Positions 1-64,000 of a stretch of 64,000 bases of DNA are shown one piece after another (the stretch's first letter is position 1; every line of letters begins with the position of its first letter). Both the position numbers and the translations under genes were made by a program. The DNA is from a virus. The stretch is taken from the IMG/VR virus record IMGVR_UViG_3300017613_000561, positions 28,448 to 92,447 of that record; one strand, 5' to 3'. The notes below the pieces were generated by a model that was not told the DNA's origin, did not search any database, and saw only the letters and a program-made list of their open reading frames with translations.

Positions 1-1
1 T

Positions 2-892
2 TTGGCACACCACGCAGATAAAGCGGGAAAGTGCTGGCCTTCATTCAGGTATATCCAGAAAAGCACCGGTCTTAGTCGAAGCACTGTAGCCAGAGGTATT
101 TTGAAGCTAAAAAACTGGGGCTTTATAACCACTACGCCCCGATCCGGGAAGTGGGGCGGTCAAGTTTCCAGTCTGTACACCGTGCACATAAGTGCAGGAC
201 ATGTCACAGAAGATAGAAATTCCAAAGTCACTGTGACACCCACCCCATGTCAACATGACACCCCCCCCGTGTCACCACGACACCCCCATATATTATATAA
301 ATATAATATATTGAATAATAATGGGAACAGTAACAGTGAAGCGGGGAAAACCCCGCAGAAGAAGGAGCAGATTATGAAGATACCCCAAGGACAAAAGGCA
401 AAGGATATAATCACCTCTTGGGCAGGCAAAGGCCCGAAGCACGATTACGTTCCGCCTTCGGTAGGGAACAAGTTACAGAAGGTGTGGCACAGTTCTATAG
501 AAGAATACACGCACCCATGGACACAGGAGACCCTTGGAAAGGCCACGCACTTTGGAAAGACACTAGGGTTTGAGAAGGCCAAGGCTGTTATGGAATATGT
601 TTTGGTGCATTGGTTGGATTATTGCCAGAGGGTCAAGTCAGATGTAGGGCTGTATAAGGCCCCTGTAAAGCCTAGCGTTGGATTCCTGCTTAAGCATGCT
701 GAGGTAGCGGTGAACATGTTTGAAGGCAGCACAGGGCTTAACAGCCCCTCAGAAAAGGGGCCGCAACCAGATGTAATGCATGCTGACGGCACCAAAACGA
801 CTATTCCAAAGCCTAAGGCTGGGCTGGCAGGTTCTCTTGGGGGCACGATACCCACGGTTAAGACCGCGCACTTAAGTGCAGATGAGGAGTAA
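2..892 (+). CDS. O-like replication initiator (5' partial)
   Basis: Replication initiation protein with an N-terminal winged helix-turn-helix (about residues 8-60, including SRSTVARGILKLKNWGF). Such domains are typical of phage O-like and plasmid initiators that bind origin iterons and recruit the helicase. The reading frame is open from the window edge and the domain normally has residues before the first one seen, so the true start probably lies upstream. The DnaB-type helicase gene follows two genes later, the O-P/DnaB layout. The DNA coding for residues about 67-107 has unusual composition: inverted TGTCA/TGACA boxes, then a stretch of almost pure A/T, which may be the origin. The gene ends within a GCACTTAAGTGC palindrome. 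Fold confidence is good; the exact role is inferred from context. Confidence 0.7.
   Translation: MAHHADKAGKCWPSFRYIQKSTGLSRSTVARGILKLKNWGFITTTPRSGKWGGQVSSLYTVHISAGHVTEDRNSKVTVTPTPCQHDTPPVSPRHPHILYKYNILNNNGNSNSEAGKTPQKKEQIMKIPQGQKAKDIITSWAGKGPKHDYVPPSVGNKLQKVWHSSIEEYTHPWTQETLGKATHFGKTLGFEKAKAVMEYVLVHWLDYCQRVKSDVGLYKAPVKPSVGFLLKHAEVAVNMFEGSTGLNSPSEKGPQPDVMHADGTKTTIPKPKAGLAGSLGGTIPTVKTAHLSADEE
184..195. repeat. Palindrome variant GCACATAAGTGC
   Basis: One change from the phage-wide palindrome, inside the initiator gene just ahead of the TGTCA boxes. The GCAC/GTGC arms are intact. Confidence 0.45.
202..324. other. Candidate replication origin (boxes plus AT-rich tract)
   Basis: Within the initiator gene there are TGTCA at 202, 248 and 270 and TGACA at 234 and 256, plus CGACA at 278. 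Two pairs are arranged as inverted repeats. They are followed by an A/T tract at about 288-324. Iterons plus an unwinding region inside the initiator gene is the lambda O arrangement. The boxes are only 5 bp long, so this is a candidate only. Confidence 0.4.
868..879. repeat. Palindrome GCACTTAAGTGC
   Basis: Exact copy covering the last codons of the initiator gene. The ribosome-binding site of the next gene (GAGGAG) lies just downstream. Confidence 0.85.
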
Positions 893-895
893 ATT

Positions 896-1147
896 ATGGA
901 TCAGGAACACTCACAGATGGCTTTGCAAGCAGTATCCCACGCTGCTGAAATGGCTAGCTATGCCATACAGAATGCAGCGGCTTCTTATGACAGGTATTCG
1001 GTATTGATGCGCCCAAAATTGTATATTGACGGAGATCAATGGTGCGCCTTGTACGGAGACAATATACAGGATGGAGTCGCTGGCTTTGGGACCAGCCCCG
1101 CTAAGGCACTGGAAAACTTTGACAAAAATTTTATTGCTGCCCTATAG
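896..1147 (+). CDS. Conserved phage hypothetical protein (83 aa)
   Basis: Small soluble protein, three nucleotides after the initiator gene, with a good ribosome-binding site (GAGGAG). The N-terminal half is alanine-rich and helical; the C-terminal half has a DGDQWCALYGDNIQDGVAGFG segment, a pattern I recognise from many phage hypothetical proteins near replication genes. No catalytic motif is visible and no function is proposed. It is probably co-transcribed with the initiator and helicase. Confidence 0.65.
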   Translation: MDQEHSQMALQAVSHAAEMASYAIQNAAASYDRYSVLMRPKLYIDGDQWCALYGDNIQDGVAGFGTSPAKALENFDKNFIAAL

Positions 1148-1211
1148 CCCAAGGATAGCTAAGGAAGATATGACCGACTACAATGACGGTAAGGAGAATG
1201 AGGGTGAAACC

Positions 1212-1829
1212 ATGATGGCACAATCTGTACTCACAGCAGAAGATCGGAAGGCGATAGCTTTCCACCAAAAGAAGTACGCCAAGTATTATAAGCCGGGGAT
1301 ACTCCAGGTAGACCACCACCTAAGGCTTGTTGAGAGCATTACACAGTACGCTCGGCAGGCCAGTATTCCTGAGTATTTCATTTATCAGACCAAGCTGAGT
1401 GATTATTGCGGGGAGCATGAGATCAACTATGTTCGCAGGCTCCAGTTTTGGCCCGATGAAGGAATCGCGGGAATGGTGTATGTCGGTAGTGTACCGGGAA
1501 TGGAAGACCGGATGATGGCTATTGGCGGGGCAGTTACCAGAAACATGATCGGAGCCAAGATGTTGACTCTACAGGAGTTGATTGTTCTGTTGAAGAACGA
1601 TGATCCACCAGAAGAGACTGTGGTATTGATCCCGAACTTCTTCTTGGACGAGGGTTCCGGCGGGGGCATTCCGGGTTGGCAGATAGCTATGATCGTAGGG
1701 TGGTTGATGTCCAGGTTTTCGGGGGACAAGCAGACCATTCTTCATGTTTCCAACATGGCGGCATGTGCAGCCAAGTATGGAAAAGTGCTGACAAATCATA
1801 TATCTACGCATTACGTAGTCACTGAATAA
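1212..1829 (+). CDS. Hypothetical protein (205 aa)
   Basis: Not recognised. The frame is open much further upstream, but it would then overlap the preceding gene. ATG at 1212 has GAGGG seven bases upstream; ATG at 1170 with AAGGA is the alternative. The protein is mixed alpha/beta. A central basic segment mentions 'YVRRLQFWPDEG', followed by glycine-rich loops, and there is a hydrophobic WQIAMIVGWLM segment near residue 165 that is too isolated to call a membrane span. It sits between the initiator and the helicase, where a helicase loader would be expected, but no P-loop is present, so a loader role is only positional inference. Confidence 0.6.
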   Translation: MMAQSVLTAEDRKAIAFHQKKYAKYYKPGILQVDHHLRLVESITQYARQASIPEYFIYQTKLSDYCGEHEINYVRRLQFWPDEGIAGMVYVGSVPGMEDRMMAIGGAVTRNMIGAKMLTLQELIVLLKNDDPPEETVVLIPNFFLDEGSGGGIPGWQIAMIVGWLMSRFSGDKQTILHVSNMAACAAKYGKVLTNHISTHYVVTE

Positions 1830-1845
1830 CAATAAGGGGATCGTT

Positions 1846-3120
1846 ATGCCAGTAAGTCCTGGACGAGCATTGGTGTCTTCCATTCTTAAGGGGGATATCA
1901 ACCAGTTGCACCATTTAGGTATCAAAGAAGAGTTTTTACAGGAGGATGAAAAAGACGCACTGAATTATTTAACAGAACACGTTTACAAGTTTGGGGTAAT
2001 TCCAAACCTGGAGACTCTCCAGGAGCATGTGGATACCTTTGTGCCGGTGGTGGTGTCTGAGCCTGCGGAGTATTACATTGACCAGCTGAAGAACCGATAT
2101 TTTTATCGGACCATGAACACGGCTATGAAGCAGGCGCGGGCAGAGATGCAGGTGCTTAATCCTACGGACAACATGTTGGCCCCGATGGATCTGTTATCGG
2201 AGGCCATGCTTGCACTTAAGTTCATTGAGCATGAACGGGATCTGTTCGATTTTCGGGATGCCTATAGTGTAATCAAGGCAGCCTATGTGGAAGCCTCTAA
2301 GGGTGGGCATGAGAACAGCATCACACTGGGGTGGGATACGATAGATGTCATGTCAGGGGGGCTGGTGCCGGGAGACGTGGTGTCTTACATAGGCAGGCCT
2401 GGGTTGGGTAAGACCTGGAGCATACTGCACTCCATGCACCACGCATGGTGGAACGAAGGCAAGACAGCTTTGCTGCTATCCATGGAGATGATCCCCAAGA
2501 TCATTATGCAGCGCATGACAGCCATGCATACCCATACCGGTCTCACTGCCTTGAAATCTGCTGAGCTGACGACCAAGACCAAGAACAAGGTGTTCAATGA
2601 GATGAAGGCCATTAAGGGACATGACAAGCCCTGTTGGATAGTGGATGGGAATCTGACAGCTACAGTGGATGATCTGAAAATTTTATGTGCCCAGCTTAAG
2701 CCCGATGTTGTGTTTGTGGATGGGGCGTATATGTTGAGCCCTTCAATCGGTTATCACAGTAAGTGGGATAAGGTGACCAATACGGTGGAGGAGATAAAGA
2801 GAGACATAGCCACCAACCTCGGAACCGTAAGTGTGCTGTCTTATCAGTTCAACCGGGAGGCGGCTAAGAAGGCCAAGAAAGCAGCTGACGATATAGGGCT
2901 GGAGGACATTGGTTTGTCGGATGCTATAGGGCAGATAAGTACATTGGTGTTGGCCCTGCTGGATAATGAGTCCATTCAGACTGAGGTCAAAAGAAAGATG
3001 ACGATTATGAAGGGCAGGAATGGTGAGCGCGGGGAGTTTTTCATGAACTGGTGTTTCAAGACCATGGACTTTTCAGAGATCCTGCCGGAGGATATGCAGT
3101 CTAATCTGTCGTTCCTGTAA
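1846..3120 (+). CDS. dnaB: DnaB-type replicative helicase
   Basis: Superfamily 4 replicative helicase that unwinds the phage fork 5' to 3' as a hexameric ring. Walker A is GRPGLGKT at residues 183-190, Walker B is VVFVD at about 288-292, and the RecA-like ATPase core fills the C-terminal half. The N-terminal 140 residues are helical and match a primase/loader-interaction domain. At 424 aa it has normal DnaB length. The ribosome-binding site is AAGGGG upstream of ATG 1846. The start of the ATPase domain (GWDTIDVMSGGLVPGDV) is typical of the family. It pairs with the primase at 4958 and the SSB at 5970. The gene is followed by tandem decamers and a strong terminator, so it ends the first transcription unit. 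Confidence 0.9.
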   Translation: MPVSPGRALVSSILKGDINQLHHLGIKEEFLQEDEKDALNYLTEHVYKFGVIPNLETLQEHVDTFVPVVVSEPAEYYIDQLKNRYFYRTMNTAMKQARAEMQVLNPTDNMLAPMDLLSEAMLALKFIEHERDLFDFRDAYSVIKAAYVEASKGGHENSITLGWDTIDVMSGGLVPGDVVSYIGRPGLGKTWSILHSMHHAWWNEGKTALLLSMEMIPKIIMQRMTAMHTHTGLTALKSAELTTKTKNKVFNEMKAIKGHDKPCWIVDGNLTATVDDLKILCAQLKPDVVFVDGAYMLSPSIGYHSKWDKVTNTVEEIKRDIATNLGTVSVLSYQFNREAAKKAKKAADDIGLEDIGLSDAIGQISTLVLALLDNESIQTEVKRKMTIMKGRNGERGEFFMNWCFKTMDFSEILPEDMQSNLSFL

Positions 3121-3130
3121 TGTACCCCAT

Positions 3131-3180
3131 TGGACTCCAATAGACTCCAATGAACCCCAATAGACTCCAATGAGCAGCAA
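3131..3180. repeat. 10-bp tandem repeats
   Basis: Five head-to-tail decamers (TGGACTCCAA, TAGACTCCAA, TGAACCCCAA, TAGACTCCAA, TGAGCAGCAA) begin 10 bp after the helicase stop codon, with a weaker sixth unit before them. The helical-turn spacing suggests protein binding or an origin accessory site. They are non-coding. Confidence 0.65.
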
Positions 3181-3261
3181 AAAGGTGGACAGTTGTGGTT
3201 AGTTGTGTATACTTGTAGCTAGGTGTTGATCTTCCCTCCTGTTTTAAAAAAACAGCACCTT

Positions 3262-3299
3262 AAGGCTTCTGGAGCTGATCCCCTCCAGAGGCCTTTTTT
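3262..3299 (+). terminator. Rho-independent terminator after the helicase gene
   Basis: A 13-bp stem (3262-3274 with 3283-3295, one G-U pair), 8-nt loop and a T run to 3299. A second, A/T-rich hairpin (CTGTTTT/AAAACAG, about 3239-3255) lies just upstream. Confidence 0.9.
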
Positions 3300-3313
3300 C
3301 ATGTAAATAATAT

Positions 3314-3341
3314 TTGACAAACGTAGTACATTTGCTATAGT
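3314..3341 (+). promoter_or_regulatory. Phage promoter (TTTGACAAAC class)
   Basis: TTGACA at 3314-3319, 16-bp spacer and TATAGT at 3336-3341. It lies directly after the helicase terminator and drives the 44-aa gene and the DUF6011 gene. Confidence 0.85.
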
Positions 3342-3386
3342 TATTGTAAGTTACATATTTATTCCATCACAAGCTAGGAGCAGACG

Positions 3387-3521
3387 ATGCCTAACATGAT
3401 TCTGACAATCCCAAATGACAAGATTGGTGATGTTATTGCCCAATTAGTAATGAAGGGCCTGACATTTACAGCCACGACCAATGAAGATACCACCACTATT
3501 GAATTGACCGGTGGTTACTAG
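3387..3521 (+). CDS. Small protein (44 aa)
   Basis: Short gene right behind a phage promoter, with the leader motif GCTAGGAGC at 3373-3381 as its ribosome-binding site. The product begins MPNMILTIPND and ends in a TTIELTGGY strand. It looks like a compact beta/alpha peptide, with no signal or membrane segment. Function unknown. The good leader and conserved promoter make it likely to be translated. Confidence 0.65.
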   Translation: MPNMILTIPNDKIGDVIAQLVMKGLTFTATTNEDTTTIELTGGY

Positions 3522-3540
3522 GATCAAAAGCTAGGAGCAG

Positions 3541-4239
3541 ATGATGACTACACATAACGCACAATTAGTTGAAGAGTTTGTAACGATGATCCCTTCGATG
3601 CCTGGAAAGAATCAGGGCTTTGCAAAGTCCATGGCAGACCAGTTCAAGAAGAAGGGCTCACTGTCTGAAAAGCAGTGGTATTGGGTAGAGAAGCTGTTGA
3701 GAGAAGTGATCTCTCCGCCTGCCCCACCAGAGGCCGTACAGGTTGGAAAATTCTCCAAGGTGTACGAGTTGATGCACAAGGCCAAAGAAAATCTGAAATG
3801 GCCTAAGATGCGCCTGCAGATTGCAGACCCCAGTTACACCCCGTTGTTTGAAGACTCAGAGCCTGAGTACCTGCCGGTAGTGTTTGGTATGAGTGGCAAG
3901 AACTCCAAGCGTCCTGGTACCATCCATATGACAGATGGTGGACCCTTTGGCGACAACAGGTTTTTTGGTTGGATCGGTGAAGATGGTAGTTGGACCCAAC
4001 CACAGAACATGGATGACAAGGTAGCTGCTGGCCTACGGAGCCTGCTACACGCTTTAGCAGAAGATCCTATGAAGACCCTCAGCGAGTATGGTTCCATCAC
4101 TGGAAACTGCAGCTGCTGCGGATCAGGCCTTACCTCTGACAATTCAGTAGCCATGGGGATCGGCCCGGTATGTGCCAAAAATTACGGTCTACATGAGCAG
4201 TGGAAGAAAGCTGCCAAGACCATGGGCCTGAAAGTTTAG
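3541..4239 (+). CDS. DUF6011 zinc-motif protein
   Basis: 232-aa protein with a C-terminal cysteine motif (C190, C192, C193 and C211 in a NCSCCGSGL...GIGPVCAKNYG context), which matches the DUF6011 family found in phage and plasmid proteins. It probably binds one zinc. The N-terminal 70 residues are helical and the middle is a beta-rich region. The start is the first of two adjacent ATGs, preceded by GCTAGGAGC at 3530-3538, the second copy of that leader in this operon. Molecular role unknown; nucleic-acid binding is plausible because of the zinc motif and the replication context. Confidence 0.75.
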   Translation: MMTTHNAQLVEEFVTMIPSMPGKNQGFAKSMADQFKKKGSLSEKQWYWVEKLLREVISPPAPPEAVQVGKFSKVYELMHKAKENLKWPKMRLQIADPSYTPLFEDSEPEYLPVVFGMSGKNSKRPGTIHMTDGGPFGDNRFFGWIGEDGSWTQPQNMDDKVAAGLRSLLHALAEDPMKTLSEYGSITGNCSCCGSGLTSDNSVAMGIGPVCAKNYGLHEQWKKAAKTMGLKV

Positions 4240-4244
4240 TTATT

Positions 4245-4256
4245 GCACTTGAGTGC
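4245..4256. repeat. Palindrome variant GCACTTGAGTGC
   Basis: Lies in the 27-bp gap between the DUF6011 gene and the next start. The AGGAGG ribosome-binding site begins immediately after it. Confidence 0.7.
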
Positions 4257-4266
4257 AGGAGGGGAT

Positions 4267-4470
4267 ATGAATGCTTGGAGGAGTAGGTCAACGGGGCAAT
4301 GGTTGACGGTGGATCAGACCAGGACCCATGTTAAAACGCAGGACTCTTATCGTATGGTGGATGATATACATCAGGCTTATGTGGGGCGTATTCCGAACAG
4401 GGTTATGTCTGCCTACAATTTGATACCGGTGCTGGTGACTGTCACCCGCGCTGTTAAAATCATGGATTAA
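4267..4470 (+). CDS. Small basic protein (67 aa)
   Basis: Start chosen at ATG 4267 because AGGAGGGG lies just upstream, directly after a palindrome variant. The protein is arginine-rich at the N-terminus (MNAWRSRSTGQW) and has a hydrophobic C-terminal helix. Not recognised. It may be a small nucleic-acid-binding protein, but only charge supports that. Confidence 0.5.
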   Translation: MNAWRSRSTGQWLTVDQTRTHVKTQDSYRMVDDIHQAYVGRIPNRVMSAYNLIPVLVTVTRAVKIMD

Positions 4471-4485
4471 TCCCAGGAGAAAGAA

Positions 4486-4965
4486 ATGGCTGTAACGATT
4501 ATTAAGAAAGAAACCACAGAGCAGAAGAATGTTACTCACTCTGTAAAAGATGCGCTTATGCATGACCTGCAGGCAATGGTTCCAGACCTAGTGTTTGCAC
4601 TGGATAAGGTGGCGCTGTCCAAGGCTAATCTGAAGGTTCTGAATGCGAATCTGAAGAAGTTGGAGACCCCATTCCAGGAGCATGTAGCTGCGCTTGATAT
4701 GGAACCAGAACAGACTCTGGTAGTTGATAGCGATGAAACAAGTAGCTCTATTGAAGTGGGCAAGATACCCAAGAAGCGCACTGTAGAAGACAACGTAGCC
4801 ATCTTTAAACTGCTGAACGGTATCCAACCAGACTTAGCTTTTGAATTGATGGCGTTCAAGCTTACTGATTTGGACAAGTATTTGAACCCGAATCAGCTGG
4901 AGCTGGTATTGAATACCACGTATGTAGGTAAGCGTCCATTGAAGGCCCTGGATAAGAATGGATAA
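4486..4965 (+). CDS. Hypothetical protein upstream of primase (159 aa)
   Basis: Helical protein, N-terminal part rich in lysine and leucine heptads (about residues 20-65) that could form a short coiled coil, then an acidic linker and a second helical domain. Ribosome-binding site AGGAGAAAG. It overlaps the primase start by 8 nt, so the two are translationally coupled and may act together. No family recognised. Confidence 0.65.
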   Translation: MAVTIIKKETTEQKNVTHSVKDALMHDLQAMVPDLVFALDKVALSKANLKVLNANLKKLETPFQEHVAALDMEPEQTLVVDSDETSSSIEVGKIPKKRTVEDNVAIFKLLNGIQPDLAFELMAFKLTDLDKYLNPNQLELVLNTTYVGKRPLKALDKNG

Positions 4966-5899
4966 ACAAAAGATCCAGCTGTTGTTGGGGGCGTTGGGGA
5001 TAAAGGGGAGTCGGGTAGGTGACTGGATGCAAGCCAGCTGCCCGTTTGCCCCGTTCCGGCACAACAATGGGACAGATAATCATCCCAGCTGGGCCGTAAG
5101 TATTGCCGAGAACGGGGAAAGCCACCATGCCTGTTACAGCTGCCGGTCTCATGGGTCTATGTTTGAGTTGGTTATGGACCTTCGCAGGCTGTACAAGAAA
5201 AACGAAGTCCCGGCCGATGCAGATTGGAAGGCGGCGGTGGAGTTGTCTTTGGAAGACGGGGAGGATGCCTTAGTTGATGACTTTGATGATATGGAGACCA
5301 AGAAACCCACCCTTACCCTATTCCCAGAAGTATGGGTAAAAAGCTTCCTACCCGGCCACATGCATCCGTATCTGAAAGAACGTGGGATTCCACAGGGTAT
5401 AGCACATGAATTGGAGTTTAGGTATGACTCTGATAAGCAGAGGATCTGTCTGCCGTCCAGGGACAGGTGCGGCCGGTTGGTTGGGTTTTACGGTAGGGAT
5501 GTAACTGGGCTGTCTGACTTAAGGTATCTGACGTACAAGTACCAAGGGGGTTGGAACCCTCACCATTGGATTGGGGAAGACAAGGTGTCCTGGGACGACC
5601 CTGTGATTCTGACAGAAGGACCTATGGACTATGCCCGTGGGTATCTGACCACCAAGCAGATGTTGGCTTCAAACACCTCAGCTGTGACGTACAAGAAACT
5701 TGATAGGCTGAAAGATGCCCCTATGCTGATCACCATGTACGATCTGGGTACCGGTGGAGACAATGCCAGAAAGGAAATTACCAAGTGGTCCATGAAAAAC
5801 AAGGTGCCGCTGCTGAACCTGATTCCAGACACTGTGTACGGGGATTTGGGGGCGACCCCGCCAGAAAGATTCGCTGAGATGTTGGACTTAAATATTTGA
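4958..5899 (+). CDS. DnaG-type primase
   Basis: Synthesises RNA primers at the phage fork. The N-terminal zinc module has C28, H35, C59 and C62 (CHC2 pattern). The Toprim catalytic core has E220 in VILTEGPMDYARG and the second acidic motif at D262 and D269 (YDLGTGGDNA). At 313 aa it lacks the C-terminal helicase-binding domain of cellular DnaG, as is common for phage primases. Its start overlaps the preceding gene by 8 nt. The SSB promoter overlaps its last codons, so the transcription units are packed end to end. Confidence 0.88.
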   Translation: MDKQKIQLLLGALGIKGSRVGDWMQASCPFAPFRHNNGTDNHPSWAVSIAENGESHHACYSCRSHGSMFELVMDLRRLYKKNEVPADADWKAAVELSLEDGEDALVDDFDDMETKKPTLTLFPEVWVKSFLPGHMHPYLKERGIPQGIAHELEFRYDSDKQRICLPSRDRCGRLVGFYGRDVTGLSDLRYLTYKYQGGWNPHHWIGEDKVSWDDPVILTEGPMDYARGYLTTKQMLASNTSAVTYKKLDRLKDAPMLITMYDLGTGGDNARKEITKWSMKNKVPLLNLIPDTVYGDLGATPPERFAEMLDLNI

Positions 5900-5924
5900 C
5901 AAACGTCTATACATTTGTTAAAGT
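5896..5924 (+). promoter_or_regulatory. Phage promoter (TTTGACAAAC class)
   Basis: TTGACA at 5896-5901 overlaps the primase stop. The -10 is TAAAGT at 5919-5924, weaker than the class consensus. It drives the SSB gene. Confidence 0.75.
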
Positions 5925-5969
5925 ATTAATGTCCAGATGGACAAATAATGTATTCTCTAGGAGATACCA

Positions 5970-6683
5970 ATGGCTGTAAACAAGACGAAAAAAGATAAAC
6001 CCTCATGGATGAAAACTGGCAAGTCTGCCAAAGATACGATGCACAAGGAAGACGCAGCAGAACAGAAGCGGAAAGAAGAGCAGGGCAAGTTGTGGCGGTT
6101 CTGGATGCCAGAAGGCAATCAGACTTCAATCACTTTTCTTGATGGGCATTTGGACGATGATGGTGTCCTGGATATGCTCATGTACTACGAGCACCAAGTC
6201 TTCATGAATGGCCGGTGGACCAACTGGTTTGTGTGCACTGCGGAAGAAGAGCCCTGTCCTATTTGTGAGGGAGGCAATAATCGTTCTCTGGTAGGGGCGT
6301 TGACTGTAATCGACCATACGGAATTTACCACGAATAGTGGTGAGCATAAGAAGGACGTGCGTAGATTGTTTGTTCCTAAGCGTCAGACCATTAAGCAGTT
6401 GCAGATGATTGCTGCCAAACGTGGAGGGCTGGCAGGGGCCACCTTTGATGTGATGCGTACCGGGGATAAGTCTCCTGGGTGCGGTAGCGTTTTTGATTTC
6501 ACGGAGAAGAGAAGCTTTGCTGAACTCAAAAAGCTGTACCCTGAGGCCAAAGACGGTATCGCAAACTATGGGGAGGAGATCACGTACATGCCTGCCGATA
6601 AGTTGCGGGAACTGGGCTTTGGCTCTACTCCTGTTGGTGGTGAAGAAGCCAGTGATTCAGCCTCTTATGACGAGGATTTGTAA
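5970..6683 (+). CDS. Single-stranded DNA-binding protein
   Basis: Coats ssDNA at the fork and during recombination. It resembles phage gp32-like SSBs: a basic N-terminus, an OB-type core starting at the LWRFWMPEGNQTSITFLDG segment (about residues 41-59), a cysteine cluster C89, C96 and C99 (CPICEGG) that may bind zinc, and a very acidic C-terminal tail ending in DEDL, the usual protein-docking tail of SSBs. 237 aa. It has its own phage promoter and a ribosome-binding site CTAGGAGAT, which fits a need for high dosage. It sits between primase and helicase genes. No direct OB alignment could be run. Confidence 0.8.
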   Translation: MAVNKTKKDKPSWMKTGKSAKDTMHKEDAAEQKRKEEQGKLWRFWMPEGNQTSITFLDGHLDDDGVLDMLMYYEHQVFMNGRWTNWFVCTAEEEPCPICEGGNNRSLVGALTVIDHTEFTTNSGEHKKDVRRLFVPKRQTIKQLQMIAAKRGGLAGATFDVMRTGDKSPGCGSVFDFTEKRSFAELKKLYPEAKDGIANYGEEITYMPADKLRELGFGSTPVGGEEASDSASYDEDL

Positions 6684-6692
6684 GGCCTAACC

Positions 6693-6718
6693 GTGTGCCC
6701 CCTGTTATGGGGGCGCAC
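6693..6718 (+). terminator. Strong GC hairpin after the SSB gene
   Basis: A 10-bp stem (6693-6702 with 6709-6718) and loop TGTTAT, without a T run. It is better read as an mRNA 3' hairpin or attenuator than as a classic terminator. Its 3' arm shares GCAC with the palindrome at 6715. Confidence 0.6.
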
Positions 6719-6726
6719 TTAAGTGC
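6715..6726. repeat. Palindrome GCACTTAAGTGC
   Basis: Exact copy overlapping the 3' arm of the SSB-gene hairpin and followed at once by AAGGGA, the ribosome-binding site of the SF2 helicase. Confidence 0.9.
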
Positions 6727-6737
6727 AAGGGATCAGA

Positions 6738-8051
6738 ATGCTGCGAAAATATAATGAAATTCCTGTTATGACTCATGCAGGTGCAGTGTATGAGTACAAT
6801 GAGCAACTGGCAAAGAAGTTTACAGTGTTGTCCACTTATGATGATGAAGTGGAACTGTTTAAGATACATAAGACAGTTGGTGGCAAATCCTGGATTTGGT
6901 TACCTAGAGCCTGCTGCCCTTTGGGAGAAGATCGTAGGAATCTTGGTACGATAGTTGATTTTAAACTACATTTCAAACCCAGGAATAAGGAGCAAGCCAG
7001 GGTAGTAGCAGAAGCTTCGGATCTTTTGGCAGCAGAAGAAAGTTTTATAATCAGAGCACCAACCGGTTTTGGTAAGACGGCTATAACCATGCCTTTGATT
7101 GCTGCTGTGAGCCGTAAGACTCTGATAGTGGTTACTAAGGAAGATGTGAAGGTTCAGTGGAGAAGGGCTCTGAAACAGTTTTTGGGACTGTCTGACAATG
7201 ATATTGGGTACATCCAAGGTGATGTGTGTAGTGTTGCTGGTAAAAAGGTTGTTATCGCTATGATTCAATCTGTTTGTAAGCCTGGACGATATCCCAAAGG
7301 AACCTTTGATGCTTTTGGGCTTGTGATTCCAGATGAAGTACATAGGTTGGGAGCAGATAAATTTAGTCAGGTAGCATGGCAAGTACCGGCGCTGTTACGG
7401 TTGGGGTTGTCTGCTACCCCCAAGCGGCAAGATGGTAAGGATATAGTATTCAGGAGTCACATTGGTCCTGTGCGGGTAAAGACAGACTTGGTGCCTATGG
7501 TACCAAAGGTAATAGTGGTTAAGAGTAATTGGAAGCCACCTTATAAGATAAAGATTTCAGCTGGTAGGACCATGCATGTAAATAAGATGCTGGCACGGTG
7601 TAGGGACAGAAACAATATGATGGCTAATTTTATCCAGCAGGCTTATGAGAAGGGGCGTAACATCGTTTTCTTTTCAGATCTGCGGGACGGGCATTTGTTA
7701 CCTATGCAAGATCTGTTATTAATGCGAGGGATACCCGGTAAGGATATTGGGTTTTATGTGGGGGGATTAACGGAGCACCAGCAGGACGTAGCTAAGGCTA
7801 AAAGAGTAGTGTTGACGACTTATAAGATGTGTTCGGAGGCAACCGATGCTCCATGGTGGGACACAGGTGTTTTTGGAACACCTAAGTCAGACGTAACACA
7901 GATTGTAGGGCGGGTTATCAGGGAATACCCAGATAAGCCAACCCCGATCATATTTGATGTGGAGGATGTATCACTTCCACTGTTTAAGGCCTACGCTAAA
8001 AAACGATTAGGTTTCTATCATAAGCTGGGAGCTGAGGTTGTCTTTCGCTAG
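6738..8051 (+). CDS. SF2 DNA/RNA helicase (UvsW-like)
   Basis: ATP-dependent helicase of superfamily 2, likely acting in recombination or fork remodelling. Walker A is APTGFGKT at residues 107-114, motif II is DEVH at 199-202 and motif III is SAT at 225-227. A conserved motif VI region (QIVGRVIREYPDK) occurs near residue 400. The order is that of UvsW/RadD-type proteins. 437 aa. The start is ATG 6738, preceded by AAGGGA. An in-frame upstream start would fall inside the palindrome and is unlikely. Confidence 0.88.
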   Translation: MLRKYNEIPVMTHAGAVYEYNEQLAKKFTVLSTYDDEVELFKIHKTVGGKSWIWLPRACCPLGEDRRNLGTIVDFKLHFKPRNKEQARVVAEASDLLAAEESFIIRAPTGFGKTAITMPLIAAVSRKTLIVVTKEDVKVQWRRALKQFLGLSDNDIGYIQGDVCSVAGKKVVIAMIQSVCKPGRYPKGTFDAFGLVIPDEVHRLGADKFSQVAWQVPALLRLGLSATPKRQDGKDIVFRSHIGPVRVKTDLVPMVPKVIVVKSNWKPPYKIKISAGRTMHVNKMLARCRDRNNMMANFIQQAYEKGRNIVFFSDLRDGHLLPMQDLLLMRGIPGKDIGFYVGGLTEHQQDVAKAKRVVLTTYKMCSEATDAPWWDTGVFGTPKSDVTQIVGRVIREYPDKPTPIIFDVEDVSLPLFKAYAKKRLGFYHKLGAEVVFR

Positions 8052-8060
8052 GAGTAATTT

Positions 8061-8516
8061 ATGGGTAGAAAGAAACAATACGATGACGGTCTTACGCCAT
8101 ATCAGAGATGGTATGCCAGGAACAAAAAGGCACATAACAAAAAGCGTAGGGATAAGTATCAGGAAGATACTGACTATCGTGAAAAGAAGATTCAGGAGGC
8201 CAGGGACTACCGTAGTAGTGTTCGTATGCCAGAACACCATCTACAGATACAGACGGAAGAGGGTGTTCGGTTTGTTTATCAGATACAGGTGGCGGCTGAT
8301 TGGGCTGAATGTACGGTAGAGGAATTAGACTACTGGAGGAAGAAAGGGTTGTTGGGGGCTCCTCTGTATTACGGTAAGGAAAAGGTGTATTTGAAGAGGC
8401 ATATGCTGGTCATACATAGACTGGTTGCTTTGTTAAGTCAGGGGTCTATGGATAAAGAATCTAGGACTAAATGGAAGTCTTACCTTTCAGAGGTGTGGGA
8501 TGCCCGTGCCAGATAA
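8061..8516 (+). CDS. Putative MerR-like DNA-binding protein
   Basis: 151 aa. The first 70 residues are very basic (many K and R, predicted helical). A C-terminal segment, about residues 85-130 (VAADWAECTVEELDYWRKKG then a YYGKEKVYL strand), resembles a MerR-type winged helix. It would bind DNA; no effector domain is visible. It follows the SF2 helicase by 9 nt and overlaps the next gene by 17 nt. The assignment rests on pattern only. Confidence 0.5.
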   Translation: MGRKKQYDDGLTPYQRWYARNKKAHNKKRRDKYQEDTDYREKKIQEARDYRSSVRMPEHHLQIQTEEGVRFVYQIQVAADWAECTVEELDYWRKKGLLGAPLYYGKEKVYLKRHMLVIHRLVALLSQGSMDKESRTKWKSYLSEVWDARAR

Positions 8517-8814
8517 TATAACCATCCAGGTAGGGAAGGCCACCATTAGTAAGGTTTTTAAATCAGGAGGGCAAGTCGTGTCTGAAACAGAAAGTAATGA
8601 AGAGGTAGGTGAATCTCAATTGTACAATCAGCCTACGTGTAATGTTGGTGTGTCTGTTGGAGTCACCAAGAACACGGGTAACTTCAATAGCCTTAAGATC
8701 CAGGTGTCGTTGCATATGCCTTGTTACGTGGAGGAGATAGATCCGGTATATGAGTACACCAAGGAGTGGGTTGATAACAAGATGGATGCCATTGTAGCCG
8801 AGATAGAGGAGTAA
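8500..8814 (+). CDS. Conserved hypothetical upstream of recA (104 aa)
   Basis: Beta-rich N-terminus, acidic C-terminus (VDNKMDAIVAEIEE). It ends 2 nt before recA. Small proteins of this kind commonly sit beside phage recA genes, so a role with the recombinase is inferred from position. No domain recognised. Confidence 0.65.
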   Translation: MPVPDNITIQVGKATISKVFKSGGQVVSETESNEEVGESQLYNQPTCNVGVSVGVTKNTGNFNSLKIQVSLHMPCYVEEIDPVYEYTKEWVDNKMDAIVAEIEE

Positions 8815-8816
8815 CC

Positions 8817-9884
8817 ATGTCTAAAGCTGCTGACGTAGCCTCAGAGCTACAAAAAAAGTTGGGTGAGACCGTTGTCACCACTGGTGAGTATTTGGTGGAT
8901 GTAGAACGCATACCTACAGGGGTGTTCCCTTTTGACTTATCTTGTGGGGGTGGTTTTCCAAGGGGTAAGGTTTCCATAGTTTATGGCCCTGAATCGTCAG
9001 GTAAGACCAACTTGTTTTTGTTGTCCATTGCTTTGGAACAGAAGTTGAACCCACACATGGAAAACGTGTTTGTGGATGTGGAGAACAGCTTTGATCCCTC
9101 CTGGGCCAAGAAGATGGGGGTGGATGTAGACAAGTTGCTGGTGTTGCATCCAGATCATGCAGAGCAGGCTGTTGATATGGTGGATGCCATGTTGCAGGCT
9201 GAGGATGTGTCGTTGATAGTGGTGGATTCACTGGCAGCAATGATCCCGCTTAATGAGCAGGATAGTACGGCTGCAAAGGCGCAGGTTGGTGGGGCCAGTG
9301 CGTTGATAGGAAAGTTGATCCGTAAGGGTGTAAGTCAGCAGTCTAAAGAGAAGCGCAAGGGACATTACCCTACACTGCTATTGGTGAATCAGATCCGTAT
9401 GAAGATCGGGGTCATGTTTGGTAGCCCTGAGACCATGCCTGGAGGTAACGCTATAAAGTTTGCCTCAGGCCTTACTGCCAGGATATACGGTAAGAATGAG
9501 ATGTTGGAGAGCATATCTAAGACCATGCCTGTATTGAAGGAGACTCAGGTTGTTATCCAGAAATGGAAGGTGCCTATTGTAGCGGTGAACAGTAAGTACA
9601 AGATGTGCATGATTCCACACAATGGAATGGTGCCTGGAGATGTGAGAGATAGGGGGACAGTGGAGACGTACCTCAGGGATATGGGTCAGATCGTAAAGCA
9701 GGGGGCCAAGTGGTTTTTCTTTGGCACGGAGTATAAGACCCTGACGGCTGGGTTGGATGCCCTGTACGCAGATGAAGAGGCCCTGACCTACGCTAAGCAG
9801 ATGATTATAGATGGTATGGTTAGCAAGATTCATGGATTACCCACGGAGTTTGATGATGTGGAAGAGAAAAACAACAAAAAATAA
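8817..9884 (+). CDS. recA: RecA/UvsX-like recombinase
   Basis: Strand-exchange ATPase for recombination-dependent replication and repair. The core starts at IPTGVFPFDLSCGGGFPRG and Walker A is GPESSGKT at residues 57-64; Walker B is LIVVDSLAAM at about residues 131-140. The loop containing LLVNQIRMKIGVMFG matches the RecA L2 neighbourhood. 355 aa is full length for phage RecA. It is preceded by a good ribosome-binding site (GAGGAG) and followed by overlapping nuclease genes, forming a recombination module. Confidence 0.92.
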   Translation: MSKAADVASELQKKLGETVVTTGEYLVDVERIPTGVFPFDLSCGGGFPRGKVSIVYGPESSGKTNLFLLSIALEQKLNPHMENVFVDVENSFDPSWAKKMGVDVDKLLVLHPDHAEQAVDMVDAMLQAEDVSLIVVDSLAAMIPLNEQDSTAAKAQVGGASALIGKLIRKGVSQQSKEKRKGHYPTLLLVNQIRMKIGVMFGSPETMPGGNAIKFASGLTARIYGKNEMLESISKTMPVLKETQVVIQKWKVPIVAVNSKYKMCMIPHNGMVPGDVRDRGTVETYLRDMGQIVKQGAKWFFFGTEYKTLTAGLDALYADEEALTYAKQMIIDGMVSKIHGLPTEFDDVEEKNNKK

Positions 9885-10263
9885 GAACCCCTTTGTCCCC
9901 GGCAATGATTCGGACCATGGTGGGAACTCAGAGGTACGGGTTGCGGAAAGTTTAGGTGCAGAGACGACTATGGCTAGTGGTGCAATGCCGGGGGATAAAG
10001 GTGATTTTGACTTGGAGGCCGGGGAGCATTATTCCTTTAAAGGTGAGTGTAAAGCCACCAGGAATGAAAGCATGTCCCTTAAGTTGTCTTGGCTACATAA
10101 GATAAGATTGGAGGCCTTGGAAGTTAATAAACTACCTTGCCTTACAGTGTCGTTTGTAACCCCAACTGGGGAGGCGAAAGACAATGGAGATTGGGTGCTC
10201 GTACCGGCTAGAGTATTCAAAGAAGTGTTTACTAATAATGGAGATAATGATGACTGCGATTAA
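9853..10263 (+). CDS. Small PD-(D/E)XK nuclease, resolvase-like
   Basis: 136-aa nuclease. E27 (SEVRV), D51/D53 (GDFDL) and E65-x-K67 (GECK) make a PD-(D/E)XK active site of the kind seen in Holliday-junction resolvase-like and other small phage nucleases. The start overlaps recA by 32 nt; GGAG sits just before the double ATG at 9853/9856. The frame is open further upstream but only within recA. Substrate uncertain: branched DNA is likely from context, but a RuvC-like resolvase is also encoded at 11462. Confidence 0.65.
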   Translation: MMWKRKTTKNKNPFVPGNDSDHGGNSEVRVAESLGAETTMASGAMPGDKGDFDLEAGEHYSFKGECKATRNESMSLKLSWLHKIRLEALEVNKLPCLTVSFVTPTGEAKDNGDWVLVPARVFKEVFTNNGDNDDCD

Positions 10264-10543
10264 AAAGCTACAGGTGTACCAGACCTCTGATGGGTCTGTT
10301 TATGAAGATGAGAACGAGGCTCTACGACATCAGGCCATGTTGGACTCAGGGGCTAGGGTGGACGATTACCTGAACGGGTTGAAGATCAGTGAGCAGGCCA
10401 AGGCTAGACGCAAGACCACCATTCTGGAGTGGGTTGCCTATGAAGCCGGGTTGCCTGTGGATGTTGGGGAAGAGGATACGCCTAAGAAAGAGTCCCCGGG
10501 TGCTGCCAAGAAAGAGGATGCTAAAAAGAAAGCTGCTGAGTAA
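10247..10543 (+). CDS. Hypothetical protein (98 aa)
   Basis: Start at the double ATG (10247/10250) with GGAG before it; the upstream extension would overlap the nuclease gene. The N-terminus reads as a beta hairpin with YQTSDGSVYEDENEA, a pattern common in phage small proteins; the C-terminus is a lysine/alanine-rich tail (PGAAKKEDAKKKAAE). It overlaps genes on both sides. Not recognised. Confidence 0.6.
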   Translation: MMTAIKKLQVYQTSDGSVYEDENEALRHQAMLDSGARVDDYLNGLKISEQAKARRKTTILEWVAYEAGLPVDVGEEDTPKKESPGAAKKEDAKKKAAE

Positions 10544-11481
10544 TGAAATTTGCTAAGAAGCTGTCGGAGCATATGCCCAAGGAAGGGCTTAAGCTCCATA
10601 TACATCGGTTGCTGGCTGGGTGGGACAAGCCTAGACCAGTAACGCATATTCATGCCAGTGATTTGACCAAGATGGATAAGAACACGGAGTATTGTCCCCG
10701 GGAGTTTGCACTTCTCCAACTCACAGGGTACAAGGCCAAGGACAGGTTCATAGGTACCAGTTTACAATACACTTTTGATATGGGCAGGCTATTAGAGCAC
10801 CAGATGCAAAATGTGTATGCCAAAGATATAGCCATAGGTGAATGGTTATGTTTCCACTGCAGTAAGAAGACTTCTTTTGGGAGCCATCCCGGTACTTGTA
10901 CGGTGTGTAACCGTAAGGATTGGAACTATATTGAGCCCAGATTTATGTCCCAATATTGTGGTGCGAGTGGCGGTATAGATTTGTTGGTAAAACTAAAGGG
11001 GGAGAAAAAGTTACGGTTGGTAGAAGTGAAGAGCATAGACAAGGATATGTATAAGCAGTTGGTAGCTCCATTAGCTGAACATACGCTAAGAACCAATCTG
11101 TACCTGCGGCTGGTAGAGGAGAGTAACTCCCCGTTCAAAGATATGGTGAACACCAAGGAAGGAATGGTGTTTTACATGTGTAAAGGTTTTGGGACTCAAG
11201 ATAATAGTCTGACTGATTTTGCTGTAACAGATGCTGGGTTCAGCCCGTTTAAGGAGTTCTTTGTTGGGCGCAATGATTCGGACACAGATGCGTTGGTAGA
11301 GCTGTCCCGGCAGTTGTTTGCCTGGAGAAATAAAGCGGCCGGTGTACCGCCCCCGATATGCTCCCATGGTATGTGTCCCCGGGCTAAAAAGTGCAAGGTA
11401 GCTAAGGTGTGTTGGTCTGGAGAATATCCTCCAGGGGCCAAAATATATCTGGAGGATAAAAATGAAAGTACTGGGGCTTGA
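10543..11481 (+). CDS. Cas4/RecB-like PD-(D/E)XK exonuclease
   Basis: 312 aa. Nuclease residues H86, D146 and E161-x-K163 (RLVEVKS) match the RecB/Cas4 arrangement. C51 and a C-terminal cluster (CSHGMCPRAKKCKVAKVC, about residues 272-289) could hold the iron-sulfur cluster of Cas4/AddB types. A separate zinc-type insertion has C103, C106, C119 and C122. It likely resects DNA ends to feed RecA. It overlaps the upstream stop codon (TAATG) and the RuvC-like gene by 20 nt. The cluster assignment is inferred. Confidence 0.78.
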   Translation: MKFAKKLSEHMPKEGLKLHIHRLLAGWDKPRPVTHIHASDLTKMDKNTEYCPREFALLQLTGYKAKDRFIGTSLQYTFDMGRLLEHQMQNVYAKDIAIGEWLCFHCSKKTSFGSHPGTCTVCNRKDWNYIEPRFMSQYCGASGGIDLLVKLKGEKKLRLVEVKSIDKDMYKQLVAPLAEHTLRTNLYLRLVEESNSPFKDMVNTKEGMVFYMCKGFGTQDNSLTDFAVTDAGFSPFKEFFVGRNDSDTDALVELSRQLFAWRNKAAGVPPPICSHGMCPRAKKCKVAKVCWSGEYPPGAKIYLEDKNESTGA

Positions 11482-12013
11482 TACCTCCACCAAAACTGGG
11501 GCAGTAGTTGTTGATTTCTTTGGGCATGATGGCCCTATAACAAATGGGTTTAAAATCTTGTTTGCTGAGGAGTTGGAGCATAAGAAGCTAAAGGATTTGG
11601 AACGCTGCGCTGCTTTAGCTGGGGATGTGATTGAGATTATGGAAACGCATACCCCTGATCTGGCTGTGATTGAAGGCTACGGGTATGGGAACGCAAATAC
11701 GCTGGTTACCTTGGTGGAGATAGGTACTATCATCAGGTACTTTCTGAAACAGTACCAGCTGCCCTATGTAGTGGTGGCCCCAACCACACTAAAGAAGTTT
11801 GTGACGGGTAAGGGTAATGCCACTAAAGATCAGATGATGCTGCAGGTTTACAAGCGTTGGAGGTACGAGGCAGACACCAACAATATTGCAGATGCAGTGG
11901 GCCTTGCTATGACAGGAGGTGCGTTGTATGGGCACTTAGACATGCCCAAGCAGAACATGGAGGCTTTAAAACCACTGCGTAGAGAACTACCTTCACTATC
12001 CCTCAGCACTTAA
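11462..12013 (+). CDS. RuvC-like Holliday junction resolvase
   Basis: 183 aa, RNase H fold. D7 (LGLDTST), E71 (VIEGYG) and D144 with D138 near the C-terminus (DTNNIADAVGLA) form the expected acidic active site; length fits RuvC (about 170-190). It would cleave four-way junctions made by RecA. The stop codon lies within a palindrome at 12006. The ribosome-binding site is the GGAGG inside the end of the exonuclease gene. Confidence 0.82.
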   Translation: MKVLGLDTSTKTGAVVVDFFGHDGPITNGFKILFAEELEHKKLKDLERCAALAGDVIEIMETHTPDLAVIEGYGYGNANTLVTLVEIGTIIRYFLKQYQLPYVVVAPTTLKKFVTGKGNATKDQMMLQVYKRWRYEADTNNIADAVGLAMTGGALYGHLDMPKQNMEALKPLRRELPSLSLST

Positions 12014-12017
12014 GTGC
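12006..12017. repeat. Palindrome GCACTTAAGTGC
   Basis: Exact copy overlapping the resolvase stop codon and 33 bp upstream of the next -35 element. Confidence 0.85.
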
Positions 12018-12029
12018 AAAACTAATTAA

Positions 12030-12041
12030 GAACTTAAGTGC
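12030..12041. repeat. Palindrome variant GAACTTAAGTGC
   Basis: Second copy 24 bp (about two helical turns) after the exact one, ending 8 bp before the -35 box. The left arm is changed. The paired sites look like an operator upstream of a promoter. Confidence 0.55.
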
Positions 12042-12049
12042 AAAACTAT

Positions 12050-12078
12050 TTGACAAACGCAGTTAGCTATGTCATAGT
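12050..12078 (+). promoter_or_regulatory. Phage promoter (TTTGACAAAC class)
   Basis: TTGACA at 12050-12055, 17-bp spacer, CATAGT at 12073-12078. It drives the H1-tail protein gene. Two palindromes lie immediately upstream. Confidence 0.85.
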
Positions 12079-12124
12079 TAAGACACGGTTAACAACTTTT
12101 ACACGTAACGTAAGTAAGGAGAAT

Positions 12125-12994
12125 ATGATGGCTGAGTCACCCACAATGAAAGTCCTGACTAAAGGACAGAAGGACGGGAATAAAGCAACTGCAAAGACCA
12201 CCAAGGCCCCCGCTAAGAAGGCTGTGAAAACCACCAAGTCCAAGGTCAAGACCGGTGAGGTGGTGGGTAAAGATCTGATTCTGGACACAGTACAAGAGTT
12301 GGAGAACATGAACCAAGCGGCCACCCTTAAAGGTGTCAGGGCTTGTTTGGAAACAGCTGGTTATAGTAATTTCCAGTTGGGTGGGCTATTGCAGCGCATC
12401 CAGGAAGAAGGCTGGTGGGATAACGGAGAGCATGAATCCTTCAAGGACTTTATTCAGGCGGAGTATGGTTTGGGCCTGCGTAAAGCTGCTTACCTCATGG
12501 CGATATATACCGGGCTGGTTGAATCCGGTGTCAAGTGGGAGCAGGTTCAGGCTCTGGGTTGGACCAAGCTGCGTGAACTGGTCTCTATGCTGACTGTAGA
12601 TAATGTTGATGAATGGGTGGAGAAGGCCAAGGAGATGACCACTCTGCAGTTGATCGAATACATCAAGGCAGAGAAGGCACAGGGTAAGGGTGATAAAGAT
12701 GCACCTACCAAGGAAGAGGCACAGAAGATCAAGACCAAGACCTTCAAGCTCCATGCTGACCAGCTGGAGACCGTAGACACAGCACTTGAACGGGCTCGGG
12801 AAGAGGGTGAGACGGAGTATGACACGGTAGCACTTGATTACATCTGCATGCGGTACCTCAGTAATGATGCAGGTAAGGCCAAGACGACTAAGCCGCCTAC
12901 TTTGGAGAAGCAGTTCAAAGAAGCCGGTGTTGATAAGGTGCTGGAAGCCTTTGAAGAGGCGTTTCCAGAGTGCAACATCACGGTAGCTATGTAA
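12125..12994 (+). CDS. Protein with histone H1-like basic tail
   Basis: 289 aa; start at the first of two ATGs, after AAGGAGAA. Residues about 15-50 are a lysine/alanine/threonine-rich tail (KATAKTTKAPAKKAVKTTKS) like those of bacterial H1-like proteins. The globular part (about 55-190) is helical with several tryptophans, followed by a charged C-terminal domain. DNA binding is probable from the tail; the globular domain is not recognised. It has its own strong promoter with two upstream palindromes, so it may be abundant and regulated. Confidence 0.6.
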   Translation: MMAESPTMKVLTKGQKDGNKATAKTTKAPAKKAVKTTKSKVKTGEVVGKDLILDTVQELENMNQAATLKGVRACLETAGYSNFQLGGLLQRIQEEGWWDNGEHESFKDFIQAEYGLGLRKAAYLMAIYTGLVESGVKWEQVQALGWTKLRELVSMLTVDNVDEWVEKAKEMTTLQLIEYIKAEKAQGKGDKDAPTKEEAQKIKTKTFKLHADQLETVDTALERAREEGETEYDTVALDYICMRYLSNDAGKAKTTKPPTLEKQFKEAGVDKVLEAFEEAFPECNITVAM

Positions 12995-13002
12995 TTACCG
13001 GT

Positions 13003-13022
13003 GGGGGGCAAGAATGCCCCCC
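13003..13022 (+). terminator. GC hairpin after the H1-tail gene
   Basis: Perfect 8-bp stem GGGGGGCA/TGCCCCCC with loop AGAA, beginning 8 nt after the stop codon. There is no T run, so it may protect the mRNA 3' end rather than terminate. Confidence 0.6.
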
Positions 13023-13044
13023 TATAGGATCAAGGAGAATAGAT

Positions 13045-13233
13045 ATGTTGTTTCTTAATCAGGTATATGTTCCAGGGATTCTGTATGAACACATCAGGGT
13101 TTTCCATATCGTAACAGGACTGCTGTTGACGGCGGTCACTGGTTGGTGGGCCTTCATTCTAGTTGTACAGGTGTTCTATGCTATTTGGGTTGCCTTTGAG
13201 AGGAATGATCTGCGTAAGGGCAGCACCATTTAG
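13045..13233 (+). CDS. Small membrane protein (62 aa)
   Basis: Start chosen at ATG 13045, preceded by AAGGAGAATAG. The region IVTGLLLTAVTGWWAFILVV and following residues make one long or two tight transmembrane helices; the C-terminus is charged (ERNDLRKGS). It lies in the host inner membrane if expressed. Role unknown; nothing in the context points to lysis. Confidence 0.6.
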   Translation: MLFLNQVYVPGILYEHIRVFHIVTGLLLTAVTGWWAFILVVQVFYAIWVAFERNDLRKGSTI

Positions 13234-13246
13234 TAAGGAGGGGATC

Positions 13247-13651
13247 GTGAAGGTTATATGTCCGTATTGCGATAATCCGGCAGAGCTGGTGGATGGAACA
13301 ACGGTTTACCCACACAGGCCCGATCTAGGGCACTTGAAGTTTTGGAATTGTGCCCCTTGTAATGCCTACGTAGGAACACATAAGAATAGTCGTAGACATA
13401 AGCCATTAGGAAGATTAGCCAATGCAGAACTTAGAAACTGGAAAGGTTTTGCCCACGGTGCTTTCGATCCCTTATGGGAGACCATGGTAATACGGGATAA
13501 CATTAAGGCAGTAAAGGCCAGAGGTAGAGCCTACAAGTGGTTGGCTGCACAACTGGAGATAGATATTAAGGATTGTCATATTGGGATGTTTGATGTGGCT
13601 ATGTGTAAAAGAGTGGTAGGTCTTTGTCATAGAACGCGGGTCATTATGTAA
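13247..13651 (+). CDS. DUF3268 zinc-finger protein
   Basis: 134 aa. GTG start at 13247, with AAGGAGG upstream; the frame extends further 5' but overlaps the membrane protein gene. CPYCDNPAELVDG, then YPHRPDLGHLKFWNCAPCNAY, then PLGRLANAELRNWK and AFDPLW match the zinc-finger-containing DUF3268 family, known mostly from phages and mobile elements. Cysteines in two CxxC pairs bind zinc. Molecular function of the family is unknown to me. Confidence 0.8.
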   Translation: MKVICPYCDNPAELVDGTTVYPHRPDLGHLKFWNCAPCNAYVGTHKNSRRHKPLGRLANAELRNWKGFAHGAFDPLWETMVIRDNIKAVKARGRAYKWLAAQLEIDIKDCHIGMFDVAMCKRVVGLCHRTRVIM

Positions 13652-13672
13652 CGTAAATTATCAGGAGGGATC

Positions 13673-13849
13673 ATGCCATATTTCAGGGTAACGTGGGAGA
13701 TGTATTTTGAAACAGACACACCACAGGAAGCAGCAGAGGAGGCTTTGAGGGTACAGCGAGATCCAGCCTCAGAAGCTACCTGCTTTGTTGTAGTCAACAT
13801 GGGTACTGGGGATCAGATGTATGTTGACATAGATATAGTAGATCCATAG
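13673..13849 (+). CDS. Small hypothetical protein (58 aa)
   Basis: ATG 13673 after AGGAGGGATC. The product alternates strands and one helix (MPYFRVTWEMYFETD, then QEAAEEALRVQRD, then FVVVNMGTGDQM), a compact beta-alpha-beta layout. It matches a common phage type of small protein, function unknown. Confidence 0.6.
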   Translation: MPYFRVTWEMYFETDTPQEAAEEALRVQRDPASEATCFVVVNMGTGDQMYVDIDIVDP

Positions 13850-13859
13850 GGAGATTATC

Positions 13860-14177
13860 ATGGGTAAGATTGCACAATTAGAAGAAAGCCTGACAATTGT
13901 CACTAATGAGTTGGAGAAGGCTAAGATTGAGTGTAGAGGTTTTGAACGCTCAGTAAAAGAACAGCAACGTATGCGGCAGGAGGCGGAGTCTGAGCTTACC
14001 TGCCTTAGGACACAGTTGGGTGACATACAGAAGGCTATCCAGTTAGTAACTGCCATAACGTATCCAGAAGCAGAACTGTACTCTGCGGAAGTATATATGC
14101 CTGCAGGTGGGCTAAAAGCTAAGGCAGAAGACGAGGAGCTGAGATTCCTTAGGTACATTTATAAGTTGTGCCGGTAA
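13860..14177 (+). CDS. Coiled-coil protein (105 aa)
   Basis: Residues 3-60 form a heptad-rich coiled coil (LEESLTIVTNELEKAK and onward), followed by a short globular tail. Ribosome-binding site AGGGAGA. No function recognised. It ends just before a promoter. Confidence 0.6.
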   Translation: MGKIAQLEESLTIVTNELEKAKIECRGFERSVKEQQRMRQEAESELTCLRTQLGDIQKAIQLVTAITYPEAELYSAEVYMPAGGLKAKAEDEELRFLRYIYKLCR

Positions 14178-14183
14178 TACTAT

Positions 14184-14212
14184 TTGACAAACGTCCCTCT
14201 AATTAGTACAGT
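14184..14212 (+). promoter_or_regulatory. Phage promoter (TTTGACAAAC class)
   Basis: TTGACA at 14184-14189, 17-bp spacer, TACAGT at 14207-14212. It drives the 60-aa gene at 14242. Confidence 0.8.
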
Positions 14213-14241
14213 ATTAGGACAATAACACCCTAGGAGGGCTT

Positions 14242-14424
14242 ATGCCTAACCAACTTTTGCGTCTCCCCAGTGGCCATATTTTTATCCCGCTACATGATGA
14301 TGAGCTAGATAAATACCACACCATTTATCATTTTAGTTACCGTGGTGCTGTAGGTTTGCTTGGAAAATTAGCCCCAACCAGCCTAAATGGGTGGGAAGTG
14401 GTAGCTGTATATATAGAGGAGTAG
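14242..14424 (+). CDS. Small hypothetical protein (60 aa)
   Basis: Monocistronic: its own promoter, ribosome-binding site CTAGGAGG and another promoter 15 nt after its stop. The product has a C-terminal GWEVVAVYIEE strand. Not recognised. Confidence 0.6.
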   Translation: MPNQLLRLPSGHIFIPLHDDELDKYHTIYHFSYRGAVGLLGKLAPTSLNGWEVVAVYIEE

Positions 14425-14438
14425 GAAGTTATTATTGT

Positions 14439-14467
14439 TTGACAAACGTACAACTATACAGCATAGT
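14439..14467 (+). promoter_or_regulatory. Phage promoter (TTTGACAAAC class)
   Basis: TTGACA at 14439-14444, 17-bp spacer, CATAGT at 14462-14467. A TATAGT also follows at 14467-14472 but is too far for the same -35. It drives the SWIM gene; the leader holds GCTAGGAGC at 14489-14497. Confidence 0.8.
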
Positions 14468-14501
14468 ATAGTTAGGGTACACATAAAAGCTAGGAGCTAA
14501 A

Positions 14502-15662
14502 ATGAAGCAGCTAGTAATATCAATGACAGATCCAAGTAAGAAGTATGAGGTGGACCTGGAGAAGGAAACCTGTAATTGTCCAGCCTATGCTAAGGGTAAG
14601 ACTCGCCCCTGTAAGCATCTGGTTGAGCTGGGAGTTAAGCCAAAAAAGAAGAAGGTAGTCACCAGCTATGTGAAGTCAGCTATCCAGAAGGCCTACCGTA
14701 GGAATGATCAGCCATTGTTAATCTGGAGCTTTAACTGGCTCTGGAAGAATGAGCGTAACTGGATCTGGTGGAGATACATGGTGCTACCAGCAGAAGACCA
14801 CTGGAAGGGTGTGGTGGAGATGGGCAGGGCTCATGATGAAGCTAAGATGGTCTATAAGCATGATCCTGTGGGGGCCAAGCATTTATTGCTATGTGGGTTG
14901 TTGAACACGATGGCTCAGAAGAAGAGTCAGGATTCTAACGGGATTCGCCAGTTAGCTGATGTAGTCAGATCTACTAGCCAGGTTAAGACCCCGCACTTGA
15001 TGGGGGCCATTATTAAGAAAGTAGATGTATCCCAGATGTTGTTCTTTGAGTTTTACCGCAGTATTTCTGACCCAGTAGCCGTTGATGCTAAGGGTCTGAT
15101 ATCCCCCATTGTTTGGGAGACTATCTGGCATAAGGTAGCTGAACTGAAAGAGTCGGGTATTAGTCTGGGGAAGTACGTAGATCTGTGTGATGGGATCAAG
15201 GCTATGCAGTACCGCGCAGCCATGGGGGGAGGCCCAGGATACACCACTCTGTTTCTGGCAGTAATTGCCCTCCAACTCTACTACACAGAGCTGGGACGAT
15301 CTATTACAGGGGAGCCTAGTGATGAGGTTCTGTCTTCTGGGGAATGGATTACCCCGCATGTAACCCCGCCGTGGTGCTGCTTGGATATGCATACAGGGCC
15401 TGGGAAGAGAGTGTTGGGCTACATCACCAAGATTGTCAGTAACACGCATATGGATGGTGCCGAATGTAAGGCAGCAGTAGAAGAGATTTGGTTCATAAAT
15501 GAAACCGCGCTGGTGAACGAAACCGATGAAGACAGTGTTTGGTGGAAGCTGGGATGTAACGCCTATCTGATCCAGCACGGAGTAAAGCCAAAAGAGATGA
15601 AGAAACTTTGGGACGAGAAGTTGAGAGATATCGTCCGTAAGAAGATCATATTGTGGAGCTAG
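14502..15662 (+). CDS. SWIM zinc-finger protein, collar-like domain
   Basis: 386 aa. The N-terminus holds a SWIM motif (CNCPAYAKGKTRPCKHL, about residues 24-40), which binds zinc and usually DNA or protein. The next region (YVKSAIQKAYRRND..., about residues 56-105, ending in MVLPAEDHW) recalls the C-terminal collar of MgsA/RarA and clamp-loader subunits, without any ATPase core. The rest is helical and not recognised. A link to clamp or replication-fork biology is inference. It has its own promoter and the GCTAGGAGC leader. Confidence 0.6.
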   Translation: MKQLVISMTDPSKKYEVDLEKETCNCPAYAKGKTRPCKHLVELGVKPKKKKVVTSYVKSAIQKAYRRNDQPLLIWSFNWLWKNERNWIWWRYMVLPAEDHWKGVVEMGRAHDEAKMVYKHDPVGAKHLLLCGLLNTMAQKKSQDSNGIRQLADVVRSTSQVKTPHLMGAIIKKVDVSQMLFFEFYRSISDPVAVDAKGLISPIVWETIWHKVAELKESGISLGKYVDLCDGIKAMQYRAAMGGGPGYTTLFLAVIALQLYYTELGRSITGEPSDEVLSSGEWITPHVTPPWCCLDMHTGPGKRVLGYITKIVSNTHMDGAECKAAVEEIWFINETALVNETDEDSVWWKLGCNAYLIQHGVKPKEMKKLWDEKLRDIVRKKIILWS

Positions 15663-15663
15663 T

Positions 15664-15675
15664 GCACTCAAGTGC
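15664..15675. repeat. Palindrome variant GCACTCAAGTGC
   Basis: Begins 1 bp after the SWIM gene stop codon and ends just before AGAGGA, the ribosome-binding site of the next gene. Confidence 0.7.
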
Positions 15676-15688
15676 AGAGGATCAGAAG

Positions 15689-15877
15689 ATGGATAGAAAC
15701 GAGCTGATAGAACGCATAGTAGCGGTGATGGACGATTGGGACCGGGATACCTTACTAGCGTGGGCCAAGACAGAGAGGCGGGAGGATCTTGATAGGTTGG
15801 AGGATGAAGACATCAGGAACATCGCTGACACTGTACTTGGGGACTGGGAGCAGGAAGAGTACGACAACGAGGGTTAG
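15689..15877 (+). CDS. Small acidic protein (62 aa)
   Basis: Start ATG 15689, after palindrome and AGAGGA. The product is highly charged and acidic (many D/E), helical (NELIERIVAVMDDWDRDTL). This is a common phage small-protein type and could be a DNA mimic or regulator, but nothing specific supports that. Confidence 0.6.
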   Translation: MDRNELIERIVAVMDDWDRDTLLAWAKTERREDLDRLEDEDIRNIADTVLGDWEQEEYDNEG

Positions 15878-15882
15878 AACCA

Positions 15883-16317
15883 ATGGAATTTCCGATAACA
15901 GTAGAAAGCATAAAGGTCATCAACAAGGCCTACGAGCCCAGTAATTTTATGGCGGGGGCTGAGGTGGGAGACTTTGTATCTATCAGACCCTGCGCGGAGG
16001 AGTATGAGAATAAGACTTTCCTGGGTATATACATAGGGGAGATAAGTGTTGGGACCGCACACTTCTTTGAAGCATCGGATGATGAGTACCTTAAGGGGGT
16101 GTTGGAGCTAATGCATAACACCAACCCAGCTATCTTTGTACCCAACCTGAACAAGGTGATCTTTGGATGCGAGAGTTGGTGGGGTGTGATTAAGGATGAG
16201 TCCCACCTAAAGCAGATCACGGACGAGGACATAGAAAACGTCTGGTATGTAAAAGCCCTGAAAGCCATAGCAGAGACGCGGGAGAAAAAGGAGAACAGTA
16301 ATGGCGATAAGCTTTGA
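15883..16317 (+). CDS. Conserved phage hypothetical (144 aa)
   Basis: The pattern VGDFVSIRPCAEEYENKTFLG, then PAIFVPNLNKVIFGCESWW and ITDEDIENVWYVKALKA recurs in many unrelated phages in my memory, always without assigned function. Mixed alpha/beta, soluble. It overlaps the next gene by 17 nt. Confidence 0.7.
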   Translation: MEFPITVESIKVINKAYEPSNFMAGAEVGDFVSIRPCAEEYENKTFLGIYIGEISVGTAHFFEASDDEYLKGVLELMHNTNPAIFVPNLNKVIFGCESWWGVIKDESHLKQITDEDIENVWYVKALKAIAETREKKENSNGDKL

Positions 16318-16513
16318 GGTTTCTAAACACGTTGATGGGCAGTTATGTATACAGATGAAGTCCACATACCCAGATGATTGCTTCAAGATGGGGAGGGTAT
16401 ATGCAGACATTATCACTCTTGGTGGCGGCGAGATATCGGATATTGTTCAGGGTGATTGGGGACAGGGTAAGTTCATACGCATACCGCTTGCTGGTAAAGC
16501 CAAAGAAGATTAA
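16301..16513 (+). CDS. Small hypothetical protein (70 aa)
   Basis: Beta-rich, starts inside the preceding gene with AAAAGGAGAA as ribosome-binding site. Contains GGGEISDIVQGDWGQGKF. It ends the unit before the structured gap that leads to the sugar operon. Not recognised. Confidence 0.55.
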   Translation: MAISFEVSKHVDGQLCIQMKSTYPDDCFKMGRVYADIITLGGGEISDIVQGDWGQGKFIRIPLAGKAKED

Positions 16514-16700
16514 GACATACCATACTGACATAGGTAGACACCTAAGGTAGTTCCCTATAGTATGGCTATTGTCTTGAGACAAAGCTTGAGACAAAAAACC
16601 GGTACCAGCATTGAAAGGTGAAACCCCACCAGTATAGGGCCAAATCGGTGGGTTGGTGTTTTGGGATCGGGAGACTAATACTAATAACTGCGAGGGGTCT
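16514..16700 (+). promoter_or_regulatory. Structured leader of the sugar operon
   Basis: 187-nt non-coding gap. It contains a 7-bp outer stem (CCATACT near 16520 with AGTATGG near 16559) around a hairpin TAGGT-AGAC-ACCTA, a direct repeat CTTGAGACAAA/CTTGAGACAAA, and a second stem (16621-16629 with 16646-16653, one bulge). A weak promoter TAGACA-15-TATAGT (16535-16561) overlaps the first stem. It could be a cis-regulatory RNA; I cannot assign it to a known class. Confidence 0.45.
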
Positions 16701-17846
16701 ATGAATATTGATTTGTGGGACAGAGTAGTACCGTACTTCAAGCCGTATGTAACGCCAGAGATGGGGGAGGCAGTAGCTAAGACAGTAGCCAGTGGTTGGC
16801 TGACCACCGGTAAGAAGGTAAAGGAACTGGAAAGTGAGTTCCAGAAGATGTTTCCTTCCAAGCAGGTACTGATGACGAACTCAGCTACAGCCGCCTCCCT
16901 TATCGCATTTGACGCCCTAGATCTGAGATGGTCTGAAGTAATCACCACACCGTACACGTTCAGCTCACCAGCTATGATGCTCCACCATTTGGGCGCTAAG
17001 CTTGTCATGGTTGACATTGATCCCAACACATTCAATATCGACCCCCACAAGGTACTGGACGCTGTAAACCCTAATACGAAAGCCATACTGCTCACCCACT
17101 TCGGTGGACGGGCCTGTGACTTGACAAGTATTTATGAGATAGCCAGTCAGTGTAACCTCAAGGTGATAGAAGACTGTGCTCATGCATTGCCTGCACGGTA
17201 CAAGGGCAGAACAGTGGGAGACATGGAGGCAGACGCTTCCTTTTTCAGCTTCTATGCCAACAAGACCATGACCACGGGCGAGGGGGGCATGCTGCTTTTG
17301 AAGGATGGAGCTGTAGCTGAGCATGCACGTAAGTTGTTGCTGCATGGATTTTCCACAGATGCCTATGACCGGTACACGAACTCAGGTGCGTCCTGGTTCT
17401 ATGATGTTGGAGTCGCCGGGTGGAAGGCCAATATGACAGATGTGGCTGCTACGCTGGGCTTGGAGCAGTTACGGTATTTGTACAGCATGTCAGATGATAG
17501 AACCCGAGTTGCAGAGATGTACACGTTGGCCCTGAAATCCTTGGAGTTGCACTGCCCGAGATTCACTTACGATTCAGCATGGCATGTATACCCGATCCTG
17601 GTGGATGCTGCCTACCGTGATGCCTTTATTGAGAGCATGAAGGAGAAAGGCGTTCACTGTTCAGTGCACTTCCGGCCGATAAACCAGCATTCCTTTTGGA
17701 AGGAAGTATTGCCTAGACACAGTACCCCAGTATCTGACAGTGTTGGAGCCCGAGTAGTGTCCCTGCCTATCTATCCGAACATGCCTATGGATAACGTGAC
17801 GTATGTAGTACGGGCTGTAACCGCTACGTTGAAAGAATTTGTATGA
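16701..17846 (+). CDS. DegT/DnrJ/EryC1/StrS aminotransferase
   Basis: PLP-dependent sugar aminotransferase of 381 aa, normal for the family. K188 (FSFYANKTMTTGEGG) is the expected PLP-binding lysine and D158 (VIEDCAHA) the pyridine-nitrogen partner; NSATAAS near residue 60 binds phosphate. These enzymes put an amino group on a keto-sugar nucleotide such as a UDP-4-keto or 3-keto sugar. The dehydratase at 18456 could make such a substrate. Start at ATG 16701 (GAGGGG upstream). It overlaps the methyltransferase gene by 4 nt (ATGA) as the first gene of the six-gene operon. Confidence 0.87.
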   Translation: MNIDLWDRVVPYFKPYVTPEMGEAVAKTVASGWLTTGKKVKELESEFQKMFPSKQVLMTNSATAASLIAFDALDLRWSEVITTPYTFSSPAMMLHHLGAKLVMVDIDPNTFNIDPHKVLDAVNPNTKAILLTHFGGRACDLTSIYEIASQCNLKVIEDCAHALPARYKGRTVGDMEADASFFSFYANKTMTTGEGGMLLLKDGAVAEHARKLLLHGFSTDAYDRYTNSGASWFYDVGVAGWKANMTDVAATLGLEQLRYLYSMSDDRTRVAEMYTLALKSLELHCPRFTYDSAWHVYPILVDAAYRDAFIESMKEKGVHCSVHFRPINQHSFWKEVLPRHSTPVSDSVGARVVSLPIYPNMPMDNVTYVVRAVTATLKEFV

Positions 17847-18466
17847 CTCCGCAAGAATACGTCAGCAAGGTCATAACTTTTTCAGATAGGGCCTCATGGG
17901 AGATGGAAGTGCTCAGTGTTTTAGACTGGGCCAATGTCTGTGGGGTCTATGCTTTGGACTATGGTAGTGGTTCTGGAAAGCTATGCTCTATCCTGAAGCG
18001 GCACTATGACTTTCAGTATGTTTGTGGTGTTGACATAAACACTGGGTTGTTGGCATATGCCAGGAAGACATACCCAGCCTTTACGTTTACGAACCCCATA
18101 GCCTTGCTTAGCAGCCCAATGACCTATGATATGGTGACCATGTTTCATGTGTTGGGGCGTGTACCTAATCCAATAACCACTTTGCAGATGATCAGGAATG
18201 TTTTGGTCGATAGGGGTAGGTTGTTGATAGTGATTCCCAATAAGGTGTATGACACCCTGATGGTACCGTACAATACGGTTACGGGTTATAAGGGTGATCC
18301 TACTATTTGTCACAGCTGGACACGAAGAGAAGCCATGAAGCTATTGCGAGCTTGTGGGTTTATTGACCTGGAGTACACCTATTTTGGTGAGCCAGTTAAG
18401 GGGTTTCCAGATATCCCCTGTCTTAGGTCACGCATAGCTATTCATGGGGTTGTGGATGAGCGTTGA
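17843..18466 (+). CDS. SAM-dependent methyltransferase
   Basis: 207-aa class I methyltransferase. Motif I is LDYGSGSGKL (about residues 39-48), then VCGVDINTGLL for the acidic loop and YDMVTMFHVLGRVPNP for motif IV. The layout resembles UbiE/sugar methyltransferases rather than DNA methyltransferases: no DPPY, no PC loop, no target-recognition domain. Substrate is probably a sugar or its nucleotide, from operon context. Overlaps genes on both sides. Confidence 0.8.
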   Translation: MTPQEYVSKVITFSDRASWEMEVLSVLDWANVCGVYALDYGSGSGKLCSILKRHYDFQYVCGVDINTGLLAYARKTYPAFTFTNPIALLSSPMTYDMVTMFHVLGRVPNPITTLQMIRNVLVDRGRLLIVIPNKVYDTLMVPYNTVTGYKGDPTICHSWTRREAMKLLRACGFIDLEYTYFGEPVKGFPDIPCLRSRIAIHGVVDER

Positions 18467-19484
18467 AGGTAAGGTAGTGTTAGTCACAGGGGCAGGTGGG
18501 TCTATAGGAACCCGTCTGGTTAATGAGCTGTTGAATAACCCTAAGCCAAAGAGCCTTATACTTGTAGACCTGTGTGAGTACAATTTGTATCAGGTACAGC
18601 GAGTAGTCGAAGAATCCGGCGTAGCACTTAAGTGCAAGTACCTGTTGGCAGACATCCGGCACCGACATCTGATGGACTGTGTGTTTAGAGCAGAGGCCCC
18701 AGATGTGGTGTTTCACGCGGCAGCTCTGAAGCATGTTCCAATGTTGGAGACTCCGCATAATACGTTGGAGGCCATACGTACAAATATCCTGGGGACTAAG
18801 AATGTGCTGGACATGTCTGTGAGGTATGGAGCAGAACAGTTCCTACTGATATCGACAGATAAGGCCGTGAACCCTGTGTCCATGATGGGGGCCACCAAGA
18901 CCTTTGCTGAGGGCTATGTGCGGGAGGCAGCTACATCAGTCAGCCTGAATGTGTCCATAGTGCGCTTCGGTAATGTTCTTGGTAGTTCCGGGTCAGTAGT
19001 GCCTCTGTTTGCTCGTCAGGTTGCTGAGGGCGGGCCTGTAACCGTAACGCATCCAGATATCATTAGGTATTTCATGTCTATAGATGATGCTGTGCGTTTA
19101 GTAGTTGAATCCGCACACCTGACGATAGCTTCGCATAAGACCTCATGCACTTACGTGCTGAACATGGGAGATCCTGTGAAGATAGATGACTTGGCTAAGA
19201 AAATGATCTGGGAGTCGGGTAAGGATATAGCCATAAAGTACATAGGGCTCAGAGCCGGTGAGAAGATGGAGGAGGAGCTGCATTATGCTAATGAGTTCCT
19301 GGTACCGACAAGTCGTAAGAATATCAATATAGTACGGCAGAGCGACCACCTTAGAAGGGGGTTTGTTCGCGTAGCCAATGAGCTTGTTACCTTGTGTGAT
19401 GAACGTGAGTTGCCTGATGCCTTTGTTGCCATTAAAGAAAAAGTTCCGTATCAAGGAGATACGATATTATGCGAGAGTTTGTAG
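18456..19484 (+). CDS. Nucleotide-sugar 4,6-dehydratase/epimerase (CapD/FlaA1-type SDR)
   Basis: 342-aa extended SDR. The NAD(P) motif is TGAGGSIG at residues 11-18; FHAAALKHVPMLE and STDKAVNP (133-140) are hallmarks of the polysaccharide-biosynthesis SDRs (WbpM, CapD, FlaA1, PseB), which act on UDP-GlcNAc. The usual YxxxK is MxxxK here (M144, K148), as in the large WbpM-type enzymes. The product would be a 4-keto-6-deoxy sugar, a substrate for the aminotransferase at 16701. It carries an exact palindrome inside the coding sequence. Start ATG 18456 overlaps the methyltransferase. Confidence 0.85.
   Translation: MSVEGKVVLVTGAGGSIGTRLVNELLNNPKPKSLILVDLCEYNLYQVQRVVEESGVALKCKYLLADIRHRHLMDCVFRAEAPDVVFHAAALKHVPMLETPHNTLEAIRTNILGTKNVLDMSVRYGAEQFLLISTDKAVNPVSMMGATKTFAEGYVREAATSVSLNVSIVRFGNVLGSSGSVVPLFARQVAEGGPVTVTHPDIIRYFMSIDDAVRLVVESAHLTIASHKTSCTYVLNMGDPVKIDDLAKKMIWESGKDIAIKYIGLRAGEKMEEELHYANEFLVPTSRKNINIVRQSDHLRRGFVRVANELVTLCDERELPDAFVAIKEKVPYQGDTILCESL
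18624..18635. repeat. Palindrome GCACTTAAGTGC (inside gene)
   Basis: Exact copy within the dehydratase coding sequence, not near a gene junction. Confidence 0.8.
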
Positions 19485-20140
19485 TAACACATCACCAGCC
19501 TAGTTTCCTGCCTTGGGTTGGGTATTGGAACAAGATGGCAGTATGTACGCATTGGTCTTATTTGGTTGGTGTGGGCTTTGCAAAGAGGGATTACCAGAAT
19601 AGGGTCGCCCTTAATGGTAGTTGGCTTACCGTTCCTGTAAGAGCTGGATTGAACGAAAAAATACAAGATGTTTGTATTGCCGGTAAGTACAAGCACAAGA
19701 TTGCGACCACGATCAAGCAGAACCTCATGAACAAGAAGATGCCCTACGGTCACAGGCTGGAAGAGCTGGTGCATATCTTGGAGACAATAGAGCCTAAGTA
19801 CTTGTATGAGCTATGCATGTCCATGGACGCTATGATTGTCGCTAGTTTGGGACTTGAGAAAACGTACAGTTTGAGTGGTGCAGGTAATGTAGCTGGGGAC
19901 ACAAAGACCAAGGGTTTGTCCAGACGGTTAGCCAGTGAGTTCCCCCCGAATGTTGACACGTACCTGTTGGGGGCAGGAACCTCCTCGTATTTCGTAAAGG
20001 AGGAGTTCCAGTACGACTGTAAGTTGATGGTCCAGAAGATTGCTGGTTGGGCGGAGAAGGACACAATTCTGAAAGTCCTGGCTACTGTTAACGACCCGTT
20101 GTCCTATGTGATGGAAGCTGCTACGTGGGAGGAGCTATGA
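19469..20140 (+). CDS. WbqC-family protein
   Basis: 223 aa. THHQPSFLPWVGYWNKM at the N-terminus and FAKRDYQNRVAL with SWLTVPV match the WbqC family, found in O-antigen and glycan clusters. These proteins are thought to act on nucleotide-linked amino sugars or glycans, but the reaction is not well established. It overlaps the dehydratase by 16 nt and the deacetylase by 4 nt, so expression is tightly coupled. Confidence 0.82.
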   Translation: MREFVVTHHQPSFLPWVGYWNKMAVCTHWSYLVGVGFAKRDYQNRVALNGSWLTVPVRAGLNEKIQDVCIAGKYKHKIATTIKQNLMNKKMPYGHRLEELVHILETIEPKYLYELCMSMDAMIVASLGLEKTYSLSGAGNVAGDTKTKGLSRRLASEFPPNVDTYLLGAGTSSYFVKEEFQYDCKLMVQKIAGWAEKDTILKVLATVNDPLSYVMEAATWEEL

Positions 20141-20805
20141 AGAGCATATTGGTAATAGCACCGCATCCTGATGATGCAGAGTATGGTGTTGGTGGATACA
20201 TAGCTAAGTGTGCGGGCGTAGCTAATGTGACCATAGCTACCATGTATGCTGGAGATTATCCCACGTATACTACGCACGTATTGGGGGAGGACCGTAAGAG
20301 CGAATCCCTTCAGGCAGCTAAAGTGCTGCACACCAGGATAATACATCTTGATGTGTGCAAGGATAATGACTACATGAACTACCTGGGGGAGCTTTGTCTA
20401 GCTGTAGATATGATGCTGGACAAGATAAGACCCGATGTCCTGTTTATTCCACTGCCCTCGTATAACCAGGATCATCAGGCGGTATACACAGCATGTATGG
20501 CTGCTACAAGGCCGGTAAAGGAGATACTGCCTCAGAAGATATATGCCTACGAGTACCCTATGCAGAATTGGGGGGCTGGAGCGGAGCAGCATGCCATCAT
20601 GGGACGGACGTACATTCCGTTGAGTAACCATGACATGGACAAGAAGTTAGAAGCCCTGAGGTGTTACAAGTCCCAGTTAAGAAAAGATGAAGTGAACTTA
20701 AGTGCACTGGGCGGAGTAACTGCCTTGGCTCGCCTAAGAGGAGCAGAGTGTAGACAGGTGTACGCTGAGTTGGTGTACCTCATAAAGAACAAGACGGAGA
20801 TCTGA
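20137..20805 (+). CDS. PIG-L/LmbE-type deacetylase
   Basis: 222 aa. APHPDDAEYG (PHPDD at residues 9-13) is the zinc-binding and catalytic motif of N-acetylglucosaminyl deacetylases; the distal histidine lies in SYNQDHQAVY. It would remove acetyl from an N-acetyl amino sugar, exposing a free amine. Start ATG 20137 is inside the WbqC stop overlap with GGAGGAG upstream. A one-mismatch palindrome lies at 20694, inside the gene. Its presence after a GlcNAc-type dehydratase fits aminosugar chemistry. Confidence 0.85.
   Translation: MKSILVIAPHPDDAEYGVGGYIAKCAGVANVTIATMYAGDYPTYTTHVLGEDRKSESLQAAKVLHTRIIHLDVCKDNDYMNYLGELCLAVDMMLDKIRPDVLFIPLPSYNQDHQAVYTACMAATRPVKEILPQKIYAYEYPMQNWGAGAEQHAIMGRTYIPLSNHDMDKKLEALRCYKSQLRKDEVNLSALGGVTALARLRGAECRQVYAELVYLIKNKTEI
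20694..20705. repeat. Palindrome variant GAACTTAAGTGC (inside gene)
   Basis: One change in the left arm, in the deacetylase coding region. May be chance. Confidence 0.35.
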
Positions 20806-22299
20806 ATGTCCACTAAGATTTTGATTGATTCGATATACTCAGCAAGGCCCAGTCACTGCGCCTCGGCCGTTAAGATGTGGCGGTTCGTAGATTACGTACT
20901 GAATACGCAAGGTAGAACGGATGTATTTTTTTATTGGCTAATCCCAGAATGGTTGGAGGAGGAAGACCTAGCCTTCTACCCGGAACACGACAACGTAGTT
21001 TACCTTCAGTTTCCGTATCACCGGGGAGACAGGACCCGAGCGTATCTGGCATTCCCGGCAGAGTTGGATAGGCTGTTGGCCTTCAATGGGGTGGCCTGGG
21101 ATTTCGATATTGTAATGACGAACCGAACAACTCAAGTACCCTTGATGAAGATGGTGATGTCCAGTCCAAGAGAGCCAACGAAGACATGGATGAAGAACGT
21201 CTTCCTGTTTGAGGAAATGCCCCTCATGGCCTTTAAGTCCACAGTAGCCATATCGAATGTGCCGGTAACGGAGCGCATGACCATAGCGGGGCATCTAGCC
21301 GCAGACAGGACCGCTATAACGATCTCTCACGAAAGGGATGGTCTGATATCGGGGGCCAAGAGATATGTGCCTCCGTCCTCGGTCATGGAGCTGAGGGACA
21401 AGATTAAGGTAACAAGCCCGTCTTTGCTGGAAGATTTTGAGGAGAAAGATAAGAAGTACCGGTTTACCAAGGGGGAAGAGAAGTTTTGCCTAGCCTTCGT
21501 AGGTAGGGTGTCTGCTACAGATCATATCAGGGAAGTGTATGACACCATGGTTAAGCATTGGATCACGAAGGGAGATGACCGTATCAAATTGATAGTCTCC
21601 ACTGTAACCCCCGTGTATAAGATTGAGCCGCCTGAAATGGTGGAGTACATAAACTTGCCCAGAGATGAATTTTGGGAGGCGCTGAAAACAGAGATGCACT
21701 GCATTATGTACTTGGCTGAGGAGGCTGGGTTTGGCATGTCCCTAATGGAGCCCCTGATGTTTGGGGTACCAGTAGTGTTGATCAGAGCCCCGTGGTCAGA
21801 GGCTTTGGTAGGCAAGGATTACCCGCTGTTCATAGACACGGAGTCAAAGGCCTATGGGATGGTGAAGGCTATCCATGATGACTACGAGGAGTATTACCGG
21901 CAGTTTATCCAGTGGCAACATGATGTACTGCAGCCTATGTTTCAGGAAGGTGGGCAGTATTCGCAGTCATTCTATGACTATATGTACAAGGGCCTGTTGG
22001 AGTTTGAAGAGATGTTGCCTGCCAGATATGCAGCAGAGCAGGCCAGTAAGCAGAATAACAACATAGTCCAGGCACTGCTAGACGGAGACCCTGAAGAGTT
22101 TGTTTTGTTTGATCGTATACGGGAGCTGGGTAAGAAAGGAGATCTCAAGTCCTTGCAGTCCAAGACCCGAGAGGGGGACAGGGACCGTAGGGGCCTAGTA
22201 TGGTCAACGCCATGGAACGATATACGGATAGCCCTGAAGACATTCTTTGGGTATGAGGACGCCAGTGTAACTGTTGGACATTTGAGGAAGGTAAAATGA
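20806..22299 (+). CDS. GT-B glycosyltransferase (GT4-like)
   Basis: 497-aa GT-B fold enzyme. AFVGRVSATDHIREVYD begins the C-terminal Rossmann domain and EEAGFGMSLMEPLMFGVPVV carries the EX7E-type donor-binding pattern of GT4-like enzymes. It starts right after the deacetylase stop. It would transfer the amino sugar made by the operon to an acceptor: phage DNA base, virion protein or host glycan. The charged C-terminal extension (about 400-497) is unusual. Overlaps the ParB-like gene by 4 nt, which physically links the sugar genes to packaging. Confidence 0.8.
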   Translation: MSTKILIDSIYSARPSHCASAVKMWRFVDYVLNTQGRTDVFFYWLIPEWLEEEDLAFYPEHDNVVYLQFPYHRGDRTRAYLAFPAELDRLLAFNGVAWDFDIVMTNRTTQVPLMKMVMSSPREPTKTWMKNVFLFEEMPLMAFKSTVAISNVPVTERMTIAGHLAADRTAITISHERDGLISGAKRYVPPSSVMELRDKIKVTSPSLLEDFEEKDKKYRFTKGEEKFCLAFVGRVSATDHIREVYDTMVKHWITKGDDRIKLIVSTVTPVYKIEPPEMVEYINLPRDEFWEALKTEMHCIMYLAEEAGFGMSLMEPLMFGVPVVLIRAPWSEALVGKDYPLFIDTESKAYGMVKAIHDDYEEYYRQFIQWQHDVLQPMFQEGGQYSQSFYDYMYKGLLEFEEMLPARYAAEQASKQNNNIVQALLDGDPEEFVLFDRIRELGKKGDLKSLQSKTREGDRDRRGLVWSTPWNDIRIALKTFFGYEDASVTVGHLRKVK

Positions 22300-23135
22300 G
22301 CACTGCGTATGATAAGACCAAGAATCATGAACGTATCTGGTTGCCGATACACCAGTTGGAGCCTAACCCAGATAACCCGAACAAGATGAGCCCCCGGGCC
22401 TTTGACTTGTTGGTAGACAACATAGAAAGCAAGGGCATGACTGAGGACATTGAGGTGCGGCGTATTGGTAAGGACCAGTACCGCATCATTGGTGGTCATC
22501 ATAGGTGGGGAGCCTGCGAGTACTTGGGCTGGAAGGAAGTACCCTGTATTGTAAATACTGACCCAGATATGACTGACGAAGTGGAGAATTTCCAGGTAGT
22601 CAGGATGAACATGATCCATGGTAAGTTGGACCCAACCAAGTTCATGGCTATGTATCAGAAGGTGTCAGAAAAGTACTCTGATGAGATACTGGCTGAGTCC
22701 TTTGGTTTTGCTGACGAAGCGGAGTTTGCTAAGTTGATCAAGCAGACAGCCAACACGCTTCCCCCAGAGTTGAAGTCAAAGTTTAAGGAGGCAGCTGCGG
22801 AGATAAAGACAGTAGAAGATTTAGCCACAGTGCTGAATGAATTGTTGTTCACGTATGGAAACACTGTAGCCTATGGATACATGATCTTTGATTTCAACGG
22901 TAAGGAGTCTGTGTGGGTCAGGATGAACCCCAAGGATAAGGTTGCTGCTATGAAAGTAGGAGACCTGTGTAGGGCTAACTCCAGGATGATGGACTCAGTA
23001 GTGTCTGCTCTGTTTCAGCTAACCCAGGAGGAGGGTGATTTGGGGGATTCAGTACGAGCCCATTTGTTAGATGTAACCCACCCAGAAGAAATTGATTTGT
23101 CTGCTACATGGCCGACACAGGATCAGTTGAATTGA
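22296..23135 (+). CDS. ParB-like protein next to terminase
   Basis: 279 aa. The N-terminal ParB/Srx fold contains IHQLEPNPDNPNKM and GGHHRWGA (66-73), the nucleotide-binding GxHRW box. The remainder is helical. Such proteins often sit immediately upstream of phage terminases, where a role in DNA binding, nicking or packaging is supposed. Coupled to the glycosyltransferase (ATGA overlap) and to the next gene (28-nt overlap). Confidence 0.82.
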   Translation: MSTAYDKTKNHERIWLPIHQLEPNPDNPNKMSPRAFDLLVDNIESKGMTEDIEVRRIGKDQYRIIGGHHRWGACEYLGWKEVPCIVNTDPDMTDEVENFQVVRMNMIHGKLDPTKFMAMYQKVSEKYSDEILAESFGFADEAEFAKLIKQTANTLPPELKSKFKEAAAEIKTVEDLATVLNELLFTYGNTVAYGYMIFDFNGKESVWVRMNPKDKVAAMKVGDLCRANSRMMDSVVSALFQLTQEEGDLGDSVRAHLLDVTHPEEIDLSATWPTQDQLN

Positions 23136-23833
23136 AAGTAACGAAGGCCAATAAGTATGCTCCTATACGTAGCATGGGGGCAGATAAAGTAGACCGCATG
23201 GAGGTGATGCTGGTGCAAGGTATGTCTTGCCCCAAGGTAGCTAAGAAGATTCAAGACGAATGGAAACTACTGCAGGACATAAAGACAGGCACGTTGACCA
23301 AACAGATACTACGCTATAAGAAAGAAGTGCTGGATTCTAAGCTACATAGCAAGTTATTGATCAAGACAACGGAGGACAATAAAGATACGAAGGGTACAGA
23401 TGTAAAGCAGTACAAGACTGTAATCAAAACGACCACCAAGCTTGATGTGATAGACGCACTGGAGGATTTGATACTGCTGCAGAACCATAGGGTAGCTAAG
23501 GTGTTCACCATGGAGGAGAGTTTGCCTACGTTGATGGGCACTCTACGCTATGAATTGAAAGAGCTGCGAGACATGATAAAGCAGTTATCAGACTTAAAAT
23601 TTGACTTAGGACTGGTAAAAAGACAACCTAAGAAGATTGTTGGATCTATAGACTTGCATTCACCAGAAGTTTTAGAGGATGAAGATGTACTTTCCAAGAT
23701 GCTCGCAGATAAGGGGGCCATGGATGATGCAACCACGGAAGTGTTTGCAGCCTTAGAAGCTATGGTGAAAGAAGCCGGGGAGATTGAGGATGGAGAGTTT
23801 ACTGACTGCGTACCCACTGACGGGGACAGTTGA
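23108..23833 (+). CDS. Putative terminase small subunit
   Basis: 241 aa, directly upstream of and overlapping the large terminase. N-terminal residues about 15-75 form a small helix-turn-helix-like unit (VLVQGMSCPKVAKKIQDEW); the central part is helical, with a KELRDMIKQLSDLKF heptad region near residue 150 that could oligomerise; the C-terminus is acidic. These are features of small terminases, which recognise phage DNA and stimulate the motor. The call is positional plus architectural; sequence identity was not recognised. Confidence 0.6.
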   Translation: MADTGSVELKVTKANKYAPIRSMGADKVDRMEVMLVQGMSCPKVAKKIQDEWKLLQDIKTGTLTKQILRYKKEVLDSKLHSKLLIKTTEDNKDTKGTDVKQYKTVIKTTTKLDVIDALEDLILLQNHRVAKVFTMEESLPTLMGTLRYELKELRDMIKQLSDLKFDLGLVKRQPKKIVGSIDLHSPEVLEDEDVLSKMLADKGAMDDATTEVFAALEAMVKEAGEIEDGEFTDCVPTDGDS

Positions 23834-25736
23834 GCAGCAAAGATTTATATTTTACGCCCGCAAATGTATAGCCCAGTTTTATGGTATGCGGGCTGAGAGG
23901 ATCATAGATAAGGTCGAGGTTATCCAGGTGCTGGAGACCAAGATCAAGTTTTATCTCAAAGTAGTAACCGACATCAAGAACAAGAGTTTCGCCTTTGCAG
24001 ACTCCGAGCTTAAGAAGAAGGATATGTATGAGGTGCCCCCGGTGCCCATCCGGGATTTCCTGTTACGCCCGTTCTACCTGAACCTTGAAGGGCAGATATA
24101 CCCCGAAGTAATGACTGCCATGGAAGACCTGAATGGTGGTGGGTATGTAGAGGCAGTACTGACCGGTGCTATTGGTACTGCCAAGACCACTATCGCAGTA
24201 TGGACCATGGCGTATCAGTTGTACCTTCTGTCCTGCATGGAGAACCCCCAGAAGACCTTTGGACTGGAACGGGCCTCGGAGATTCTGCTGATATTCCAGT
24301 CGATAACCAAGGAGTTGGCTAAGGGGGTTGATTATGCTCGCTTCAAGGCCCTGCTGGAGAACAGCCCGTACTTCCAGAGGCACTTCGCCTACGATAAGAA
24401 CATAGAGTCGGAGCTTAGATTTCCGAACCGTATCATTGTTAAGCCTGTGTCGGGATCAGACACTGCTGCCATTGGTCAGAACGTGATGGGCGGTATCATT
24501 GATGAGCTGAACTACATGGCTGTAGTGGAGAACTCCAAGGCCAGTGTGGATGGGGGGGAGTACGATCAGGCAATCGCGGTGTACAACTCCATAGCTCGTA
24601 GACGTAAGTCCAGGTTTATGCAGCAGGGGGCACTGCCAGGAATCCTGTGCCTTGTCTCGTCCAAGCGGTACCCGGGCCAGTTCACTGACCTTAAGCAGGA
24701 AGAGGCCAAGAATGATCCTACGATCTACGTGTATGACAAGCGAGTATGGGACATTAAGCCAGATGCCTTTTCTAACGTGTGGTTCCAGGTGTTTGCAGGG
24801 GATGAGTCCAGGCACCCACGTATTATTGAAGAAGATGAGATTGTTGATGTCTCCGACAGGGATTTGATTATAGATATTCCTGAAGAGTACAGGATGGAGT
24901 TTGATCAGGATATCATCAATGCCCTGCGTGAAATCGCAGGTATGTCTACGCTGGCAAGACATCCGTTTATCATGAACACCGATTCCATTGCTGCCTGTAT
25001 GACTAATGATCGTCCGATAGTGAACAAGCACTGGGTAGACTTCAGATTTGAAAAGCTGGGGATTTACCAAGGTAGGTTTGCGGATCTGAATCGTCCACGA
25101 TGGGCTCATGTCGATCTGGGGCTCACAGCTGACTCGGCCGGTATATGCATAGGGTATGTCAAGGGGTTCAAGAAAGTAGACCGGGGAGACCACTACGAAG
25201 TACTGCCGGAGATAGTAGTAGATGCCTTGCTTGAAGTGAGGCCCCCTAAAGGTGGGGAGATCCAGTTCCATAAGATCAGAAGCCTGTTCTATAAGCTGAT
25301 AAGTATGGGGTACCCGTTGAAGTGGGTGAGTTATGACAGCTATCAGTCTACGGACTCCATGCAGATGCTGCGTAGTAAAGGTCTGGTGTCTGGGCATGTC
25401 TCCATGGACATCACCCGGGACCCGTATGAGATCACCAAGACAGCACTGTACGATCACAGGTTGTCGATACCGTTTCATGCAAAGCTACGTAAAGAACTAG
25501 CCTCGCTTGAGGACGACCCCAAGACCGGAGATATAGATCACCCGCCCAACGGGTCTAAGGATGTGGCCGATGCCCTTGCAGGTGTAGTGTCGGGCCTCAC
25601 AACCAGAAGAGAGATCTGGGTGCAGCACAAGATACCGACAGGGCAGATACCGACTTGGCTGACGACACCCAAGAAGGACAATATGAAAGCAGCACACGCC
25701 AAGGATATAGGTGACGATATTTCCGAAGTGATGTAA
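23790..25736 (+). CDS. terL: Terminase large subunit
   Basis: 648-aa packaging motor. Walker A is TGAIGTAKT (about residues 125-133), Walker B is IIDE (about 236-239), and the C-terminal nuclease contains WAHVDLGLTADSAG near residue 445 with further acidic residues at PPNGSKDVADALAG. ATG 23790 is preferred because GGGGAG lies 7 nt upstream; it overlaps the small-subunit gene by 44 nt. It cuts concatemers and pumps DNA into the prohead through the portal at 47002, which is unusually far away (21 kb). Confidence 0.92.
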   Translation: MESLLTAYPLTGTVEQQRFIFYARKCIAQFYGMRAERIIDKVEVIQVLETKIKFYLKVVTDIKNKSFAFADSELKKKDMYEVPPVPIRDFLLRPFYLNLEGQIYPEVMTAMEDLNGGGYVEAVLTGAIGTAKTTIAVWTMAYQLYLLSCMENPQKTFGLERASEILLIFQSITKELAKGVDYARFKALLENSPYFQRHFAYDKNIESELRFPNRIIVKPVSGSDTAAIGQNVMGGIIDELNYMAVVENSKASVDGGEYDQAIAVYNSIARRRKSRFMQQGALPGILCLVSSKRYPGQFTDLKQEEAKNDPTIYVYDKRVWDIKPDAFSNVWFQVFAGDESRHPRIIEEDEIVDVSDRDLIIDIPEEYRMEFDQDIINALREIAGMSTLARHPFIMNTDSIAACMTNDRPIVNKHWVDFRFEKLGIYQGRFADLNRPRWAHVDLGLTADSAGICIGYVKGFKKVDRGDHYEVLPEIVVDALLEVRPPKGGEIQFHKIRSLFYKLISMGYPLKWVSYDSYQSTDSMQMLRSKGLVSGHVSMDITRDPYEITKTALYDHRLSIPFHAKLRKELASLEDDPKTGDIDHPPNGSKDVADALAGVVSGLTTRREIWVQHKIPTGQIPTWLTTPKKDNMKAAHAKDIGDDISEVM

Positions 25737-25737
25737 T

Positions 25738-25749
25738 GCACTCAAGTGC
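25738..25749. repeat. Palindrome variant GCACTCAAGTGC
   Basis: Begins 1 bp after the terminase stop codon; AGAGGTGG ribosome-binding site follows directly. Confidence 0.7.
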
Positions 25750-25760
25750 AGAGGTGGACC

Positions 25761-25946
25761 ATGGGTTGGTACAGTGTAGATCTGATCATGATATGTGGTG
25801 GCATGTTGTCTGTGTACTATCTGAGAACAGCCCGTAAGGATATGTGGTACCCAGAAAGGATGCTGTATTCCTGCGGTATAGTGGTAGGCGTCATTGGGCT
25901 GATATCCTTGATAACCAGGGTGTCGATATATGTAAATAACATTTGA
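25761..25946 (+). CDS. Small two-helix membrane protein (61 aa)
   Basis: Start ATG 25761 after palindrome and AGAGGTGG. Two hydrophobic spans (IMICGGMLSVYYL and GIVVGVIGLISLI) separated by a charged loop, holin-like in size but without a charged C-terminal tail. Its stop overlaps the next promoter. Function unknown. Confidence 0.6.
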   Translation: MGWYSVDLIMICGGMLSVYYLRTARKDMWYPERMLYSCGIVVGVIGLISLITRVSIYVNNI

Positions 25947-25971
25947 CAAACCTAGGCTATAGATATATAGT
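25943..25971 (+). promoter_or_regulatory. Phage promoter (TTTGACAAAC class)
   Basis: TTGACA at 25943-25948, 17-bp spacer, TATAGT at 25966-25971. The first of two tandem promoters ahead of the gene at 26085. Confidence 0.85.
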
Positions 25972-26015
25972 TAAGAAACATTTGAAGAAGGCCTCGTAAC
26001 TAAAGTAAATATAGT

Positions 26016-26044
26016 TTGACAAACGCTCCTATCTAGGGTACGAT
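26016..26044 (+). promoter_or_regulatory. Phage promoter (TTTGACAAAC class)
   Basis: TTGACA at 26016-26021, 17-bp spacer, TACGAT at 26039-26044. Second tandem promoter, 73 bp after the first; GCTAGGAGC follows at 26069-26077. Confidence 0.8.
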
Positions 26045-26084
26045 TAAGACAGTAATTAATCAACCCAAGCTAGGAGCGTTTTTT

Positions 26085-26312
26085 ATGGCTAGATACTATT
26101 GTTTCCGCAAGTTTGTAAGACCAGTGCACTATCCGGCTGGCACTAAGTTTCCAGTCCACAAGCCCCTCGGCCATATTGATGTAGCCAGTGGCTTGTCCCC
26201 TTCCAAGTTGAAAGCAGAGGCGGAGAAGGTCTTTGGCCCTTCTATTGTACTGGACGATGAGGGTAATGAATGGCAGCTGACCATGGGATACACAGGTGAA
26301 GTCAATGATTAA
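26085..26312 (+). CDS. Small hypothetical protein (75 aa)
   Basis: Under two tandem promoters with the GCTAGGAGC leader, so probably strongly expressed. Basic N-terminus with aromatic residues (MARYYCFRKFVRPVHYPAGTK), then a helix and a beta strand. Not recognised. Confidence 0.65.
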   Translation: MARYYCFRKFVRPVHYPAGTKFPVHKPLGHIDVASGLSPSKLKAEAEKVFGPSIVLDDEGNEWQLTMGYTGEVND

Positions 26313-26553
26313 AAAGAGATTGAAGAAAGTCAAGCTGACCAAGGCCGATAGCCCCCTGGATTATGTGATAGCCAACGACATTTATGCCCAGGACCTGGAT
26401 GCATTGGTGCATGATGTAGCTACAAGGGAGGCCACAAGAACGAACAATCAGGGTGTTGTGTCTCAGCTCCGGTACCTACAGGGAAAGTTGGGACCGGGAG
26501 GGTTGAAGAAAGCCCTTAAAGAGATTCATGAGGGGAACACCACGGCGGTATGA
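26305..26553 (+). CDS. Small basic protein (82 aa)
   Basis: ATG 26305 chosen; overlaps the upstream stop by 8 nt. Very basic N-terminus (MIKKRLKKVKLTK), then helical with RLQYLQGKLGPGG-like segment near the end. May bind nucleic acid; only charge supports that. Confidence 0.55.
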   Translation: MIKKRLKKVKLTKADSPLDYVIANDIYAQDLDALVHDVATREATRTNNQGVVSQLRYLQGKLGPGGLKKALKEIHEGNTTAV

Positions 26554-26566
26554 TTAGAAATAATAT

Positions 26567-26595
26567 TTGACAAACGCATCTAACTGTGTTACGAT
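26567..26595 (+). promoter_or_regulatory. Phage promoter (TTTGACAAAC class)
   Basis: TTGACA at 26567-26572, 17-bp spacer, TACGAT at 26590-26595. The RNA would start near 26602, at the base of the hairpin that precedes boxA. Confidence 0.8.
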
Positions 26596-26602
26596 AAGAT
26601 AA

Positions 26603-26640
26603 TACCAAAATAATTTTTTGGTAGATCGCTCTTTAACAAC
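26603..26640 (+). promoter_or_regulatory. Hairpin plus boxA antitermination-like site
   Basis: Hairpin TACCAAAA/TTTTGGTA (26603-26610 with 26616-26623, loop TAATT) followed by CGCTCTTTAACAAC at 26627-26640. The core GCTCTTTAACA is the boxA of gammaproteobacterial rrn leaders, bound by NusB/NusE. The hairpin-then-boxA order is that of rrn leaders rather than lambda nut. Confidence 0.6.
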
Positions 26641-26659
26641 ACGCATGGAGGTAAATGAT

Positions 26660-26986
26660 ATGACTACGTTTGTAGCTTTAGATATGAATGGTTGGGGCAA
26701 GGCTAGTAATCATCACGCTGCTGTATCTAACTTGTTAGTATCCAATAATCATGATTTGCAAGGGAAGATCCTTACAGTCCTGGAATTGAAAACTGAGATG
26801 AACATGGTTAGTGTAACTGGTATGGGTACAGTGAATTATCCTGAGGGGACTTTGGTGGCAACACATACATACCCTATCACTAATAAGTTAGTGCGGGGTC
26901 TGCACAAAGTAGATGAGAAGCATGGGGATTATATTATTGCTCTGGAAGATGTAGTTGAGGGTATAATTGAAAAGACAACCGGATAG
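26660..26986 (+). CDS. Hypothetical protein (108 aa)
   Basis: Start ATG 26660 with GGAGG seven bases before; an in-frame ATG at 26645 has no ribosome-binding site. The product is small, beta-rich with several short hydrophobic strands (ILTVLELKTEMNMVSVTGMG). It sits between a boxA-bearing leader and a terminator, so it is a monocistronic unit whose read-through may be regulated. No family recognised. Confidence 0.65.
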   Translation: MTTFVALDMNGWGKASNHHAAVSNLLVSNNHDLQGKILTVLELKTEMNMVSVTGMGTVNYPEGTLVATHTYPITNKLVRGLHKVDEKHGDYIIALEDVVEGIIEKTTG

Positions 26987-26999
26987 TGTGTAGTACTTT

Positions 27000-27026
27000 G
27001 GCGGGGATCTCCCCCCGCCTTTTTTT
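27000..27026 (+). terminator. Rho-independent terminator
   Basis: GGCGGGG/CCCCGCC stem (27000-27006 with 27013-27019), 6-nt loop, seven T. The ribosome-binding site of the next gene starts at once (GGAGGAGG), so genes downstream depend on read-through; see the boxA at 26627. Confidence 0.92.
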
Positions 27027-27036
27027 GGAGGAGGTT

Positions 27037-27231
27037 ATGGATTTAGCAACGAAAGTATTTTTAGTGAACCTGCTTTTGATCTTTGTGGTAGCAGGTATAG
27101 ACCGGGTTGCTTTCAAAGGTACGTTGGAATATCTGCCCGGGTTCAGCCTTTTGCTGAACGGTTGGATTATGGCGACTATAGTAAGTATCCCGGTGTTGGC
27201 AGGATACCTTCTGATACAAGTATTGCCTTAG
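27037..27231 (+). CDS. Small membrane protein (64 aa)
   Basis: Start ATG 27037 with GGAGGAGG upstream. Two transmembrane helices (FLVNLLLIFVVAGI and MATIVSIPVLAGYLLI). Found directly behind a terminator without its own recognisable promoter. Function unknown. Confidence 0.6.
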   Translation: MDLATKVFLVNLLLIFVVAGIDRVAFKGTLEYLPGFSLLLNGWIMATIVSIPVLAGYLLIQVLP

Positions 27232-27239
27232 GAGGCAGC

Positions 27240-27398
27240 ATGATTGAGCAGACAGTAGAAGAGGTAGCCGAAAGCATGAAGGAGGACCCTGAGGAGTGGG
27301 CCAAGTTATACCTGGAGTCTGTGGCGCTGACGAATAGGCTGTTGCAGCAGCTGGAAAGATACAGTGTGCAGGCTACCAAGGGCGTGACGATTAATTGA
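27240..27398 (+). CDS. Small acidic helical protein (52 aa)
   Basis: Start ATG 27240 after TTAGGAGG. One long helix with leucine heptads (LYLESVALTNRLLQQLERY), likely a dimerising coiled coil. Not recognised. Confidence 0.55.
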   Translation: MIEQTVEEVAESMKEDPEEWAKLYLESVALTNRLLQQLERYSVQATKGVTIN

Positions 27399-27407
27399 AA
27401 ATACCAT

Positions 27408-27436
27408 TTGACAAACCCCACCCATATTGGTATAGT
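27408..27436 (+). promoter_or_regulatory. Phage promoter (TTTGACAAAC class)
   Basis: TTGACA at 27408-27413, 17-bp spacer, TATAGT at 27431-27436; leader GCTAGGAGC at 27466-27474. Drives the 66-aa gene. Confidence 0.88.
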
Positions 27437-27481
27437 TAAAGGGTAGGGTAAATCCACCCTATGTAGCTAGGAGCAAAAAAT

Positions 27482-27682
27482 ATGACTAAACACACTACGG
27501 GAAATGGAGTAGCTGTTTTTGAAGCTCATTTGGAATATCTGGATGATCTCAGAGAGAGTGGTGAGATCAATATGTTTGGGGCAGTTCCATATTTGGAAGA
27601 TAGGTTTAGGCTGTCCCCTGATGTAGCCAGAGATATCCTGGGATATTGGATGCAGACCTTCTCAAAGCGTCACCCGGGATAA
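27482..27682 (+). CDS. Small hypothetical protein (66 aa)
   Basis: Follows promoter and GCTAGGAGC leader. Helical; the segment DRFRLSPDVARDILGYWMQT looks like a helix-turn-helix second half. A DNA-binding role is possible but unsupported otherwise. Confidence 0.55.
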   Translation: MTKHTTGNGVAVFEAHLEYLDDLRESGEINMFGAVPYLEDRFRLSPDVARDILGYWMQTFSKRHPG

Positions 27683-27696
27683 GGTAGGCTAAGTCA

Positions 27697-27722
27697 CCCT
27701 GGACCTTGGAGGGGGTCCGGGG
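27697..27722 (+). terminator. Strong GC hairpin without T run
   Basis: CCCTGGACC (27697-27705) pairs with GGTCCGGGG (27714-27722), loop TTGGAGGG. Between the 66-aa and 57-aa genes; probable mRNA 3' or 5' stabilising hairpin. Confidence 0.55.
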
Positions 27723-27744
27723 GTAGTAAGTATAGGAGCCTCCC

Positions 27745-27918
27745 ATGTATAAGCATAGCACTAGAGTAATCTTATCAGGTCCCTTCAGCGCAGGTAGGGT
27801 GTATGCCCCTAATGGAGACAACTGGCGAGCTGTATGTTCGGACGGGAATGTACCGGCTGACGATGCCGTTTCACTGATCGGATCTGATAAGGTTATTTGG
27901 ATGGTAGAAAGCACTTAA
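27745..27918 (+). CDS. Small hypothetical protein (57 aa)
   Basis: ATG 27745 with TAGGAG upstream. The stop codon lies in the GCACTTAAGTGC palindrome at 27911. Mostly beta strands with glycine turns (LSGPFSAGRVYAPNGDNW). Not recognised. Confidence 0.55.
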   Translation: MYKHSTRVILSGPFSAGRVYAPNGDNWRAVCSDGNVPADDAVSLIGSDKVIWMVEST

Positions 27919-27922
27919 GTGC
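27911..27922. repeat. Palindrome GCACTTAAGTGC
   Basis: Exact copy holding the stop codon of the 57-aa gene; GGAGGG begins 1 nt after it and serves the GTG start at 27936. Confidence 0.9.
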
Positions 27923-27935
27923 GGAGGGTATTGTT

Positions 27936-28358
27936 GTGGATCAAGAGAACTCAGTAACATTGGATGTAGATGAGAATGGCGGGAAAATGAAGGTATTCAT
28001 GTCAACTGAACAGTCGTTCCTTTTGCGGGACACTGTTGAGGCCCACCCAGAAATAGTTACCAGTATGTGTTGTAAGGATGCGGTGGAGCACCTGGAAGAG
28101 CTTCTTGGCTTCCATGTAACAACCGGTAAGTTGCAGAGTGTGGTGAAATACTTGGAGTTGGAGTTCAAAACCAGTCCCCCTAAGAAGTACAAATCTGATA
28201 AGTCCATGGCCTTGGTGGTAGTTATGGCTAAGACCATACGCCAGATGTACATTGATCTGCATGGTGTGGTGCCGCCGCATCTGAACAAGATCATAGCCAG
28301 GGAATCAGTATCGAAGGTTGAAGCATCATTCAAGGAATGGATGACTTGCAACAAGTAA
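27936..28358 (+). CDS. Hypothetical protein (140 aa)
   Basis: GTG start at 27936, seven bases after GGAGGG; no ATG fits as well. Helical with two cysteines (SMCCKDAVEHLEELLG) and a C-terminal helical domain. Not recognised. It is followed by a structured non-coding gap. Confidence 0.6.
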   Translation: MDQENSVTLDVDENGGKMKVFMSTEQSFLLRDTVEAHPEIVTSMCCKDAVEHLEELLGFHVTTGKLQSVVKYLELEFKTSPPKKYKSDKSMALVVVMAKTIRQMYIDLHGVVPPHLNKIIARESVSKVEASFKEWMTCNK

Positions 28359-28359
28359 C

Positions 28360-28440
28360 GGTAAGGTCCTGGGAGCCCCCTGAGGAACGCCCTAAGTACG
28401 CAGAAGGGTGGGCTTGCGTCCCTTCCCCCAGGACTTTACC
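28360..28440 (+). ncRNA. Structured RNA element (unknown class)
   Basis: The arms 28360-28373 and 28427-28440 form a 14-bp stem with one G-U pair. They enclose about 53 nt that can form inner helices (GAAGGG near 28403 with CCCTTC near 28420; ACGC with GCGT). No T run follows, and the next gene starts 30 nt later. It could be a small RNA, a leader switch or a processing site. Confidence 0.5.
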
Positions 28441-28469
28441 CCTGGAACCACTGGTTATGAGGAAACATC

Positions 28470-28685
28470 ATGAAACCGCACGGATTTATTTGCAGCCCAC
28501 GAATCTATGAGTTTGAAGGCTGGATATTTGAATATCATCAAACCAGCGTTTGGCCACTGAAAAAAGATATGGAACCAAGAGCAAGGGCGGGCCGCAAGTT
28601 CTACGAGATGCTGGGCCGGTTCCTTGAATTGGACGAGGATAAACGGAAGGAATGCAGGATTGGCGGTGGGTGCGTTTCCTTTTAA
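28470..28685 (+). CDS. Small hypothetical protein (71 aa)
   Basis: Preceded by TGAGGAAAC. Contains aromatic-rich N-terminus and a C-terminal GGGCVSF. It opens a short run of genes that share a repeated leader and look like a separately acquired cassette. Not recognised. Confidence 0.55.
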   Translation: MKPHGFICSPRIYEFEGWIFEYHQTSVWPLKKDMEPRARAGRKFYEMLGRFLELDEDKRKECRIGGGCVSF

Positions 28686-28703
28686 CGTAAGAGGTAAGCC
28701 GTG

Positions 28704-28784
28704 ATGACTTGGAATGATAATACTGCATCCGCCTTAATTTTCTTGTTATGTGTTGGAGCTATTAATGCCACATTTATCATATGA
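28704..28784 (+). CDS. Tiny membrane peptide (26 aa)
   Basis: ATG 28704 behind the repeated leader AAGAGGTAAGC. The product is essentially one transmembrane helix (SALIFLLCVGAINATFII). It overlaps the next gene by 20 nt. The matching leader supports translation. Confidence 0.45.
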   Translation: MTWNDNTASALIFLLCVGAINATFII

Positions 28785-28974
28785 GCAACTTAGGCGAATG
28801 CAAAACGAGCAGGAAATAAAGAGGTTGCGCTCTATTATTATTAACGGAGCTGCTCGACTGGCAACTATGCTACACGATGATCGCATCGAGGATGGATATG
28901 CAAATCAAATCATGGAAGATGTCGTGTTACGAATGCGGGATGATTTAGACACTGGCGCAAGAGGTAAGCAGTGA
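28765..28974 (+). CDS. Small helical protein (69 aa)
   Basis: ATG 28765 with GGAG six bases before. Amphipathic helices with many arginine and acidic residues (YEQLRRMQNEQEIKRLR). Ends by a 1-nt overlap with the following gene. Not recognised. Confidence 0.55.
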   Translation: MPHLSYEQLRRMQNEQEIKRLRSIIINGAARLATMLHDDRIEDGYANQIMEDVVLRMRDDLDTGARGKQ

Positions 28975-29174
28975 TGACAATTGAATTTGGGTGGTGGATT
29001 TTGCCGCTGGCAGTAACAATAACGGCATTTGTAATTGCCTACAGAGCTAGTCCAGAGACACGGCCAAGTAACTATCTACCGGATGTAGTTAGCCCAATGA
29101 TTGGCTTTGGCATGACGCTGGTTGCTGCTATTGTCTCGCTGGTTGCGTGGCTGGTATGGGCCTTAGCAACTTAA
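28974..29174 (+). CDS. Two-helix membrane protein (66 aa)
   Basis: ATG 28974 after the repeated leader AAGAGGTAAGC. Two clear transmembrane helices (WWILPLAVTITAFVIAY and MTLVAAIVSLVAWLVWALA). Holin-like size and layout, but no endolysin gene lies nearby, so it is left unnamed. Confidence 0.6.
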   Translation: MTIEFGWWILPLAVTITAFVIAYRASPETRPSNYLPDVVSPMIGFGMTLVAAIVSLVAWLVWALAT

Positions 29175-29192
29175 CGCAAGAAGTAAGCAGTG

Positions 29193-29445
29193 ATGGATAA
29201 GAAAGAAAGTAAAGAAGGCTGTTAAGCATGTAGATCCCCCTAAGGGTTCAGGTTGGGGAACCACGTTTGATATGAAAGAGGCTATGGCTAAGGGGTATAT
29301 CGGGGAGGTAGTCGTGATGCCCAGGAAAATAGTGAATGTCTACCGTACCTTACGAGGACGAAAGACTATTGGTCCGGCGACCATGTTTTACTACGGGGAG
29401 ATAGATGACTATCTCAGGGACAAGTTTCAGATAGTGAGCACTTAA
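29193..29445 (+). pseudogene. Small gene with apparent +1 frameshift
   Basis: ATG 29193 sits behind a third copy of the repeated leader but stops after 10 codons. The +1 frame is open from 29194 and continues through KKAVKHVDPPKGSG to the end of the 57-aa reading frame that begins at ATG 29272. A single +1 shift in the A-rich start (AAGAAAG) would give one 83-aa protein. Either a one-base indel, a programmed shift, or translation starts at 29272. The stop lies in a palindrome. Confidence 0.45.
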
Positions 29446-29449
29446 GTGC
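29438..29449. repeat. Palindrome GCACTTAAGTGC
   Basis: Exact copy spanning the stop codon of the frameshifted gene; GTGGGG and ATG 29460 follow. Confidence 0.9.
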
Positions 29450-29459
29450 AGTGGGGATC

Positions 29460-29747
29460 ATGACTAAGTTAATGAAGATAATTGTAGCGGCCAAGGCGAA
29501 CAAGCCAGCCATGGGGGAGGAGTGCAACCACTGTGGTTGGTGTTGTATGTCAGAGGTATGTTACTTGGGGCAGGAGGCTACCGGGTCAGAGACCATTCCC
29601 TGCGAACTCCTGGAGATGAAGGAAGGCAAGTATTACTGCTCTCTTGCAGACACAGATGAGGCGAAGGAACGGCTTGGTATAGGTAAAGGTTGTTGCGCCA
29701 AGACCCAGGAAGAAGCCATGGCTGAGTTCTATGATTGCAGCGAATGA
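29460..29747 (+). CDS. Cysteine-rich metal-binding protein (95 aa)
   Basis: Start ATG 29460, after the palindrome. Nine or more cysteines, led by CNHCGWCC and later CCAKT, in an order like the YkgJ-type zinc/iron cluster proteins. It probably binds metal; enzymatic role unknown. Just upstream of a promoter. Confidence 0.6.
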   Translation: MTKLMKIIVAAKANKPAMGEECNHCGWCCMSEVCYLGQEATGSETIPCELLEMKEGKYYCSLADTDEAKERLGIGKGCCAKTQEEAMAEFYDCSE

Positions 29748-29756
29748 AAATAACAT

Positions 29757-29784
29757 TTGACAAACCCAGTACATTTGCTATAGT
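29757..29784 (+). promoter_or_regulatory. Phage promoter (TTTGACAAAC class)
   Basis: TTGACA at 29757-29762, 16-bp spacer, TATAGT at 29779-29784; GCTAGGAGC at 29812-29820. Drives the run of small genes from 29826. Confidence 0.88.
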
Positions 29785-29825
29785 TAAGTCATAGATTAAT
29801 AAAACATCCAAGCTAGGAGCATAAG

Positions 29826-30035
29826 ATGGCTAAGCAGAATTGGTTCCCCACATTGAACGAAGCCCTTGAGTCGGAAGATCTGATGGATTCCTGGGACTGC
29901 TACAACCCGCCCATCCATTATGGTGAGACCTGCGATTACAGACATGATGACGGCACTAAGTATGGTCGGCATGTTTCCATTTATCGAAATGAGCGCGGCA
30001 TGTATGAGCGGCCTGTTCATTACAGCTGCAACTAG
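29826..30035 (+). CDS. Small hypothetical protein (69 aa)
   Basis: First gene after promoter and GCTAGGAGC leader. Rich in tyrosine, aspartate and histidine (CDYRHDDGTKYGRHVSIY), suggesting a compact beta protein. Not recognised. Confidence 0.6.
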   Translation: MAKQNWFPTLNEALESEDLMDSWDCYNPPIHYGETCDYRHDDGTKYGRHVSIYRNERGMYERPVHYSCN

Positions 30036-30044
30036 GAGAATATC

Positions 30045-30317
30045 ATGAGCCCACAGAAGACAATGCACACCGCCTCTTTCATAGACCTGTTGGGTGTCTA
30101 CTCGTCAGGTGCTACCAATGTAGATCTGGCCCAACGGCTTGTTTCCTTAGGGGATGTCCCTAAATTGCTTGACTATCTTGGCACGGTTGCTGGGATCAGA
30201 TCAGCAGAGGTGTACAAGCACTTTGGTTTGGACGTTGAGATGTCGGTGCTGATAACCATACTGGGCCAGGAGAACTGGTGGAAGCGTCTTACAGGTGCAA
30301 CTAGGGGTGGAGCATGA
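30045..30317 (+). CDS. Small helical protein (90 aa)
   Basis: Helical (VDLAQRLVSLGDVPKLLDYLG), ribosome-binding site CTAGGAGAAT. Not recognised; the central part could be a helix-turn-helix but the match is loose. Confidence 0.55.
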   Translation: MSPQKTMHTASFIDLLGVYSSGATNVDLAQRLVSLGDVPKLLDYLGTVAGIRSAEVYKHFGLDVEMSVLITILGQENWWKRLTGATRGGA

Positions 30318-30338
30318 AAGTTATGAGGAGAAGGTGTA

Positions 30339-30497
30339 ATGGAAGAAGAAGTTCAAAAGTTGATAGATATAGCTGGGTATTGGGCGGAACACCCGGACTA
30401 CTCCGTAGACGACTGGCAGTATGAGGTTGCCAACGGGGACACCAGACAAGGTTACTGGTGGTGGGTAGCGGCCCAGTTGGGCGTAATTGAACTGTAA
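30339..30497 (+). CDS. Small tryptophan-rich protein (52 aa)
   Basis: ATG 30339 after GAGGAGAAGG. The ending RQGYWWWVAAQLGV, with YWAEHPDYSVDDWQYEV before it, is a pattern I recognise from small hypothetical proteins of phages and plasmids. Function unknown. Confidence 0.6.
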   Translation: MEEEVQKLIDIAGYWAEHPDYSVDDWQYEVANGDTRQGYWWWVAAQLGVIEL

Positions 30498-30512
30498 GCT
30501 AGGAGCGGGATC

Positions 30513-30842
30513 ATGTGTAAATTTAAGTTTGACAGAGAGACCAGAAGTGGGACCTATGATATGGATCTCCAGGTTTCATGTCTGATTGATGATGAAGGTA
30601 TGTATGAAGATGTACCTGCCAAGAATGTTGCAATCACATTAGAGTTTGACTTTGTGATCGGAAGGCCTGCCAAGACAGATGGACCACCTGAGAGGTGCTA
30701 CCCTGCTGAGGACTTTGAGTTGACGATCACGGATGTTACGTGTGCAGAGACCATGCATCAGGAATTGGCAGATGCCATGATTGAATCCCAGCGCGACAAG
30801 CTGGAGGAGTATCTGTCAGAAAAAGTACAGGAGAATTACTGA
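30513..30842 (+). CDS. Hypothetical protein (109 aa)
   Basis: GCTAGGAGC leader at 30498-30506 gives the ribosome-binding site, although no promoter is visible just before it. Beta-rich N-terminal two thirds and a helical C-terminus; acidic. Ends 1 nt inside the next gene. Not recognised. Confidence 0.6.
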   Translation: MCKFKFDRETRSGTYDMDLQVSCLIDDEGMYEDVPAKNVAITLEFDFVIGRPAKTDGPPERCYPAEDFELTITDVTCAETMHQELADAMIESQRDKLEEYLSEKVQENY

Positions 30843-31027
30843 TGGGCGTACCGACAGAAAAGATCAGGAACAGGTTGGCAGACATAGAGTATGCCCTCAG
30901 GTACCTGGAGACCTCAGCCAACACGTATGTACTGACAGAGGAGCAGTTTGAGTATATGGAGGCCTTGGGCAATCGTATACATGCAGTAGTGCGACAGGTA
31001 CGGGCATCCAGGGGGGGCCATGATTAG
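30842..31027 (+). CDS. Small helical protein (61 aa)
   Basis: Overlaps the previous stop (TGATG) and the next start. Two helices with mixed charge, no motif. Likely translationally coupled. Confidence 0.55.
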   Translation: MGVPTEKIRNRLADIEYALRYLETSANTYVLTEEQFEYMEALGNRIHAVVRQVRASRGGHD

Positions 31028-31190
31028 GAACTGGGTAGCGTCCATCTACAGGGGTGGGTTCTCATACAGGAGACCCCTGAGGAACATGACATATGACTAC
31101 GCCTGTAGTGTGATGCGGTGCTGCCCCCCTGGATACATCTGGATAATAGTACCGGAGGAAGAAGATGAGCGAAGAAACCATAGAACTTGA
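31020..31190 (+). CDS. Small arginine-rich protein (56 aa)
   Basis: ATG 31020 inside the end of the preceding gene, with AGGGGGG before it, and overlapping the next gene by 26 nt. N-terminus basic, middle with CSVMRCCPPG, C-terminus acidic. Translation is supported only by position and ribosome-binding site. Confidence 0.4.
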   Translation: MIRNWVASIYRGGFSYRRPLRNMTYDYACSVMRCCPPGYIWIIVPEEEDERRNHRT

Positions 31191-31371
31191 TTTGGAGTAT
31201 GTGAACCAGACAGATGAGGCGTATCTGGTAAAAGACGCTGACGATAAAAAGCATTGGTTGCCTAAGTCCGTGGTTGAGGTGGAGGATGCCATAAACATGG
31301 ATCTGGACAAGGGAGAGGGCTACATGTTTCTGATGCCCGGGTGGTTGGCCTGGAAAGAAGGGTTGATATGA
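31165..31371 (+). CDS. Small acidic protein (68 aa)
   Basis: Strong ribosome-binding site (GGAGGAAGAAG). Alternating beta strands with DDKKHWLPKSVVEVED in the middle, which resembles small phage proteins of unknown function. Coupled to the next gene by 4 nt. Confidence 0.6.
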   Translation: MSEETIELDLEYVNQTDEAYLVKDADDKKHWLPKSVVEVEDAINMDLDKGEGYMFLMPGWLAWKEGLI

Positions 31372-31577
31372 GCACTAAAGGTGACAGCCATCAGCTTGAC
31401 GACTACACATCTTTTTTGATGCCCATAATGGTTAAGGAAGGACGCATGCATATGTGGCACAGCATCTGTAGTATACATAGAAGCCATGTTGATACCTGCC
31501 CTGTATGCAAGACCGGATTCTGGGCCGAGATAGTGTACCCAGAAGAAAAAACAAGTGTTGGTGAACATGAACCCTGA
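31368..31577 (+). CDS. Small putative zinc protein (69 aa)
   Basis: Start ATG 31368 overlaps the upstream stop (ATGA). Contains SICSIHRSHVDTCPVCKTG, with C, H, C and C suitable for one zinc. Not recognised. Confidence 0.55.
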   Translation: MSTKGDSHQLDDYTSFLMPIMVKEGRMHMWHSICSIHRSHVDTCPVCKTGFWAEIVYPEEKTSVGEHEP

Positions 31578-31851
31578 AAAGTTACTGCGGGTCTGTGCCT
31601 CATGTGAATGGGTGTTTAAGACAGGCTCGGTGGAGTGCCCCATGTGTGGGTTCGGATCGTATGGTGCCCACTATGTATATGGGCGCAAGGCTTATAAGTA
31701 TGCCCACACTCAGAAACCTTGGCGCGACAATAAGATGTTTAAATACAGCATGCACTTAAGTGCAGAGATAAGGAGAGCGTTAGATGAGCAAAAAACGAAA
31801 GAAAGAACCGCCAGTGCAGGAGTACAAGGAGCGGTACATTTGTCGTTGTAA
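31567..31851 (+). CDS. Zinc-ribbon protein (94 aa)
   Basis: Start ATG 31567, 11-nt overlap with the upstream gene; the ribosome-binding site is weak. CASC and CPMC pairs near the N-terminus form a zinc ribbon. An exact palindrome lies inside, and the last 68 nt overlap the next gene, so the C-terminus may not be conserved. Confidence 0.5.
   Translation: MNPEKLLRVCASCEWVFKTGSVECPMCGFGSYGAHYVYGRKAYKYAHTQKPWRDNKMFKYSMHLSAEIRRALDEQKTKERTASAGVQGAVHLSL
31752..31763. repeat. Palindrome GCACTTAAGTGC
   Basis: Exact copy inside the end of the zinc-ribbon gene and 20 bp before ATG 31784; AAGGAG lies between them. Confidence 0.85.
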
Positions 31852-32008
31852 CAAGGTGTATCGGGTGAAGCTTAAGCCAACAGATTATTATGCGATCCAC
31901 CATGGAAGTTTTACGTCAGTACAGGATGCCAAAGATTTTGTGGATGAGCGGCAACGCCAGCTGTCCATGAGTAAGGCAGAGGCTAATCGGTTGAGGGTCA
32001 TACAATGA
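31784..32008 (+). CDS. Small basic protein (74 aa)
   Basis: AAGGAGAGCG before ATG. Lysine-rich start (MSKKRKKEPPV), a YICRCNKVYRVKLK strand pair and a C-terminal helix. Possibly nucleic-acid binding by charge. 4-nt overlap with the next gene. Confidence 0.55.
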   Translation: MSKKRKKEPPVQEYKERYICRCNKVYRVKLKPTDYYAIHHGSFTSVQDAKDFVDERQRQLSMSKAEANRLRVIQ

Positions 32009-32373
32009 TTGAAGTAAAAGATAATGCCCAAGTTGTAAAGTTAACGGTCATGATGACCAACCTGCAACGCAGGGTAAGTAATATAGAGAAGGTGTTGTCT
32101 CAGCCGGGACCAGGACCAAAGCTTGACCCGATACCCATGATTACGCCCCTGTCCAGCACCGCAGCCCTTATGAAGGAAGTCACCCTATACAAAGAGGCTC
32201 TGATTACCATACGTGGGCTAGGGAGTGTGTGTAAGGAGTTTGCTACCTGTAAGCATGAGCCCTGTAAGGACTCGGCAGCAGCTTGTCTAGTAGCTACAGA
32301 AGCTCTGGAGCAGGGGGAGCGGGTAGATCCTTTCATGTCTGATATATCCAATGTATTTATAGGAGGAGAGTGA
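32005..32373 (+). CDS. Hypothetical protein (122 aa)
   Basis: N-terminal short coiled coil (VVKLTVMMTNLQRRVSNIEKVL), proline-rich linker, then a helical region with four cysteines. Not recognised. Ends 1 nt before the next gene. Confidence 0.55.
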   Translation: MIEVKDNAQVVKLTVMMTNLQRRVSNIEKVLSQPGPGPKLDPIPMITPLSSTAALMKEVTLYKEALITIRGLGSVCKEFATCKHEPCKDSAAACLVATEALEQGERVDPFMSDISNVFIGGE

Positions 32374-32374
32374 T

Positions 32375-32866
32375 ATGTCAACTAATGATGTGCCGGGGGC
32401 AAACCCCATACATAACGATGTTCTGGCTATGGGTTGCTGGGCGGAACATGATGATGGTTCCTTGATATATGTTCAGTCTGCTGAGGGTGGGCGGATCGTA
32501 TATCAAATGTTCGATCTGTCAGAAGATCCTATTGTTGAGTATAGAGATGCTATGCCGGAGCAAGGCTTTAAGAAAACCTTTTCCTGGGATGCTTCTGATC
32601 CTGATTCTGAGAAATGGACTTGGCATGACAAGACTCCGTTTCCATGGGGTAGGGTTATTCAGCATGGAGCCAAAGACGGTGTGCACCATGCGTCTGCCCA
32701 TGACCTGCTCAGTGCTGCTGCCCGGGTAGCCACTTCTCTTAAGACTAAGGGTCGTGAGTACAAGAAGGGGATAGACGATCACATGATGGACATTAAAGCC
32801 AAGGGACCAGTGAGGAATCGGATCATTGACAAGGTACAGAGCGCGATAGACAGAATGAGGGCTTAG
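32375..32866 (+). CDS. Hypothetical protein (163 aa)
   Basis: GGAGGAGAG precedes ATG. N-terminal beta domain with several aromatic residues (MGCWAEHDDGSLIYVQ), C-terminal basic helix. Not recognised; the domain order could suit a regulator that binds a partner and nucleic acid. Confidence 0.55.
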   Translation: MSTNDVPGANPIHNDVLAMGCWAEHDDGSLIYVQSAEGGRIVYQMFDLSEDPIVEYRDAMPEQGFKKTFSWDASDPDSEKWTWHDKTPFPWGRVIQHGAKDGVHHASAHDLLSAAARVATSLKTKGREYKKGIDDHMMDIKAKGPVRNRIIDKVQSAIDRMRA

Positions 32867-32867
32867 T

Positions 32868-33191
32868 ATGTCTGAGGTTATTGAACGGGAATGTGATAGG
32901 TATGCTGGTAGGGTGCGTACTGATATGCATTGTCATGATTGCAGTAAAGATTTTATTGGGGTGATTGACTTTGATGTTAATGGCAATCATGAATTGATCT
33001 GTCCTCATTGTGGTCATGTACATTGCAGGGTAGTTACTGATGGAAGAATAACCGGCGAGCGGTGGGATTCCAGGCACGGTAATAAAGAGATCTGCCGTAC
33101 AGAAAGGATATGGACTCATAACACTGTTAGGGCTCAGACCAGTTCAGCTGCTCATTTTCTTAGAGACCGTTGGCTAAATAGGAGTGATTGA
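32868..33191 (+). CDS. Zinc-ribbon protein (107 aa)
   Basis: CHDCSKDFIGVIDF then CPHCGHVHCRVV form a zinc ribbon of a type frequent in phage proteins; the C-terminus is basic with many histidines and arginines. Overlaps the next gene by 1 nt. Confidence 0.65.
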   Translation: MSEVIERECDRYAGRVRTDMHCHDCSKDFIGVIDFDVNGNHELICPHCGHVHCRVVTDGRITGERWDSRHGNKEICRTERIWTHNTVRAQTSSAAHFLRDRWLNRSD

Positions 33192-33814
33192 TGGCAGCTT
33201 GGACTGATCAATATTTTACTGATACAGGTGGTACATCTACTTATGAAACTGTGTATGTAACCACTAGCAGTACTGGAACGGCAACAGCTTCGACTACATT
33301 TCCAGATACAGCTCCGGTTAGGGTGGTTAGAAGTGTTGAGTATCAGGAAGTACCAGTAAAGGCTGGAAGGCGTAAGGTAGAGAGGGGGACTACTTTGGAA
33401 CTGCCTGATGGATCTGTATTGCATGTAGACCACAGCGGTAACTTTGAGGTGTTGGGCCACAATGCCAAGATAACATACAAGGGCAATCAGATACGTGAAT
33501 TTAATAAGTATATCAATGCCAGCGATCTGCTTGAAGCCTTCATTGATGATCTTGGGCAGGCTGGGGTAAAGCAGGGAGAAGTATTGGCAGTACCCATAGA
33601 GATGTTCATCAATTGGTTGATACATAAGGCAGCTGAACAGGATGGAGATCCGGTACCCAGAGGGGTGCCCTTGTTGGAGGCAGATGCCCATAAGAAGCAG
33701 CATCCAAGGTGTAAGTGTTGCGGCCGGTTCATAAAAAAAGTCCTGGCTAACGATGGGATGATGTTTTGTAATGGCGAGCATTATCAGCAACAGTTAGCAA
33801 AGGTAGGTGCGTAA
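33191..33814 (+). CDS. Hypothetical protein with zinc finger (207 aa)
   Basis: Start ATG 33191. N-terminal threonine/serine-rich stretch, middle helical domain, and C-terminal CKCCGRFIKK...MFCNGEH, suitable for one zinc. Basic overall. Overlaps the secreted protein gene by 1 nt. Not recognised. Confidence 0.55.
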   Translation: MAAWTDQYFTDTGGTSTYETVYVTTSSTGTATASTTFPDTAPVRVVRSVEYQEVPVKAGRRKVERGTTLELPDGSVLHVDHSGNFEVLGHNAKITYKGNQIREFNKYINASDLLEAFIDDLGQAGVKQGEVLAVPIEMFINWLIHKAAEQDGDPVPRGVPLLEADAHKKQHPRCKCCGRFIKKVLANDGMMFCNGEHYQQQLAKVGA

Positions 33815-34182
33815 TGCGATGGGTACTGTTTATAGTATTGATGTCGGTTTCTTCATGGGCGTGGGCAGGGCATAAGCATACGGAAGATTGGTATGTACAA
33901 AAGTGGTGTCCTAAGAAGGGTGGAGTTATAGAGTATCGACTGCCTAATAGTACAAGGGTAGATTGTCTTACAGAACATAATGCCATTGAGTTCGATTTTG
34001 TAAGAAAGTTTTATGAAGCTGTGGGGCAGTCTTTGTTCTATGCCATGTTTACCGGTAGGAGGGCCATGATTGCTTTGATAATAGAAGATGATGAAAAGGA
34101 CCTGAAGTATTACCGCAGGGCTTGGGCCTTGATTGATCACTATGGTTTACCGATAGATGTTTGGCCTGTACGTGAAGAATAA
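33814..34182 (+). CDS. Secreted PD-(D/E)XK nuclease-like protein
   Basis: 122 aa with a clear signal peptide (MRWVLFIVLMSVSSWAWA, cleavage after A18), so it should enter the periplasm. The mature part has D50 (RVDC), E59 and K65 (AIEFDFVRKFYEAVGQSL), the order of a PD-(D/E)XK active site; proteins with the same EYRLPN-TRVDCLT-EFDF-GQSLYYA pattern are known in proteobacteria and mobile elements. A periplasmic nuclease could exclude other phages or degrade incoming DNA; that is inference. Confidence 0.65.
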   Translation: MRWVLFIVLMSVSSWAWAGHKHTEDWYVQKWCPKKGGVIEYRLPNSTRVDCLTEHNAIEFDFVRKFYEAVGQSLFYAMFTGRRAMIALIIEDDEKDLKYYRRAWALIDHYGLPIDVWPVREE

Positions 34183-34203
34183 CATTAATAACGGGGTAGT
34201 AGT

Positions 34204-34389
34204 ATGTATAGCGCGAGGAGGCTAGAGCAGAACCGGGATAGGTTCTACAGATATATAGAGCGGTTGTTGGATTTGGCTAGGGCAGGTGATCCAGAAGCAC
34301 AAGAAAGATTGGGGCTACCGGTAGAGCTTAGGCACTATTCAGATTTGTATGTACCAAATGGGAAGGTGGTAGATGATGCTGGAGAATAG
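34204..34389 (+). CDS. Small helical protein (61 aa)
   Basis: Basic N-terminal helix (SARRLEQNRDRFYRYIERLLD) with a repeat-like AGDPEAQERLGL turn, similar to a single Sel1/TPR unit. Not recognised. Confidence 0.5.
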   Translation: MYSARRLEQNRDRFYRYIERLLDLARAGDPEAQERLGLPVELRHYSDLYVPNGKVVDDAGE

Positions 34390-34407
34390 AATAGGAAGGT
34401 TTCCTGA

Positions 34408-34428
34408 CATTATTTCAGGGAAATAATG
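34408..34428 (+). terminator. AT hairpin ahead of a promoter
   Basis: CATTATTT/AAATAATG stem (34408-34415 with 34421-34428), loop CAGGG. It lies between the 61-aa gene and the next promoter, with only a short T run further on; a weak terminator is possible. Confidence 0.4.
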
Positions 34429-34438
34429 TAAATACTAT

Positions 34439-34467
34439 TTGACAAACGTAGTTACAATTGTTATAGT
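34439..34467 (+). promoter_or_regulatory. Phage promoter (TTTGACAAAC class)
   Basis: TTGACA at 34439-34444, 17-bp spacer, TATAGT at 34462-34467. Starts the unit leading to the genes at 34512-37210. Confidence 0.88.
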
Positions 34468-34511
34468 TATAGTAAGTTAAATATTTATCCAAGACCCATG
34501 AGGGGCACACC

Positions 34512-34682
34512 ATGTTAGAAATTATCTTAGCTGCAATTACCATCCTAGTGGCACCTGTGGCGATTGCAGCCATTATACAGTTTGAGATGAATATGAGTGA
34601 TGTGGTTTATTTGGACCCAGAAACAGATGTGGAGACTCGTAGCACTAGAGTCTTTGGTATTGAGTTGGAAGTTAAGCAATAG
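34512..34682 (+). CDS. Small membrane-anchored protein (56 aa)
   Basis: First gene after the promoter. One N-terminal transmembrane helix (IILAAITILVAPVAIAAII) and an acidic cytoplasmic or periplasmic tail ending in a beta strand. Not recognised; ribosome-binding site GAGGGG. Confidence 0.6.
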   Translation: MLEIILAAITILVAPVAIAAIIQFEMNMSDVVYLDPETDVETRSTRVFGIELEVKQ

Positions 34683-34690
34683 GAGGCGGG

Positions 34691-34879
34691 ATGAGCAAGT
34701 TAGGATTGGTAGTTGTAATCATGTACGGAACCCTGCTTCTGTTGGGTTTGGGAGTTTTGATATTGGATCTTAGAGGTATGGGCGTAGTGTGTGGCCTATT
34801 AGGTGGCTGGGGTAGTACCATGCTAGTTACTTACCTGTACCTGCGGCGCTATTCAGTCAGGAGAAATCCGTATTTTTAA
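34691..34879 (+). CDS. Two-helix membrane protein (62 aa)
   Basis: Ribosome-binding site AGGAGGCGGG. Two transmembrane helices (LVVVIMYGTLLLLGLGVLIL and GLLGGWGSTMLVTYLYL) and a basic tail. May act with the membrane protein just upstream. Confidence 0.6.
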   Translation: MSKLGLVVVIMYGTLLLLGLGVLILDLRGMGVVCGLLGGWGSTMLVTYLYLRRYSVRRNPYF

Positions 34880-34894
34880 TCCAGGAGGGGCAAG

Positions 34895-35323
34895 ATGGGA
34901 TCAGCAAGTAACAAATCATATGTAACAGTAGAACAGCATATCTGCCCAGTCTGTGGGGTGGAGCATGACTCGGGAGCAATACTGATGGACCGTAGGATGC
35001 GAGATAGGTTTGAGCACACCACACTTACGGGCTATTCGCTGTGCGATGTACATCAGAAGCAGAATGACGAAGGCTATGTATTCCTGATAGGCGCAATTCC
35101 TAAGGGTGTGCACAGTGACAGAAAGTCCAATTTCAAAGAAGATGATGTGACCCGCACCGGGGAGTTGGTGTCCATCAAAAGGCATGTTGCTGAGCAGCTG
35201 TTTAATTGTGAGGTAGCACCTATGATGTACGTTGAACCGGCAGCAGTTAAGAAGATTCAAGAAATCTGTACCGCACACGGCATAGATCCAAACCTGGAGG
35301 GTGATGATGGCAACGAAACGTAA
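34895..35323 (+). CDS. Zinc-containing hypothetical protein (142 aa)
   Basis: CPVCGVEHDSGAI near the N-terminus and CDVH further on can bind zinc. The rest is mixed alpha/beta, acidic at the C-terminus. Overlaps the HTH gene by 17 nt. Similar small 'ATPase-like' phage proteins exist, but no catalytic motif is seen here. Confidence 0.55.
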   Translation: MGSASNKSYVTVEQHICPVCGVEHDSGAILMDRRMRDRFEHTTLTGYSLCDVHQKQNDEGYVFLIGAIPKGVHSDRKSNFKEDDVTRTGELVSIKRHVAEQLFNCEVAPMMYVEPAAVKKIQEICTAHGIDPNLEGDDGNET

Positions 35324-35555
35324 GATCAGAAAACGCAGTAGGGTGAAAAAGAGGAAGGAGGCATGGCAGATAGCCTTCGATAAGGTGCTTGATGCTTTGT
35401 GGGAGAGAGATTATGAGATAGCCTACATAGCAGAGCAAGCTGGGGTAGCCCCCAGTACTCTACGTAACTGGATGATAGGTGCAACGTATGCTCCACGTCT
35501 GGTCACCATAGGTAAGGTGCTGCCGGTGCTTGGCCTGACCATCAGTGTTGAGTAG
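35307..35555 (+). CDS. HTH DNA-binding protein (82 aa)
   Basis: GGAGG six bases before ATG 35307. A basic tail (MATKRKIRKRSRVKKRK) precedes a Cro/XRE-like helix-turn-helix (DYEIAYIAEQAGVAPSTLRNW, about residues 34-54). A candidate binder of one of the phage operators, such as the repeated palindrome; this link is only inference. Confidence 0.65.
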   Translation: MATKRKIRKRSRVKKRKEAWQIAFDKVLDALWERDYEIAYIAEQAGVAPSTLRNWMIGATYAPRLVTIGKVLPVLGLTISVE

Positions 35556-35558
35556 GCT

Positions 35559-35756
35559 ATGGCAGTCACCATTGTGCGGGGCCTCCCCGCAGTAGAACAA
35601 AATGAGGAGGTTATGGTGTTGGTGTGCAAGGCCTGGGATAAGAATGTAGACTTCAGTTCTTACGCCCGGGGCCTTGCTCTCTTGTCACTTACGACTACAG
35701 AAAAACAAGAGTTGCTTTGGTTAGCCAAGGTGTGGAGTTACAAGTTCTGTTTGTAG
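35559..35756 (+). CDS. Small hypothetical protein (65 aa)
   Basis: Three bases after the HTH gene. Helical, with aromatic C-terminus (ELLWLAKVWSYKFCL). No motif. Confidence 0.5.
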   Translation: MAVTIVRGLPAVEQNEEVMVLVCKAWDKNVDFSSYARGLALLSLTTTEKQELLWLAKVWSYKFCL

Positions 35757-35763
35757 AAAGTAT

Positions 35764-35775
35764 GCACTTAAGTGC
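35764..35775. repeat. Palindrome GCACTTAAGTGC
   Basis: Exact copy 7 bp after the 65-aa gene; GAGGAGAAGG and ATG 35787 follow. Confidence 0.9.
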
Positions 35776-35786
35776 GAGGAGAAGGA

Positions 35787-36176
35787 ATGAAGCGGCCTCA
35801 TCGTCTGGACAATACGACCTATAAGATTCGCCCACCTGTTATTGATGAGTCGGTATACATTACTGTATGCGACTATCATGGCAGACCGGTGGAACTATTC
35901 ATCAACAGCAAGAACATGCAGTCCTTCCACTGGATCAGCTACCTGACCCGTTCTGTGAGCCATCGCCTGCAGGAAGGTGAATGTGTAGACAAGATCATCC
36001 AGGAAATGAGGGATACCTATGATACCAAAGGTGGGTATATAATCCCTAAGTCCAAGGGTATCAGGGCCAACAGCGTGGTAGATCATATAGGTCATGTGCT
36101 GGCGCTGCACATGGTAAGACTGGCAAGAAAGAAGGAGTCCAAGCGTGTCGAAACTGATGTACAGCGAGAGCCATAG
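35787..36176 (+). CDS. Orphan TSCPD-domain protein
   Basis: 129 aa. LDNTTYKIRPPV, then YITVCDYHGRPVELFINSKN and DTYDTKGGYIIP match the TSCPD-type C-terminal domain of B12-dependent (class II) ribonucleotide reductases, here standing alone like NrdJb-type small subunits. No catalytic reductase gene lies in the window. It may modulate the host reductase, or a large subunit may lie outside the window. Start ATG 35787. Confidence 0.7.
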   Translation: MKRPHRLDNTTYKIRPPVIDESVYITVCDYHGRPVELFINSKNMQSFHWISYLTRSVSHRLQEGECVDKIIQEMRDTYDTKGGYIIPKSKGIRANSVVDHIGHVLALHMVRLARKKESKRVETDVQREP

Positions 36177-36354
36177 TCTTCTTTGTAGGGTTGACACGGA
36201 TGGCGCATACCGTGTCATCAACGGGGGTTGGGAGGGCAAGAGGGATGGGGATCGGTTTGTTATACAGCATACGAAAAAGGTGCTGACGATAACTGATTGG
36301 GTCGAGTATTCAAGATCACAGTTTAAGAAGAAGTACCCGGCTTTCGGGTACTAG
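36145..36354 (+). CDS. Small hypothetical protein (69 aa)
   Basis: GTG start at 36145, with AAGGAG six bases before, inside the end of the TSCPD gene. Beta-rich, basic. Not recognised. Confidence 0.55.
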   Translation: MSKLMYSESHSLLCRVDTDGAYRVINGGWEGKRDGDRFVIQHTKKVLTITDWVEYSRSQFKKKYPAFGY

Positions 36355-36365
36355 GAGGAACAAGC

Positions 36366-36962
36366 ATGAAGAACCAACAGTATGTAGAGGCGTCAGCCAG
36401 AACAGAACCTGCCATGCCTGAGGGCATGCATATAGAGGCTCAGACTGCCAGAATATCCCATGCCATTCTGGGCATTGTGGGTGAGGCCGGTGAGGTACTG
36501 GATTGGTTGCGGGACGGGCCGATCAACATGTCCGTGGATGTAATACTGGAACTCAAAGAGGAGATGGGCGACATATATTGGTATCTGGCGGTGTATAGTC
36601 GGGTCAGGTGTAAGCCCTTGGATGCTCTGGTGGATTGTGGTGAGTGTATCTATGATGAAGAAACAGCTACGGAAGCCAGTGTGGGCCTGATGTTGAAAGC
36701 TACCAATATCATGGACTACTGGAAGAAGTGTCTGTTTTACGGGAAGGAGAAGGACTTTGTGTTGCTGGACTGTATGTTTGGTGAGTACATTCGGGCATTA
36801 CGCAGAGTAATGACCTGTTGTGGTTTCATAGAAGAGCAGATCCTGCAGATGAACTACGACAAGTTGAAGGCCCGGTACCCAGATGGGTTCTCAGAGGATA
36901 ACGCCATCAACCGGGATAAGGGGGCTGAAAAGGAGGCCATGGCAGAGAGTACAGTATCATGA
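36366..36962 (+). CDS. MazG-like NTP pyrophosphohydrolase
   Basis: 198 aa. GIVGEAGEVLD (E40, E43) and ELKEEMGDIYWYLA (E66, D69) form the metal-binding EExxE...ExxD set of the all-alpha NTP pyrophosphatases. Such phage enzymes hydrolyse unwanted NTPs or dNTPs or (p)ppGpp. The C-terminal half (about 85-198) extends the usual fold. Follows AGGAGG. The substrate cannot be told from the sequence. Confidence 0.78.
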   Translation: MKNQQYVEASARTEPAMPEGMHIEAQTARISHAILGIVGEAGEVLDWLRDGPINMSVDVILELKEEMGDIYWYLAVYSRVRCKPLDALVDCGECIYDEETATEASVGLMLKATNIMDYWKKCLFYGKEKDFVLLDCMFGEYIRALRRVMTCCGFIEEQILQMNYDKLKARYPDGFSEDNAINRDKGAEKEAMAESTVS

Positions 36963-37210
36963 GTGACATGCTCAAAGTCAGGATGTTTGACCAGCCCAGT
37001 GATGCCCCCACCTACAGGCCCCCGGAGTATGAGGCTGTCACGTTGAAGTCAGTCAATGTTGTGGGGAACGGGACGACAGATGGGAACCCCACTGTAGATC
37101 TGATCTTGATAGATGATAGAGGTCAGAAGTATGTGGCCTTGGTAAAGGGCTCGTTCATTGAGGCCGTGGGTGGGGCGGTATCTGGTAAACGCAAGAAGAG
37201 TAAGCACTAA
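36959..37210 (+). CDS. Small hypothetical protein (83 aa)
   Basis: ATGA overlap with MazG. Beta-rich with a VDLILIDDRGQKYVALVKG sheet, then a basic tail (KRKKSKH). Not recognised. Confidence 0.55.
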   Translation: MSDMLKVRMFDQPSDAPTYRPPEYEAVTLKSVNVVGNGTTDGNPTVDLILIDDRGQKYVALVKGSFIEAVGGAVSGKRKKSKH

Positions 37211-37217
37211 ATAACAT

Positions 37218-37245
37218 TTGACAAACCCAGTATATCTGGTATAGT
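37218..37245 (+). promoter_or_regulatory. Phage promoter (TTTGACAAAC class)
   Basis: TTGACA at 37218-37223, 16-bp spacer, TATAGT at 37240-37245. Drives the PPDK-like gene and probably the genes to about 41130. Confidence 0.88.
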
Positions 37246-37280
37246 TATTGTATAGTTTATGAAATCTCAAGGAGGGACAC

Positions 37281-39401
37281 ATGTTAGAAGTATCCGCATT
37301 TGGAGCCATTGGTGATTCTGCCACGGTCTGCCAGAAAGAATTGGTAGGGGGCAAGGGTGCAGCACTAGCTGAGATGGCTTCTCTAGGGTTGCCAGTACCA
37401 CCGGGTTTCACCCTGACCACAGAGCTTTGTAATCTCTACCGCTGGCTACATCAATATGGCCGAAAGGCAGAGGACAAAGATGCTGTCATTGAAGACATCA
37501 TGGAGCTGATAGTAACGCCCATGTTGGAACGGTTGGAGAGCCATTTTGGATACATGCCTTTGTTAAGTGTTCGTTCCGGTGCTCGGGTGTCGATGCCTGG
37601 AATGATGGACACAGTTTTAAATGTTGGGCTAGTTGAATCCAACCTTGTGGAATGGGCAGATCGTATAGGTGGACGGGCTACATTAGATAGCTACCGTAGA
37701 CTTATTCAGATGTATGGTTCGGTAGTCCTCAATGTTGAAGATAGACATTTTGAAGGAATACTCCAAAGTGTTAAGGATCGTGCCGGAGTGGAGGACGATG
37801 CAGGGCTTGAAAATGAGCATTTGTTTGGTTTGAACGAGAAGTACCTGCAGCTGTTGGACAGCATCAATGAGCCGCTTCCTCAGACCTTGGAAGAGCAGCT
37901 GGCTGGAGCTATTCGGGCAGTATTTGATAGTTGGGATAATGACAGGGCTAAGCACTATCGTAAGATGCATGGGTACCCAGATGATTGGGGTACAGCTGTA
38001 GTCGTTCAGGCCATGGTGTTTGGCAATATGAATGAGCAGTCCTGTTCCGGCGTGTTGTTCACCAGAGACCCAGCCACTGGGCAACCTGGAGTTGTTGGTG
38101 AGTTCCTTCCCAATGCTCAAGGCGAAGATGTAGTTGCCGGAGTCAGAACCCCGCAACCTCTTATTGATATGTTTGATTGGAATGAGTCGGCACATATAGA
38201 GTTGTTTGAATTGGCTCATAAGATGGAATTGCATTATCGTGATATGCAGGACATGGAGTTCACAGTTCAGGATGGGAAGTTGTATATCCTGCAAACCAGA
38301 GATGGTAAGCGTACTGCCAAAGCAGCCTTTAGGATTGCCCACAATATGTATACGGAAGAGATGATATCCAAGGAGGATATGAGAAAGCGGCTGACTGGTA
38401 AGATGTATGATGCACTCAAGTGCACCAAGATTGACCCAGAGCATTATGTTGAGCCCTGCCACAAGGGGATTCCAGCGGGGGGTAATGTAGTTTCGGGAGT
38501 AATCGCTACCTCAAGTTCCATGGCGGTAGCCTTGGCAGGCAAAGCCAACGTAATCCTGGTAACGAATGAGACGACCCCTAACGACATCAAGGGTATGGAG
38601 GCTAGTGTAGGTATCCTGACACGTACAGGAGGAGCTACTAGCCACGCTGCAGTGGTTGCTAGGGGCCTAAACAAGGCCTGTGTGGTGGGGTGTCAGGACC
38701 TGGACCTTGATACTGTGGCAGATAATACGCATGTAACCATAGACGGTGCCACTGGGGAGGTCTGGTTGAAAGACATGCCCCTGGTGGGGGGTGGTAGTGA
38801 TTCCTATGCTGAGACAGTGCTTGAAATTCTGAGAGGCGCTAAGGAGAAAGCGCCAGCATATGTTTTTAGCGGCACCCTGCAGGAAGGAGAGCCTGTCTGG
38901 ATAGATACAGCCCACATGTCCGTGTCTAATATGGTGGATGTTATTGCTGCCCTGACGTATCACCCGCTGGTAGTCATAGAGTTGTCGGATTGGTTCAGTA
39001 ACGGTGATGGCCTGGATGATAATTTTTTCAAGACCATGATAACTCCGCAGTACATTAAGGAGGCTAGGTTGGAAGGTCTAAAGACTAAGGTACTGGCCTT
39101 AGAAGCAATAGCAGTAACCAAGCATCCGGTGGTGTTCGTAAAGCTGCCAGATATTGCCCCAGCCGCTTATAAGAAGTCACTGGAGAAGGCAGGATACACG
39201 GTACTGGGATCGGTGAACACAGTAGCTGATTTGTTGAAGGGCGGGGTGGTAGACCCCTCAACTGACTTTATCAAGAAGGTCATGGGTGGGAAGACGGCGT
39301 ACAACAAAATGATAGCGATGTTGAAGAAGAACGGTGTGGAGTTTATGGACATGCCGAAACCAGTATACAAAGAAATGGAAGTATACGAATTGCTGGGTTA
39401 G
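37281..39401 (+). CDS. PPDK-like phosphotransferase, unusual C-terminus
   Basis: 706 aa. Residues 1-350 match the ATP-binding half of pyruvate phosphate dikinase (LVGGKGAALAEM with K25, SVRSGARVSMPGMMD with R98, EFLPNAQGEDVVAG). Residues about 395-475 match the swivelling phosphohistidine domain, with the catalytic histidine at H455 (GGATSHAAVVARG), exactly the number used for the Clostridium PPDK. The expected C-terminal PEP/pyruvate TIM barrel (about 340 residues) is replaced by about 220 residues I do not recognise, so the phosphoryl acceptor may not be pyruvate. Compare rifampin phosphotransferase, which also changes the acceptor domain. Carries a palindrome variant inside. Confidence 0.8.
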   Translation: MLEVSAFGAIGDSATVCQKELVGGKGAALAEMASLGLPVPPGFTLTTELCNLYRWLHQYGRKAEDKDAVIEDIMELIVTPMLERLESHFGYMPLLSVRSGARVSMPGMMDTVLNVGLVESNLVEWADRIGGRATLDSYRRLIQMYGSVVLNVEDRHFEGILQSVKDRAGVEDDAGLENEHLFGLNEKYLQLLDSINEPLPQTLEEQLAGAIRAVFDSWDNDRAKHYRKMHGYPDDWGTAVVVQAMVFGNMNEQSCSGVLFTRDPATGQPGVVGEFLPNAQGEDVVAGVRTPQPLIDMFDWNESAHIELFELAHKMELHYRDMQDMEFTVQDGKLYILQTRDGKRTAKAAFRIAHNMYTEEMISKEDMRKRLTGKMYDALKCTKIDPEHYVEPCHKGIPAGGNVVSGVIATSSSMAVALAGKANVILVTNETTPNDIKGMEASVGILTRTGGATSHAAVVARGLNKACVVGCQDLDLDTVADNTHVTIDGATGEVWLKDMPLVGGGSDSYAETVLEILRGAKEKAPAYVFSGTLQEGEPVWIDTAHMSVSNMVDVIAALTYHPLVVIELSDWFSNGDGLDDNFFKTMITPQYIKEARLEGLKTKVLALEAIAVTKHPVVFVKLPDIAPAAYKKSLEKAGYTVLGSVNTVADLLKGGVVDPSTDFIKKVMGGKTAYNKMIAMLKKNGVEFMDMPKPVYKEMEVYELLG
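38412..38423. repeat. Palindrome variant GCACTCAAGTGC (inside gene)
   Basis: One change, within the PPDK-like coding region just before the phosphohistidine domain. Confidence 0.45.
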
Positions 39402-39447
39402 GGGTAAGACGGTACACTACGGGAGTCCCTAAGTATGGAACCTCCGT

Positions 39448-39861
39448 ATGACAATAAAGACAAGGCATAGGTGCCCCAAGTGTACAGGGGCGGCATGGTT
39501 GGAAATAGAAGACAGAGAGGTGGTGATTCGATGCCTCTGTGGGTTTCTAAAGATAGTGGAAGAAATTCGGGACGGTATGGTAATCACCCGGACTGAACAT
39601 CCCACACTCCATTCCCTGCCAAGGACCGGAACAAAGCTCTCAAAGTGCCTTGGAGCCCTGTATGTTTACTCTCCTCAAAGCACTGGAGAGTTGGCTGTAA
39701 AACTAGACCAGACGAACAATGAAACAGCAGTTCAGTTGACCGTACTGCAGACCAAAGGATTGGCAGTTAAGGTGACGCAGGGGAAAGGAATCCCCGGTGG
39801 TAGTGTTTGGGATATGAGTAGCATTGGTAATCGTCTATTGGATGGAGGAAGAAATGAGTAA
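39448..39861 (+). CDS. Zinc-ribbon plus winged-helix protein (137 aa)
   Basis: N-terminal CPKC and CLCG pairs suggest a zinc ribbon; residues about 55-125 look like a winged helix (LGALYVYSPQSTGELAVKLD with a following LTVLQTKGLAVKV). Possibly a transcription regulator. Overlaps the CsrA-like gene by 8 nt. Confidence 0.5.
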   Translation: MTIKTRHRCPKCTGAAWLEIEDREVVIRCLCGFLKIVEEIRDGMVITRTEHPTLHSLPRTGTKLSKCLGALYVYSPQSTGELAVKLDQTNNETAVQLTVLQTKGLAVKVTQGKGIPGGSVWDMSSIGNRLLDGGRNE

Positions 39862-40198
39862 GTTGACCACATTAGTACTAGGGATCAAAGAAGATAAGAG
39901 TTTTTATCTGAACGACATTAGGGTGACAGTTACAGGAGTGCCTACAGACCGCAGTTTCGTAGTGTCTGTCGGTGGGGAAAACATACCTGTAGTTGGTAGC
40001 CAACCGATACCCTTAGGCATGACACCAGAAGTATTTCTTATGGTGGGGCCGGGGACACACAGGACTTCCATGCATCGTAAAGGCACAGCAAAGGTGGTGA
40101 TTCAAGCCCCTAAGGAAGTGACTATCCTGCGGGAAGACCTCTATTTGAAGGGTTTTGATGAGCGTAACCATAGTAAGGAAGTCCCAGGTACAGCCTAA
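39854..40198 (+). CDS. CsrA-like RNA-binding protein with insertion
   Basis: 114 aa. The first 30 residues (LTTLVLGIKEDKSFYLND then IRVTVTGV) fit CsrA strands 1-2, and residues 79-100 (AKVVIQAPKEVTILREDLYL) fit the CsrA C-terminal half, including R93 at the RNA-contact position of 'HREE'. An insertion of about 50 residues splits them. CsrA dimers bind GGA in ribosome-binding sites. Start ATG 39854, after GGAGGAAG. It could regulate the phage's GGA-rich leaders such as GCUAGGAGC; this target is inference. Overlaps the following gene by 41 nt. Confidence 0.7.
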   Translation: MSKLTTLVLGIKEDKSFYLNDIRVTVTGVPTDRSFVVSVGGENIPVVGSQPIPLGMTPEVFLMVGPGTHRTSMHRKGTAKVVIQAPKEVTILREDLYLKGFDERNHSKEVPGTA

Positions 40199-40640
40199 TC
40201 TGGTGCTGCAAGGATTTGAAATAACCCCAGAGGCCTTGGATGATTATTATCACATGTTCCCCGGTGGGTCGGAGGAGCACCTGGATGGTTTGCTCCGAAA
40301 GATGGTCAAAGTAAAGGTGAAGGGCGGAACGCATGCAGTTGGAGAGGCCCTGTTTCAAGTGAATAAAGCCAGGGTGTTTGGGATCGGTTTCTTAGCAGGA
40401 ATGGGAGCCAAGCCAGGACCCCTCAGTTGCCCAGTGTGTGGTGGGCGGGGAAGTCTGGTCTTTTATGATGAATGCCCTTTGTGCCATGGAAGTGGATGCC
40501 CGTCATGTTCTGATGGGATGGTTAAGGTAGAGAAGCCATGTACGCATGGCACTTGTATAGTAAAAGCGAGAGGGAAGGGAAATGCTAGGAAAAAGACTCA
40601 GCGGAAGCATCATTTTCAACAACGGCATCGTAGACGGTAG
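40158..40640 (+). CDS. DnaJ-type zinc-finger protein (160 aa)
   Basis: N-terminal half is alpha/beta; the C-terminal half has four CxxC units (CPVCGGRGS, CPLCHGSG, CPSC, then C) like the DnaJ cysteine-rich domain, ending in a very basic tail. It may be a redox or chaperone adaptor. Start ATG 40158. The long tail overlaps the phosphatase gene by 59 nt, so it may be fortuitous. Confidence 0.6.
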   Translation: MSVTIVRKSQVQPNLVLQGFEITPEALDDYYHMFPGGSEEHLDGLLRKMVKVKVKGGTHAVGEALFQVNKARVFGIGFLAGMGAKPGPLSCPVCGGRGSLVFYDECPLCHGSGCPSCSDGMVKVEKPCTHGTCIVKARGKGNARKKTQRKHHFQQRHRRR

Positions 40641-41130
40641 GATCTACGGCGGATCATATCTCGACAGGCCAAGACAGCTGCCAGGAGTAAAGATGGCCGT
40701 AGAGATTCCTTTGACCTGCGATGTCAGCATACCTACGAAAGATTTCAGTGTCCCGCCTGCAAAGGTGATGGAGCGGGGTATGATACATGCCTATGTACTG
40801 TTACAGAAGCACGGCATGATCTATGTCGGCTGCATGGGTGGGGTTGGTAGGACCGGGTTGTTCATGGCCCTCATGGTCCGGTGGATGAATGAGACTATGG
40901 CCCGGTACTCTAAGAGGACAAGGATTGGCCCCCAAACAAAGGTACGACACCTTTTGCGCGGTCCCGGGTCTGGATGGGGTAAGGAAGCTATTGGGGACTG
41001 TGAATATGTCCCGCCTATTGCTTATGTACGGAAGGCATATTCGCCTCATGCCGTGGAGACAGAACAGCAGAAGAAGTACGTTACTGACTTCGACATGACT
41101 AGACTGAATGCCTTGGTGGGGTGGCTGTAA
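40582..41130 (+). CDS. Dual-specificity-type phosphatase
   Basis: 182 aa. The P-loop CMGGVGRTG has C84 and R90 (CX5R), and the acid loop PTKDFSVPP has D54, both in the correct spacing for cysteine-based tyrosine/dual-specificity phosphatases. N-terminal strands (GGSYLDRPRQLPGVKM) complete the fold. It would dephosphorylate a protein, RNA 5' end or other phosphoester. It follows the PPDK-like and CsrA-like genes in one unit. Ribosome-binding site GAGGGAAGGG. Confidence 0.8.
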   Translation: MLGKRLSGSIIFNNGIVDGRIYGGSYLDRPRQLPGVKMAVEIPLTCDVSIPTKDFSVPPAKVMERGMIHAYVLLQKHGMIYVGCMGGVGRTGLFMALMVRWMNETMARYSKRTRIGPQTKVRHLLRGPGSGWGKEAIGDCEYVPPIAYVRKAYSPHAVETEQQKKYVTDFDMTRLNALVGWL

Positions 41131-41137
41131 ATAACAT

Positions 41138-41166
41138 TTGACAAACCTACCTGACTATGACATAGT
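41138..41166 (+). promoter_or_regulatory. Phage promoter (TTTGACAAAC class)
   Basis: TTGACA at 41138-41143, 17-bp spacer, CATAGT at 41161-41166. Drives the 348-aa gene and the second phosphatase. Confidence 0.85.
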
Positions 41167-41196
41167 TATGGTATAAATAAACACAAGGACGGGATC

Positions 41197-42243
41197 ATGG
41201 AAACAGTAGCACAGCCTCTTGCGCTCCAAAAGAATAGGCCATTGGTATCAAAGATAAAGCTGGGTAACCTGCCTCTTATAGGTACGGCATACCAGATGAG
41301 AAAGGCTCTGCCCAAGCTGGGCGATGGGGCGACCCCAGACTCTGAAGCCATCAAGTTCTATTTGCATAATCATGCTTACATGCTGGTACAGCAAAGAAAA
41401 TCAGAGTACGAACCCCTAGGAAAGTATCAGCCTGTTGTAGAGGCTTACTTCTCAGTAGGCACCGAGGTTTTTCAGCGTTTGTTTTATTACCTGCTTGTCA
41501 TATGCACTAGGGAAGCAAGGCATGTGCATAACAGCAACAACATTTTTAATAAGGTGGAGCAAAAGTTTGGGATTATGTTGGCAGAGTACCTGCAGAAACT
41601 TAAAGCGTCCGGTGGTGACGGTGCAATAGACCTTATTAAGGATACCACGATGGATATCAGCTTGGGGCAGTACACCACGTTCCTAGAGTTCGTGTTTGAC
41701 ATGGGTGGTTTTAGTGGTGGTTACGGTGGTCAGCCTTGGGTAGATGTAGCTGGGTGCCTTAATAGATTTGTGCATGGTAAGACCAGCGGGGAGACTATGG
41801 TAGACACCGGGTTTACGTTGGCCCACAACAATGGTCCCATATTTAATAAGCCGCTGTTGTATAGCAAGTATTCTGCGAATTTTGGACCCCTGCTGGATGT
41901 TCAGCGTGGGGGCATGATTCCACAGTTGGTCTGGGAAGCCCGTAAGGGCTGCACCTATATGAAGGCAGCAACGAACTCCCCGGCGATACAGGGTATGCAT
42001 AAGCACCTGGAGGCCATTGTAGGGAACGAGTTCTCTGGTAGGGTTGATTGGGATCAGGTTAAGAACCTCGGGGCGGAGTACCCGGTGGATACGTTCAAAC
42101 AGAAGGCTCTGATGCATTATGGTACAGCACCTAAGGTAGTAGCTGTAGACCTTGCTAAGGATGAGAAACAGGATGTGTACTTTGTGACTCCAAGTCAGAC
42201 TGTACCTAAATTGACACGTAAGCAATTAGTATTGGGATCATAG
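41197..42243 (+). CDS. Hypothetical protein (348 aa)
   Basis: Large, well-expressed-looking gene with its own promoter (ribosome-binding site AAGGACGGG), placed between two phosphatase-like genes. All-alpha start, then a glycine-rich DMGGFSGGYGGQPW region, and AHNNGPIFNKPLLYS. No P-loop, no metal motif. Not recognised; a partner or substrate of the phosphatases is a fair guess from position only. Confidence 0.6.
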   Translation: METVAQPLALQKNRPLVSKIKLGNLPLIGTAYQMRKALPKLGDGATPDSEAIKFYLHNHAYMLVQQRKSEYEPLGKYQPVVEAYFSVGTEVFQRLFYYLLVICTREARHVHNSNNIFNKVEQKFGIMLAEYLQKLKASGGDGAIDLIKDTTMDISLGQYTTFLEFVFDMGGFSGGYGGQPWVDVAGCLNRFVHGKTSGETMVDTGFTLAHNNGPIFNKPLLYSKYSANFGPLLDVQRGGMIPQLVWEARKGCTYMKAATNSPAIQGMHKHLEAIVGNEFSGRVDWDQVKNLGAEYPVDTFKQKALMHYGTAPKVVAVDLAKDEKQDVYFVTPSQTVPKLTRKQLVLGS

Positions 42244-42252
42244 GAGCAAGAC

Positions 42253-43053
42253 ATGAAAAAGATAGGATTCGTACCAGAGGTGTCCACTACGGAAGACATG
42301 TATGATGACCTGCCGTCTGGAGGTAGTCCCGGTGGTGTCTGGGACAATGACCTGGAGCAGTATAACCAGCAGGATTTCTTCTCCAAGGGAAGTAGTAAGT
42401 CCAAGGGGGGTAAGGGTGGGTTTAAGCGGTGTTGGGAGACGCATCCACCCCTGCCTATTGTAGTAGAAGGCAAGACGTACTTTGTACGTGGCGGAAGCTG
42501 CCACTATGAGCCTAAGGAGACGGATATTTTTCTGGGCTTTGATTATGGCATGTCCAGAAGTAGTTCTTTGGCGTACCCATGGGTGAAAGGTGAGGCGTTC
42601 CTGTATGAGATTATGGATATGCATGCCCCTAGTGACCCAAAGAGTTTCAAGCAGCTGATTGGCTATCTGGCTAAGAGCATCCTGGCAGGTAAGCGGGTGT
42701 ATATGGGCTGCATAGGTGGGCATGGTAGAACCGGGCTAGTACTTGCTGCACTGGTTACGTACATGACCGGGGAGCTGGACAGCATAGCCTATGTGAGGAA
42801 GCACTACTGCAAGAAGGCGGTGGAGGCCAAGTGTCAGGTGACGTTCCTGAACAAGCATTTTGGGATCACGAAAGCAGAGCCGACTAAAACCTACGGAGAC
42901 TTTGGTGATGCTTGGGGGACGAACTCCAAGAAGAAAAGGAACGCGGCCTATGATTCTCGTAAGAAAGCTTCGGAGCCCAAGGACAAGACCTCGTACATCA
43001 GGCCGGTGAAGACGCATATGTGCATCCATGGAAAGAAAGCACATCTGAAATAA
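42253..43053 (+). CDS. Second cysteine phosphatase-like protein
   Basis: 266 aa. CIGGHGRTG (C153, R159) is a CX5R P-loop, with D122 in MDMHAPS as possible acid. The core is preceded by a 60-residue glycine/serine/lysine-rich segment and followed by a lysine-rich tail (about 215-266), both suited to nucleic-acid or protein binding. It differs strongly from the phosphatase at 40582 in the flanks, so it is not a recent duplicate. Follows the 348-aa gene by 9 nt. Confidence 0.75.
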   Translation: MKKIGFVPEVSTTEDMYDDLPSGGSPGGVWDNDLEQYNQQDFFSKGSSKSKGGKGGFKRCWETHPPLPIVVEGKTYFVRGGSCHYEPKETDIFLGFDYGMSRSSSLAYPWVKGEAFLYEIMDMHAPSDPKSFKQLIGYLAKSILAGKRVYMGCIGGHGRTGLVLAALVTYMTGELDSIAYVRKHYCKKAVEAKCQVTFLNKHFGITKAEPTKTYGDFGDAWGTNSKKKRNAAYDSRKKASEPKDKTSYIRPVKTHMCIHGKKAHLK

Positions 43054-43056
43054 CAT

Positions 43057-43085
43057 TTGACAAACGTAGCCACCCATGGCATAGT
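43057..43085 (+). promoter_or_regulatory. Phage promoter (TTTGACAAAC class)
   Basis: TTGACA at 43057-43062, 17-bp spacer, CATAGT at 43080-43085. The last of this class before the structural genes; it may drive the polymerase operon. Confidence 0.85.
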
Positions 43086-43120
43086 TATATTATAGAGAGG
43101 GCAAACTCATGGAGGGAAAG

Positions 43121-43993
43121 ATGGCCGTAAATATAGACAGCAAGAGCGTATTCAAAAAGCTCGGAATATCCGGCAGTTACGAAGAAGCATTAGCCAATGA
43201 TATAACGGTGGATACAGTGTTGGCCGGTATCACGCTCACTAACAAGCATCAGTTTAAGAATTACATCCCGTTTGGAGAGGGTGTGATTGGCATGTTGATG
43301 AAAGACACCCTTGGGCAGTACAGCAAGTCTCATCTGTCTCATCTGGTAAAGGTTGCTGTAGATAAGTTGGTGACCCAGACGGTAGAGCAGGCAGACCCTG
43401 GTGGTAAAACTTCAGAGTGGCCTAATTGGAGCGATGAGATTGAGACTAAGGGCACTGTTACTGTAGATGGTAAGAAGGTAGGTGATGTCACCAATGTATC
43501 TATCAAGGTAGGAGACCCGGATGTATTGGCGGGGGATGATGCGGTTGTCTTGAATGCCCTGGACACCTTCGTTGCCAACAAGAAAAAGAAACCAAAAGGT
43601 GTGCCTCTCAAGAAGACAGCCACTAAGAAGGGACCAAATCTTGATGCCCCATCGGTGTCATTGAAGAAGGCTAATTATTTGTATCAGCCGGTAACTGGTA
43701 CCAGTGATCATAGTAGGTACTTCCTGATAGCCAAAGCAAAGAATGTTCGTGTTGCTGCCAGGATCAAGGGGCATAAGTTAAGCCTCAGGGTAGAAAGCCC
43801 TAATTTGGAAAAGTACACTGCCCAGTTGTCAGGAGCAGGGTTGGATTTGATGGGTACGCATGCATCCATACATCTGGGTGTTGGTAATCTTAAGATGGCT
43901 AAGCGTACTGTTGGAGCCCTCCTGTTGGATATGGGTTTTGATTGGGATACCAAGATGCCTGATATTAAGCAGATTTACGGGAAGGGGGTGTAG
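43121..43993 (+). CDS. Hypothetical protein (290 aa)
   Basis: ATG 43121 preferred (GGAGGGAAAG before it) over ATG 43109. Helical N-terminal domain, lysine-rich linker (ANKKKKPKGVPLKKTATKKG, about residues 150-170), and a compact C-terminal domain. The linker suggests nucleic-acid contact. Not recognised. Confidence 0.6.
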   Translation: MAVNIDSKSVFKKLGISGSYEEALANDITVDTVLAGITLTNKHQFKNYIPFGEGVIGMLMKDTLGQYSKSHLSHLVKVAVDKLVTQTVEQADPGGKTSEWPNWSDEIETKGTVTVDGKKVGDVTNVSIKVGDPDVLAGDDAVVLNALDTFVANKKKKPKGVPLKKTATKKGPNLDAPSVSLKKANYLYQPVTGTSDHSRYFLIAKAKNVRVAARIKGHKLSLRVESPNLEKYTAQLSGAGLDLMGTHASIHLGVGNLKMAKRTVGALLLDMGFDWDTKMPDIKQIYGKGV

Positions 43994-43994
43994 G

Positions 43995-44219
43995 ATGTTA
44001 ACGCAAGAACAGTTTGACAGCCTAGAGATTGGGGAGGTCATAGAAGCCGGGGTTCTGTTTGGCAGCATGACCAATGAACCTATCTGCTGGTCGATCCTGG
44101 GTAAGAGCGAGGCCACGATGCACTTAAGTGCTCACTGGGAGGGGGTGCTCATGGGGGAGTACACCTATAAGTTGAATAAGACCTCGTTAGGGTATCTGTT
44201 ACGGAGGGTGGAGTTATGA
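43995..44219 (+). CDS. Small hypothetical protein (74 aa)
   Basis: ATG 43995, 1 nt after the preceding stop. Beta-rich, with exact palindrome inside its coding region at 44120. Overlaps the next gene by 4 nt. Not recognised. Confidence 0.55.
   Translation: MLTQEQFDSLEIGEVIEAGVLFGSMTNEPICWSILGKSEATMHLSAHWEGVLMGEYTYKLNKTSLGYLLRRVEL
44120..44131. repeat. Palindrome GCACTTAAGTGC (inside gene)
   Basis: Exact copy within the 74-aa gene, 85 bp before the next start codon. Confidence 0.8.
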
Positions 44220-44638
44220 AATACTGGGCAAAGCTATATCACATGGCTAGTAAGATTTCTGATGTGATGCACATGGGGATACATCTTAGGGCGCAAGCGG
44301 GTAAGTATCCCATAGTGGATGGCTCCATGAGTTTTAGGGTGGAAGGAATGACCGGTATGGAGCTGACTGCAAAGATCATAGGGTACAATTACTATGAGAA
44401 GGATGAGGCCCTGGATGTTCTGGTTTCAGTATCTGGTAACCTCGCTTTGTTGATACATGCCACAGAAGACGACTTGCATGTTTGGGTCATGGATATGAGT
44501 CGATTCACTGAGAAGTTTGTAAACGGAGTGAAGGCCAGTATGCTAAGTAGGAAAAGTCACGACACCATGATTACTTTGTTGAAGAAGGGCAGGGTTAATA
44601 TGTATGCCTATAAGCAGGGGGAGTGGGCCGCATGCTAA
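44216..44638 (+). CDS. Hypothetical protein (140 aa)
   Basis: Mixed alpha/beta with a sheet (ALDVLVSVSGNLALLIHA) and a C-terminal basic helix. Overlaps the polymerase start by 7 nt, so coupled to it; may be a polymerase accessory protein, from position only. Confidence 0.55.
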   Translation: MKYWAKLYHMASKISDVMHMGIHLRAQAGKYPIVDGSMSFRVEGMTGMELTAKIIGYNYYEKDEALDVLVSVSGNLALLIHATEDDLHVWVMDMSRFTEKFVNGVKASMLSRKSHDTMITLLKKGRVNMYAYKQGEWAAC

Positions 44639-46953
44639 GGATATGGACCTCCTCCAAGCCGGGGGACATCAAGAAGGCGGTTCTAAGCGTCCTACAGGAG
44701 CAAAAGTACCCGACCCCACATAAGATACACAGTTTGAAAACCAACGAGCCTCCATCCCTTTCCAAGGGCGAGGTTTGTTTGTCGTTAGGGGCCAAGGCTT
44801 TAGCTAAGTTGCAGGATTTGGGGCTATGTCCGAAAGGTAGGACGATCACCTCCATGCGTGGAAAGGAGATCCCGTATTCAGGTGGGGTGATCCTTGTAAC
44901 CTATGACCCCGGTATTGGGATGATAGATTACAGTAAGTACACGGATATGCAGATAGACGTAGCCATGGCTAACCGCAGGGTTATGACTGGCACGTTGGAG
45001 CCTGAGGTGGGGAACTACCGGTGGGTAAAGGACTTCAATGACCTAGTTATGCAGGTGAAGGTCAGGTACGCAGAGAAAGGCAGGCCAGTACCGTTGACCT
45101 ATGACCTGGAGACCGTTGGGCTGATTGAGTACAACGAAGAAGCCTGGATCGTCAGTATCAGTTTTACGATTGATGATGGTATGGCCGATGTCATATATTT
45201 TGAAGGCCTGCATGACCAGCCAACAAGTGGTCTGTTGGAACAGATAGACTGGTTACTGAACACCAAAGAGGTGATTACCAGAGGGGCCAATGCCAAGTTT
45301 GACCGTAGGTGGATCAAGTATAAGTGGGGCCTGGAGAACGACAATTACAAGATGGACACCACGCTGGTTGGGTCTCTGCTAGATGAGAACAGATCCAATA
45401 GTCTGAATACGCATGCCAAGGTGTACACGTCCATGGGGGGCTATGATGATGCCTTCAATGCCAAGTTTGATAAGTCCCAGATGCATAAGGTGCCAAAGAA
45501 GGATCTGCTCCCTTATGCCGGGGGGGATACTGATGCAGACTACCGTGTAGCCAATGTTATGCGTAGTAAGTTGTTGCAGGACAGTAAGTTAGCCAACTTT
45601 TATGTGAAGTTGTTGCACCCAGCCAGTATTACGATCCAGCACATGGAGGAGGTGGGTATATTGCTTGACGTTCCGTACTACATGGAACTCCAGCAGAAAT
45701 GGACAGCAGAGCTTGCTCGAGTGGAGAAGATGGCGATAAGTCTGATGTCCAGACGGTTGCAGATAAAGCACCGGGGCAATCTGAAACTCACCAGAGCTGC
45801 TTTGTTGAAGGATCACATGTTCAGTAGGCAGGGCCTGCATCTGAAACCGTACAAGGTAACGGAAAAGACTGGGCAACCCAGCACGGCAAAAGATCATCTG
45901 ATAATGTTTGCTGACAAGCCAGAAGTGGCGGCATTCTTAGAGCTGTACCAGGAGTACACCACACTATCAAAGACTCTGAATACCTACGTCACAGGGTTCT
46001 TAAAGCACCTCAGGAGTGATGGGAGGTTTCACCCCACAGGATTGCTGCACCGGGGAGACTACATGGGGTCTGGGGAATCTGGGACTGTGACCGGCCGCTT
46101 GGCCTTTAAAGATCCAGCAGCACAGACGATTCCCAAGCACACGAAGTATGCCAAGCCCCTGCGTAAGGGGTACATAGCTCCACCGGGGTTTGTTGTAGTC
46201 AACTTCGATTACAGTCAGGGGGAGTTGAAAGTAACGGCCTGTGTTGCCAATGAGCCCACCATGATACGACTGTACAAGGAGGGTATTGACCTGCATATGG
46301 TTACTGGGGGGCAGCTGAATGGCTATACCCAGGAAGATATGTTGGAGATGAAGACGAAAGATTCTGCGTTGTTCAAGGTGATTAGGCAGGGAGGCAAGGC
46401 AGGTAATTTTGGGCTGATTTATGGTATGAGTGCAGGCGGGTATCAGACCTATGCAAAGGATACGTTTTTTGTAACGCTCAATCAGGCAGAAGCCAACTAT
46501 CAGAGAGAGGAGTTTTTCAGGATGTATCCAGGGCTGGTTGAATGGCATAGGCAATACAAGGCAGGAGCCCACAGGTGGGGGTATATTAGGTCACCGCTTG
46601 GTAGAATACGGCACCTGCCGTTGATAAACAGCCCTGATCAGGCCTCTTCGTCAAAGGCTGAGAGACAATCCATCAATAGTCCTGTACAGTCTACGTTATC
46701 GGATCTAACGCAGTATGCTCTGGTGTTGTTTAATGCCAGATACGGTAGGCCGCATGGTTGCCAGTTCTTTATGACGACACATGATTCATTGGCAGCTTAT
46801 ATCCTGGAGGATGAGGTAGATGCTTGGGTACCAAGAATGACGGATATCATGGAGAATCTGCCTCTGGAAGAAACCTTTGGGTGGGAGGCCCAGCTACAGT
46901 TCACCACTGATGCTGAGATGGGACCGAACCTAGCAGAGATGGAAGAACTTTAA
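44632..46953 (+). CDS. polA: Family A DNA polymerase
   Basis: 773-aa replicative polymerase. 3'-5' exonuclease: YDLET with D158 and E160. Polymerase: motif A FDYSQGELK, motif B RQGGKAGNFGLIYGMS, motif C THDS. The first 110 residues contain LGAKALAKLQDLG, ITSMRG and VTYDPG, an order recalling the C-terminal half of uracil-DNA glycosylases, with the usual histidine of HPS changed. ATG 44632 is chosen (GGGGAG nine bases upstream) over GTG 44623. A full UDG activity is unlikely. Confidence 0.9.
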   Translation: MLRIWTSSKPGDIKKAVLSVLQEQKYPTPHKIHSLKTNEPPSLSKGEVCLSLGAKALAKLQDLGLCPKGRTITSMRGKEIPYSGGVILVTYDPGIGMIDYSKYTDMQIDVAMANRRVMTGTLEPEVGNYRWVKDFNDLVMQVKVRYAEKGRPVPLTYDLETVGLIEYNEEAWIVSISFTIDDGMADVIYFEGLHDQPTSGLLEQIDWLLNTKEVITRGANAKFDRRWIKYKWGLENDNYKMDTTLVGSLLDENRSNSLNTHAKVYTSMGGYDDAFNAKFDKSQMHKVPKKDLLPYAGGDTDADYRVANVMRSKLLQDSKLANFYVKLLHPASITIQHMEEVGILLDVPYYMELQQKWTAELARVEKMAISLMSRRLQIKHRGNLKLTRAALLKDHMFSRQGLHLKPYKVTEKTGQPSTAKDHLIMFADKPEVAAFLELYQEYTTLSKTLNTYVTGFLKHLRSDGRFHPTGLLHRGDYMGSGESGTVTGRLAFKDPAAQTIPKHTKYAKPLRKGYIAPPGFVVVNFDYSQGELKVTACVANEPTMIRLYKEGIDLHMVTGGQLNGYTQEDMLEMKTKDSALFKVIRQGGKAGNFGLIYGMSAGGYQTYAKDTFFVTLNQAEANYQREEFFRMYPGLVEWHRQYKAGAHRWGYIRSPLGRIRHLPLINSPDQASSSKAERQSINSPVQSTLSDLTQYALVLFNARYGRPHGCQFFMTTHDSLAAYILEDEVDAWVPRMTDIMENLPLEETFGWEAQLQFTTDAEMGPNLAEMEEL

Positions 46954-47001
46954 TAGAAGTCGTAGAATCAGAAGATACCCCATAAATGGTTGGAGATAGC
47001 T

Positions 47002-48804
47002 ATGTCGGAAGATAGGTCTGAAGAAGTCAAAAGTGAAACTTCTTTGACGGTCATTAAGGCAGTAGACCCTGTGAGTTCTGCTGGTGTTCTAACTTCTAAT
47101 GCTTTGCGGGAAGAAGACGACTTTTCTGAAATGTACTTCTCAGCAGCCTCTGGGGAGGGTAATGTTATACAGCCCCCGTATGATCCAGGTACTTTGTTAC
47201 GGATGGGGACTGAGAACAATACCTTGTCCCAGTGCATTACCGCCTATGAAGTGAACATAGATGGCACCGGATTTGAGTTAGAAAACAAAGACTTGGAAGC
47301 GGAGGATGCCGAGGAAGAAAAGGATTCTGATGGCATTAAGGATTTCTTTAATGAGTGTTGGCCTAGAGAGTCCTTTGGCACTCATAGGCGCAGGCTCCGC
47401 AGGGATGTAGAGGGCAGTGGTAACGGGTACCTGGAAGTAATACGCAACGCAGCAAGTCAGTTGGTCTTTACTAGGCAGGTAGCTACTCAGACCATGAGGA
47501 TATGTAAGTTGACTGCTCCGGTGCCAGTAAAGAAAAAGATTACCCGGGCAGGTAAGGAGTTAGAAGTCACTGTAATGGTCAGGGATCGTGCCTTTGTACA
47601 GAAGGTAGCGGATAAGACAGTGTATTTTAAGGAATATGGGGCCTCCAGAGATATCAATAAAGATACTGGGGAGTGGTCTGCTCCAGGGGCAAGATTGCCA
47701 GCTGCCTTGCGAGGAACTGAGATCCTGCACTTTACTGCTTTGAAGGATGTGGATACCCCGTATGGTGTTCCACGCTGGATCAATCAGGTTCCCTCGGTAT
47801 TGGGGTCTCGTAAGGCAGAAGAGCTGAACCTGGACTTCTTTGATTATGGAGGTATCCCACCAGTTCTGCTTATGATTCAGGGTGGTCAGATGGATGAGGC
47901 CTCCAAGAAGCAGCTGGAACGGATCATGAATAAGGGGCCGAAAGCCCAGCTACGTGCTGCCATATTGGAGGTGCATTCTACCACAGGTACCCTGGATAGT
48001 AATTCTGCTGCCAAGATTGACGTTGAGAAGTTTGGGGATGAGCAGCAGAAAGATTCCATGTATGAGACCTATGATGATAGGTGTGAGCGCAGGGTGCGGT
48101 CCAGTTTCAGACTCCCGCCGCTGTTCCTGGGTAAGGCTGAGGACTACAACTATGCCACAGCCTTTGCCAGTTATACCGTGACGGAGACACAGGTGTTTCA
48201 GCCGGAGAGGGTAGAGTTTGATGAGATCGTGAACAATACTATCATGAAGGAGTTTGGGGACCATGATCTTGTATATCGGTCTTCGCCACTGGCAGTAAAT
48301 GATGCAACCATGCAGTTAGATGGGTTGGAGCACGTTAAAGAGAGCATTTCTGGTGAAGATCTGGTGGATGCCGTGAATGAGATTACCAATCAGAACTTGA
48401 AGTTTGATCAGGAAGCTGAGACTGAGCGTAAGGGTAAGGAAGAGGAAGATCGGGCTCTGGAGCATGAAGTGAAGAGAAGTATCATAGCTCCACAGGCAGG
48501 CCCCGGAACCCCGAAAGCAGCACCGGCCCCTGGTAAAGGGTCGCCAACTCCGGTAAAGAAATCAGACCATATGGAGTTGATGAAGCTGGCTTCTGAGTGG
48601 GCGGATCTGGTGGCTTCTCCAGTACAGGACAATGGGGCGTTGACTCTGACCACGCATAGGGTGTCTCTGCTGAGCAAAGAAGAGCGGGATATCCTGGATA
48701 GTATGCTGTCTATTAAGCTGTATAGTCACCCTGACAGGGATTGGGACGGAGCCATGGATGTGTGTGGCTGTGCTGCTGACCTTTTGTCTAGGGGCAAGAA
48801 GTAA
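47002..48804 (+). CDS. Portal protein
   Basis: 600 aa. The dodecameric ring at the packaging vertex. N-terminal acidic part, then LLRMGTENNTLSQCITAYEVNIDG and a core with DVDTPYGVPRW and SSFRLPPLFLGKAEDYNYATAFA, the pattern of PBSX/HK97-type portals. The C-terminal extension (about 490-600, proline/alanine linker then helical domain) is longer than usual. ATG 47002 is preferred to ATG 46990 because GGAG lies five bases before. Followed by the MuF gene, as is typical. Confidence 0.87.
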   Translation: MSEDRSEEVKSETSLTVIKAVDPVSSAGVLTSNALREEDDFSEMYFSAASGEGNVIQPPYDPGTLLRMGTENNTLSQCITAYEVNIDGTGFELENKDLEAEDAEEEKDSDGIKDFFNECWPRESFGTHRRRLRRDVEGSGNGYLEVIRNAASQLVFTRQVATQTMRICKLTAPVPVKKKITRAGKELEVTVMVRDRAFVQKVADKTVYFKEYGASRDINKDTGEWSAPGARLPAALRGTEILHFTALKDVDTPYGVPRWINQVPSVLGSRKAEELNLDFFDYGGIPPVLLMIQGGQMDEASKKQLERIMNKGPKAQLRAAILEVHSTTGTLDSNSAAKIDVEKFGDEQQKDSMYETYDDRCERRVRSSFRLPPLFLGKAEDYNYATAFASYTVTETQVFQPERVEFDEIVNNTIMKEFGDHDLVYRSSPLAVNDATMQLDGLEHVKESISGEDLVDAVNEITNQNLKFDQEAETERKGKEEEDRALEHEVKRSIIAPQAGPGTPKAAPAPGKGSPTPVKKSDHMELMKLASEWADLVASPVQDNGALTLTTHRVSLLSKEERDILDSMLSIKLYSHPDRDWDGAMDVCGCAADLLSRGKK

Positions 48805-48806
48805 TA

Positions 48807-50117
48807 ATGGCTAAGCCAGAGCTGCTGCTATCTCTGGAGGGAGCCCTTAACGACAAGCTTGAGGGTAAGTGGGACAAGGTCGCTCGTAGATTGGCTACGC
48901 GGCTGGTAAAAGCCCTGGAAGAAGACGATCTGGCTAAGGTAGATAAGCTGATCAATGAGGCTAGGACAGCCAATCTGCATAAGGGGGAGCACAAGTACAT
49001 CCGGTATATAGGCCTGTCTTCCATGCTGTTCGGGGCCTCCTTAGTATCCGGTACTGCCAAGAAGTCCTCTATTGCCAAGGCTAAGAAGCCGCCACAGATT
49101 CTAGTTCCAGCTGTTAAGCAGATGAAAGTTATGCTGGAAGAGGGGGACAAGACCCTTAGAAAAGAACTGGGGAGGATGGTCCAGAAAGCTATCGAAGTGC
49201 GGGACTCTAATCAGGTACAGAAAGCTGCCAAGGTTAGAACCATGGAAGAGATAGTCAAGATGGGTACAGGTAGGGTAGGTAAAGGCATTATCAACATAGC
49301 TGCAAGCCTGCATACTTCCAGATTGTCAGCTTATGGGTTCTGTGTAGAAGCGCAGGTTACCGGCATTACCCGCTACGGTATTAATGAGCAGTTGGACAAC
49401 CGTATTTGTCCTGTATGTCGTGAGATGCACGGTAAGACATTTGAGGTTCAGCAGGCGTATACCCGCCTGGATAGTCTGTTACGGGTAGAGAACACAGAGG
49501 ATTTAAAGCAGCTGGCCCCTTGGCCCAAGCAGGATAAGAACAGCCTGGAAAGGTTCAAGCGCATGAATGAAAGTGATCTTGTATCCGCAGGTTGGAGTAT
49601 TCCGCCATTTCATCCTGGGTGTCGTGGGTTATTGTCCAAGACTATGGATGTCCCAGCATTGCCTGCTGCAGCTGCAGATGTGCCTGTATCTACGGATATA
49701 GCTGGCGTAGACCTTGGTACCCCAACAGGAATCGTATCCTCCGGGGTTATAGATTTAGCTGTAGAGGGCGCGACCAAGACCTTTAGTATGCCTAAGAGGG
49801 CGATAACTTCTGGTGACAAGCTGGTACTGGTGGATACTTTAGAGCTGGATAAGATCTGGAAGAAGGACAAGGATTATTACATTGGTGTGGGCGGAGAAGG
49901 GGGCATCAGTGGTAGGTACGCAAGGTTTGAGAAGTACCTGGATGAGCATGACGATATCCTGGTTTCAGAACTTGGGATCAATGAATATGGCATGTCGTTT
50001 ACCAATGGAAGACATAGAGCCGCTGTCCTGAGAGACAAGGGGATGATATACCTGCCGGTAGCTATGGATGATGAAAGTATCCAGTGGGCCAAGAGTCTGA
50101 AACTAATTGAAGATTAA
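48807..50117 (+). CDS. MuF-type minor head protein fused to a ParB-like domain
   Basis: 436 aa. The MuF domain (about residues 120-280) includes GINEQLDNRICPVCREMHGK (C201, C204) and PPFHPGCRG (H269, C272), the metal-binding hallmark. After an alanine/proline linker comes a separate C-terminal domain (about 340-436) with ELDKIW, YARFEKYL and GMSFTNGRHRAAVLRDKG, where GRHRAA resembles the ParB/Srx box. MuF C-terminal domains are often toxins or enzymes carried in the head. Two bases after the portal gene. Confidence 0.8.
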   Translation: MAKPELLLSLEGALNDKLEGKWDKVARRLATRLVKALEEDDLAKVDKLINEARTANLHKGEHKYIRYIGLSSMLFGASLVSGTAKKSSIAKAKKPPQILVPAVKQMKVMLEEGDKTLRKELGRMVQKAIEVRDSNQVQKAAKVRTMEEIVKMGTGRVGKGIINIAASLHTSRLSAYGFCVEAQVTGITRYGINEQLDNRICPVCREMHGKTFEVQQAYTRLDSLLRVENTEDLKQLAPWPKQDKNSLERFKRMNESDLVSAGWSIPPFHPGCRGLLSKTMDVPALPAAAADVPVSTDIAGVDLGTPTGIVSSGVIDLAVEGATKTFSMPKRAITSGDKLVLVDTLELDKIWKKDKDYYIGVGGEGGISGRYARFEKYLDEHDDILVSELGINEYGMSFTNGRHRAAVLRDKGMIYLPVAMDDESIQWAKSLKLIED

Positions 50118-50129
50118 TGAAATAAACCT

Positions 50130-50157
50130 TTGACATACGTTACTCCCCCAGTATAAT
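50130..50157 (+). promoter_or_regulatory. Strong sigma70 promoter of the giant RNA
   Basis: TTGACA at 50130-50135, 16-bp spacer, TATAAT at 50152-50157, both perfect consensus. It shares TTTGACA-ACG with the phage class but has a consensus -10, and no reading frame follows. Transcription should start near 50165. Confidence 0.9.
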
Positions 50158-50561
50158 ACGTCCCATCGCTTAGGAACATATTGTCAGGTAACTGGCAGAA
50201 AGGGGTGAAGGCAACGCAGCCCCGGGTGTTTCGACATCCTATCCAAGCAAGCCGAGGTGGTGGGGCAAGCCCCATAATTCGATGCACTATCGGAGATATC
50301 TGACGAGTAATTAGGCAGAAGTAGCCCATAATAACCAAAGGGGCCGCTGTGAAGTGATCTGCTAAAAGCAAGTCGGGGACACCAAAGGGTAGTCATATAG
50401 TCTGAGTCGGTAGATAAGGGCATATGGTAGTTGAGGCGAACAGGGCGAAGGTTCAATGTTCGTTGAAAACAGACAATTAGCAGACATGTGAAAGTCATTA
50501 GGTGTGTGGTATTTTGGCCCCGAAAGGGATTGAAGCCACTGACAGACCCACATCTTGGTTG

Positions 50562-50634
50562 TATTATGTAGCTCATCTGGTAGAGCTACGGCCTTTGAAG
50601 CCGTTGGTAACTGGTTCGATCCCAGTCGTAAACA
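50562..50634 (+). tRNA. tRNA-like domain inside the giant RNA (UUG anticodon)
   Basis: D stem 50571-50574/50583-50586, anticodon stem 50588-50592/50600-50604, loop with UUG at 50595-50597 (would read CAA, Gln), variable region of 5 nt, T stem 50610-50614/50622-50626 with TTCGATC loop. All internal stems are perfect. The acceptor pairs only at its inner five positions, lacks CCA and is clamped into the 12-bp helix. It is therefore likely a structural tRNA-like element, although processing to a tRNA cannot be excluded. Confidence 0.65.
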
Positions 50635-50959
50635 AGTGAAAGAGGTCTGTCGGTGTTGGATTAAAGTGGCTTAATGCTGTACCACCTCGGTGGAATACAG
50701 TGCCATGACACCTCACAAGGTAGATTGGTTTGGCTAGAGGTAGCACTTTGGGAGCGGCCACTCTCGGGGGTATACTGAAAGTTGAGTGATTCAACAGTAT
50801 GAAGGTACCGCCACCTTCTAAAAAAAGGCAGTCATGCTAGGTACACCTCTGCACTTCGGTGGGGGGTGTGGATAACTGAAGAACTCCAGGTTGGTAGCCT
50901 GTAGGTAATGTCAGTAAAGTTTAGTACGAGAGGTTGTAGTCTCAGACCGATCAAATCGA

Positions 50960-50993
50960 AACCCTGATCTCACAAGGATCGGGGTTTTATTTT
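50960..50993 (+). terminator. Terminator of the giant RNA
   Basis: Ten-bp stem (50960-50969 with 50977-50986, one G-U), loop TCACAAG, then a T-rich tail to 50993. It fixes the RNA 3' end and isolates the RNA from the late genes. Confidence 0.9.
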
Positions 50994-50999
50994 GCCTAT

Positions 51000-51011
51000 G
51001 CACTTAAGTGC
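51000..51011. repeat. Palindrome GCACTTAAGTGC
   Basis: Exact copy 7 bp after the giant-RNA terminator. Confidence 0.9.
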
Positions 51012-51071
51012 GTCTCCTTGCATTTCGGAGCACTCACAACCCCCCAACCCTAAAACATAAGCCCACAAGCA

Positions 51072-51083
51072 GCACTTAAGTGC
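51072..51083. repeat. Palindrome GCACTTAAGTGC
   Basis: Exact copy 72 bp from the previous one, between the giant RNA and the XkdF-like gene. This is the only place with two exact copies this close. I see no other feature between them except a CTCC/GGAG hairpin. Confidence 0.9.
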
Positions 51084-51109
51084 GTAGAAAGTCTTGCATT
51101 CGTTGGTTA

Positions 51110-51128
51110 GAGGTCATATTCTCACCTC
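51110..51128 (+). promoter_or_regulatory. Hairpin masking the ribosome-binding site
   Basis: GAGGT (51110-51114) can pair with ACCTC (51124-51128), which ends exactly at ATG 51129. No other ribosome-binding site is near, so the only candidate is held in a hairpin adjacent to the start codon. Confidence 0.5.
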
Positions 51129-51704
51129 ATGCGGGTACTTAAATACGATGACGAGAAACAGATTGTCTACGGGGAAGTTTATGCCCCGGGGGTACCCGAT
51201 GCCCATGGAGATTTCATGACTGAAGACTCCATCCTGGATATGGCCCATAATTTTCTAGCCAATAACCGTGTTGAGAAGATTGATAGAAATCACGATCATA
51301 ATCAGATCGATGCCGTTGTTGTGGAATCGTTTATTGCAAGACCGGGAGATCCTGACTTCATTGTTGGAAGTTGGGTAGCTGCGGTTAAAGTACACGATCC
51401 TGAAACTTGGGGGCAGATCAAAAAGGGGGACCTGAATGGGTTCTCTTTGGATGGTGCAGCTAAAGGTTCAATAACGGAACTAGAGGTTGAAATCCCTGAC
51501 TTTGTGGAAGGACGCACTACCAAAGCAGAAGATGACCATGACCACACTTTTAAAGTCGCATTTGATGACGAAGGTAATTTTGTGGGTGGTGAGACTGACG
51601 AGGTGGCCGGACATATCCATGCCATAGTTAAGGGCACTGTAACCGAAGAAGCGGGTGGGCACAACCATAGATTCTCATACATAGAGGCACTGATTGATGG
51701 CTAG
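51129..51704 (+). CDS. XkdF-like prohead protease
   Basis: 191 aa. IVYGEVYAPGVPDAHGDFM, then RNHDHNQ, and KKGDLNGFSLDGAA match XkdF of PBSX-type phages, thought to be a serine protease that matures the prohead (the serine in GFSLDG and a histidine in RNHDH are the likely catalytic residues). The C-terminal 60 residues are histidine-rich (HDHTF, GHIHAIVKG, GGHNHRF), which is unusual and may bind metal. Located before the scaffold-like and capsid genes, the usual place. Confidence 0.75.
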   Translation: MRVLKYDDEKQIVYGEVYAPGVPDAHGDFMTEDSILDMAHNFLANNRVEKIDRNHDHNQIDAVVVESFIARPGDPDFIVGSWVAAVKVHDPETWGQIKKGDLNGFSLDGAAKGSITELEVEIPDFVEGRTTKAEDDHDHTFKVAFDDEGNFVGGETDEVAGHIHAIVKGTVTEEAGGHNHRFSYIEALIDG

Positions 51705-52902
51705 ACGTAAAATCAAGATATTTGCCAAGCAGTTGGAAGATGTGGATGTGCAGTATTTGTCTCTGGTAACCAGAGCTGCCAGCCGTATTCCATTCCGATT
51801 TACGAAATCTGCAGGAGACGATGACATGAGTATTGATCTAGGCGCTATTTTTTCTCTGCGTAAGAAAGAGACTATCCCCACTGTTGCTTTTGTGGCTCTG
51901 TCAGCCGATGCTGACGTTGAAGCCTACACTGCGCTGTTGAAAAGTGAGGGGTTTGAAAATGTTGTATTGGAGGAGCAGGATTCAGGACGTATTCTGAAGA
52001 CCGATGATTCCCCGACTGACGACATCACTATCCTTAAGGTAAACGAAGCTGTAGCTGTTGGCGTGGCTAATATTGCCAAGGCCCTGCAAGGCTTCCCCGA
52101 TAGCAATATGTTCATGGAGAATGTCCAGAAAGCTGGCTTTGCCCCAAGTGTTCGTATGGCTACCGATATCATGATGGATACCCTTGGCAACATTATGTAT
52201 GCCGATGGTGACCGCACTGGTGTTGTTGAGAATTTGACCAAGTGCCTGGAAGACTACAAGGGATATGTGGTTAAAATGGCTGAGGCCATCCCAGAGAATG
52301 CCTTTAAGTTGGAAGATGCCATTGTAAAGAAGGGCATGCTCCTGGCAGGTACTGGTGGTGCTGAGGAAACCACTGAGGAAACCACTGAGGAAACCACTGA
52401 GGTTGTGGAAGATGATGCCGGTGATACTGCAGCGGTTGCTGCAGATACTGGAGGCGAGGGTACTGAGATTGTAGACGACCCAGATGCAGATGTTGCGGCT
52501 TCCGTAGCCGCTGCCGATGCCGCTCAAGAAACTGCTGACGCTGGCGGTGAAGTTCAGAAAACTGAACTAGAGGTTGCAGCCGGAGATAAGACCTCGCAAA
52601 CTAAGGACATGGACGCTTTGTTTGCAGGTATGAAAGAACACATGACTACCCATATGGGTGAGTTGCAGGCTACTGTGAAGAGTGAGATCACCGCTATTAA
52701 TGGTCGCCTGGATTCCATGGAGGAAAGCAATAAGGAAATTGCAGGACGGGTGTCCAAGGCTGAGGAAGCCGTTAACGGCACAGTGCTTGACGGGGCTGGT
52801 ACTCCTGAGATCGCTGGTCGTGGGTCTGATGTGCAGAAGAGTGATAGTGCTGGGGGTTTGTTTGAATCCGCCCTTAGTTTTGATGGGTTTGAAGTGGCTT
52901 AA
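51697..52902 (+). CDS. Scaffold-like head protein
   Basis: 401 aa, very acidic. The N-terminal 200 residues are alpha/beta, followed by a low-complexity acidic linker with three EETT units (three exact 12-bp DNA repeats at 52363-52398) and a coiled coil (about 295-350, MKEHMTTHMGELQATVKSEI). Position between protease and capsid, acidity and coiled coil fit a scaffolding protein. Overlaps the protease gene by 8 nt. No sequence family recognised. Confidence 0.6.
   Translation: MARRKIKIFAKQLEDVDVQYLSLVTRAASRIPFRFTKSAGDDDMSIDLGAIFSLRKKETIPTVAFVALSADADVEAYTALLKSEGFENVVLEEQDSGRILKTDDSPTDDITILKVNEAVAVGVANIAKALQGFPDSNMFMENVQKAGFAPSVRMATDIMMDTLGNIMYADGDRTGVVENLTKCLEDYKGYVVKMAEAIPENAFKLEDAIVKKGMLLAGTGGAEETTEETTEETTEVVEDDAGDTAAVAADTGGEGTEIVDDPDADVAASVAAADAAQETADAGGEVQKTELEVAAGDKTSQTKDMDALFAGMKEHMTTHMGELQATVKSEITAINGRLDSMEESNKEIAGRVSKAEEAVNGTVLDGAGTPEIAGRGSDVQKSDSAGGLFESALSFDGFEVA
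52363..52398 (+). repeat. Three 12-bp tandem repeats (EETT units)
   Basis: GAGGAAACCACT three times in phase, in the acidic linker of the scaffold-like gene. Likely slippage-prone. Confidence 0.85.
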
Positions 52903-52949
52903 CGGCCAACCCACCGAACTGGTAAATTTTTAATTAGGAGATATGAACG

Positions 52950-53942
52950 ATGAGTTCAAATAAAGAAATTATTCAGAAGGCGGATTTCGCACTAGCTGAC
53001 CTCGCTTCTGGTGGATTGCTGAACGATGAACAGGCCAATAAGTTCATCCGTGACCTGCTGGTACAGCCGACCATTCTGAAACAGTCCCGTACCGTTGTTA
53101 TGGGTGGGCCTAGCCGACAGATCAACAAGATCGGATTCGGTAAGCGTATCCTCCGTGCGGCCACTTCAGGTACTGCCCTGGACACCGCTGCTATTACCGG
53201 AGCTTTCGATCCTGCGGCTGAAGCAACTGCCCGTGCTAAGCCTGTAACCGATCAGGTCCTGTTGAACACCAAGGAAGTGATCGCTGAGGTTCGTCTGCCT
53301 TATGACGTAATCGAAGACAACATTGAGCGGGGCAGTATCAATGCTGCCGGTGCCAACTCCAGCCCACAGCCTCTGCAGGGTGGTTTGAAAGACACTCTGG
53401 TAGCCATGATCGCTGAACGTGCGGCTCTGGACCTGGAAGAGCTGGCTATTAAAGGTGACGAGTCTCTGGGTGCTGCTGACCCATACCTGGATCTGGTTGA
53501 TGGTTATCTGGTGCAGGCGACATCCAACACCGTTAATGTTGGTGACAACATTTCCCGTACTGCGTTCAAGAATGGTCTCATCACCATGCCTGACCAGTAC
53601 CTGAGAAACCGGTCTGCTCTGCGTCATTATGTTTCGCATGATAACGAGATCCAGTATCGGGATACTCTGGCTCAGCGTGAAACCGCTGGCGGTGACGGTA
53701 TCATCCAGGGTTACGCCCCTGTGTATGCCTTCGGCACCATGGTAGAGCCCGTATCTCTGATGCCTGAGGCTAACGGTCTGTTCACCTTCCCGAAGAACCT
53801 GATTTTCGGTATCCAACGTAAGATCAGCATCGAAGTGGACAAGATCATCACTGAGCGTCAGTTTGTTATCGTCCTGACCGCCCGTATCGACTTCAAGATT
53901 GAAGAAGAGAACGCGGTAGTCAAGTACACTAACATCACCTGA
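52950..53942 (+). CDS. Major capsid protein (HK97 fold)
   Basis: 330 aa. Features of the HK97 family: long helical N-arm, TAAITGAFDPAAEA, KEVIAEVRLPYDVIEDNIERGSI, the P-domain region with ERAALDLEELAIKG, and a C-terminal strand pair (ISIEVDKIITERQFVIVLTARIDF). AGGAG ribosome-binding site. Codon use is slightly richer in GC, as for highly expressed genes. The N-arm is short for an uncleaved scaffold domain, which fits a separate scaffold gene. Confidence 0.85.
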   Translation: MSSNKEIIQKADFALADLASGGLLNDEQANKFIRDLLVQPTILKQSRTVVMGGPSRQINKIGFGKRILRAATSGTALDTAAITGAFDPAAEATARAKPVTDQVLLNTKEVIAEVRLPYDVIEDNIERGSINAAGANSSPQPLQGGLKDTLVAMIAERAALDLEELAIKGDESLGAADPYLDLVDGYLVQATSNTVNVGDNISRTAFKNGLITMPDQYLRNRSALRHYVSHDNEIQYRDTLAQRETAGGDGIIQGYAPVYAFGTMVEPVSLMPEANGLFTFPKNLIFGIQRKISIEVDKIITERQFVIVLTARIDFKIEEENAVVKYTNIT

Positions 53943-53951
53943 TGACTGGCT

Positions 53952-53981
53952 GGGGTTCCCCTAGCTAGTCTGGGGGACCCC
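53952..53981 (+). terminator. Strong hairpin after the capsid gene
   Basis: Ten-bp stem (53952-53961 with 53972-53981, one G-U), no T run. Probably protects the capsid mRNA 3' end or attenuates read-through. Confidence 0.6.
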
Positions 53982-54032
53982 GATTGGTACCTTGAGCTGT
54001 AAAAGGTAAGATTTGAATTTTAGGAGAAAGGT

Positions 54033-54686
54033 ATGGATAGTCCTGCTGTGAACACCATCAAGGGCCAAAAACTGCTTGATGGTATGACAGGTGTGTATGC
54101 GAAGGGGTACATTCTTATCGCAGCCAATGTTGCTGACGAAGAGACTGTTACTGTAGATGGTGTGGTGTATGAGTTTGACCGGGCAGATGATGGCGTAGCC
54201 ACTACTGGAGCTGTTGCTGTAACCACTCAGTCTGATGACACCCCGGCCGAAGCTACCGATGCTTTGATTGCTATGATCAATGCCAACACCTCAGACACCG
54301 TGCGAGCTATCGACATTGACGATAACACCATTCTGATTCTGTCGAATAACCCGCGTAACCAGACAACTGCAATGGCCGAAGATATGGCCGGAAGCGGAAA
54401 CACTGTAACTGCAGCCCTGTATGGCGGCGTTGCTCCAACCCTGGATGGTGTACGTGGTTTTTCCATTGTGCCTACCGCTGACGATGTGATTACCGGGGAG
54501 ATCCATATCCCGATGGTAGCTACGATCACTGGGGCAGTTGTGCAGGTTCGGACCACCGCAACTGGTGATGCCGAAGCATGGGACGGTGGAGTGAACATTG
54601 ACGCCACTAATAACATGTTGGTGTTGGATAACGGTGGGTCTACGGACTGGGCCGTAACCAGTACCATTAATGTGATTGTATTCTGA
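54033..54686 (+). CDS. Putative head decoration protein
   Basis: 217 aa, threonine/valine/alanine-rich, all-beta with repeated short strands (GDAEAWDGGVNIDATNN). It follows the capsid gene and lies before a terminator. The position and beta-rich composition suit a decoration or head-stabilising protein, but no family is recognised. Two domains seem present: residues about 35-120 with a DGVVYEFDRADDG motif, and about 130-217. Confidence 0.55.
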   Translation: MDSPAVNTIKGQKLLDGMTGVYAKGYILIAANVADEETVTVDGVVYEFDRADDGVATTGAVAVTTQSDDTPAEATDALIAMINANTSDTVRAIDIDDNTILILSNNPRNQTTAMAEDMAGSGNTVTAALYGGVAPTLDGVRGFSIVPTADDVITGEIHIPMVATITGAVVQVRTTATGDAEAWDGGVNIDATNNMLVLDNGGSTDWAVTSTINVIVF

Positions 54687-54735
54687 TCGTAGGTGAATGA
54701 ATCGCAGCCCGTCCCTCCTTCATCTGGGGACACTT

Positions 54736-54765
54736 GGGTAGGTGCTATTGCGCCTACCCTTTTTT
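54736..54765 (+). terminator. Rho-independent terminator after the head genes
   Basis: Ten-bp stem (54736-54745 with 54750-54759, one G-U), TATT loop and six T. It separates head genes from the connector and tail genes. Confidence 0.9.
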
Positions 54766-54824
54766 ATGCTTACACTGAACCTGCTGTAAGTATCCCAGAT
54801 GAATAACCAACGAGAGGACTAGAT

Positions 54825-55037
54825 ATGATTACGATATCGCTGCAACGTGGAAGTCGGTATAACTATAAGGGTGAGCTGTACCAGCGTGGAAAGGGGCGGT
54901 CTGTTAGTAACAATTTGGCAAAAGAGCTACTTGCCTTAACAGACGATAAGGATGTACCTTGGTTCCTTAGGGTGGATACTAAGGAGTCTGAGGAGCCTGC
55001 AGGTGATGGGTCCAAGGAGCCTGTAACCGAGGTTTAG
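54825..55037 (+). CDS. Small hypothetical protein (70 aa)
   Basis: Beta-hairpin start (ITISLQRGSRYNYKGELYQRG), acidic tail. Small proteins of this kind frequently precede connector genes. A palindrome starts at its last stop codon base. Not recognised. Confidence 0.6.
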   Translation: MITISLQRGSRYNYKGELYQRGKGRSVSNNLAKELLALTDDKDVPWFLRVDTKESEEPAGDGSKEPVTEV

Positions 55038-55048
55038 CACTTAAGTGC
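55037..55048. repeat. Palindrome GCACTTAAGTGC
   Basis: Exact copy overlapping the stop of the 70-aa gene; AAGGGG ribosome-binding site of the connector gene follows. Confidence 0.9.
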
Positions 55049-55063
55049 ATAAGGGGCGACATC

Positions 55064-55690
55064 ATGGCTAAATTGGTACCAGTAGAAAATGTGAGCAAAC
55101 TAATCGCAGGGTGTAGCGGGTCAGATTCGTTATCACTGCTGGACTCAGTGCTTCTGTTGGCTACTACGGTATTGGCCGGGGTTATAGGCACCACTTTTGA
55201 GGCCGCTACAGGGGTAGTTAATCGGTTTCTTTTGACAGACCGAGATGTTCTGCAGCAAGGTGATGTCCCCCTTATGCTTAAGCTGACCCATGGTTTTATA
55301 GATCAGACCACTACGGCTGTGGTGGTGGAATCCAAGGGGAGCTGGGATACGGACACATGGGAAGTGGTACCCCCAGAAGATTACATAATTGATGATGTGG
55401 CGGGTATAGTTTCAGTTATGAAGCACCCGGATTTAAACCAGATTCTTGTTAGGGTGACTTACGATCACGGGTTTGCAGAAAGAAATGATACCGTGGGAAA
55501 GTACCTGAAGGATATTCCAGACTGGCTGGTATCAGCAGCGCAACTTCTGTCCATGCACCTGTATGATGTAGCCCTTTCTGCCAAGTCCTCCAAGGTGAAA
55601 ACCACCCCGATAGATAGATTGCCGCCAATGGTAGGGACCATGGTGCAGCCCTATGTTCGTAGAGGGTCAGGTACCATTACGCCATTATGA
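55064..55690 (+). CDS. Head-tail connector (adaptor) protein
   Basis: 208 aa. N-terminal helical domain (LIAGCSGSDSLSLLDSVLLL), middle beta region, C-terminal helix (WLVSAAQLLSMHLYDVALSAK), the usual layout of HK97 gp6-type adaptors. It sits between capsid-side genes and the virion morphogenesis gene. The C-terminus overlaps the next start. Confidence 0.6.
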   Translation: MAKLVPVENVSKLIAGCSGSDSLSLLDSVLLLATTVLAGVIGTTFEAATGVVNRFLLTDRDVLQQGDVPLMLKLTHGFIDQTTTAVVVESKGSWDTDTWEVVPPEDYIIDDVAGIVSVMKHPDLNQILVRVTYDHGFAERNDTVGKYLKDIPDWLVSAAQLLSMHLYDVALSAKSSKVKTTPIDRLPPMVGTMVQPYVRRGSGTITPL

Positions 55691-56136
55691 CTGGTCTGGA
55701 GACTTCCTTTGCATCAACTGCGGCTATCCGCAAGTTACAAAAAGGGCTGATAAGTTTAGTTCCAGATGTAGATGAAGTGCTGGATTCTGCAGTAGCTGTT
55801 ATCCTGAACCGGGTACGTACAAGGTTTTTAGCGGAGACTGACCCTGATGGTAAAAAGTGGATTCCATCCAAAGCAGGACTGCAGAGGAGAGCTACTGGGG
55901 GATCTGGCACCCTGTTTGATACTGGCACTCTGTTTCATAGTATTCATGCTATCCGTAAGTCTGATTATGAGCGTATCGTTACTTTTGATAGAAGTCGGGC
56001 ACCATACGGAGAGAAGCATCAATTGGGTAAAGACGGTTTTCCAAAACGTGTGTTCATAGGTACCAACCAAGATGATGCCGATGGGGTAACCAAAGTGTTG
56101 GCCTTAGCTCTGAAAAGGAAGACGGCAAAGATATGA
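55687..56136 (+). CDS. Virion morphogenesis/tail completion protein
   Basis: 149 aa. RVRTRFLAETDPDGKKWIPSKAG, then LFDTGTLFHSI and RAPYGEKHQLG match the phage virion morphogenesis family (gpG/gpS, HK97 gp10-type). It closes the tail top and joins it to the head. ATGA overlaps at both ends. Confidence 0.82.
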   Translation: MTGLETSFASTAAIRKLQKGLISLVPDVDEVLDSAVAVILNRVRTRFLAETDPDGKKWIPSKAGLQRRATGGSGTLFDTGTLFHSIHAIRKSDYERIVTFDRSRAPYGEKHQLGKDGFPKRVFIGTNQDDADGVTKVLALALKRKTAKI

Positions 56137-56555
56137 ATAAAGTACAGCTCTCTGTGGATGACCTTAAGACCAAGGTTGAATCCGTACCCGCATTAAGAAA
56201 GAAGGTGGCGTTTTACTATAGTATTGATCAGTTGTTGGACGACAATGTTATATTAAGTTTTCCAGCTGTTTCAATAGTTTACGAGGGCATGATACCCACG
56301 GACGCTAAGAATAAGGGTCTGTCTAATGAGGCTGGCTTTGGGGTGTACCTTGTTTCCTGTAAGGGAGCCCCCAAGCATAATTCTGCGGAGACCTTGGTGC
56401 TGTTGAAGGCTTTGCGGGATGCAATAAGAGATACCAAGGGTCCAGGGGGACATGATTGGAATTATGCTGGAGAACACCCGGTTAATCTGCCGATTACAGC
56501 TGATACAGGTATAGCTTACCGGCAAGGTTGGATGACACAATTAAACATGCCTTGA
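56133..56555 (+). CDS. Tail terminator protein
   Basis: 140 aa. Position, length and the alpha/beta layout (VLLKALRDAIRDTKG) suit the ring that ends tail tube polymerisation. Contains DTGIAYRQGWMTQLNMP at the end, a strand pattern common to these proteins. Identity by context more than by sequence. Confidence 0.55.
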   Translation: MNKVQLSVDDLKTKVESVPALRKKVAFYYSIDQLLDDNVILSFPAVSIVYEGMIPTDAKNKGLSNEAGFGVYLVSCKGAPKHNSAETLVLLKALRDAIRDTKGPGGHDWNYAGEHPVNLPITADTGIAYRQGWMTQLNMP

Positions 56556-56625
56556 TTGCTCGTAGTAATTAGAGGGTATATGCTTGCTGTGTACGCTCTG
56601 CTTGTATATTTTTTGGGAGATATTG

Positions 56626-56817
56626 ATGGTTGAAATGGTCGAAGTTGAACTGCTGGAATATACCTTAAAGCATAAGGGTGTCCAGAAAAAGAAGGGGGAC
56701 AAGATTAAGGTTTCCCCTGCAATTGCAGACTGGTTGATTAACCGCAAGAAACCACTTGCTAAGCGTGTTACTGGATCTGGTGGTCGTAGAACTTCGACTG
56801 CCAAGACCACTGATTAA
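56626..56817 (+). CDS. Small basic protein (63 aa)
   Basis: ATG 56626 after GGGAGATATTG. One beta-hairpin with HKGVQKKKGDKIKV and a basic tail (RVTGSGGRRTSTAK). Lies just before the tail tube gene. Not recognised. Confidence 0.55.
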   Translation: MVEMVEVELLEYTLKHKGVQKKKGDKIKVSPAIADWLINRKKPLAKRVTGSGGRRTSTAKTTD

Positions 56818-56837
56818 TCTTATAGGAGATTTGAACC

Positions 56838-57626
56838 ATGGCACAGCACATTGTAACCTCTGATTACTTCAGTGGTCAGGGCCTCATTCTTTTGGCGACT
56901 AAAGATGGGACCACTGGTGAACCTGAAGGCTTTACTCCGGTGGGTAACGTAACAGCCCTTGGTGTCACCACCGAAATTACCAAGGATGAACACAAGGAAT
57001 CTATGACAGGTCTTCGGGCCGTGGATAAAGTCTTGTCTACTGAGACCAAGGTTAATTTCAGTATGACTATGGAATCCATTAATCAGGAAAATCTGGCGTA
57101 TGCCCTACGGGGTACTACCTCAGATGTGGCCGGTGGATCTCAAGCCGCTACTGCTTACACTGCCAAGCTGGGTAAGATTGTACCTCTGGGGTACATCCAG
57201 GTGTCCAGTGTTGTAATCCAGGATGATGCAGATACCATCACCTATGTTGAGGGTGATAACTATCGCATTGATGTTGCAGCAGGCTCCATATACTTTTTCA
57301 CTACTGCAGAGCAGACCGCTGCAAGTGCTGGGGATATGATCGCTGACGATGATGAAGTGCACATCGCTTTTGATTATGCAGACCAGAAGGTGATGCAGGC
57401 CATGGTATCGGCTACTCAGACTCGTTGGGTACGTTTTGAAGGCCTGAATACTGCCGACAGCAATAACCCTGTTGTGGTTGATATGTTCAAGGTGGAGACC
57501 GATCTTCTGGCGGAGCTGAGTTTCATATCTGATGATATTCAAGGTATGGAAGTAACTGGTGTTGTTCTGTCTGATGATACTAGACAGACAGGTTCCAAGC
57601 ACTTCAAGCAAACCAGCTTGACCTGA
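56838..57626 (+). CDS. Major tail tube protein
   Basis: 262 aa. Builds the tail tube through which DNA passes. The segment TALGVTTEITKDEHKESMTG, then VNFSMTMESINQENLAYALRG is a strand pattern seen in siphovirus tube proteins of the gpV/phage major tail type. It is followed at once by the gpG/GT chaperone, its usual neighbour. Ribosome-binding site AGGAGAT. Confidence 0.82.
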   Translation: MAQHIVTSDYFSGQGLILLATKDGTTGEPEGFTPVGNVTALGVTTEITKDEHKESMTGLRAVDKVLSTETKVNFSMTMESINQENLAYALRGTTSDVAGGSQAATAYTAKLGKIVPLGYIQVSSVVIQDDADTITYVEGDNYRIDVAAGSIYFFTTAEQTAASAGDMIADDDEVHIAFDYADQKVMQAMVSATQTRWVRFEGLNTADSNNPVVVDMFKVETDLLAELSFISDDIQGMEVTGVVLSDDTRQTGSKHFKQTSLT

Positions 57627-57650
57627 TAATCACATAACGGGACTATAATA

Positions 57651-58070
57651 ATGAGCCTTGCTGATTTGTTGGAAGATGAAGTTGCGGTAGAGGCCCCGAA
57701 TGGTAAGTCTGTAATGGTTCGCCCCCTCACTTTAGAGGGGGTGGCCTTATTGATGAAGAACTACGGGCCTGAATTAGAATCTCTGTTTACTGGGAAAGTA
57801 CAAACCAAAGAGCTGTTATTGTCTGCTCCTGGGTTTGTTCACGCTATGATTGCCTCAGCAACCGGGGATGCATCTAAACAGAATGTTGAAATAGCTGGGA
57901 AGTTGCCAGTAGGCCTACAGCTTAAAATCCTGAATGCAATTTGGGAGTTGTCGGCTGTGGATGCCGAAGAGGTGGGAAAGTTCGTAAACCGTCTGATAGA
58001 GGCAATGACCAAGGCAGCAGACGGTTTAGAAACTGGGTCGGGTCTATCGCTAGTGCAGCAGAGTTCCTAG
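57651..58070 (+). CDS. Tail assembly chaperone (gpG-like)
   Basis: 139 aa. NGKSVMVRPLTLEGVALLM is a typical start of gpG-type chaperones. The GGGAAAG heptamer at 57974-57980 lies after codon 108 and lets part of the ribosomes shift by -1 to make the longer GT form. The chaperone coats the tape measure during tail assembly and is absent from virions. Confidence 0.8.
   Translation: MSLADLLEDEVAVEAPNGKSVMVRPLTLEGVALLMKNYGPELESLFTGKVQTKELLLSAPGFVHAMIASATGDASKQNVEIAGKLPVGLQLKILNAIWELSAVDAEEVGKFVNRLIEAMTKAADGLETGSGLSLVQQSS
57974..57980 (+). promoter_or_regulatory. Programmed -1 frameshift site (GGGAAAG)
   Basis: The heptamer is in phase (G GGA AAG) and the same as the site in lambda G-T. The -1 frame is open from here to 58258, with no stop. 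Confidence 0.9.
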
Positions 58071-58258
58071 TAGCTAATGGTCATGACTGGGGAGTTGTAC
58101 GTAAGCTCACCATAAAGCAGATTACTGCTTTTGTTGGGCTGGCTAAAACCAGGGCAGGTGGTGAGCTTGTAGACTTAGCCACTGCCATGAGAGCTTCTAG
58201 GTGGGCCAATGATAAGGCCTTTGCTAAGTACATTTCTGGGTTGAAAAATGGCCGATAG
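57980..58258 (+). CDS. gpT-like extension of the chaperone (reached by frameshift)
   Basis: Translated only as a fusion to the upstream gpG-like frame: 110 residues before the shift and 92 after, about 202 in all. Sequence VGSIASAAEFLVANGHDWG and WANDKAFAKYISGLKNGR. It has no ribosome-binding site and no plausible separate start; the GTG/ATG options upstream lie in gpG. It overlaps the tape measure start by 11 nt, as in many siphoviruses. Confidence 0.85.
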   Translation, partial: VRKPSDRGNDQGSRRFRNWVGSIASAAEFLVANGHDWGVVRKLTIKQITAFVGLAKTRAGGELVDLATAMRASRWANDKAFAKYISGLKNGR

Positions 58259-61200
58259 TGAACTACAAATTCTAATCCAAGCTCGGGATGAGATGTCCCG
58301 GGTTATTGATGCCCTTACTAAAAAGCTCACTAATTTAGAAAAGTCTTTGAACCGCTTAGGCGGGGATGAGATGGAGGATCTTGGGGACGATACCAAGAAG
58401 GCCTCTGTTGCTGCTGAAAAACTGTCTGAAGACATCAAAGATGTACATACCAATGCTCAGAAGCTTAGTAAGAGTGGGGCTAAAAAGCTTGGTAAGGACT
58501 TAGATTCTGCTGAGAAAAAAGCCAGAAAATTAAACGCTACTATGGTAAAGGTAGCAGCTGCAGGACGTAGGTTAGTAATTGCAGGCACTGCTATTGCTGC
58601 GGTGTTTGGATCTGCTGCCAAGGGTAGTGCTGAGTTCCAGAAAGGTGTTGCAGAAGTAGCCACCCTTACCGATGAAGGCGGGAAGGCTATTGATAGGTTA
58701 TCTAAGACTGTACTTAACTTGTCAGATACCTATGGTCAGGCCAAGGAGGAGGTAACTGGTGGGTTGTATGATGCCATATCAGCTGGTGTGCCTGATGGTG
58801 TTGAGGCTGTTAAGTTTATGGATGTGGCCCTTAAGACCAGTGTTGGTGGGGTTACGGATGTAAAGACGGCTGTAAGTGGACTCACTACTGTTTTGAATGC
58901 TTGGAAGTTGGAGTCTTCTGATGTAACTAGAGTGTCTGACATTTTATTCACGACAGTGAAAAATGGTAAGACGACCATGGAAGAGTTGTCCAGGTATATG
59001 TTTCAGGCAGCTCCATTGGCAGCATCTTTGGGAGTTAGGTTTGAAGAAATAGCGGCAGCTACTGCCACTATGACTAAGCAGGGTACGCCCACCAGTATTG
59101 CTATGACCCAGATAAGGGCTGCAATGCAGGGTATTATCAGGCCTACCAATGAATTGAGTGCAGTATTTCAGGATGCCACTGGGAAGTCTGCTGAGTGGGT
59201 TGTTCAGAACCAAGGCCTTAAAGCTGCCTTCGATATTTTGATAGATGCTACCAAGGGTAGTAAAGGTGAACTACTGAAGTTGGTTGGTTCAGTAGAGGGC
59301 ATGAATGCCATCCTGTCTATTACAGGTAAGAACGCCAAGACCTTTGCTTCTGATATGAAGTCCGTGGAAGAGTCGGCTGGAGCGGCACAGAAGGCCTTTG
59401 ATGTTATAGATGCTGAGGAGGCCAGGGACTTCACCAAGGCCATGAACAAGGTATCCAACGCTTGGACAAGGTTTGGTACTGCTGTGCTACCGATAGTGGC
59501 TCAGTGGTTCACGGTAGCCTCCGAGTGGATTGATTCCATGACGACATGGATTGTTGCAAATGAAGAGTTGGTGAACACTCTAGCTACGCTTTTGGGGACG
59601 ATAGCCGCAGTTTCAGTATCTCTGGGAGCCCTGCTGCTAATATTCAGTCCACTGGTTAGGGCTATGCTGGCCCTGCATACCCATGGTGGGAAAATAGCCA
59701 CCGTGTTACTTTCTATATTAGTTCCAGGCAAGAAGTTTCGGGCCTGGATGGTAACCACAACGATCTCCGCCACTTCTTTAGGGGGAGCACTTAGATTATT
59801 GGCGTTGGCAGCACAGAGGATGCTTTTAGTTTGGGGGCCTATAGGAGCTTTAGTATACGCTGTTTATAAAATTTGGGAGTTTGTTGATGCTACCAATGCT
59901 GCCATAGAAAACTCCAAAAAACTGGGAGTTGCCTACAGAAACAATACCAATGCCCTGAAGGAAATGAACAAGTATGCAGGCAAGAAGGTTGAAGAGTTCT
60001 CGGATGAAGAGCTGAGTAAGTATAAAGCCACGTTGAATGAGGTGATAACCACATATGCTGAGTTGGCGGTTGTGGCTAAGGATATTGGTAGGGAGGATGT
60101 GACCAAGAAGACAGCTGAGAATCTAGTATTCTTCAAGTCCCGCCTTAAAGAGTTGAATACTGAGGTTGCACGTAGGGCCACACTGTCTGCCCAAGCTGCT
60201 GAGGCGGAGAAGAAGGCCCAGAATCAGGTGGCAATCTCTTTGAAGAGAACAGAAGTAAATGCGACTAGGACAGTTGAAGAGTTGTCACGTCTGAACGATC
60301 TGGACTTTGCCTCTGGGGTAGAGCAGCTGGACCGGCTGACAGAGGCTACAAGGCAGGCACTTGTTGGTAGTGGAGATACTGCCGGGTTATCAGCCCTTGA
60401 GCAGCAGTACACGGATACCCTGTTAGGTTTGGCTGAGAAACGGATGCAGCAACAGATTACTATTGAGCAGCGCAGGGCTGTTGAAACCAAGCGTATTCTG
60501 GATGCCTCTACAAAGACGGAGAAGGAAAAGGCAGAAGAGACTATAGAAATTACCCGTACATTGGTAGATGCACGGTTGGCTGCCATGCAGCAGTATTACG
60601 ATATTCTGAACAGGGAAATAGACGGGGCTTTAGCTAACCAGAGAAAGTACGCGGCCGAAGTAATTGCTTTAGAGCAGTCCATCAAGGATGAGAAAGAGAG
60701 GCAGGGAAGTACTATTGAGGATCTGGTTAATCAGGGCCTTACTGCTTATGAGCTGTACACCAAGCGTAAGAAAGAACTCAGTAAGCTGAGTTCTGACTAT
60801 ACAAGGGCCTATCTGCGTGGAGATTATGAAGAGGCTGAAAGGATTGCCAGAAAACAGGAAGAGCTGTCGAAGAAATTAAATCAGGAAGTGGAAGGGTCGG
60901 ATGGTTCAGTTATTGTCTCCAAAGAAAAAGCTAGGTTGGATACCATAAAACGGTTAGAAGAAGTGTATGGGCGCATCAATCAGTCTCAGGAGGCCCAAAA
61001 GAGGGTGGCTGAAAATACGGCTGAGACAGAAGGTGTTCGTGCAGACAATATCAAAGAACAGTTGGCTAGACTGAAAGATCAGATAGCTCAGGTTTCTGAC
61101 CAGAAGATAGATATTGAAGTGAATATGAGTTTGGAGGCCGCAGAAAGTAAGTTGAAAGAATTACGGGCCGAGTTTGATGACTTCGGGGGCTCGAAAGCAG

Positions 61201-61676
61201 TTATTTTTGAAGCACAGGATAACGGTGTAGGAAAGTTGTTTGAGGAAATAGAAAATTTTACTGCAAAGACATATCCGATCAAATTGGTGTATCAGGTTAC
61301 CGGTAACCTACCTCAGGGCAATAGCTCTGGATTTGCTGTGGGTGGCCCTGTGTTTGGTCCAGGCACTAGTATCTCCGATAGCATCATGGCATGGCTCTCT
61401 AATGGTGAGTTTGTTATGCGGGCAGCTGCTGTTAAGCATTATGGTATGGATTTTTTCAAGATGCTCAATTCAATGTCCATGCCAAAAAGCAGATCCCCGG
61501 GCTTTGCTAACGGTGGGCCTGTGGTTTCCTCAAGCAGTAGTGGTGGTTCTTCTGGAACCGTGAATCGTGACATAGTGGATCTGAATTTGTCTTTAGGTGG
61601 GTCTACTGTAGAACTCATGGGTGAAAGGGATCAGGTTCGGGCCTTGGTAACCACGTTGAAAGGTATGAGAAGGTAG
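58248..61676 (+). CDS. Tape measure protein
   Basis: 1142 aa, the longest product of the window; its length would set a tail of about 170 nm if 0.15 nm per residue applies. TP901-type core (about 125-400, TLTDEGGKAIDRLSKTVLNLSD and following MTQIRAAMQGIIRPTNELS), hydrophobic segments at about 440-475 and 520, then extended coiled coils (about 640-1010), and a C-terminal GFAVGGPVFGPGTSISDSIMAWLSNGEFVM segment that binds the tail tip or is processed. Overlaps the gpT-like frame. Confidence 0.9.
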   Translation: MADSELQILIQARDEMSRVIDALTKKLTNLEKSLNRLGGDEMEDLGDDTKKASVAAEKLSEDIKDVHTNAQKLSKSGAKKLGKDLDSAEKKARKLNATMVKVAAAGRRLVIAGTAIAAVFGSAAKGSAEFQKGVAEVATLTDEGGKAIDRLSKTVLNLSDTYGQAKEEVTGGLYDAISAGVPDGVEAVKFMDVALKTSVGGVTDVKTAVSGLTTVLNAWKLESSDVTRVSDILFTTVKNGKTTMEELSRYMFQAAPLAASLGVRFEEIAAATATMTKQGTPTSIAMTQIRAAMQGIIRPTNELSAVFQDATGKSAEWVVQNQGLKAAFDILIDATKGSKGELLKLVGSVEGMNAILSITGKNAKTFASDMKSVEESAGAAQKAFDVIDAEEARDFTKAMNKVSNAWTRFGTAVLPIVAQWFTVASEWIDSMTTWIVANEELVNTLATLLGTIAAVSVSLGALLLIFSPLVRAMLALHTHGGKIATVLLSILVPGKKFRAWMVTTTISATSLGGALRLLALAAQRMLLVWGPIGALVYAVYKIWEFVDATNAAIENSKKLGVAYRNNTNALKEMNKYAGKKVEEFSDEELSKYKATLNEVITTYAELAVVAKDIGREDVTKKTAENLVFFKSRLKELNTEVARRATLSAQAAEAEKKAQNQVAISLKRTEVNATRTVEELSRLNDLDFASGVEQLDRLTEATRQALVGSGDTAGLSALEQQYTDTLLGLAEKRMQQQITIEQRRAVETKRILDASTKTEKEKAEETIEITRTLVDARLAAMQQYYDILNREIDGALANQRKYAAEVIALEQSIKDEKERQGSTIEDLVNQGLTAYELYTKRKKELSKLSSDYTRAYLRGDYEEAERIARKQEELSKKLNQEVEGSDGSVIVSKEKARLDTIKRLEEVYGRINQSQEAQKRVAENTAETEGVRADNIKEQLARLKDQIAQVSDQKIDIEVNMSLEAAESKLKELRAEFDDFGGSKAVIFEAQDNGVGKLFEEIENFTAKTYPIKLVYQVTGNLPQGNSSGFAVGGPVFGPGTSISDSIMAWLSNGEFVMRAAAVKHYGMDFFKMLNSMSMPKSRSPGFANGGPVVSSSSSGGSSGTVNRDIVDLNLSLGGSTVELMGERDQVRALVTTLKGMRR

Positions 61677-61679
61677 ATT

Positions 61680-62063
61680 ATGGCTATCACATTAGGTGGA
61701 GTGACCTTAAGCCCCCATATGCTATGGCCTGATGAAAGGATTCAGGATCAAGTAGCCCAGTCTGCTGTACGTACTGTAGGAGGTACCCTTAAGATAAGGG
61801 AACAGGTTCTAACAGCAGGTAGAGAAATTACGCTGGCGGCTATTCGGGATCAAGGCTGGCTAACTACAGCTCAAGTAGATGCTGTGGTAGCATTGGCCCT
61901 AGTACCGAATGCACAGTACAGTTTGGTCATAGGGGCACAGTCTTTTACAGTGATGTTCAGGCATACAGATGCCCCAGCAGTGGAATTTTCTCCGTTGGTG
62001 TTTAGAGTAGATGCCCCTGCAGAGGACTATTTCATAGGGTCCATAAAGTTGATAACGGTTTAG
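61680..62063 (+). CDS. Tail tip-associated protein (127 aa)
   Basis: Starts 4 nt after the tape measure. Beta-rich, with YSLVIGAQSFTVMFRHTD; this size and place are seen for small distal tail proteins that complete the tail tip. Not recognised at family level. Confidence 0.6.
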   Translation: MAITLGGVTLSPHMLWPDERIQDQVAQSAVRTVGGTLKIREQVLTAGREITLAAIRDQGWLTTAQVDAVVALALVPNAQYSLVIGAQSFTVMFRHTDAPAVEFSPLVFRVDAPAEDYFIGSIKLITV

Positions 62064-62074
62064 GAGATACGTAA

Positions 62075-62617
62075 ATGGGTACAGTACATGTGCAGAATGT
62101 GGTTACCAGATCTGCTGTTGTGGCGGCTGCAGGAGAGAAAGTATTTATTGCCCCCAAGGAAACTTTCAGTTTTCAGATTGTTCCTGGGGCCAGCGGGACT
62201 TTGCAGGCGTTGATTACCTTGGATGGTGCAGATGCTGCTAATGGTGTTAATGCTGAGTTTACCGCTACCAATGCAACAAATCTCCTGACTTCGGTTATGC
62301 ACGGGTTGGTGGATGGTAGGTCTCTGGAGGTATCCAACTCAGGGGGAGCCCTTCCAGGGGGGTTGTCAGCCAGTACCATGTACTGGGTAGTGAATGCTAC
62401 GGCAGATACTTTCCAGCTGTCAGCTACTCCTGGTGGCTCAGCTATAGCCCTCAGTAATGACGGTACCGGAACTCAGACCTGGACCCTGACTGCTACCTGG
62501 ACAGCATTGGAGGCCGCACAATCTGCAGCAAAAACGTACCTGTTGAACTACCCGATTGTGGCTATCAAGGCGATTGCTGCCACTGCCAACGGACAGGTTT
62601 TCTTAGCGAGGAAATAA
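62075..62617 (+). CDS. Tail protein with Ig-like segment (180 aa)
   Basis: Residues about 60-125 (GGALPGGLSAS then YWVVNATADTFQLSATPGG) form a segment frequent in phage tail and fibre proteins. The rest is beta-rich. Likely virion-exposed. Function uncertain. Confidence 0.65.
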   Translation: MGTVHVQNVVTRSAVVAAAGEKVFIAPKETFSFQIVPGASGTLQALITLDGADAANGVNAEFTATNATNLLTSVMHGLVDGRSLEVSNSGGALPGGLSASTMYWVVNATADTFQLSATPGGSAIALSNDGTGTQTWTLTATWTALEAAQSAAKTYLLNYPIVAIKAIAATANGQVFLARK

Positions 62618-62621
62618 GGTA

Positions 62622-63629
62622 ATGAGTATACAAGCAAGTGAGATCATCTGGAGAGAAGCCGGTGTTATGGTGGACGGGGCCAGTAACGGTGGGCGTATGG
62701 TGTCAGTTGCTATCCCTACCGGAGTCAAGAACAACCTCTGGCCGGATATTCCCCAGAGTGAACGTACTGCTGGCTCTACCAAGTACCGCAAGGTATTTCT
62801 GCACATTGCCAACGATACGGATCTGGCTTTGGTTCAGCCCTACATATTTGTGGAGACCAATTCCCCGGGGGATGATGCTGTAGTATTGTTCGAAGGTACC
62901 CAGATAGATACTGAGGCTACCCTGGACGATACCAGAGTCTATGGCTGTGGACCTTTGAATGCCAACGTATCTCAGGGGGCCTCCACCTTTGATGTGAATA
63001 CTGAGGGTGTAGGGTTTGATATGTTCCAGGACGGGGATACCATTCGGATATCGGACAAGGATGACGTGGACGATACCAACCCAGCACATCATGAGCAGTA
63101 TGTGACTATCAATGGTGATCCAAGTTACGCGGGGGATGTGGCTACGATTGTCATTGACCAGACTTTGGATTTTGCATACACCACTGCTGAGAATACTAGG
63201 GTGTCCTCAGTTATTGCTCCTGCAGATATCGAAGGTTCGGTTGACAGTTTTTCAGTAACCAGTGGTTCCGGTACTTATGATGATACTACGTATCCAGTTC
63301 TGGTAGATCATATTGGTGGTATTGAGCAGGATTGGACCCTGACTTTCCAGGCAGATGGAACAACTTTTGACCTAAGTGGTGACACCCTTGGAGCAGTGGG
63401 GGAGTTTACCACCGCTTCAGATCTGAATCCCACCAACAGTGATTTTTCCAAGCCGTATTTTGTTATGGATAACGCCGGGTTTGGGGGCACTTTTGCAGAT
63501 GGGGACACCATTACTTTCACGACCCACCCAGCAGCATATCCGCTGTGGTACAAGAGGGTGGTCCCGGCCGCAGCTTCAAGTCTGTCTGCTGATCAGGTTA
63601 TTGTTGCTGTAGACGGGCAGTCAGCCTAA
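62622..63629 (+). CDS. Tail-associated structural protein (335 aa)
   Basis: Beta-rich, asparagine/aspartate/threonine-rich, with FVETNSPGDDAVVLFEGTQ and QYVTINGDPSYAGDVATIVI. Located between a tail protein and the next, incomplete gene, it is probably a virion tail or fibre-base component. No recognised catalytic motif. Confidence 0.6.
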   Translation: MSIQASEIIWREAGVMVDGASNGGRMVSVAIPTGVKNNLWPDIPQSERTAGSTKYRKVFLHIANDTDLALVQPYIFVETNSPGDDAVVLFEGTQIDTEATLDDTRVYGCGPLNANVSQGASTFDVNTEGVGFDMFQDGDTIRISDKDDVDDTNPAHHEQYVTINGDPSYAGDVATIVIDQTLDFAYTTAENTRVSSVIAPADIEGSVDSFSVTSGSGTYDDTTYPVLVDHIGGIEQDWTLTFQADGTTFDLSGDTLGAVGEFTTASDLNPTNSDFSKPYFVMDNAGFGGTFADGDTITFTTHPAAYPLWYKRVVPAAASSLSADQVIVAVDGQSA

Positions 63630-63638
63630 GGGGGCTAC

Positions 63639-64000
63639 ATGCCTGAGGTAGTACAGACAACTCTGCAGCCGCACTTAAGTGCAGACTACTCGTCTGGAGG
63701 GTTGTCTTGGGCCTCGGATGGCAGGGCGGCAACCTTTCCGGCGCAGTATGTGCGGTTGTATGGCACGTATACGCATAAGCATACTACCTCGGGGTCTCTG
63801 GTCAGTGCTGGAGCAGAAACTGAGGCGATAGACACCTTCATGGCGTTTACCGGTGGTAGGGAAATATCCCTATCTCATGCTAATCCCTTGAGCCTTTCTT
63901 ACAGTAAGGTGGGGGATGCTTATGATTCAGATGGTAATGTGCTATCAGGGGTAGTGCTGTCTTACGATGCCACCAGTAATAAGATTATGTCCAACAAGGA
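63639..64000 (+). CDS. Tail protein (3' partial)
   Basis: ATG 63639, open to the window edge (120 codons seen). Beta-rich, with a palindrome inside codons 12-15. Likely another tail tip or fibre protein; too little is seen for a family. Confidence 0.6.
   Translation, partial: MPEVVQTTLQPHLSADYSSGGLSWASDGRAATFPAQYVRLYGTYTHKHTTSGSLVSAGAETEAIDTFMAFTGGREISLSHANPLSLSYSKVGDAYDSDGNVLSGVVLSYDATSNKIMSNK
63671..63682. repeat. Palindrome GCACTTAAGTGC (inside gene)
   Basis: Exact copy 32 bp into the partial tail gene. Confidence 0.8.

What the first reader, a model, noticed from the sequence alone, without database searches (positions are those of the whole stretch)
16701..22299. Six-gene aminosugar operon joined to ParB and terminase genes
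Aminotransferase, methyltransferase, CapD-type dehydratase, WbqC, PIG-L deacetylase and a glycosyltransferase could together make and attach an amino sugar. All overlaps are 4-28 nt and the last gene overlaps the ParB-like gene next to terminase, so the operon is tied to DNA handling. This may modify phage DNA (a new hypermodification) or a surface glycan. No base-modifying gene (such as a thymidylate-synthase homologue) is seen in the window.
Basis: partly seen in the sequence, partly recalled or inferred. Interest (0 to 1): 0.7.

Follow-up and report, generated by a model that had tools for sequence, protein, structure and literature searches.

The report
Phage aminosugar cassette with unknown target
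A phage carries a compact set of six genes that should build an unusual amino sugar and attach it to something; similar sets, reshuffled, sit beside the DNA-packaging genes of many related phages, which hints that the sugar goes onto phage DNA, but the step that would prepare DNA for it could not be found.

Summary
Six intact genes (DegT aminotransferase, SAM methyltransferase, PglF/CapD-type dehydratase, WbqC-like, PIG-L deacetylase, GT-B glycosyltransferase) abut or overlap and run into a ParB-like gene, a small gene and TerL. The slot is conserved: GT next to ParB-X-TerL, usually preceded by a RarA-C-terminal-like protein, in phages of Stenotrophomonas, Rhodobacter, Rhizobium and Vibrio and in dozens of viral contigs, with reshuffled nucleotide-sugar genes. 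The full six-gene set recurs in L031, L041 and L047.

DNA glycosylation is the best-supported target but is not shown. For it: the slot, a soluble GT with a conserved extra C-terminal domain, no membrane glycosylation genes, and reported restriction resistance of relatives DLP3/DLP5. Against it: no thymidylate-synthase-type hydroxymethylase, ThyX, C5-methylase, QueC or TGT in this genome, and strong purging of 6-bp palindromes, as in unmodified T7 and unlike T4 or RB69 (though modified phage M6 also purges).

DLP3 has no site at all for 10 of the 15 enzymes it was reported to resist; only SmaI, ClaI, EcoRI, NdeI and XbaI resistance needs modified DNA. Virion-protein or surface glycosylation remain open rivals. 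LC-MS of virion nucleosides would decide.

The parts
14502..15662 (+). RarA/MgsA C-terminal-domain-like protein with an N-terminal SWIM-like zinc motif and no AAA+ ATPase domain; heads the conserved slot (called LID in the tables)
   Evidence: Profile of 20 homologues hits 2qw6 at 1.6e-14 and E. coli RarA 3pvs at 8e-8; upstream of the sugar cassette in most GT-bearing loci with enough flank; SWIM E 0.006
16701..17846 (+). DegT/PseC/ArnB-type PLP sugar aminotransferase
   Evidence: Pfam DegT 1.8e-101; nearest solved ArnB 2.4e-62; below the PseC equivalog cut-off, 278.7 of 423.5 bits
17843..18466 (+). SAM-dependent methyltransferase
   Evidence: Pfam Methyltransf_23 3.5e-15
18444..19484 (+). UDP-GlcNAc-type 4,6-dehydratase (PglF/CapD SDR)
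   Evidence: Pfam Polysacc_synt_2 2.4e-95; nearest solved WlaL 3.2e-61
19469..20140 (+). WbqC-like protein, chemistry unknown
   Evidence: Pfam WbqC 3e-21
20125..20805 (+). PIG-L-type N-deacetylase
   Evidence: Pfam PIG-L 6.4e-18
20806..22299 (+). Retaining GT-B (GT4-like) glycosyltransferase with a conserved C-terminal extension (about residues 420-497) of winged-helix-like topology
   Evidence: AlphaFold2 pLDDT 93.5; Foldseek MshA/BshA, also phage HY126 GT 9iqz; extension conserved in the alignment
22296..23135 (+). ParB/Srx-superfamily protein; GGHHR in place of the canonical GERR motif
   Evidence: Pfam ParB_N 1e-11; PHROG 26387 8.3e-73; homologues next to GT
23108..23833 (+). Conserved gene between ParB and TerL; small terminase subunit by position only
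   Evidence: Found between ParB and TerL in most related loci
23784..25736 (+). Terminase large subunit
   Evidence: PHROG 7.5e-5; 53-58% identity to annotated TerLs

Best explanation
The operon is a nucleotide-sugar pathway with its own soluble glycosyltransferase. Inferred chemistry: UDP-GlcNAc is dehydrated to the 4-keto-6-deoxy sugar (18444 gene), aminated at C4 (DegT), N-deacetylated at C2 (PIG-L), methylated and perhaps acylated (MTase, WbqC), and the resulting UDP-amino-dideoxy sugar is transferred by the GT. The most likely acceptor is the phage's own DNA, modified after replication and before packaging, at a subset of bases, with the RarA-C-like and ParB-like proteins as DNA-side partners. 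Shown here: the genes, intact motifs, GT-B fold, conserved slot, and clustering of sugar-gene content on the GT tree. Inferred: substrates, order of steps, DNA as acceptor, role of ParB. Not found: an enzyme that would make a hydroxylated base.
For: Slot GT-ParB-X-TerL with variable sugar genes in phages of four unrelated proteobacterial host genera and dozens of contigs; alternatives in the slot are other nucleotide-sugar genes, UDP-Glc dehydrogenase, UDP-GlcNAc 2-epimerase, SDRs. Comparing the related phages KarBoss and DLP5 (GT+) with R21Y (GT-), the genes of this phage shared with the first two but not the third are mainly DegT, PIG-L, GT, ParB, the 23108 gene and 1026-1829. All cassette proteins look soluble (maximum KD19 1.64), and the GT carries an extra conserved C-terminal domain. 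Neighbouring 14502-15662 is RarA-C-like. On the GT tree the DegT label needs 8 changes against a shuffled mean of 13.0 (2 of 500 as low), and all four loci with the full five sugar genes fall in one GT clade (99/97). DLP3 and DLP5, with a similar cassette, have DNA reported refractory to 15/15 and 32/36 enzymes (PMC7326821; PMC5834331); DLP3 has 68 SmaI, 18 ClaI and 7 EcoRI sites that were reported uncut.
Against: No TS-family hydroxymethylase, ThyX, C5-MTase, QueC or TGT match in this genome, KarBoss or TM16. Palindromic 6-mers are strongly purged in this genome (19/59 depleted against 0.2% of non-palindromes), as in T7 and unlike T4, RB69, ViI and SPO1, so DNA is probably not densely protected; M6, a known hypermodified phage, also purges (20/36), so partial modification is not excluded. 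DLP3 lacks any site for 10 of the 15 enzymes it 'resists'. GT-minus sisters exist, so the function is dispensable. PDB matches of the GT include small-molecule, LPS and protein GTs.
Confidence: 0.45

Rival explanations
1. Virion-protein glycosylation: the GT decorates a capsid or tail protein of the phage with the amino sugar, changing recognition or stability.
For: Soluble GT and complete donor pathway need no membrane carrier; glycosyltransferases suggesting capsid glycosylation are noted in siphophages (Maravista abstract, PMC11256854); SdgB, a protein GT, is among the fold matches; compatible with palindrome purging.
Against: The cassette lies among recombination and packaging genes, not structural genes, and is tied to ParB and the RarA-C-like gene. 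Gives no reason for uncut SmaI/ClaI/EcoRI sites in DLP3.
Confidence: 0.25
2. Host surface glycan change: the sugar is put on LPS core, capsule or another envelope polymer to exclude superinfecting phages.
For: Most of the sugar genes belong to polysaccharide families; DLP3 authors suggested LPS modification by the RfaB-like GT (PMC7326821); LPS GTs are among the fold matches.
Against: No membrane GT, flippase or polymerase in the cassette, all proteins soluble by hydropathy; phages of unrelated hosts keep the same GT-ParB pair, which is odd for a host-specific surface target.
Confidence: 0.15
3. The sugar goes onto a small molecule, RNA or host protein during takeover (for example a bacillithiol-like conjugate).
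For: Best solved relatives of the GT are MshA and BshA, with which PIG-L deacetylases also cooperate in low-molecular-weight thiol synthesis (BshB1 match 1.9e-12).
Against: No thiol-pathway ligase (BshC/MshC) or other acceptor gene seen; does not explain the conserved tie to ParB, TerL and the RarA-C-like protein.
Confidence: 0.1

Closest known systems
Delepquintavirus DLP3/DLP5 cassette (gp96-104 of DLP3)
   Same: PIG-L, SDR, DegT, MTase, GT, ParB, X, TerL in the same slot; siphophages of about 97 kb sharing TerL, PPDK, PTP and PolA genes with this phage
   Different: No WbqC in the slot, GT only 24% identical; DLP5 has a divergent, apparently permuted ThyX-like gene after TerL that this phage lacks
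Mosigvirus (RB69/NP) arabinosyl-cytosine pathway
   Same: Phage cluster of sugar-modifying genes plus glycosyltransferases (PMC13390438)
   Different: Uses a TS-family 5-hydroxy-dCMP synthase, absent here; RB69 shows no palindrome purging; sugar is arabinose, not an amino sugar
Campylobacter Pgl/Pse UDP-diamino-sugar pathway (PglF/PglE, PseB/PseC)
   Same: Dehydratase closest to WlaL/PglF; DegT transaminase family
   Different: Phage enzymes are far below the PseB and PseC equivalog cut-offs; the operon adds PIG-L, MTase and WbqC
Vibrio siphophages R21Y, HC, SIO-2, J26 (proposed family Modirecodeviridae for J26 and relatives)
   Same: Same backbone: TerL, PPDK, PTP, phrog_20946, PolA, portal
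   Different: Lack GT, PIG-L and ParB in the slot

Membership tests
DNA hypermodification with glycosylated base (T4/RB69 type) | Phage TS-family hydroxymethylase or hydroxylase, or other known acceptor-making enzyme | tested here: not met
   No PF00303, Thy1, DNA_methylase, QueC or TGT match in the genome; the Tet_JBP control did not ring
DNA hypermodification with glycosylated base (T4/RB69 type) | Dedicated phage glycosyltransferase with donor-sugar genes | tested here: met
   GT-B model and five sugar genes
DNA hypermodification with glycosylated base (T4/RB69 type) | Modified nucleosides in virion DNA | not testable with these tools
   Needs LC-MS; only indirect digestion data exist for relatives DLP3/DLP5
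DNA hypermodification with glycosylated base (T4/RB69 type) | Little selection against restriction palindromes (as seen in T4, RB69, ViI, SPO1) | tested here: not met
   19/59 palindromes strongly depleted; but modified phage M6 shows 20/36, so not a strict criterion
PseB/PseC or PglF/PglE diamino-sugar enzymes | Dehydratase and DegT folds with catalytic motifs | tested here: met
   Pfam and motifs
PseB/PseC or PglF/PglE diamino-sugar enzymes | Equivalog-level score to PseB and PseC | tested here: not met
   180.1 of 407.75 and 278.7 of 423.5 bits
Gtr-type seroconversion cassette | Membrane flippase, bactoprenol GT or polytopic GT | tested here: not met
   No strongly hydrophobic segment in any cassette protein
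Virion-protein glycosylation systems | Glycopeptides on capsid or tail proteins | not testable with these tools
   Needs virion glycoproteomics
DLP5/KarBoss-like GT-ParB-TerL slot | GT followed by ParB, X and TerL, preceded by the RarA-C-like gene | tested here: met

The most novel reading that the evidence does not exclude
The cassette makes a methylated diamino-dideoxyhexose and links it to phage DNA without any known hydroxymethylase or TET enzyme, so that the base is either glycosylated directly or prepared by an unknown enzyme; sister phages swap the sugar by reshuffling the cassette, a combinatorial set of DNA glycans.
Probability: 0.25. Interest if true: 0.85.

Novelty: new variant of a known kind. 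Interest (0 to 1): 0.5.

Why it matters
If DNA is the target, this is a widespread and modular way for phages to put different amino sugars on their genomes, with a missing acceptor-making step that would be new chemistry. If not, it still defines a conserved glycosylation slot beside the terminase in phages of many hosts and points to a clear experiment. It also qualifies the reading of a published result: most of the restriction resistance reported for DLP3 can be explained by absent sites, so the case for modified DNA there rests on about five enzymes.

Tried and rejected
Hydroxymethylase elsewhere in the genome: not found. DLP5 'thymidylate synthase' DLP05_143: really a PTP-like protein with CIGGHGRTG. 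phrog_20946 (41197-42243) as the acceptor-making enzyme: well-modelled all-helical protein (pLDDT 89) with no PDB fold match, but present in GT-minus phages R21Y and SIO-2 and missing from several GT-plus ones, so not specifically linked. PPDK/PTP cassette: likewise shared with GT-minus phages. A viral-contig scan with the GT alignment failed for lack of conserved stretches, so the ParB alignment was used. C-terminal GT domain against the PDB by profile: no significant match. Promoter-like sites: 14 found, no more than in shuffles (15.2); terminator-like 10 against 6.5 (sd 2.5), not used. Papers not held: the rhodanese-phosphatase paper, Iyer 2013, Burke 2021, the 5-hydroxycytosine paper and the arabinosyl-hydroxycytosine paper, so overlap of this cassette with their predictions could not be checked.
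Full report
Observation. Pfam assigns DegT aminotransferase, SAM methyltransferase, Polysacc_synt_2 dehydratase, WbqC and PIG-L above cut-off; the glycosyltransferase is only weakly matched by sequence, but an AlphaFold2 model (pLDDT 93.5) is a clear GT-B fold, best solved matches MshA and BshA, with a phage GT (HY126, 9iqz) among them. The EX7E motif of retaining GT4-like enzymes is present. Neighbouring genes overlap by 4-28 nt, except PIG-L and GT, which abut. The window is bases 28448-92447 of a 92447-base viral record; I read the other 28 kb as well.

What the operon should make. From the families: a PglF/WlaL-like dehydratase, a PseC/ArnB-like transaminase (below the PseC equivalog cut-off), a deacetylase, a methyltransferase and WbqC point to a UDP-2,4-diamino-2,4,6-trideoxyhexose, methylated and perhaps acylated. 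This is inference from families, not shown.

The slot. Searches with ParB, GT, TerL and WbqC found the same arrangement in Stenotrophomonas DLP3/DLP5/Summit, Rhodobacter RcZahn, Rhizobium RHph_TM16/Y1_11, Vibrio KarBoss and, more diverged, Vibrio PG28/VH2_2019/V-YDF132; Arthrobacter KellEzio keeps GT and ParB without the sugar genes. A profile scan of viral contigs brought 80 ParB loci. Annotated with seed searches, the nearer half shows a fixed frame (RarA-C-like protein ... GT, ParB, X, TerL) with variable sugar content; the more distant ParB loci mostly lack the GT. Unassigned genes in the slot are again mostly nucleotide-sugar genes: UDP-glucose dehydrogenase, UDP-GlcNAc 2-epimerase, SDRs, WbqC, a second GT. 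The complete set of five sugar genes plus GT recurs in L047 (with an extra methyltransferase), in L041 (other order) and in L031 (moved to the other side of TerL). On a GT tree of 41 rows, DegT presence needs 8 changes against a shuffled mean of 13.0 (2 of 500 as low), and the four loci with the full set lie within one well supported clade of ten (99/97). The set therefore behaves as a functional unit matched to its GT.

Links to DNA. The gene that heads the slot, 14502-15662, belongs to a family whose profile matches the C-terminal domain of RarA/MgsA (2qw6 1.6e-14; E. coli RarA 3pvs 8e-8) without the ATPase. The GT carries about 75 extra C-terminal residues, confidently modelled and conserved across distant homologues, with an order of strands and helices like a winged helix; a profile search gave no significant PDB match, so DNA binding is a suggestion only. 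All cassette proteins are soluble by hydropathy. Comparing whole or nearly whole genomes, the GT-minus Vibrio phage R21Y shares almost the entire core with this phage; what this phage shares with GT-plus KarBoss and DLP5 but not with R21Y is mainly cassette genes, ParB, the 23108 gene (below threshold in R21Y) and one replication-region gene.

The missing step. Known DNA glycosylation acts on a hydroxylated base. A thymidylate-synthase-family protein was found in only 1 of 30 records searched, and not in this one; no C5-methylase, QueC or TGT in 16 genomes; Tet_JBP gave nothing, but its control did not ring. A divergent, apparently circularly permuted ThyX-like protein lies right after TerL in DLP5 (HRVFSRNAGSSR ... 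SPFEH) and another in the genome of L016, but not here, in KarBoss, TM16 or PG28. Pfam on 52 further ORFs of this genome found no base-modifying enzyme.

Restriction data, re-read. DLP5 DNA is reported cut by 4 of 36 enzymes and DLP3 DNA by none of 15, and both were called modified (PMC5834331; PMC7326821). I counted sites. DLP3 has no site for BamHI, HindIII, KpnI, SphI, PstI, SacI, SalI, ApaI, SpeI or XhoI, so 10 of the 15 results say nothing about modification; SmaI (68 sites), ClaI (18), EcoRI (7), NdeI (4) and XbaI (1) still need an explanation, which may be hypermodification, methylation, or a failed digest.

Palindromes in this genome. 36% of the 64 palindromic 6-mers occur at most once, against 0.94% of other 6-mers counted on both strands; by a Markov expectation 19 of 59 are strongly depleted against 8 of 3958 non-palindromes. 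In 40-kb stretches, T7 (unmodified) shows 13/46, this phage 8/47, 8/44 and 8/47, DLP3 19/45 and 21/45, KarBoss 18/48, GT-minus R21Y 15/49, while T4 shows 1/43, RB69 0/44, ViI 3/47, SPO1 3/38; M6, also hypermodified, shows 20/36 (which of these control phages are modified is from general knowledge). So this genome has been under restriction pressure at many sites: dense T4-like protection is unlikely, partial modification is possible.

Verdict. The operon is real, conserved, modular and tied to the packaging slot. DNA is my preferred acceptor at 0.45; virion protein 0.25; surface glycan 0.15; other 0.1. The finding is a new variant of known phage sugar-transfer systems with an unidentified acceptor.

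Noticed in passing
window 1-64000 (whole record): Extreme purging of many 6-bp palindromes (BamHI, XbaI, SacI, SalI and ApaI sites absent; EcoRI and XhoI once) while others such as PstI (53) and KpnI (45) exceed expectation; the whole phage group purges, each with its own set of missing sites.
   Followed up: yes
window 36366-43993: Second conserved cassette: MazG-like, PPDK-like dikinase, two PTP-like phosphatases (CxGGxGRTG), phrog_20946 and phrog_25950; largely shared also with GT-minus Vibrio phages.
   Followed up: partly
window 41197-42243: phrog_20946 protein: all-helical model (pLDDT 89), invariant RExRH, GGxxW and HNNGPIFNK motifs, no match among solved folds; looks like an uncharacterised enzyme.
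   Followed up: partly
L010 17127-18020; L174 690-1605: Divergent, apparently permuted ThyX-like proteins in DLP5 (right after TerL) and in the genome of L016; candidates for base modification in those phages.
   Followed up: partly
L093 9708-10496: DLP5 gene annotated thymidylate synthase ThyX is a PTP-like protein with CIGGHGRTG; PHROG 17568 carries the same misleading label.
   Followed up: yes
L008 and window ORFs: Among ORFs scanned: a peptide deformylase, a CsrA-like regulator and a TSCPD-domain protein.
   Followed up: no
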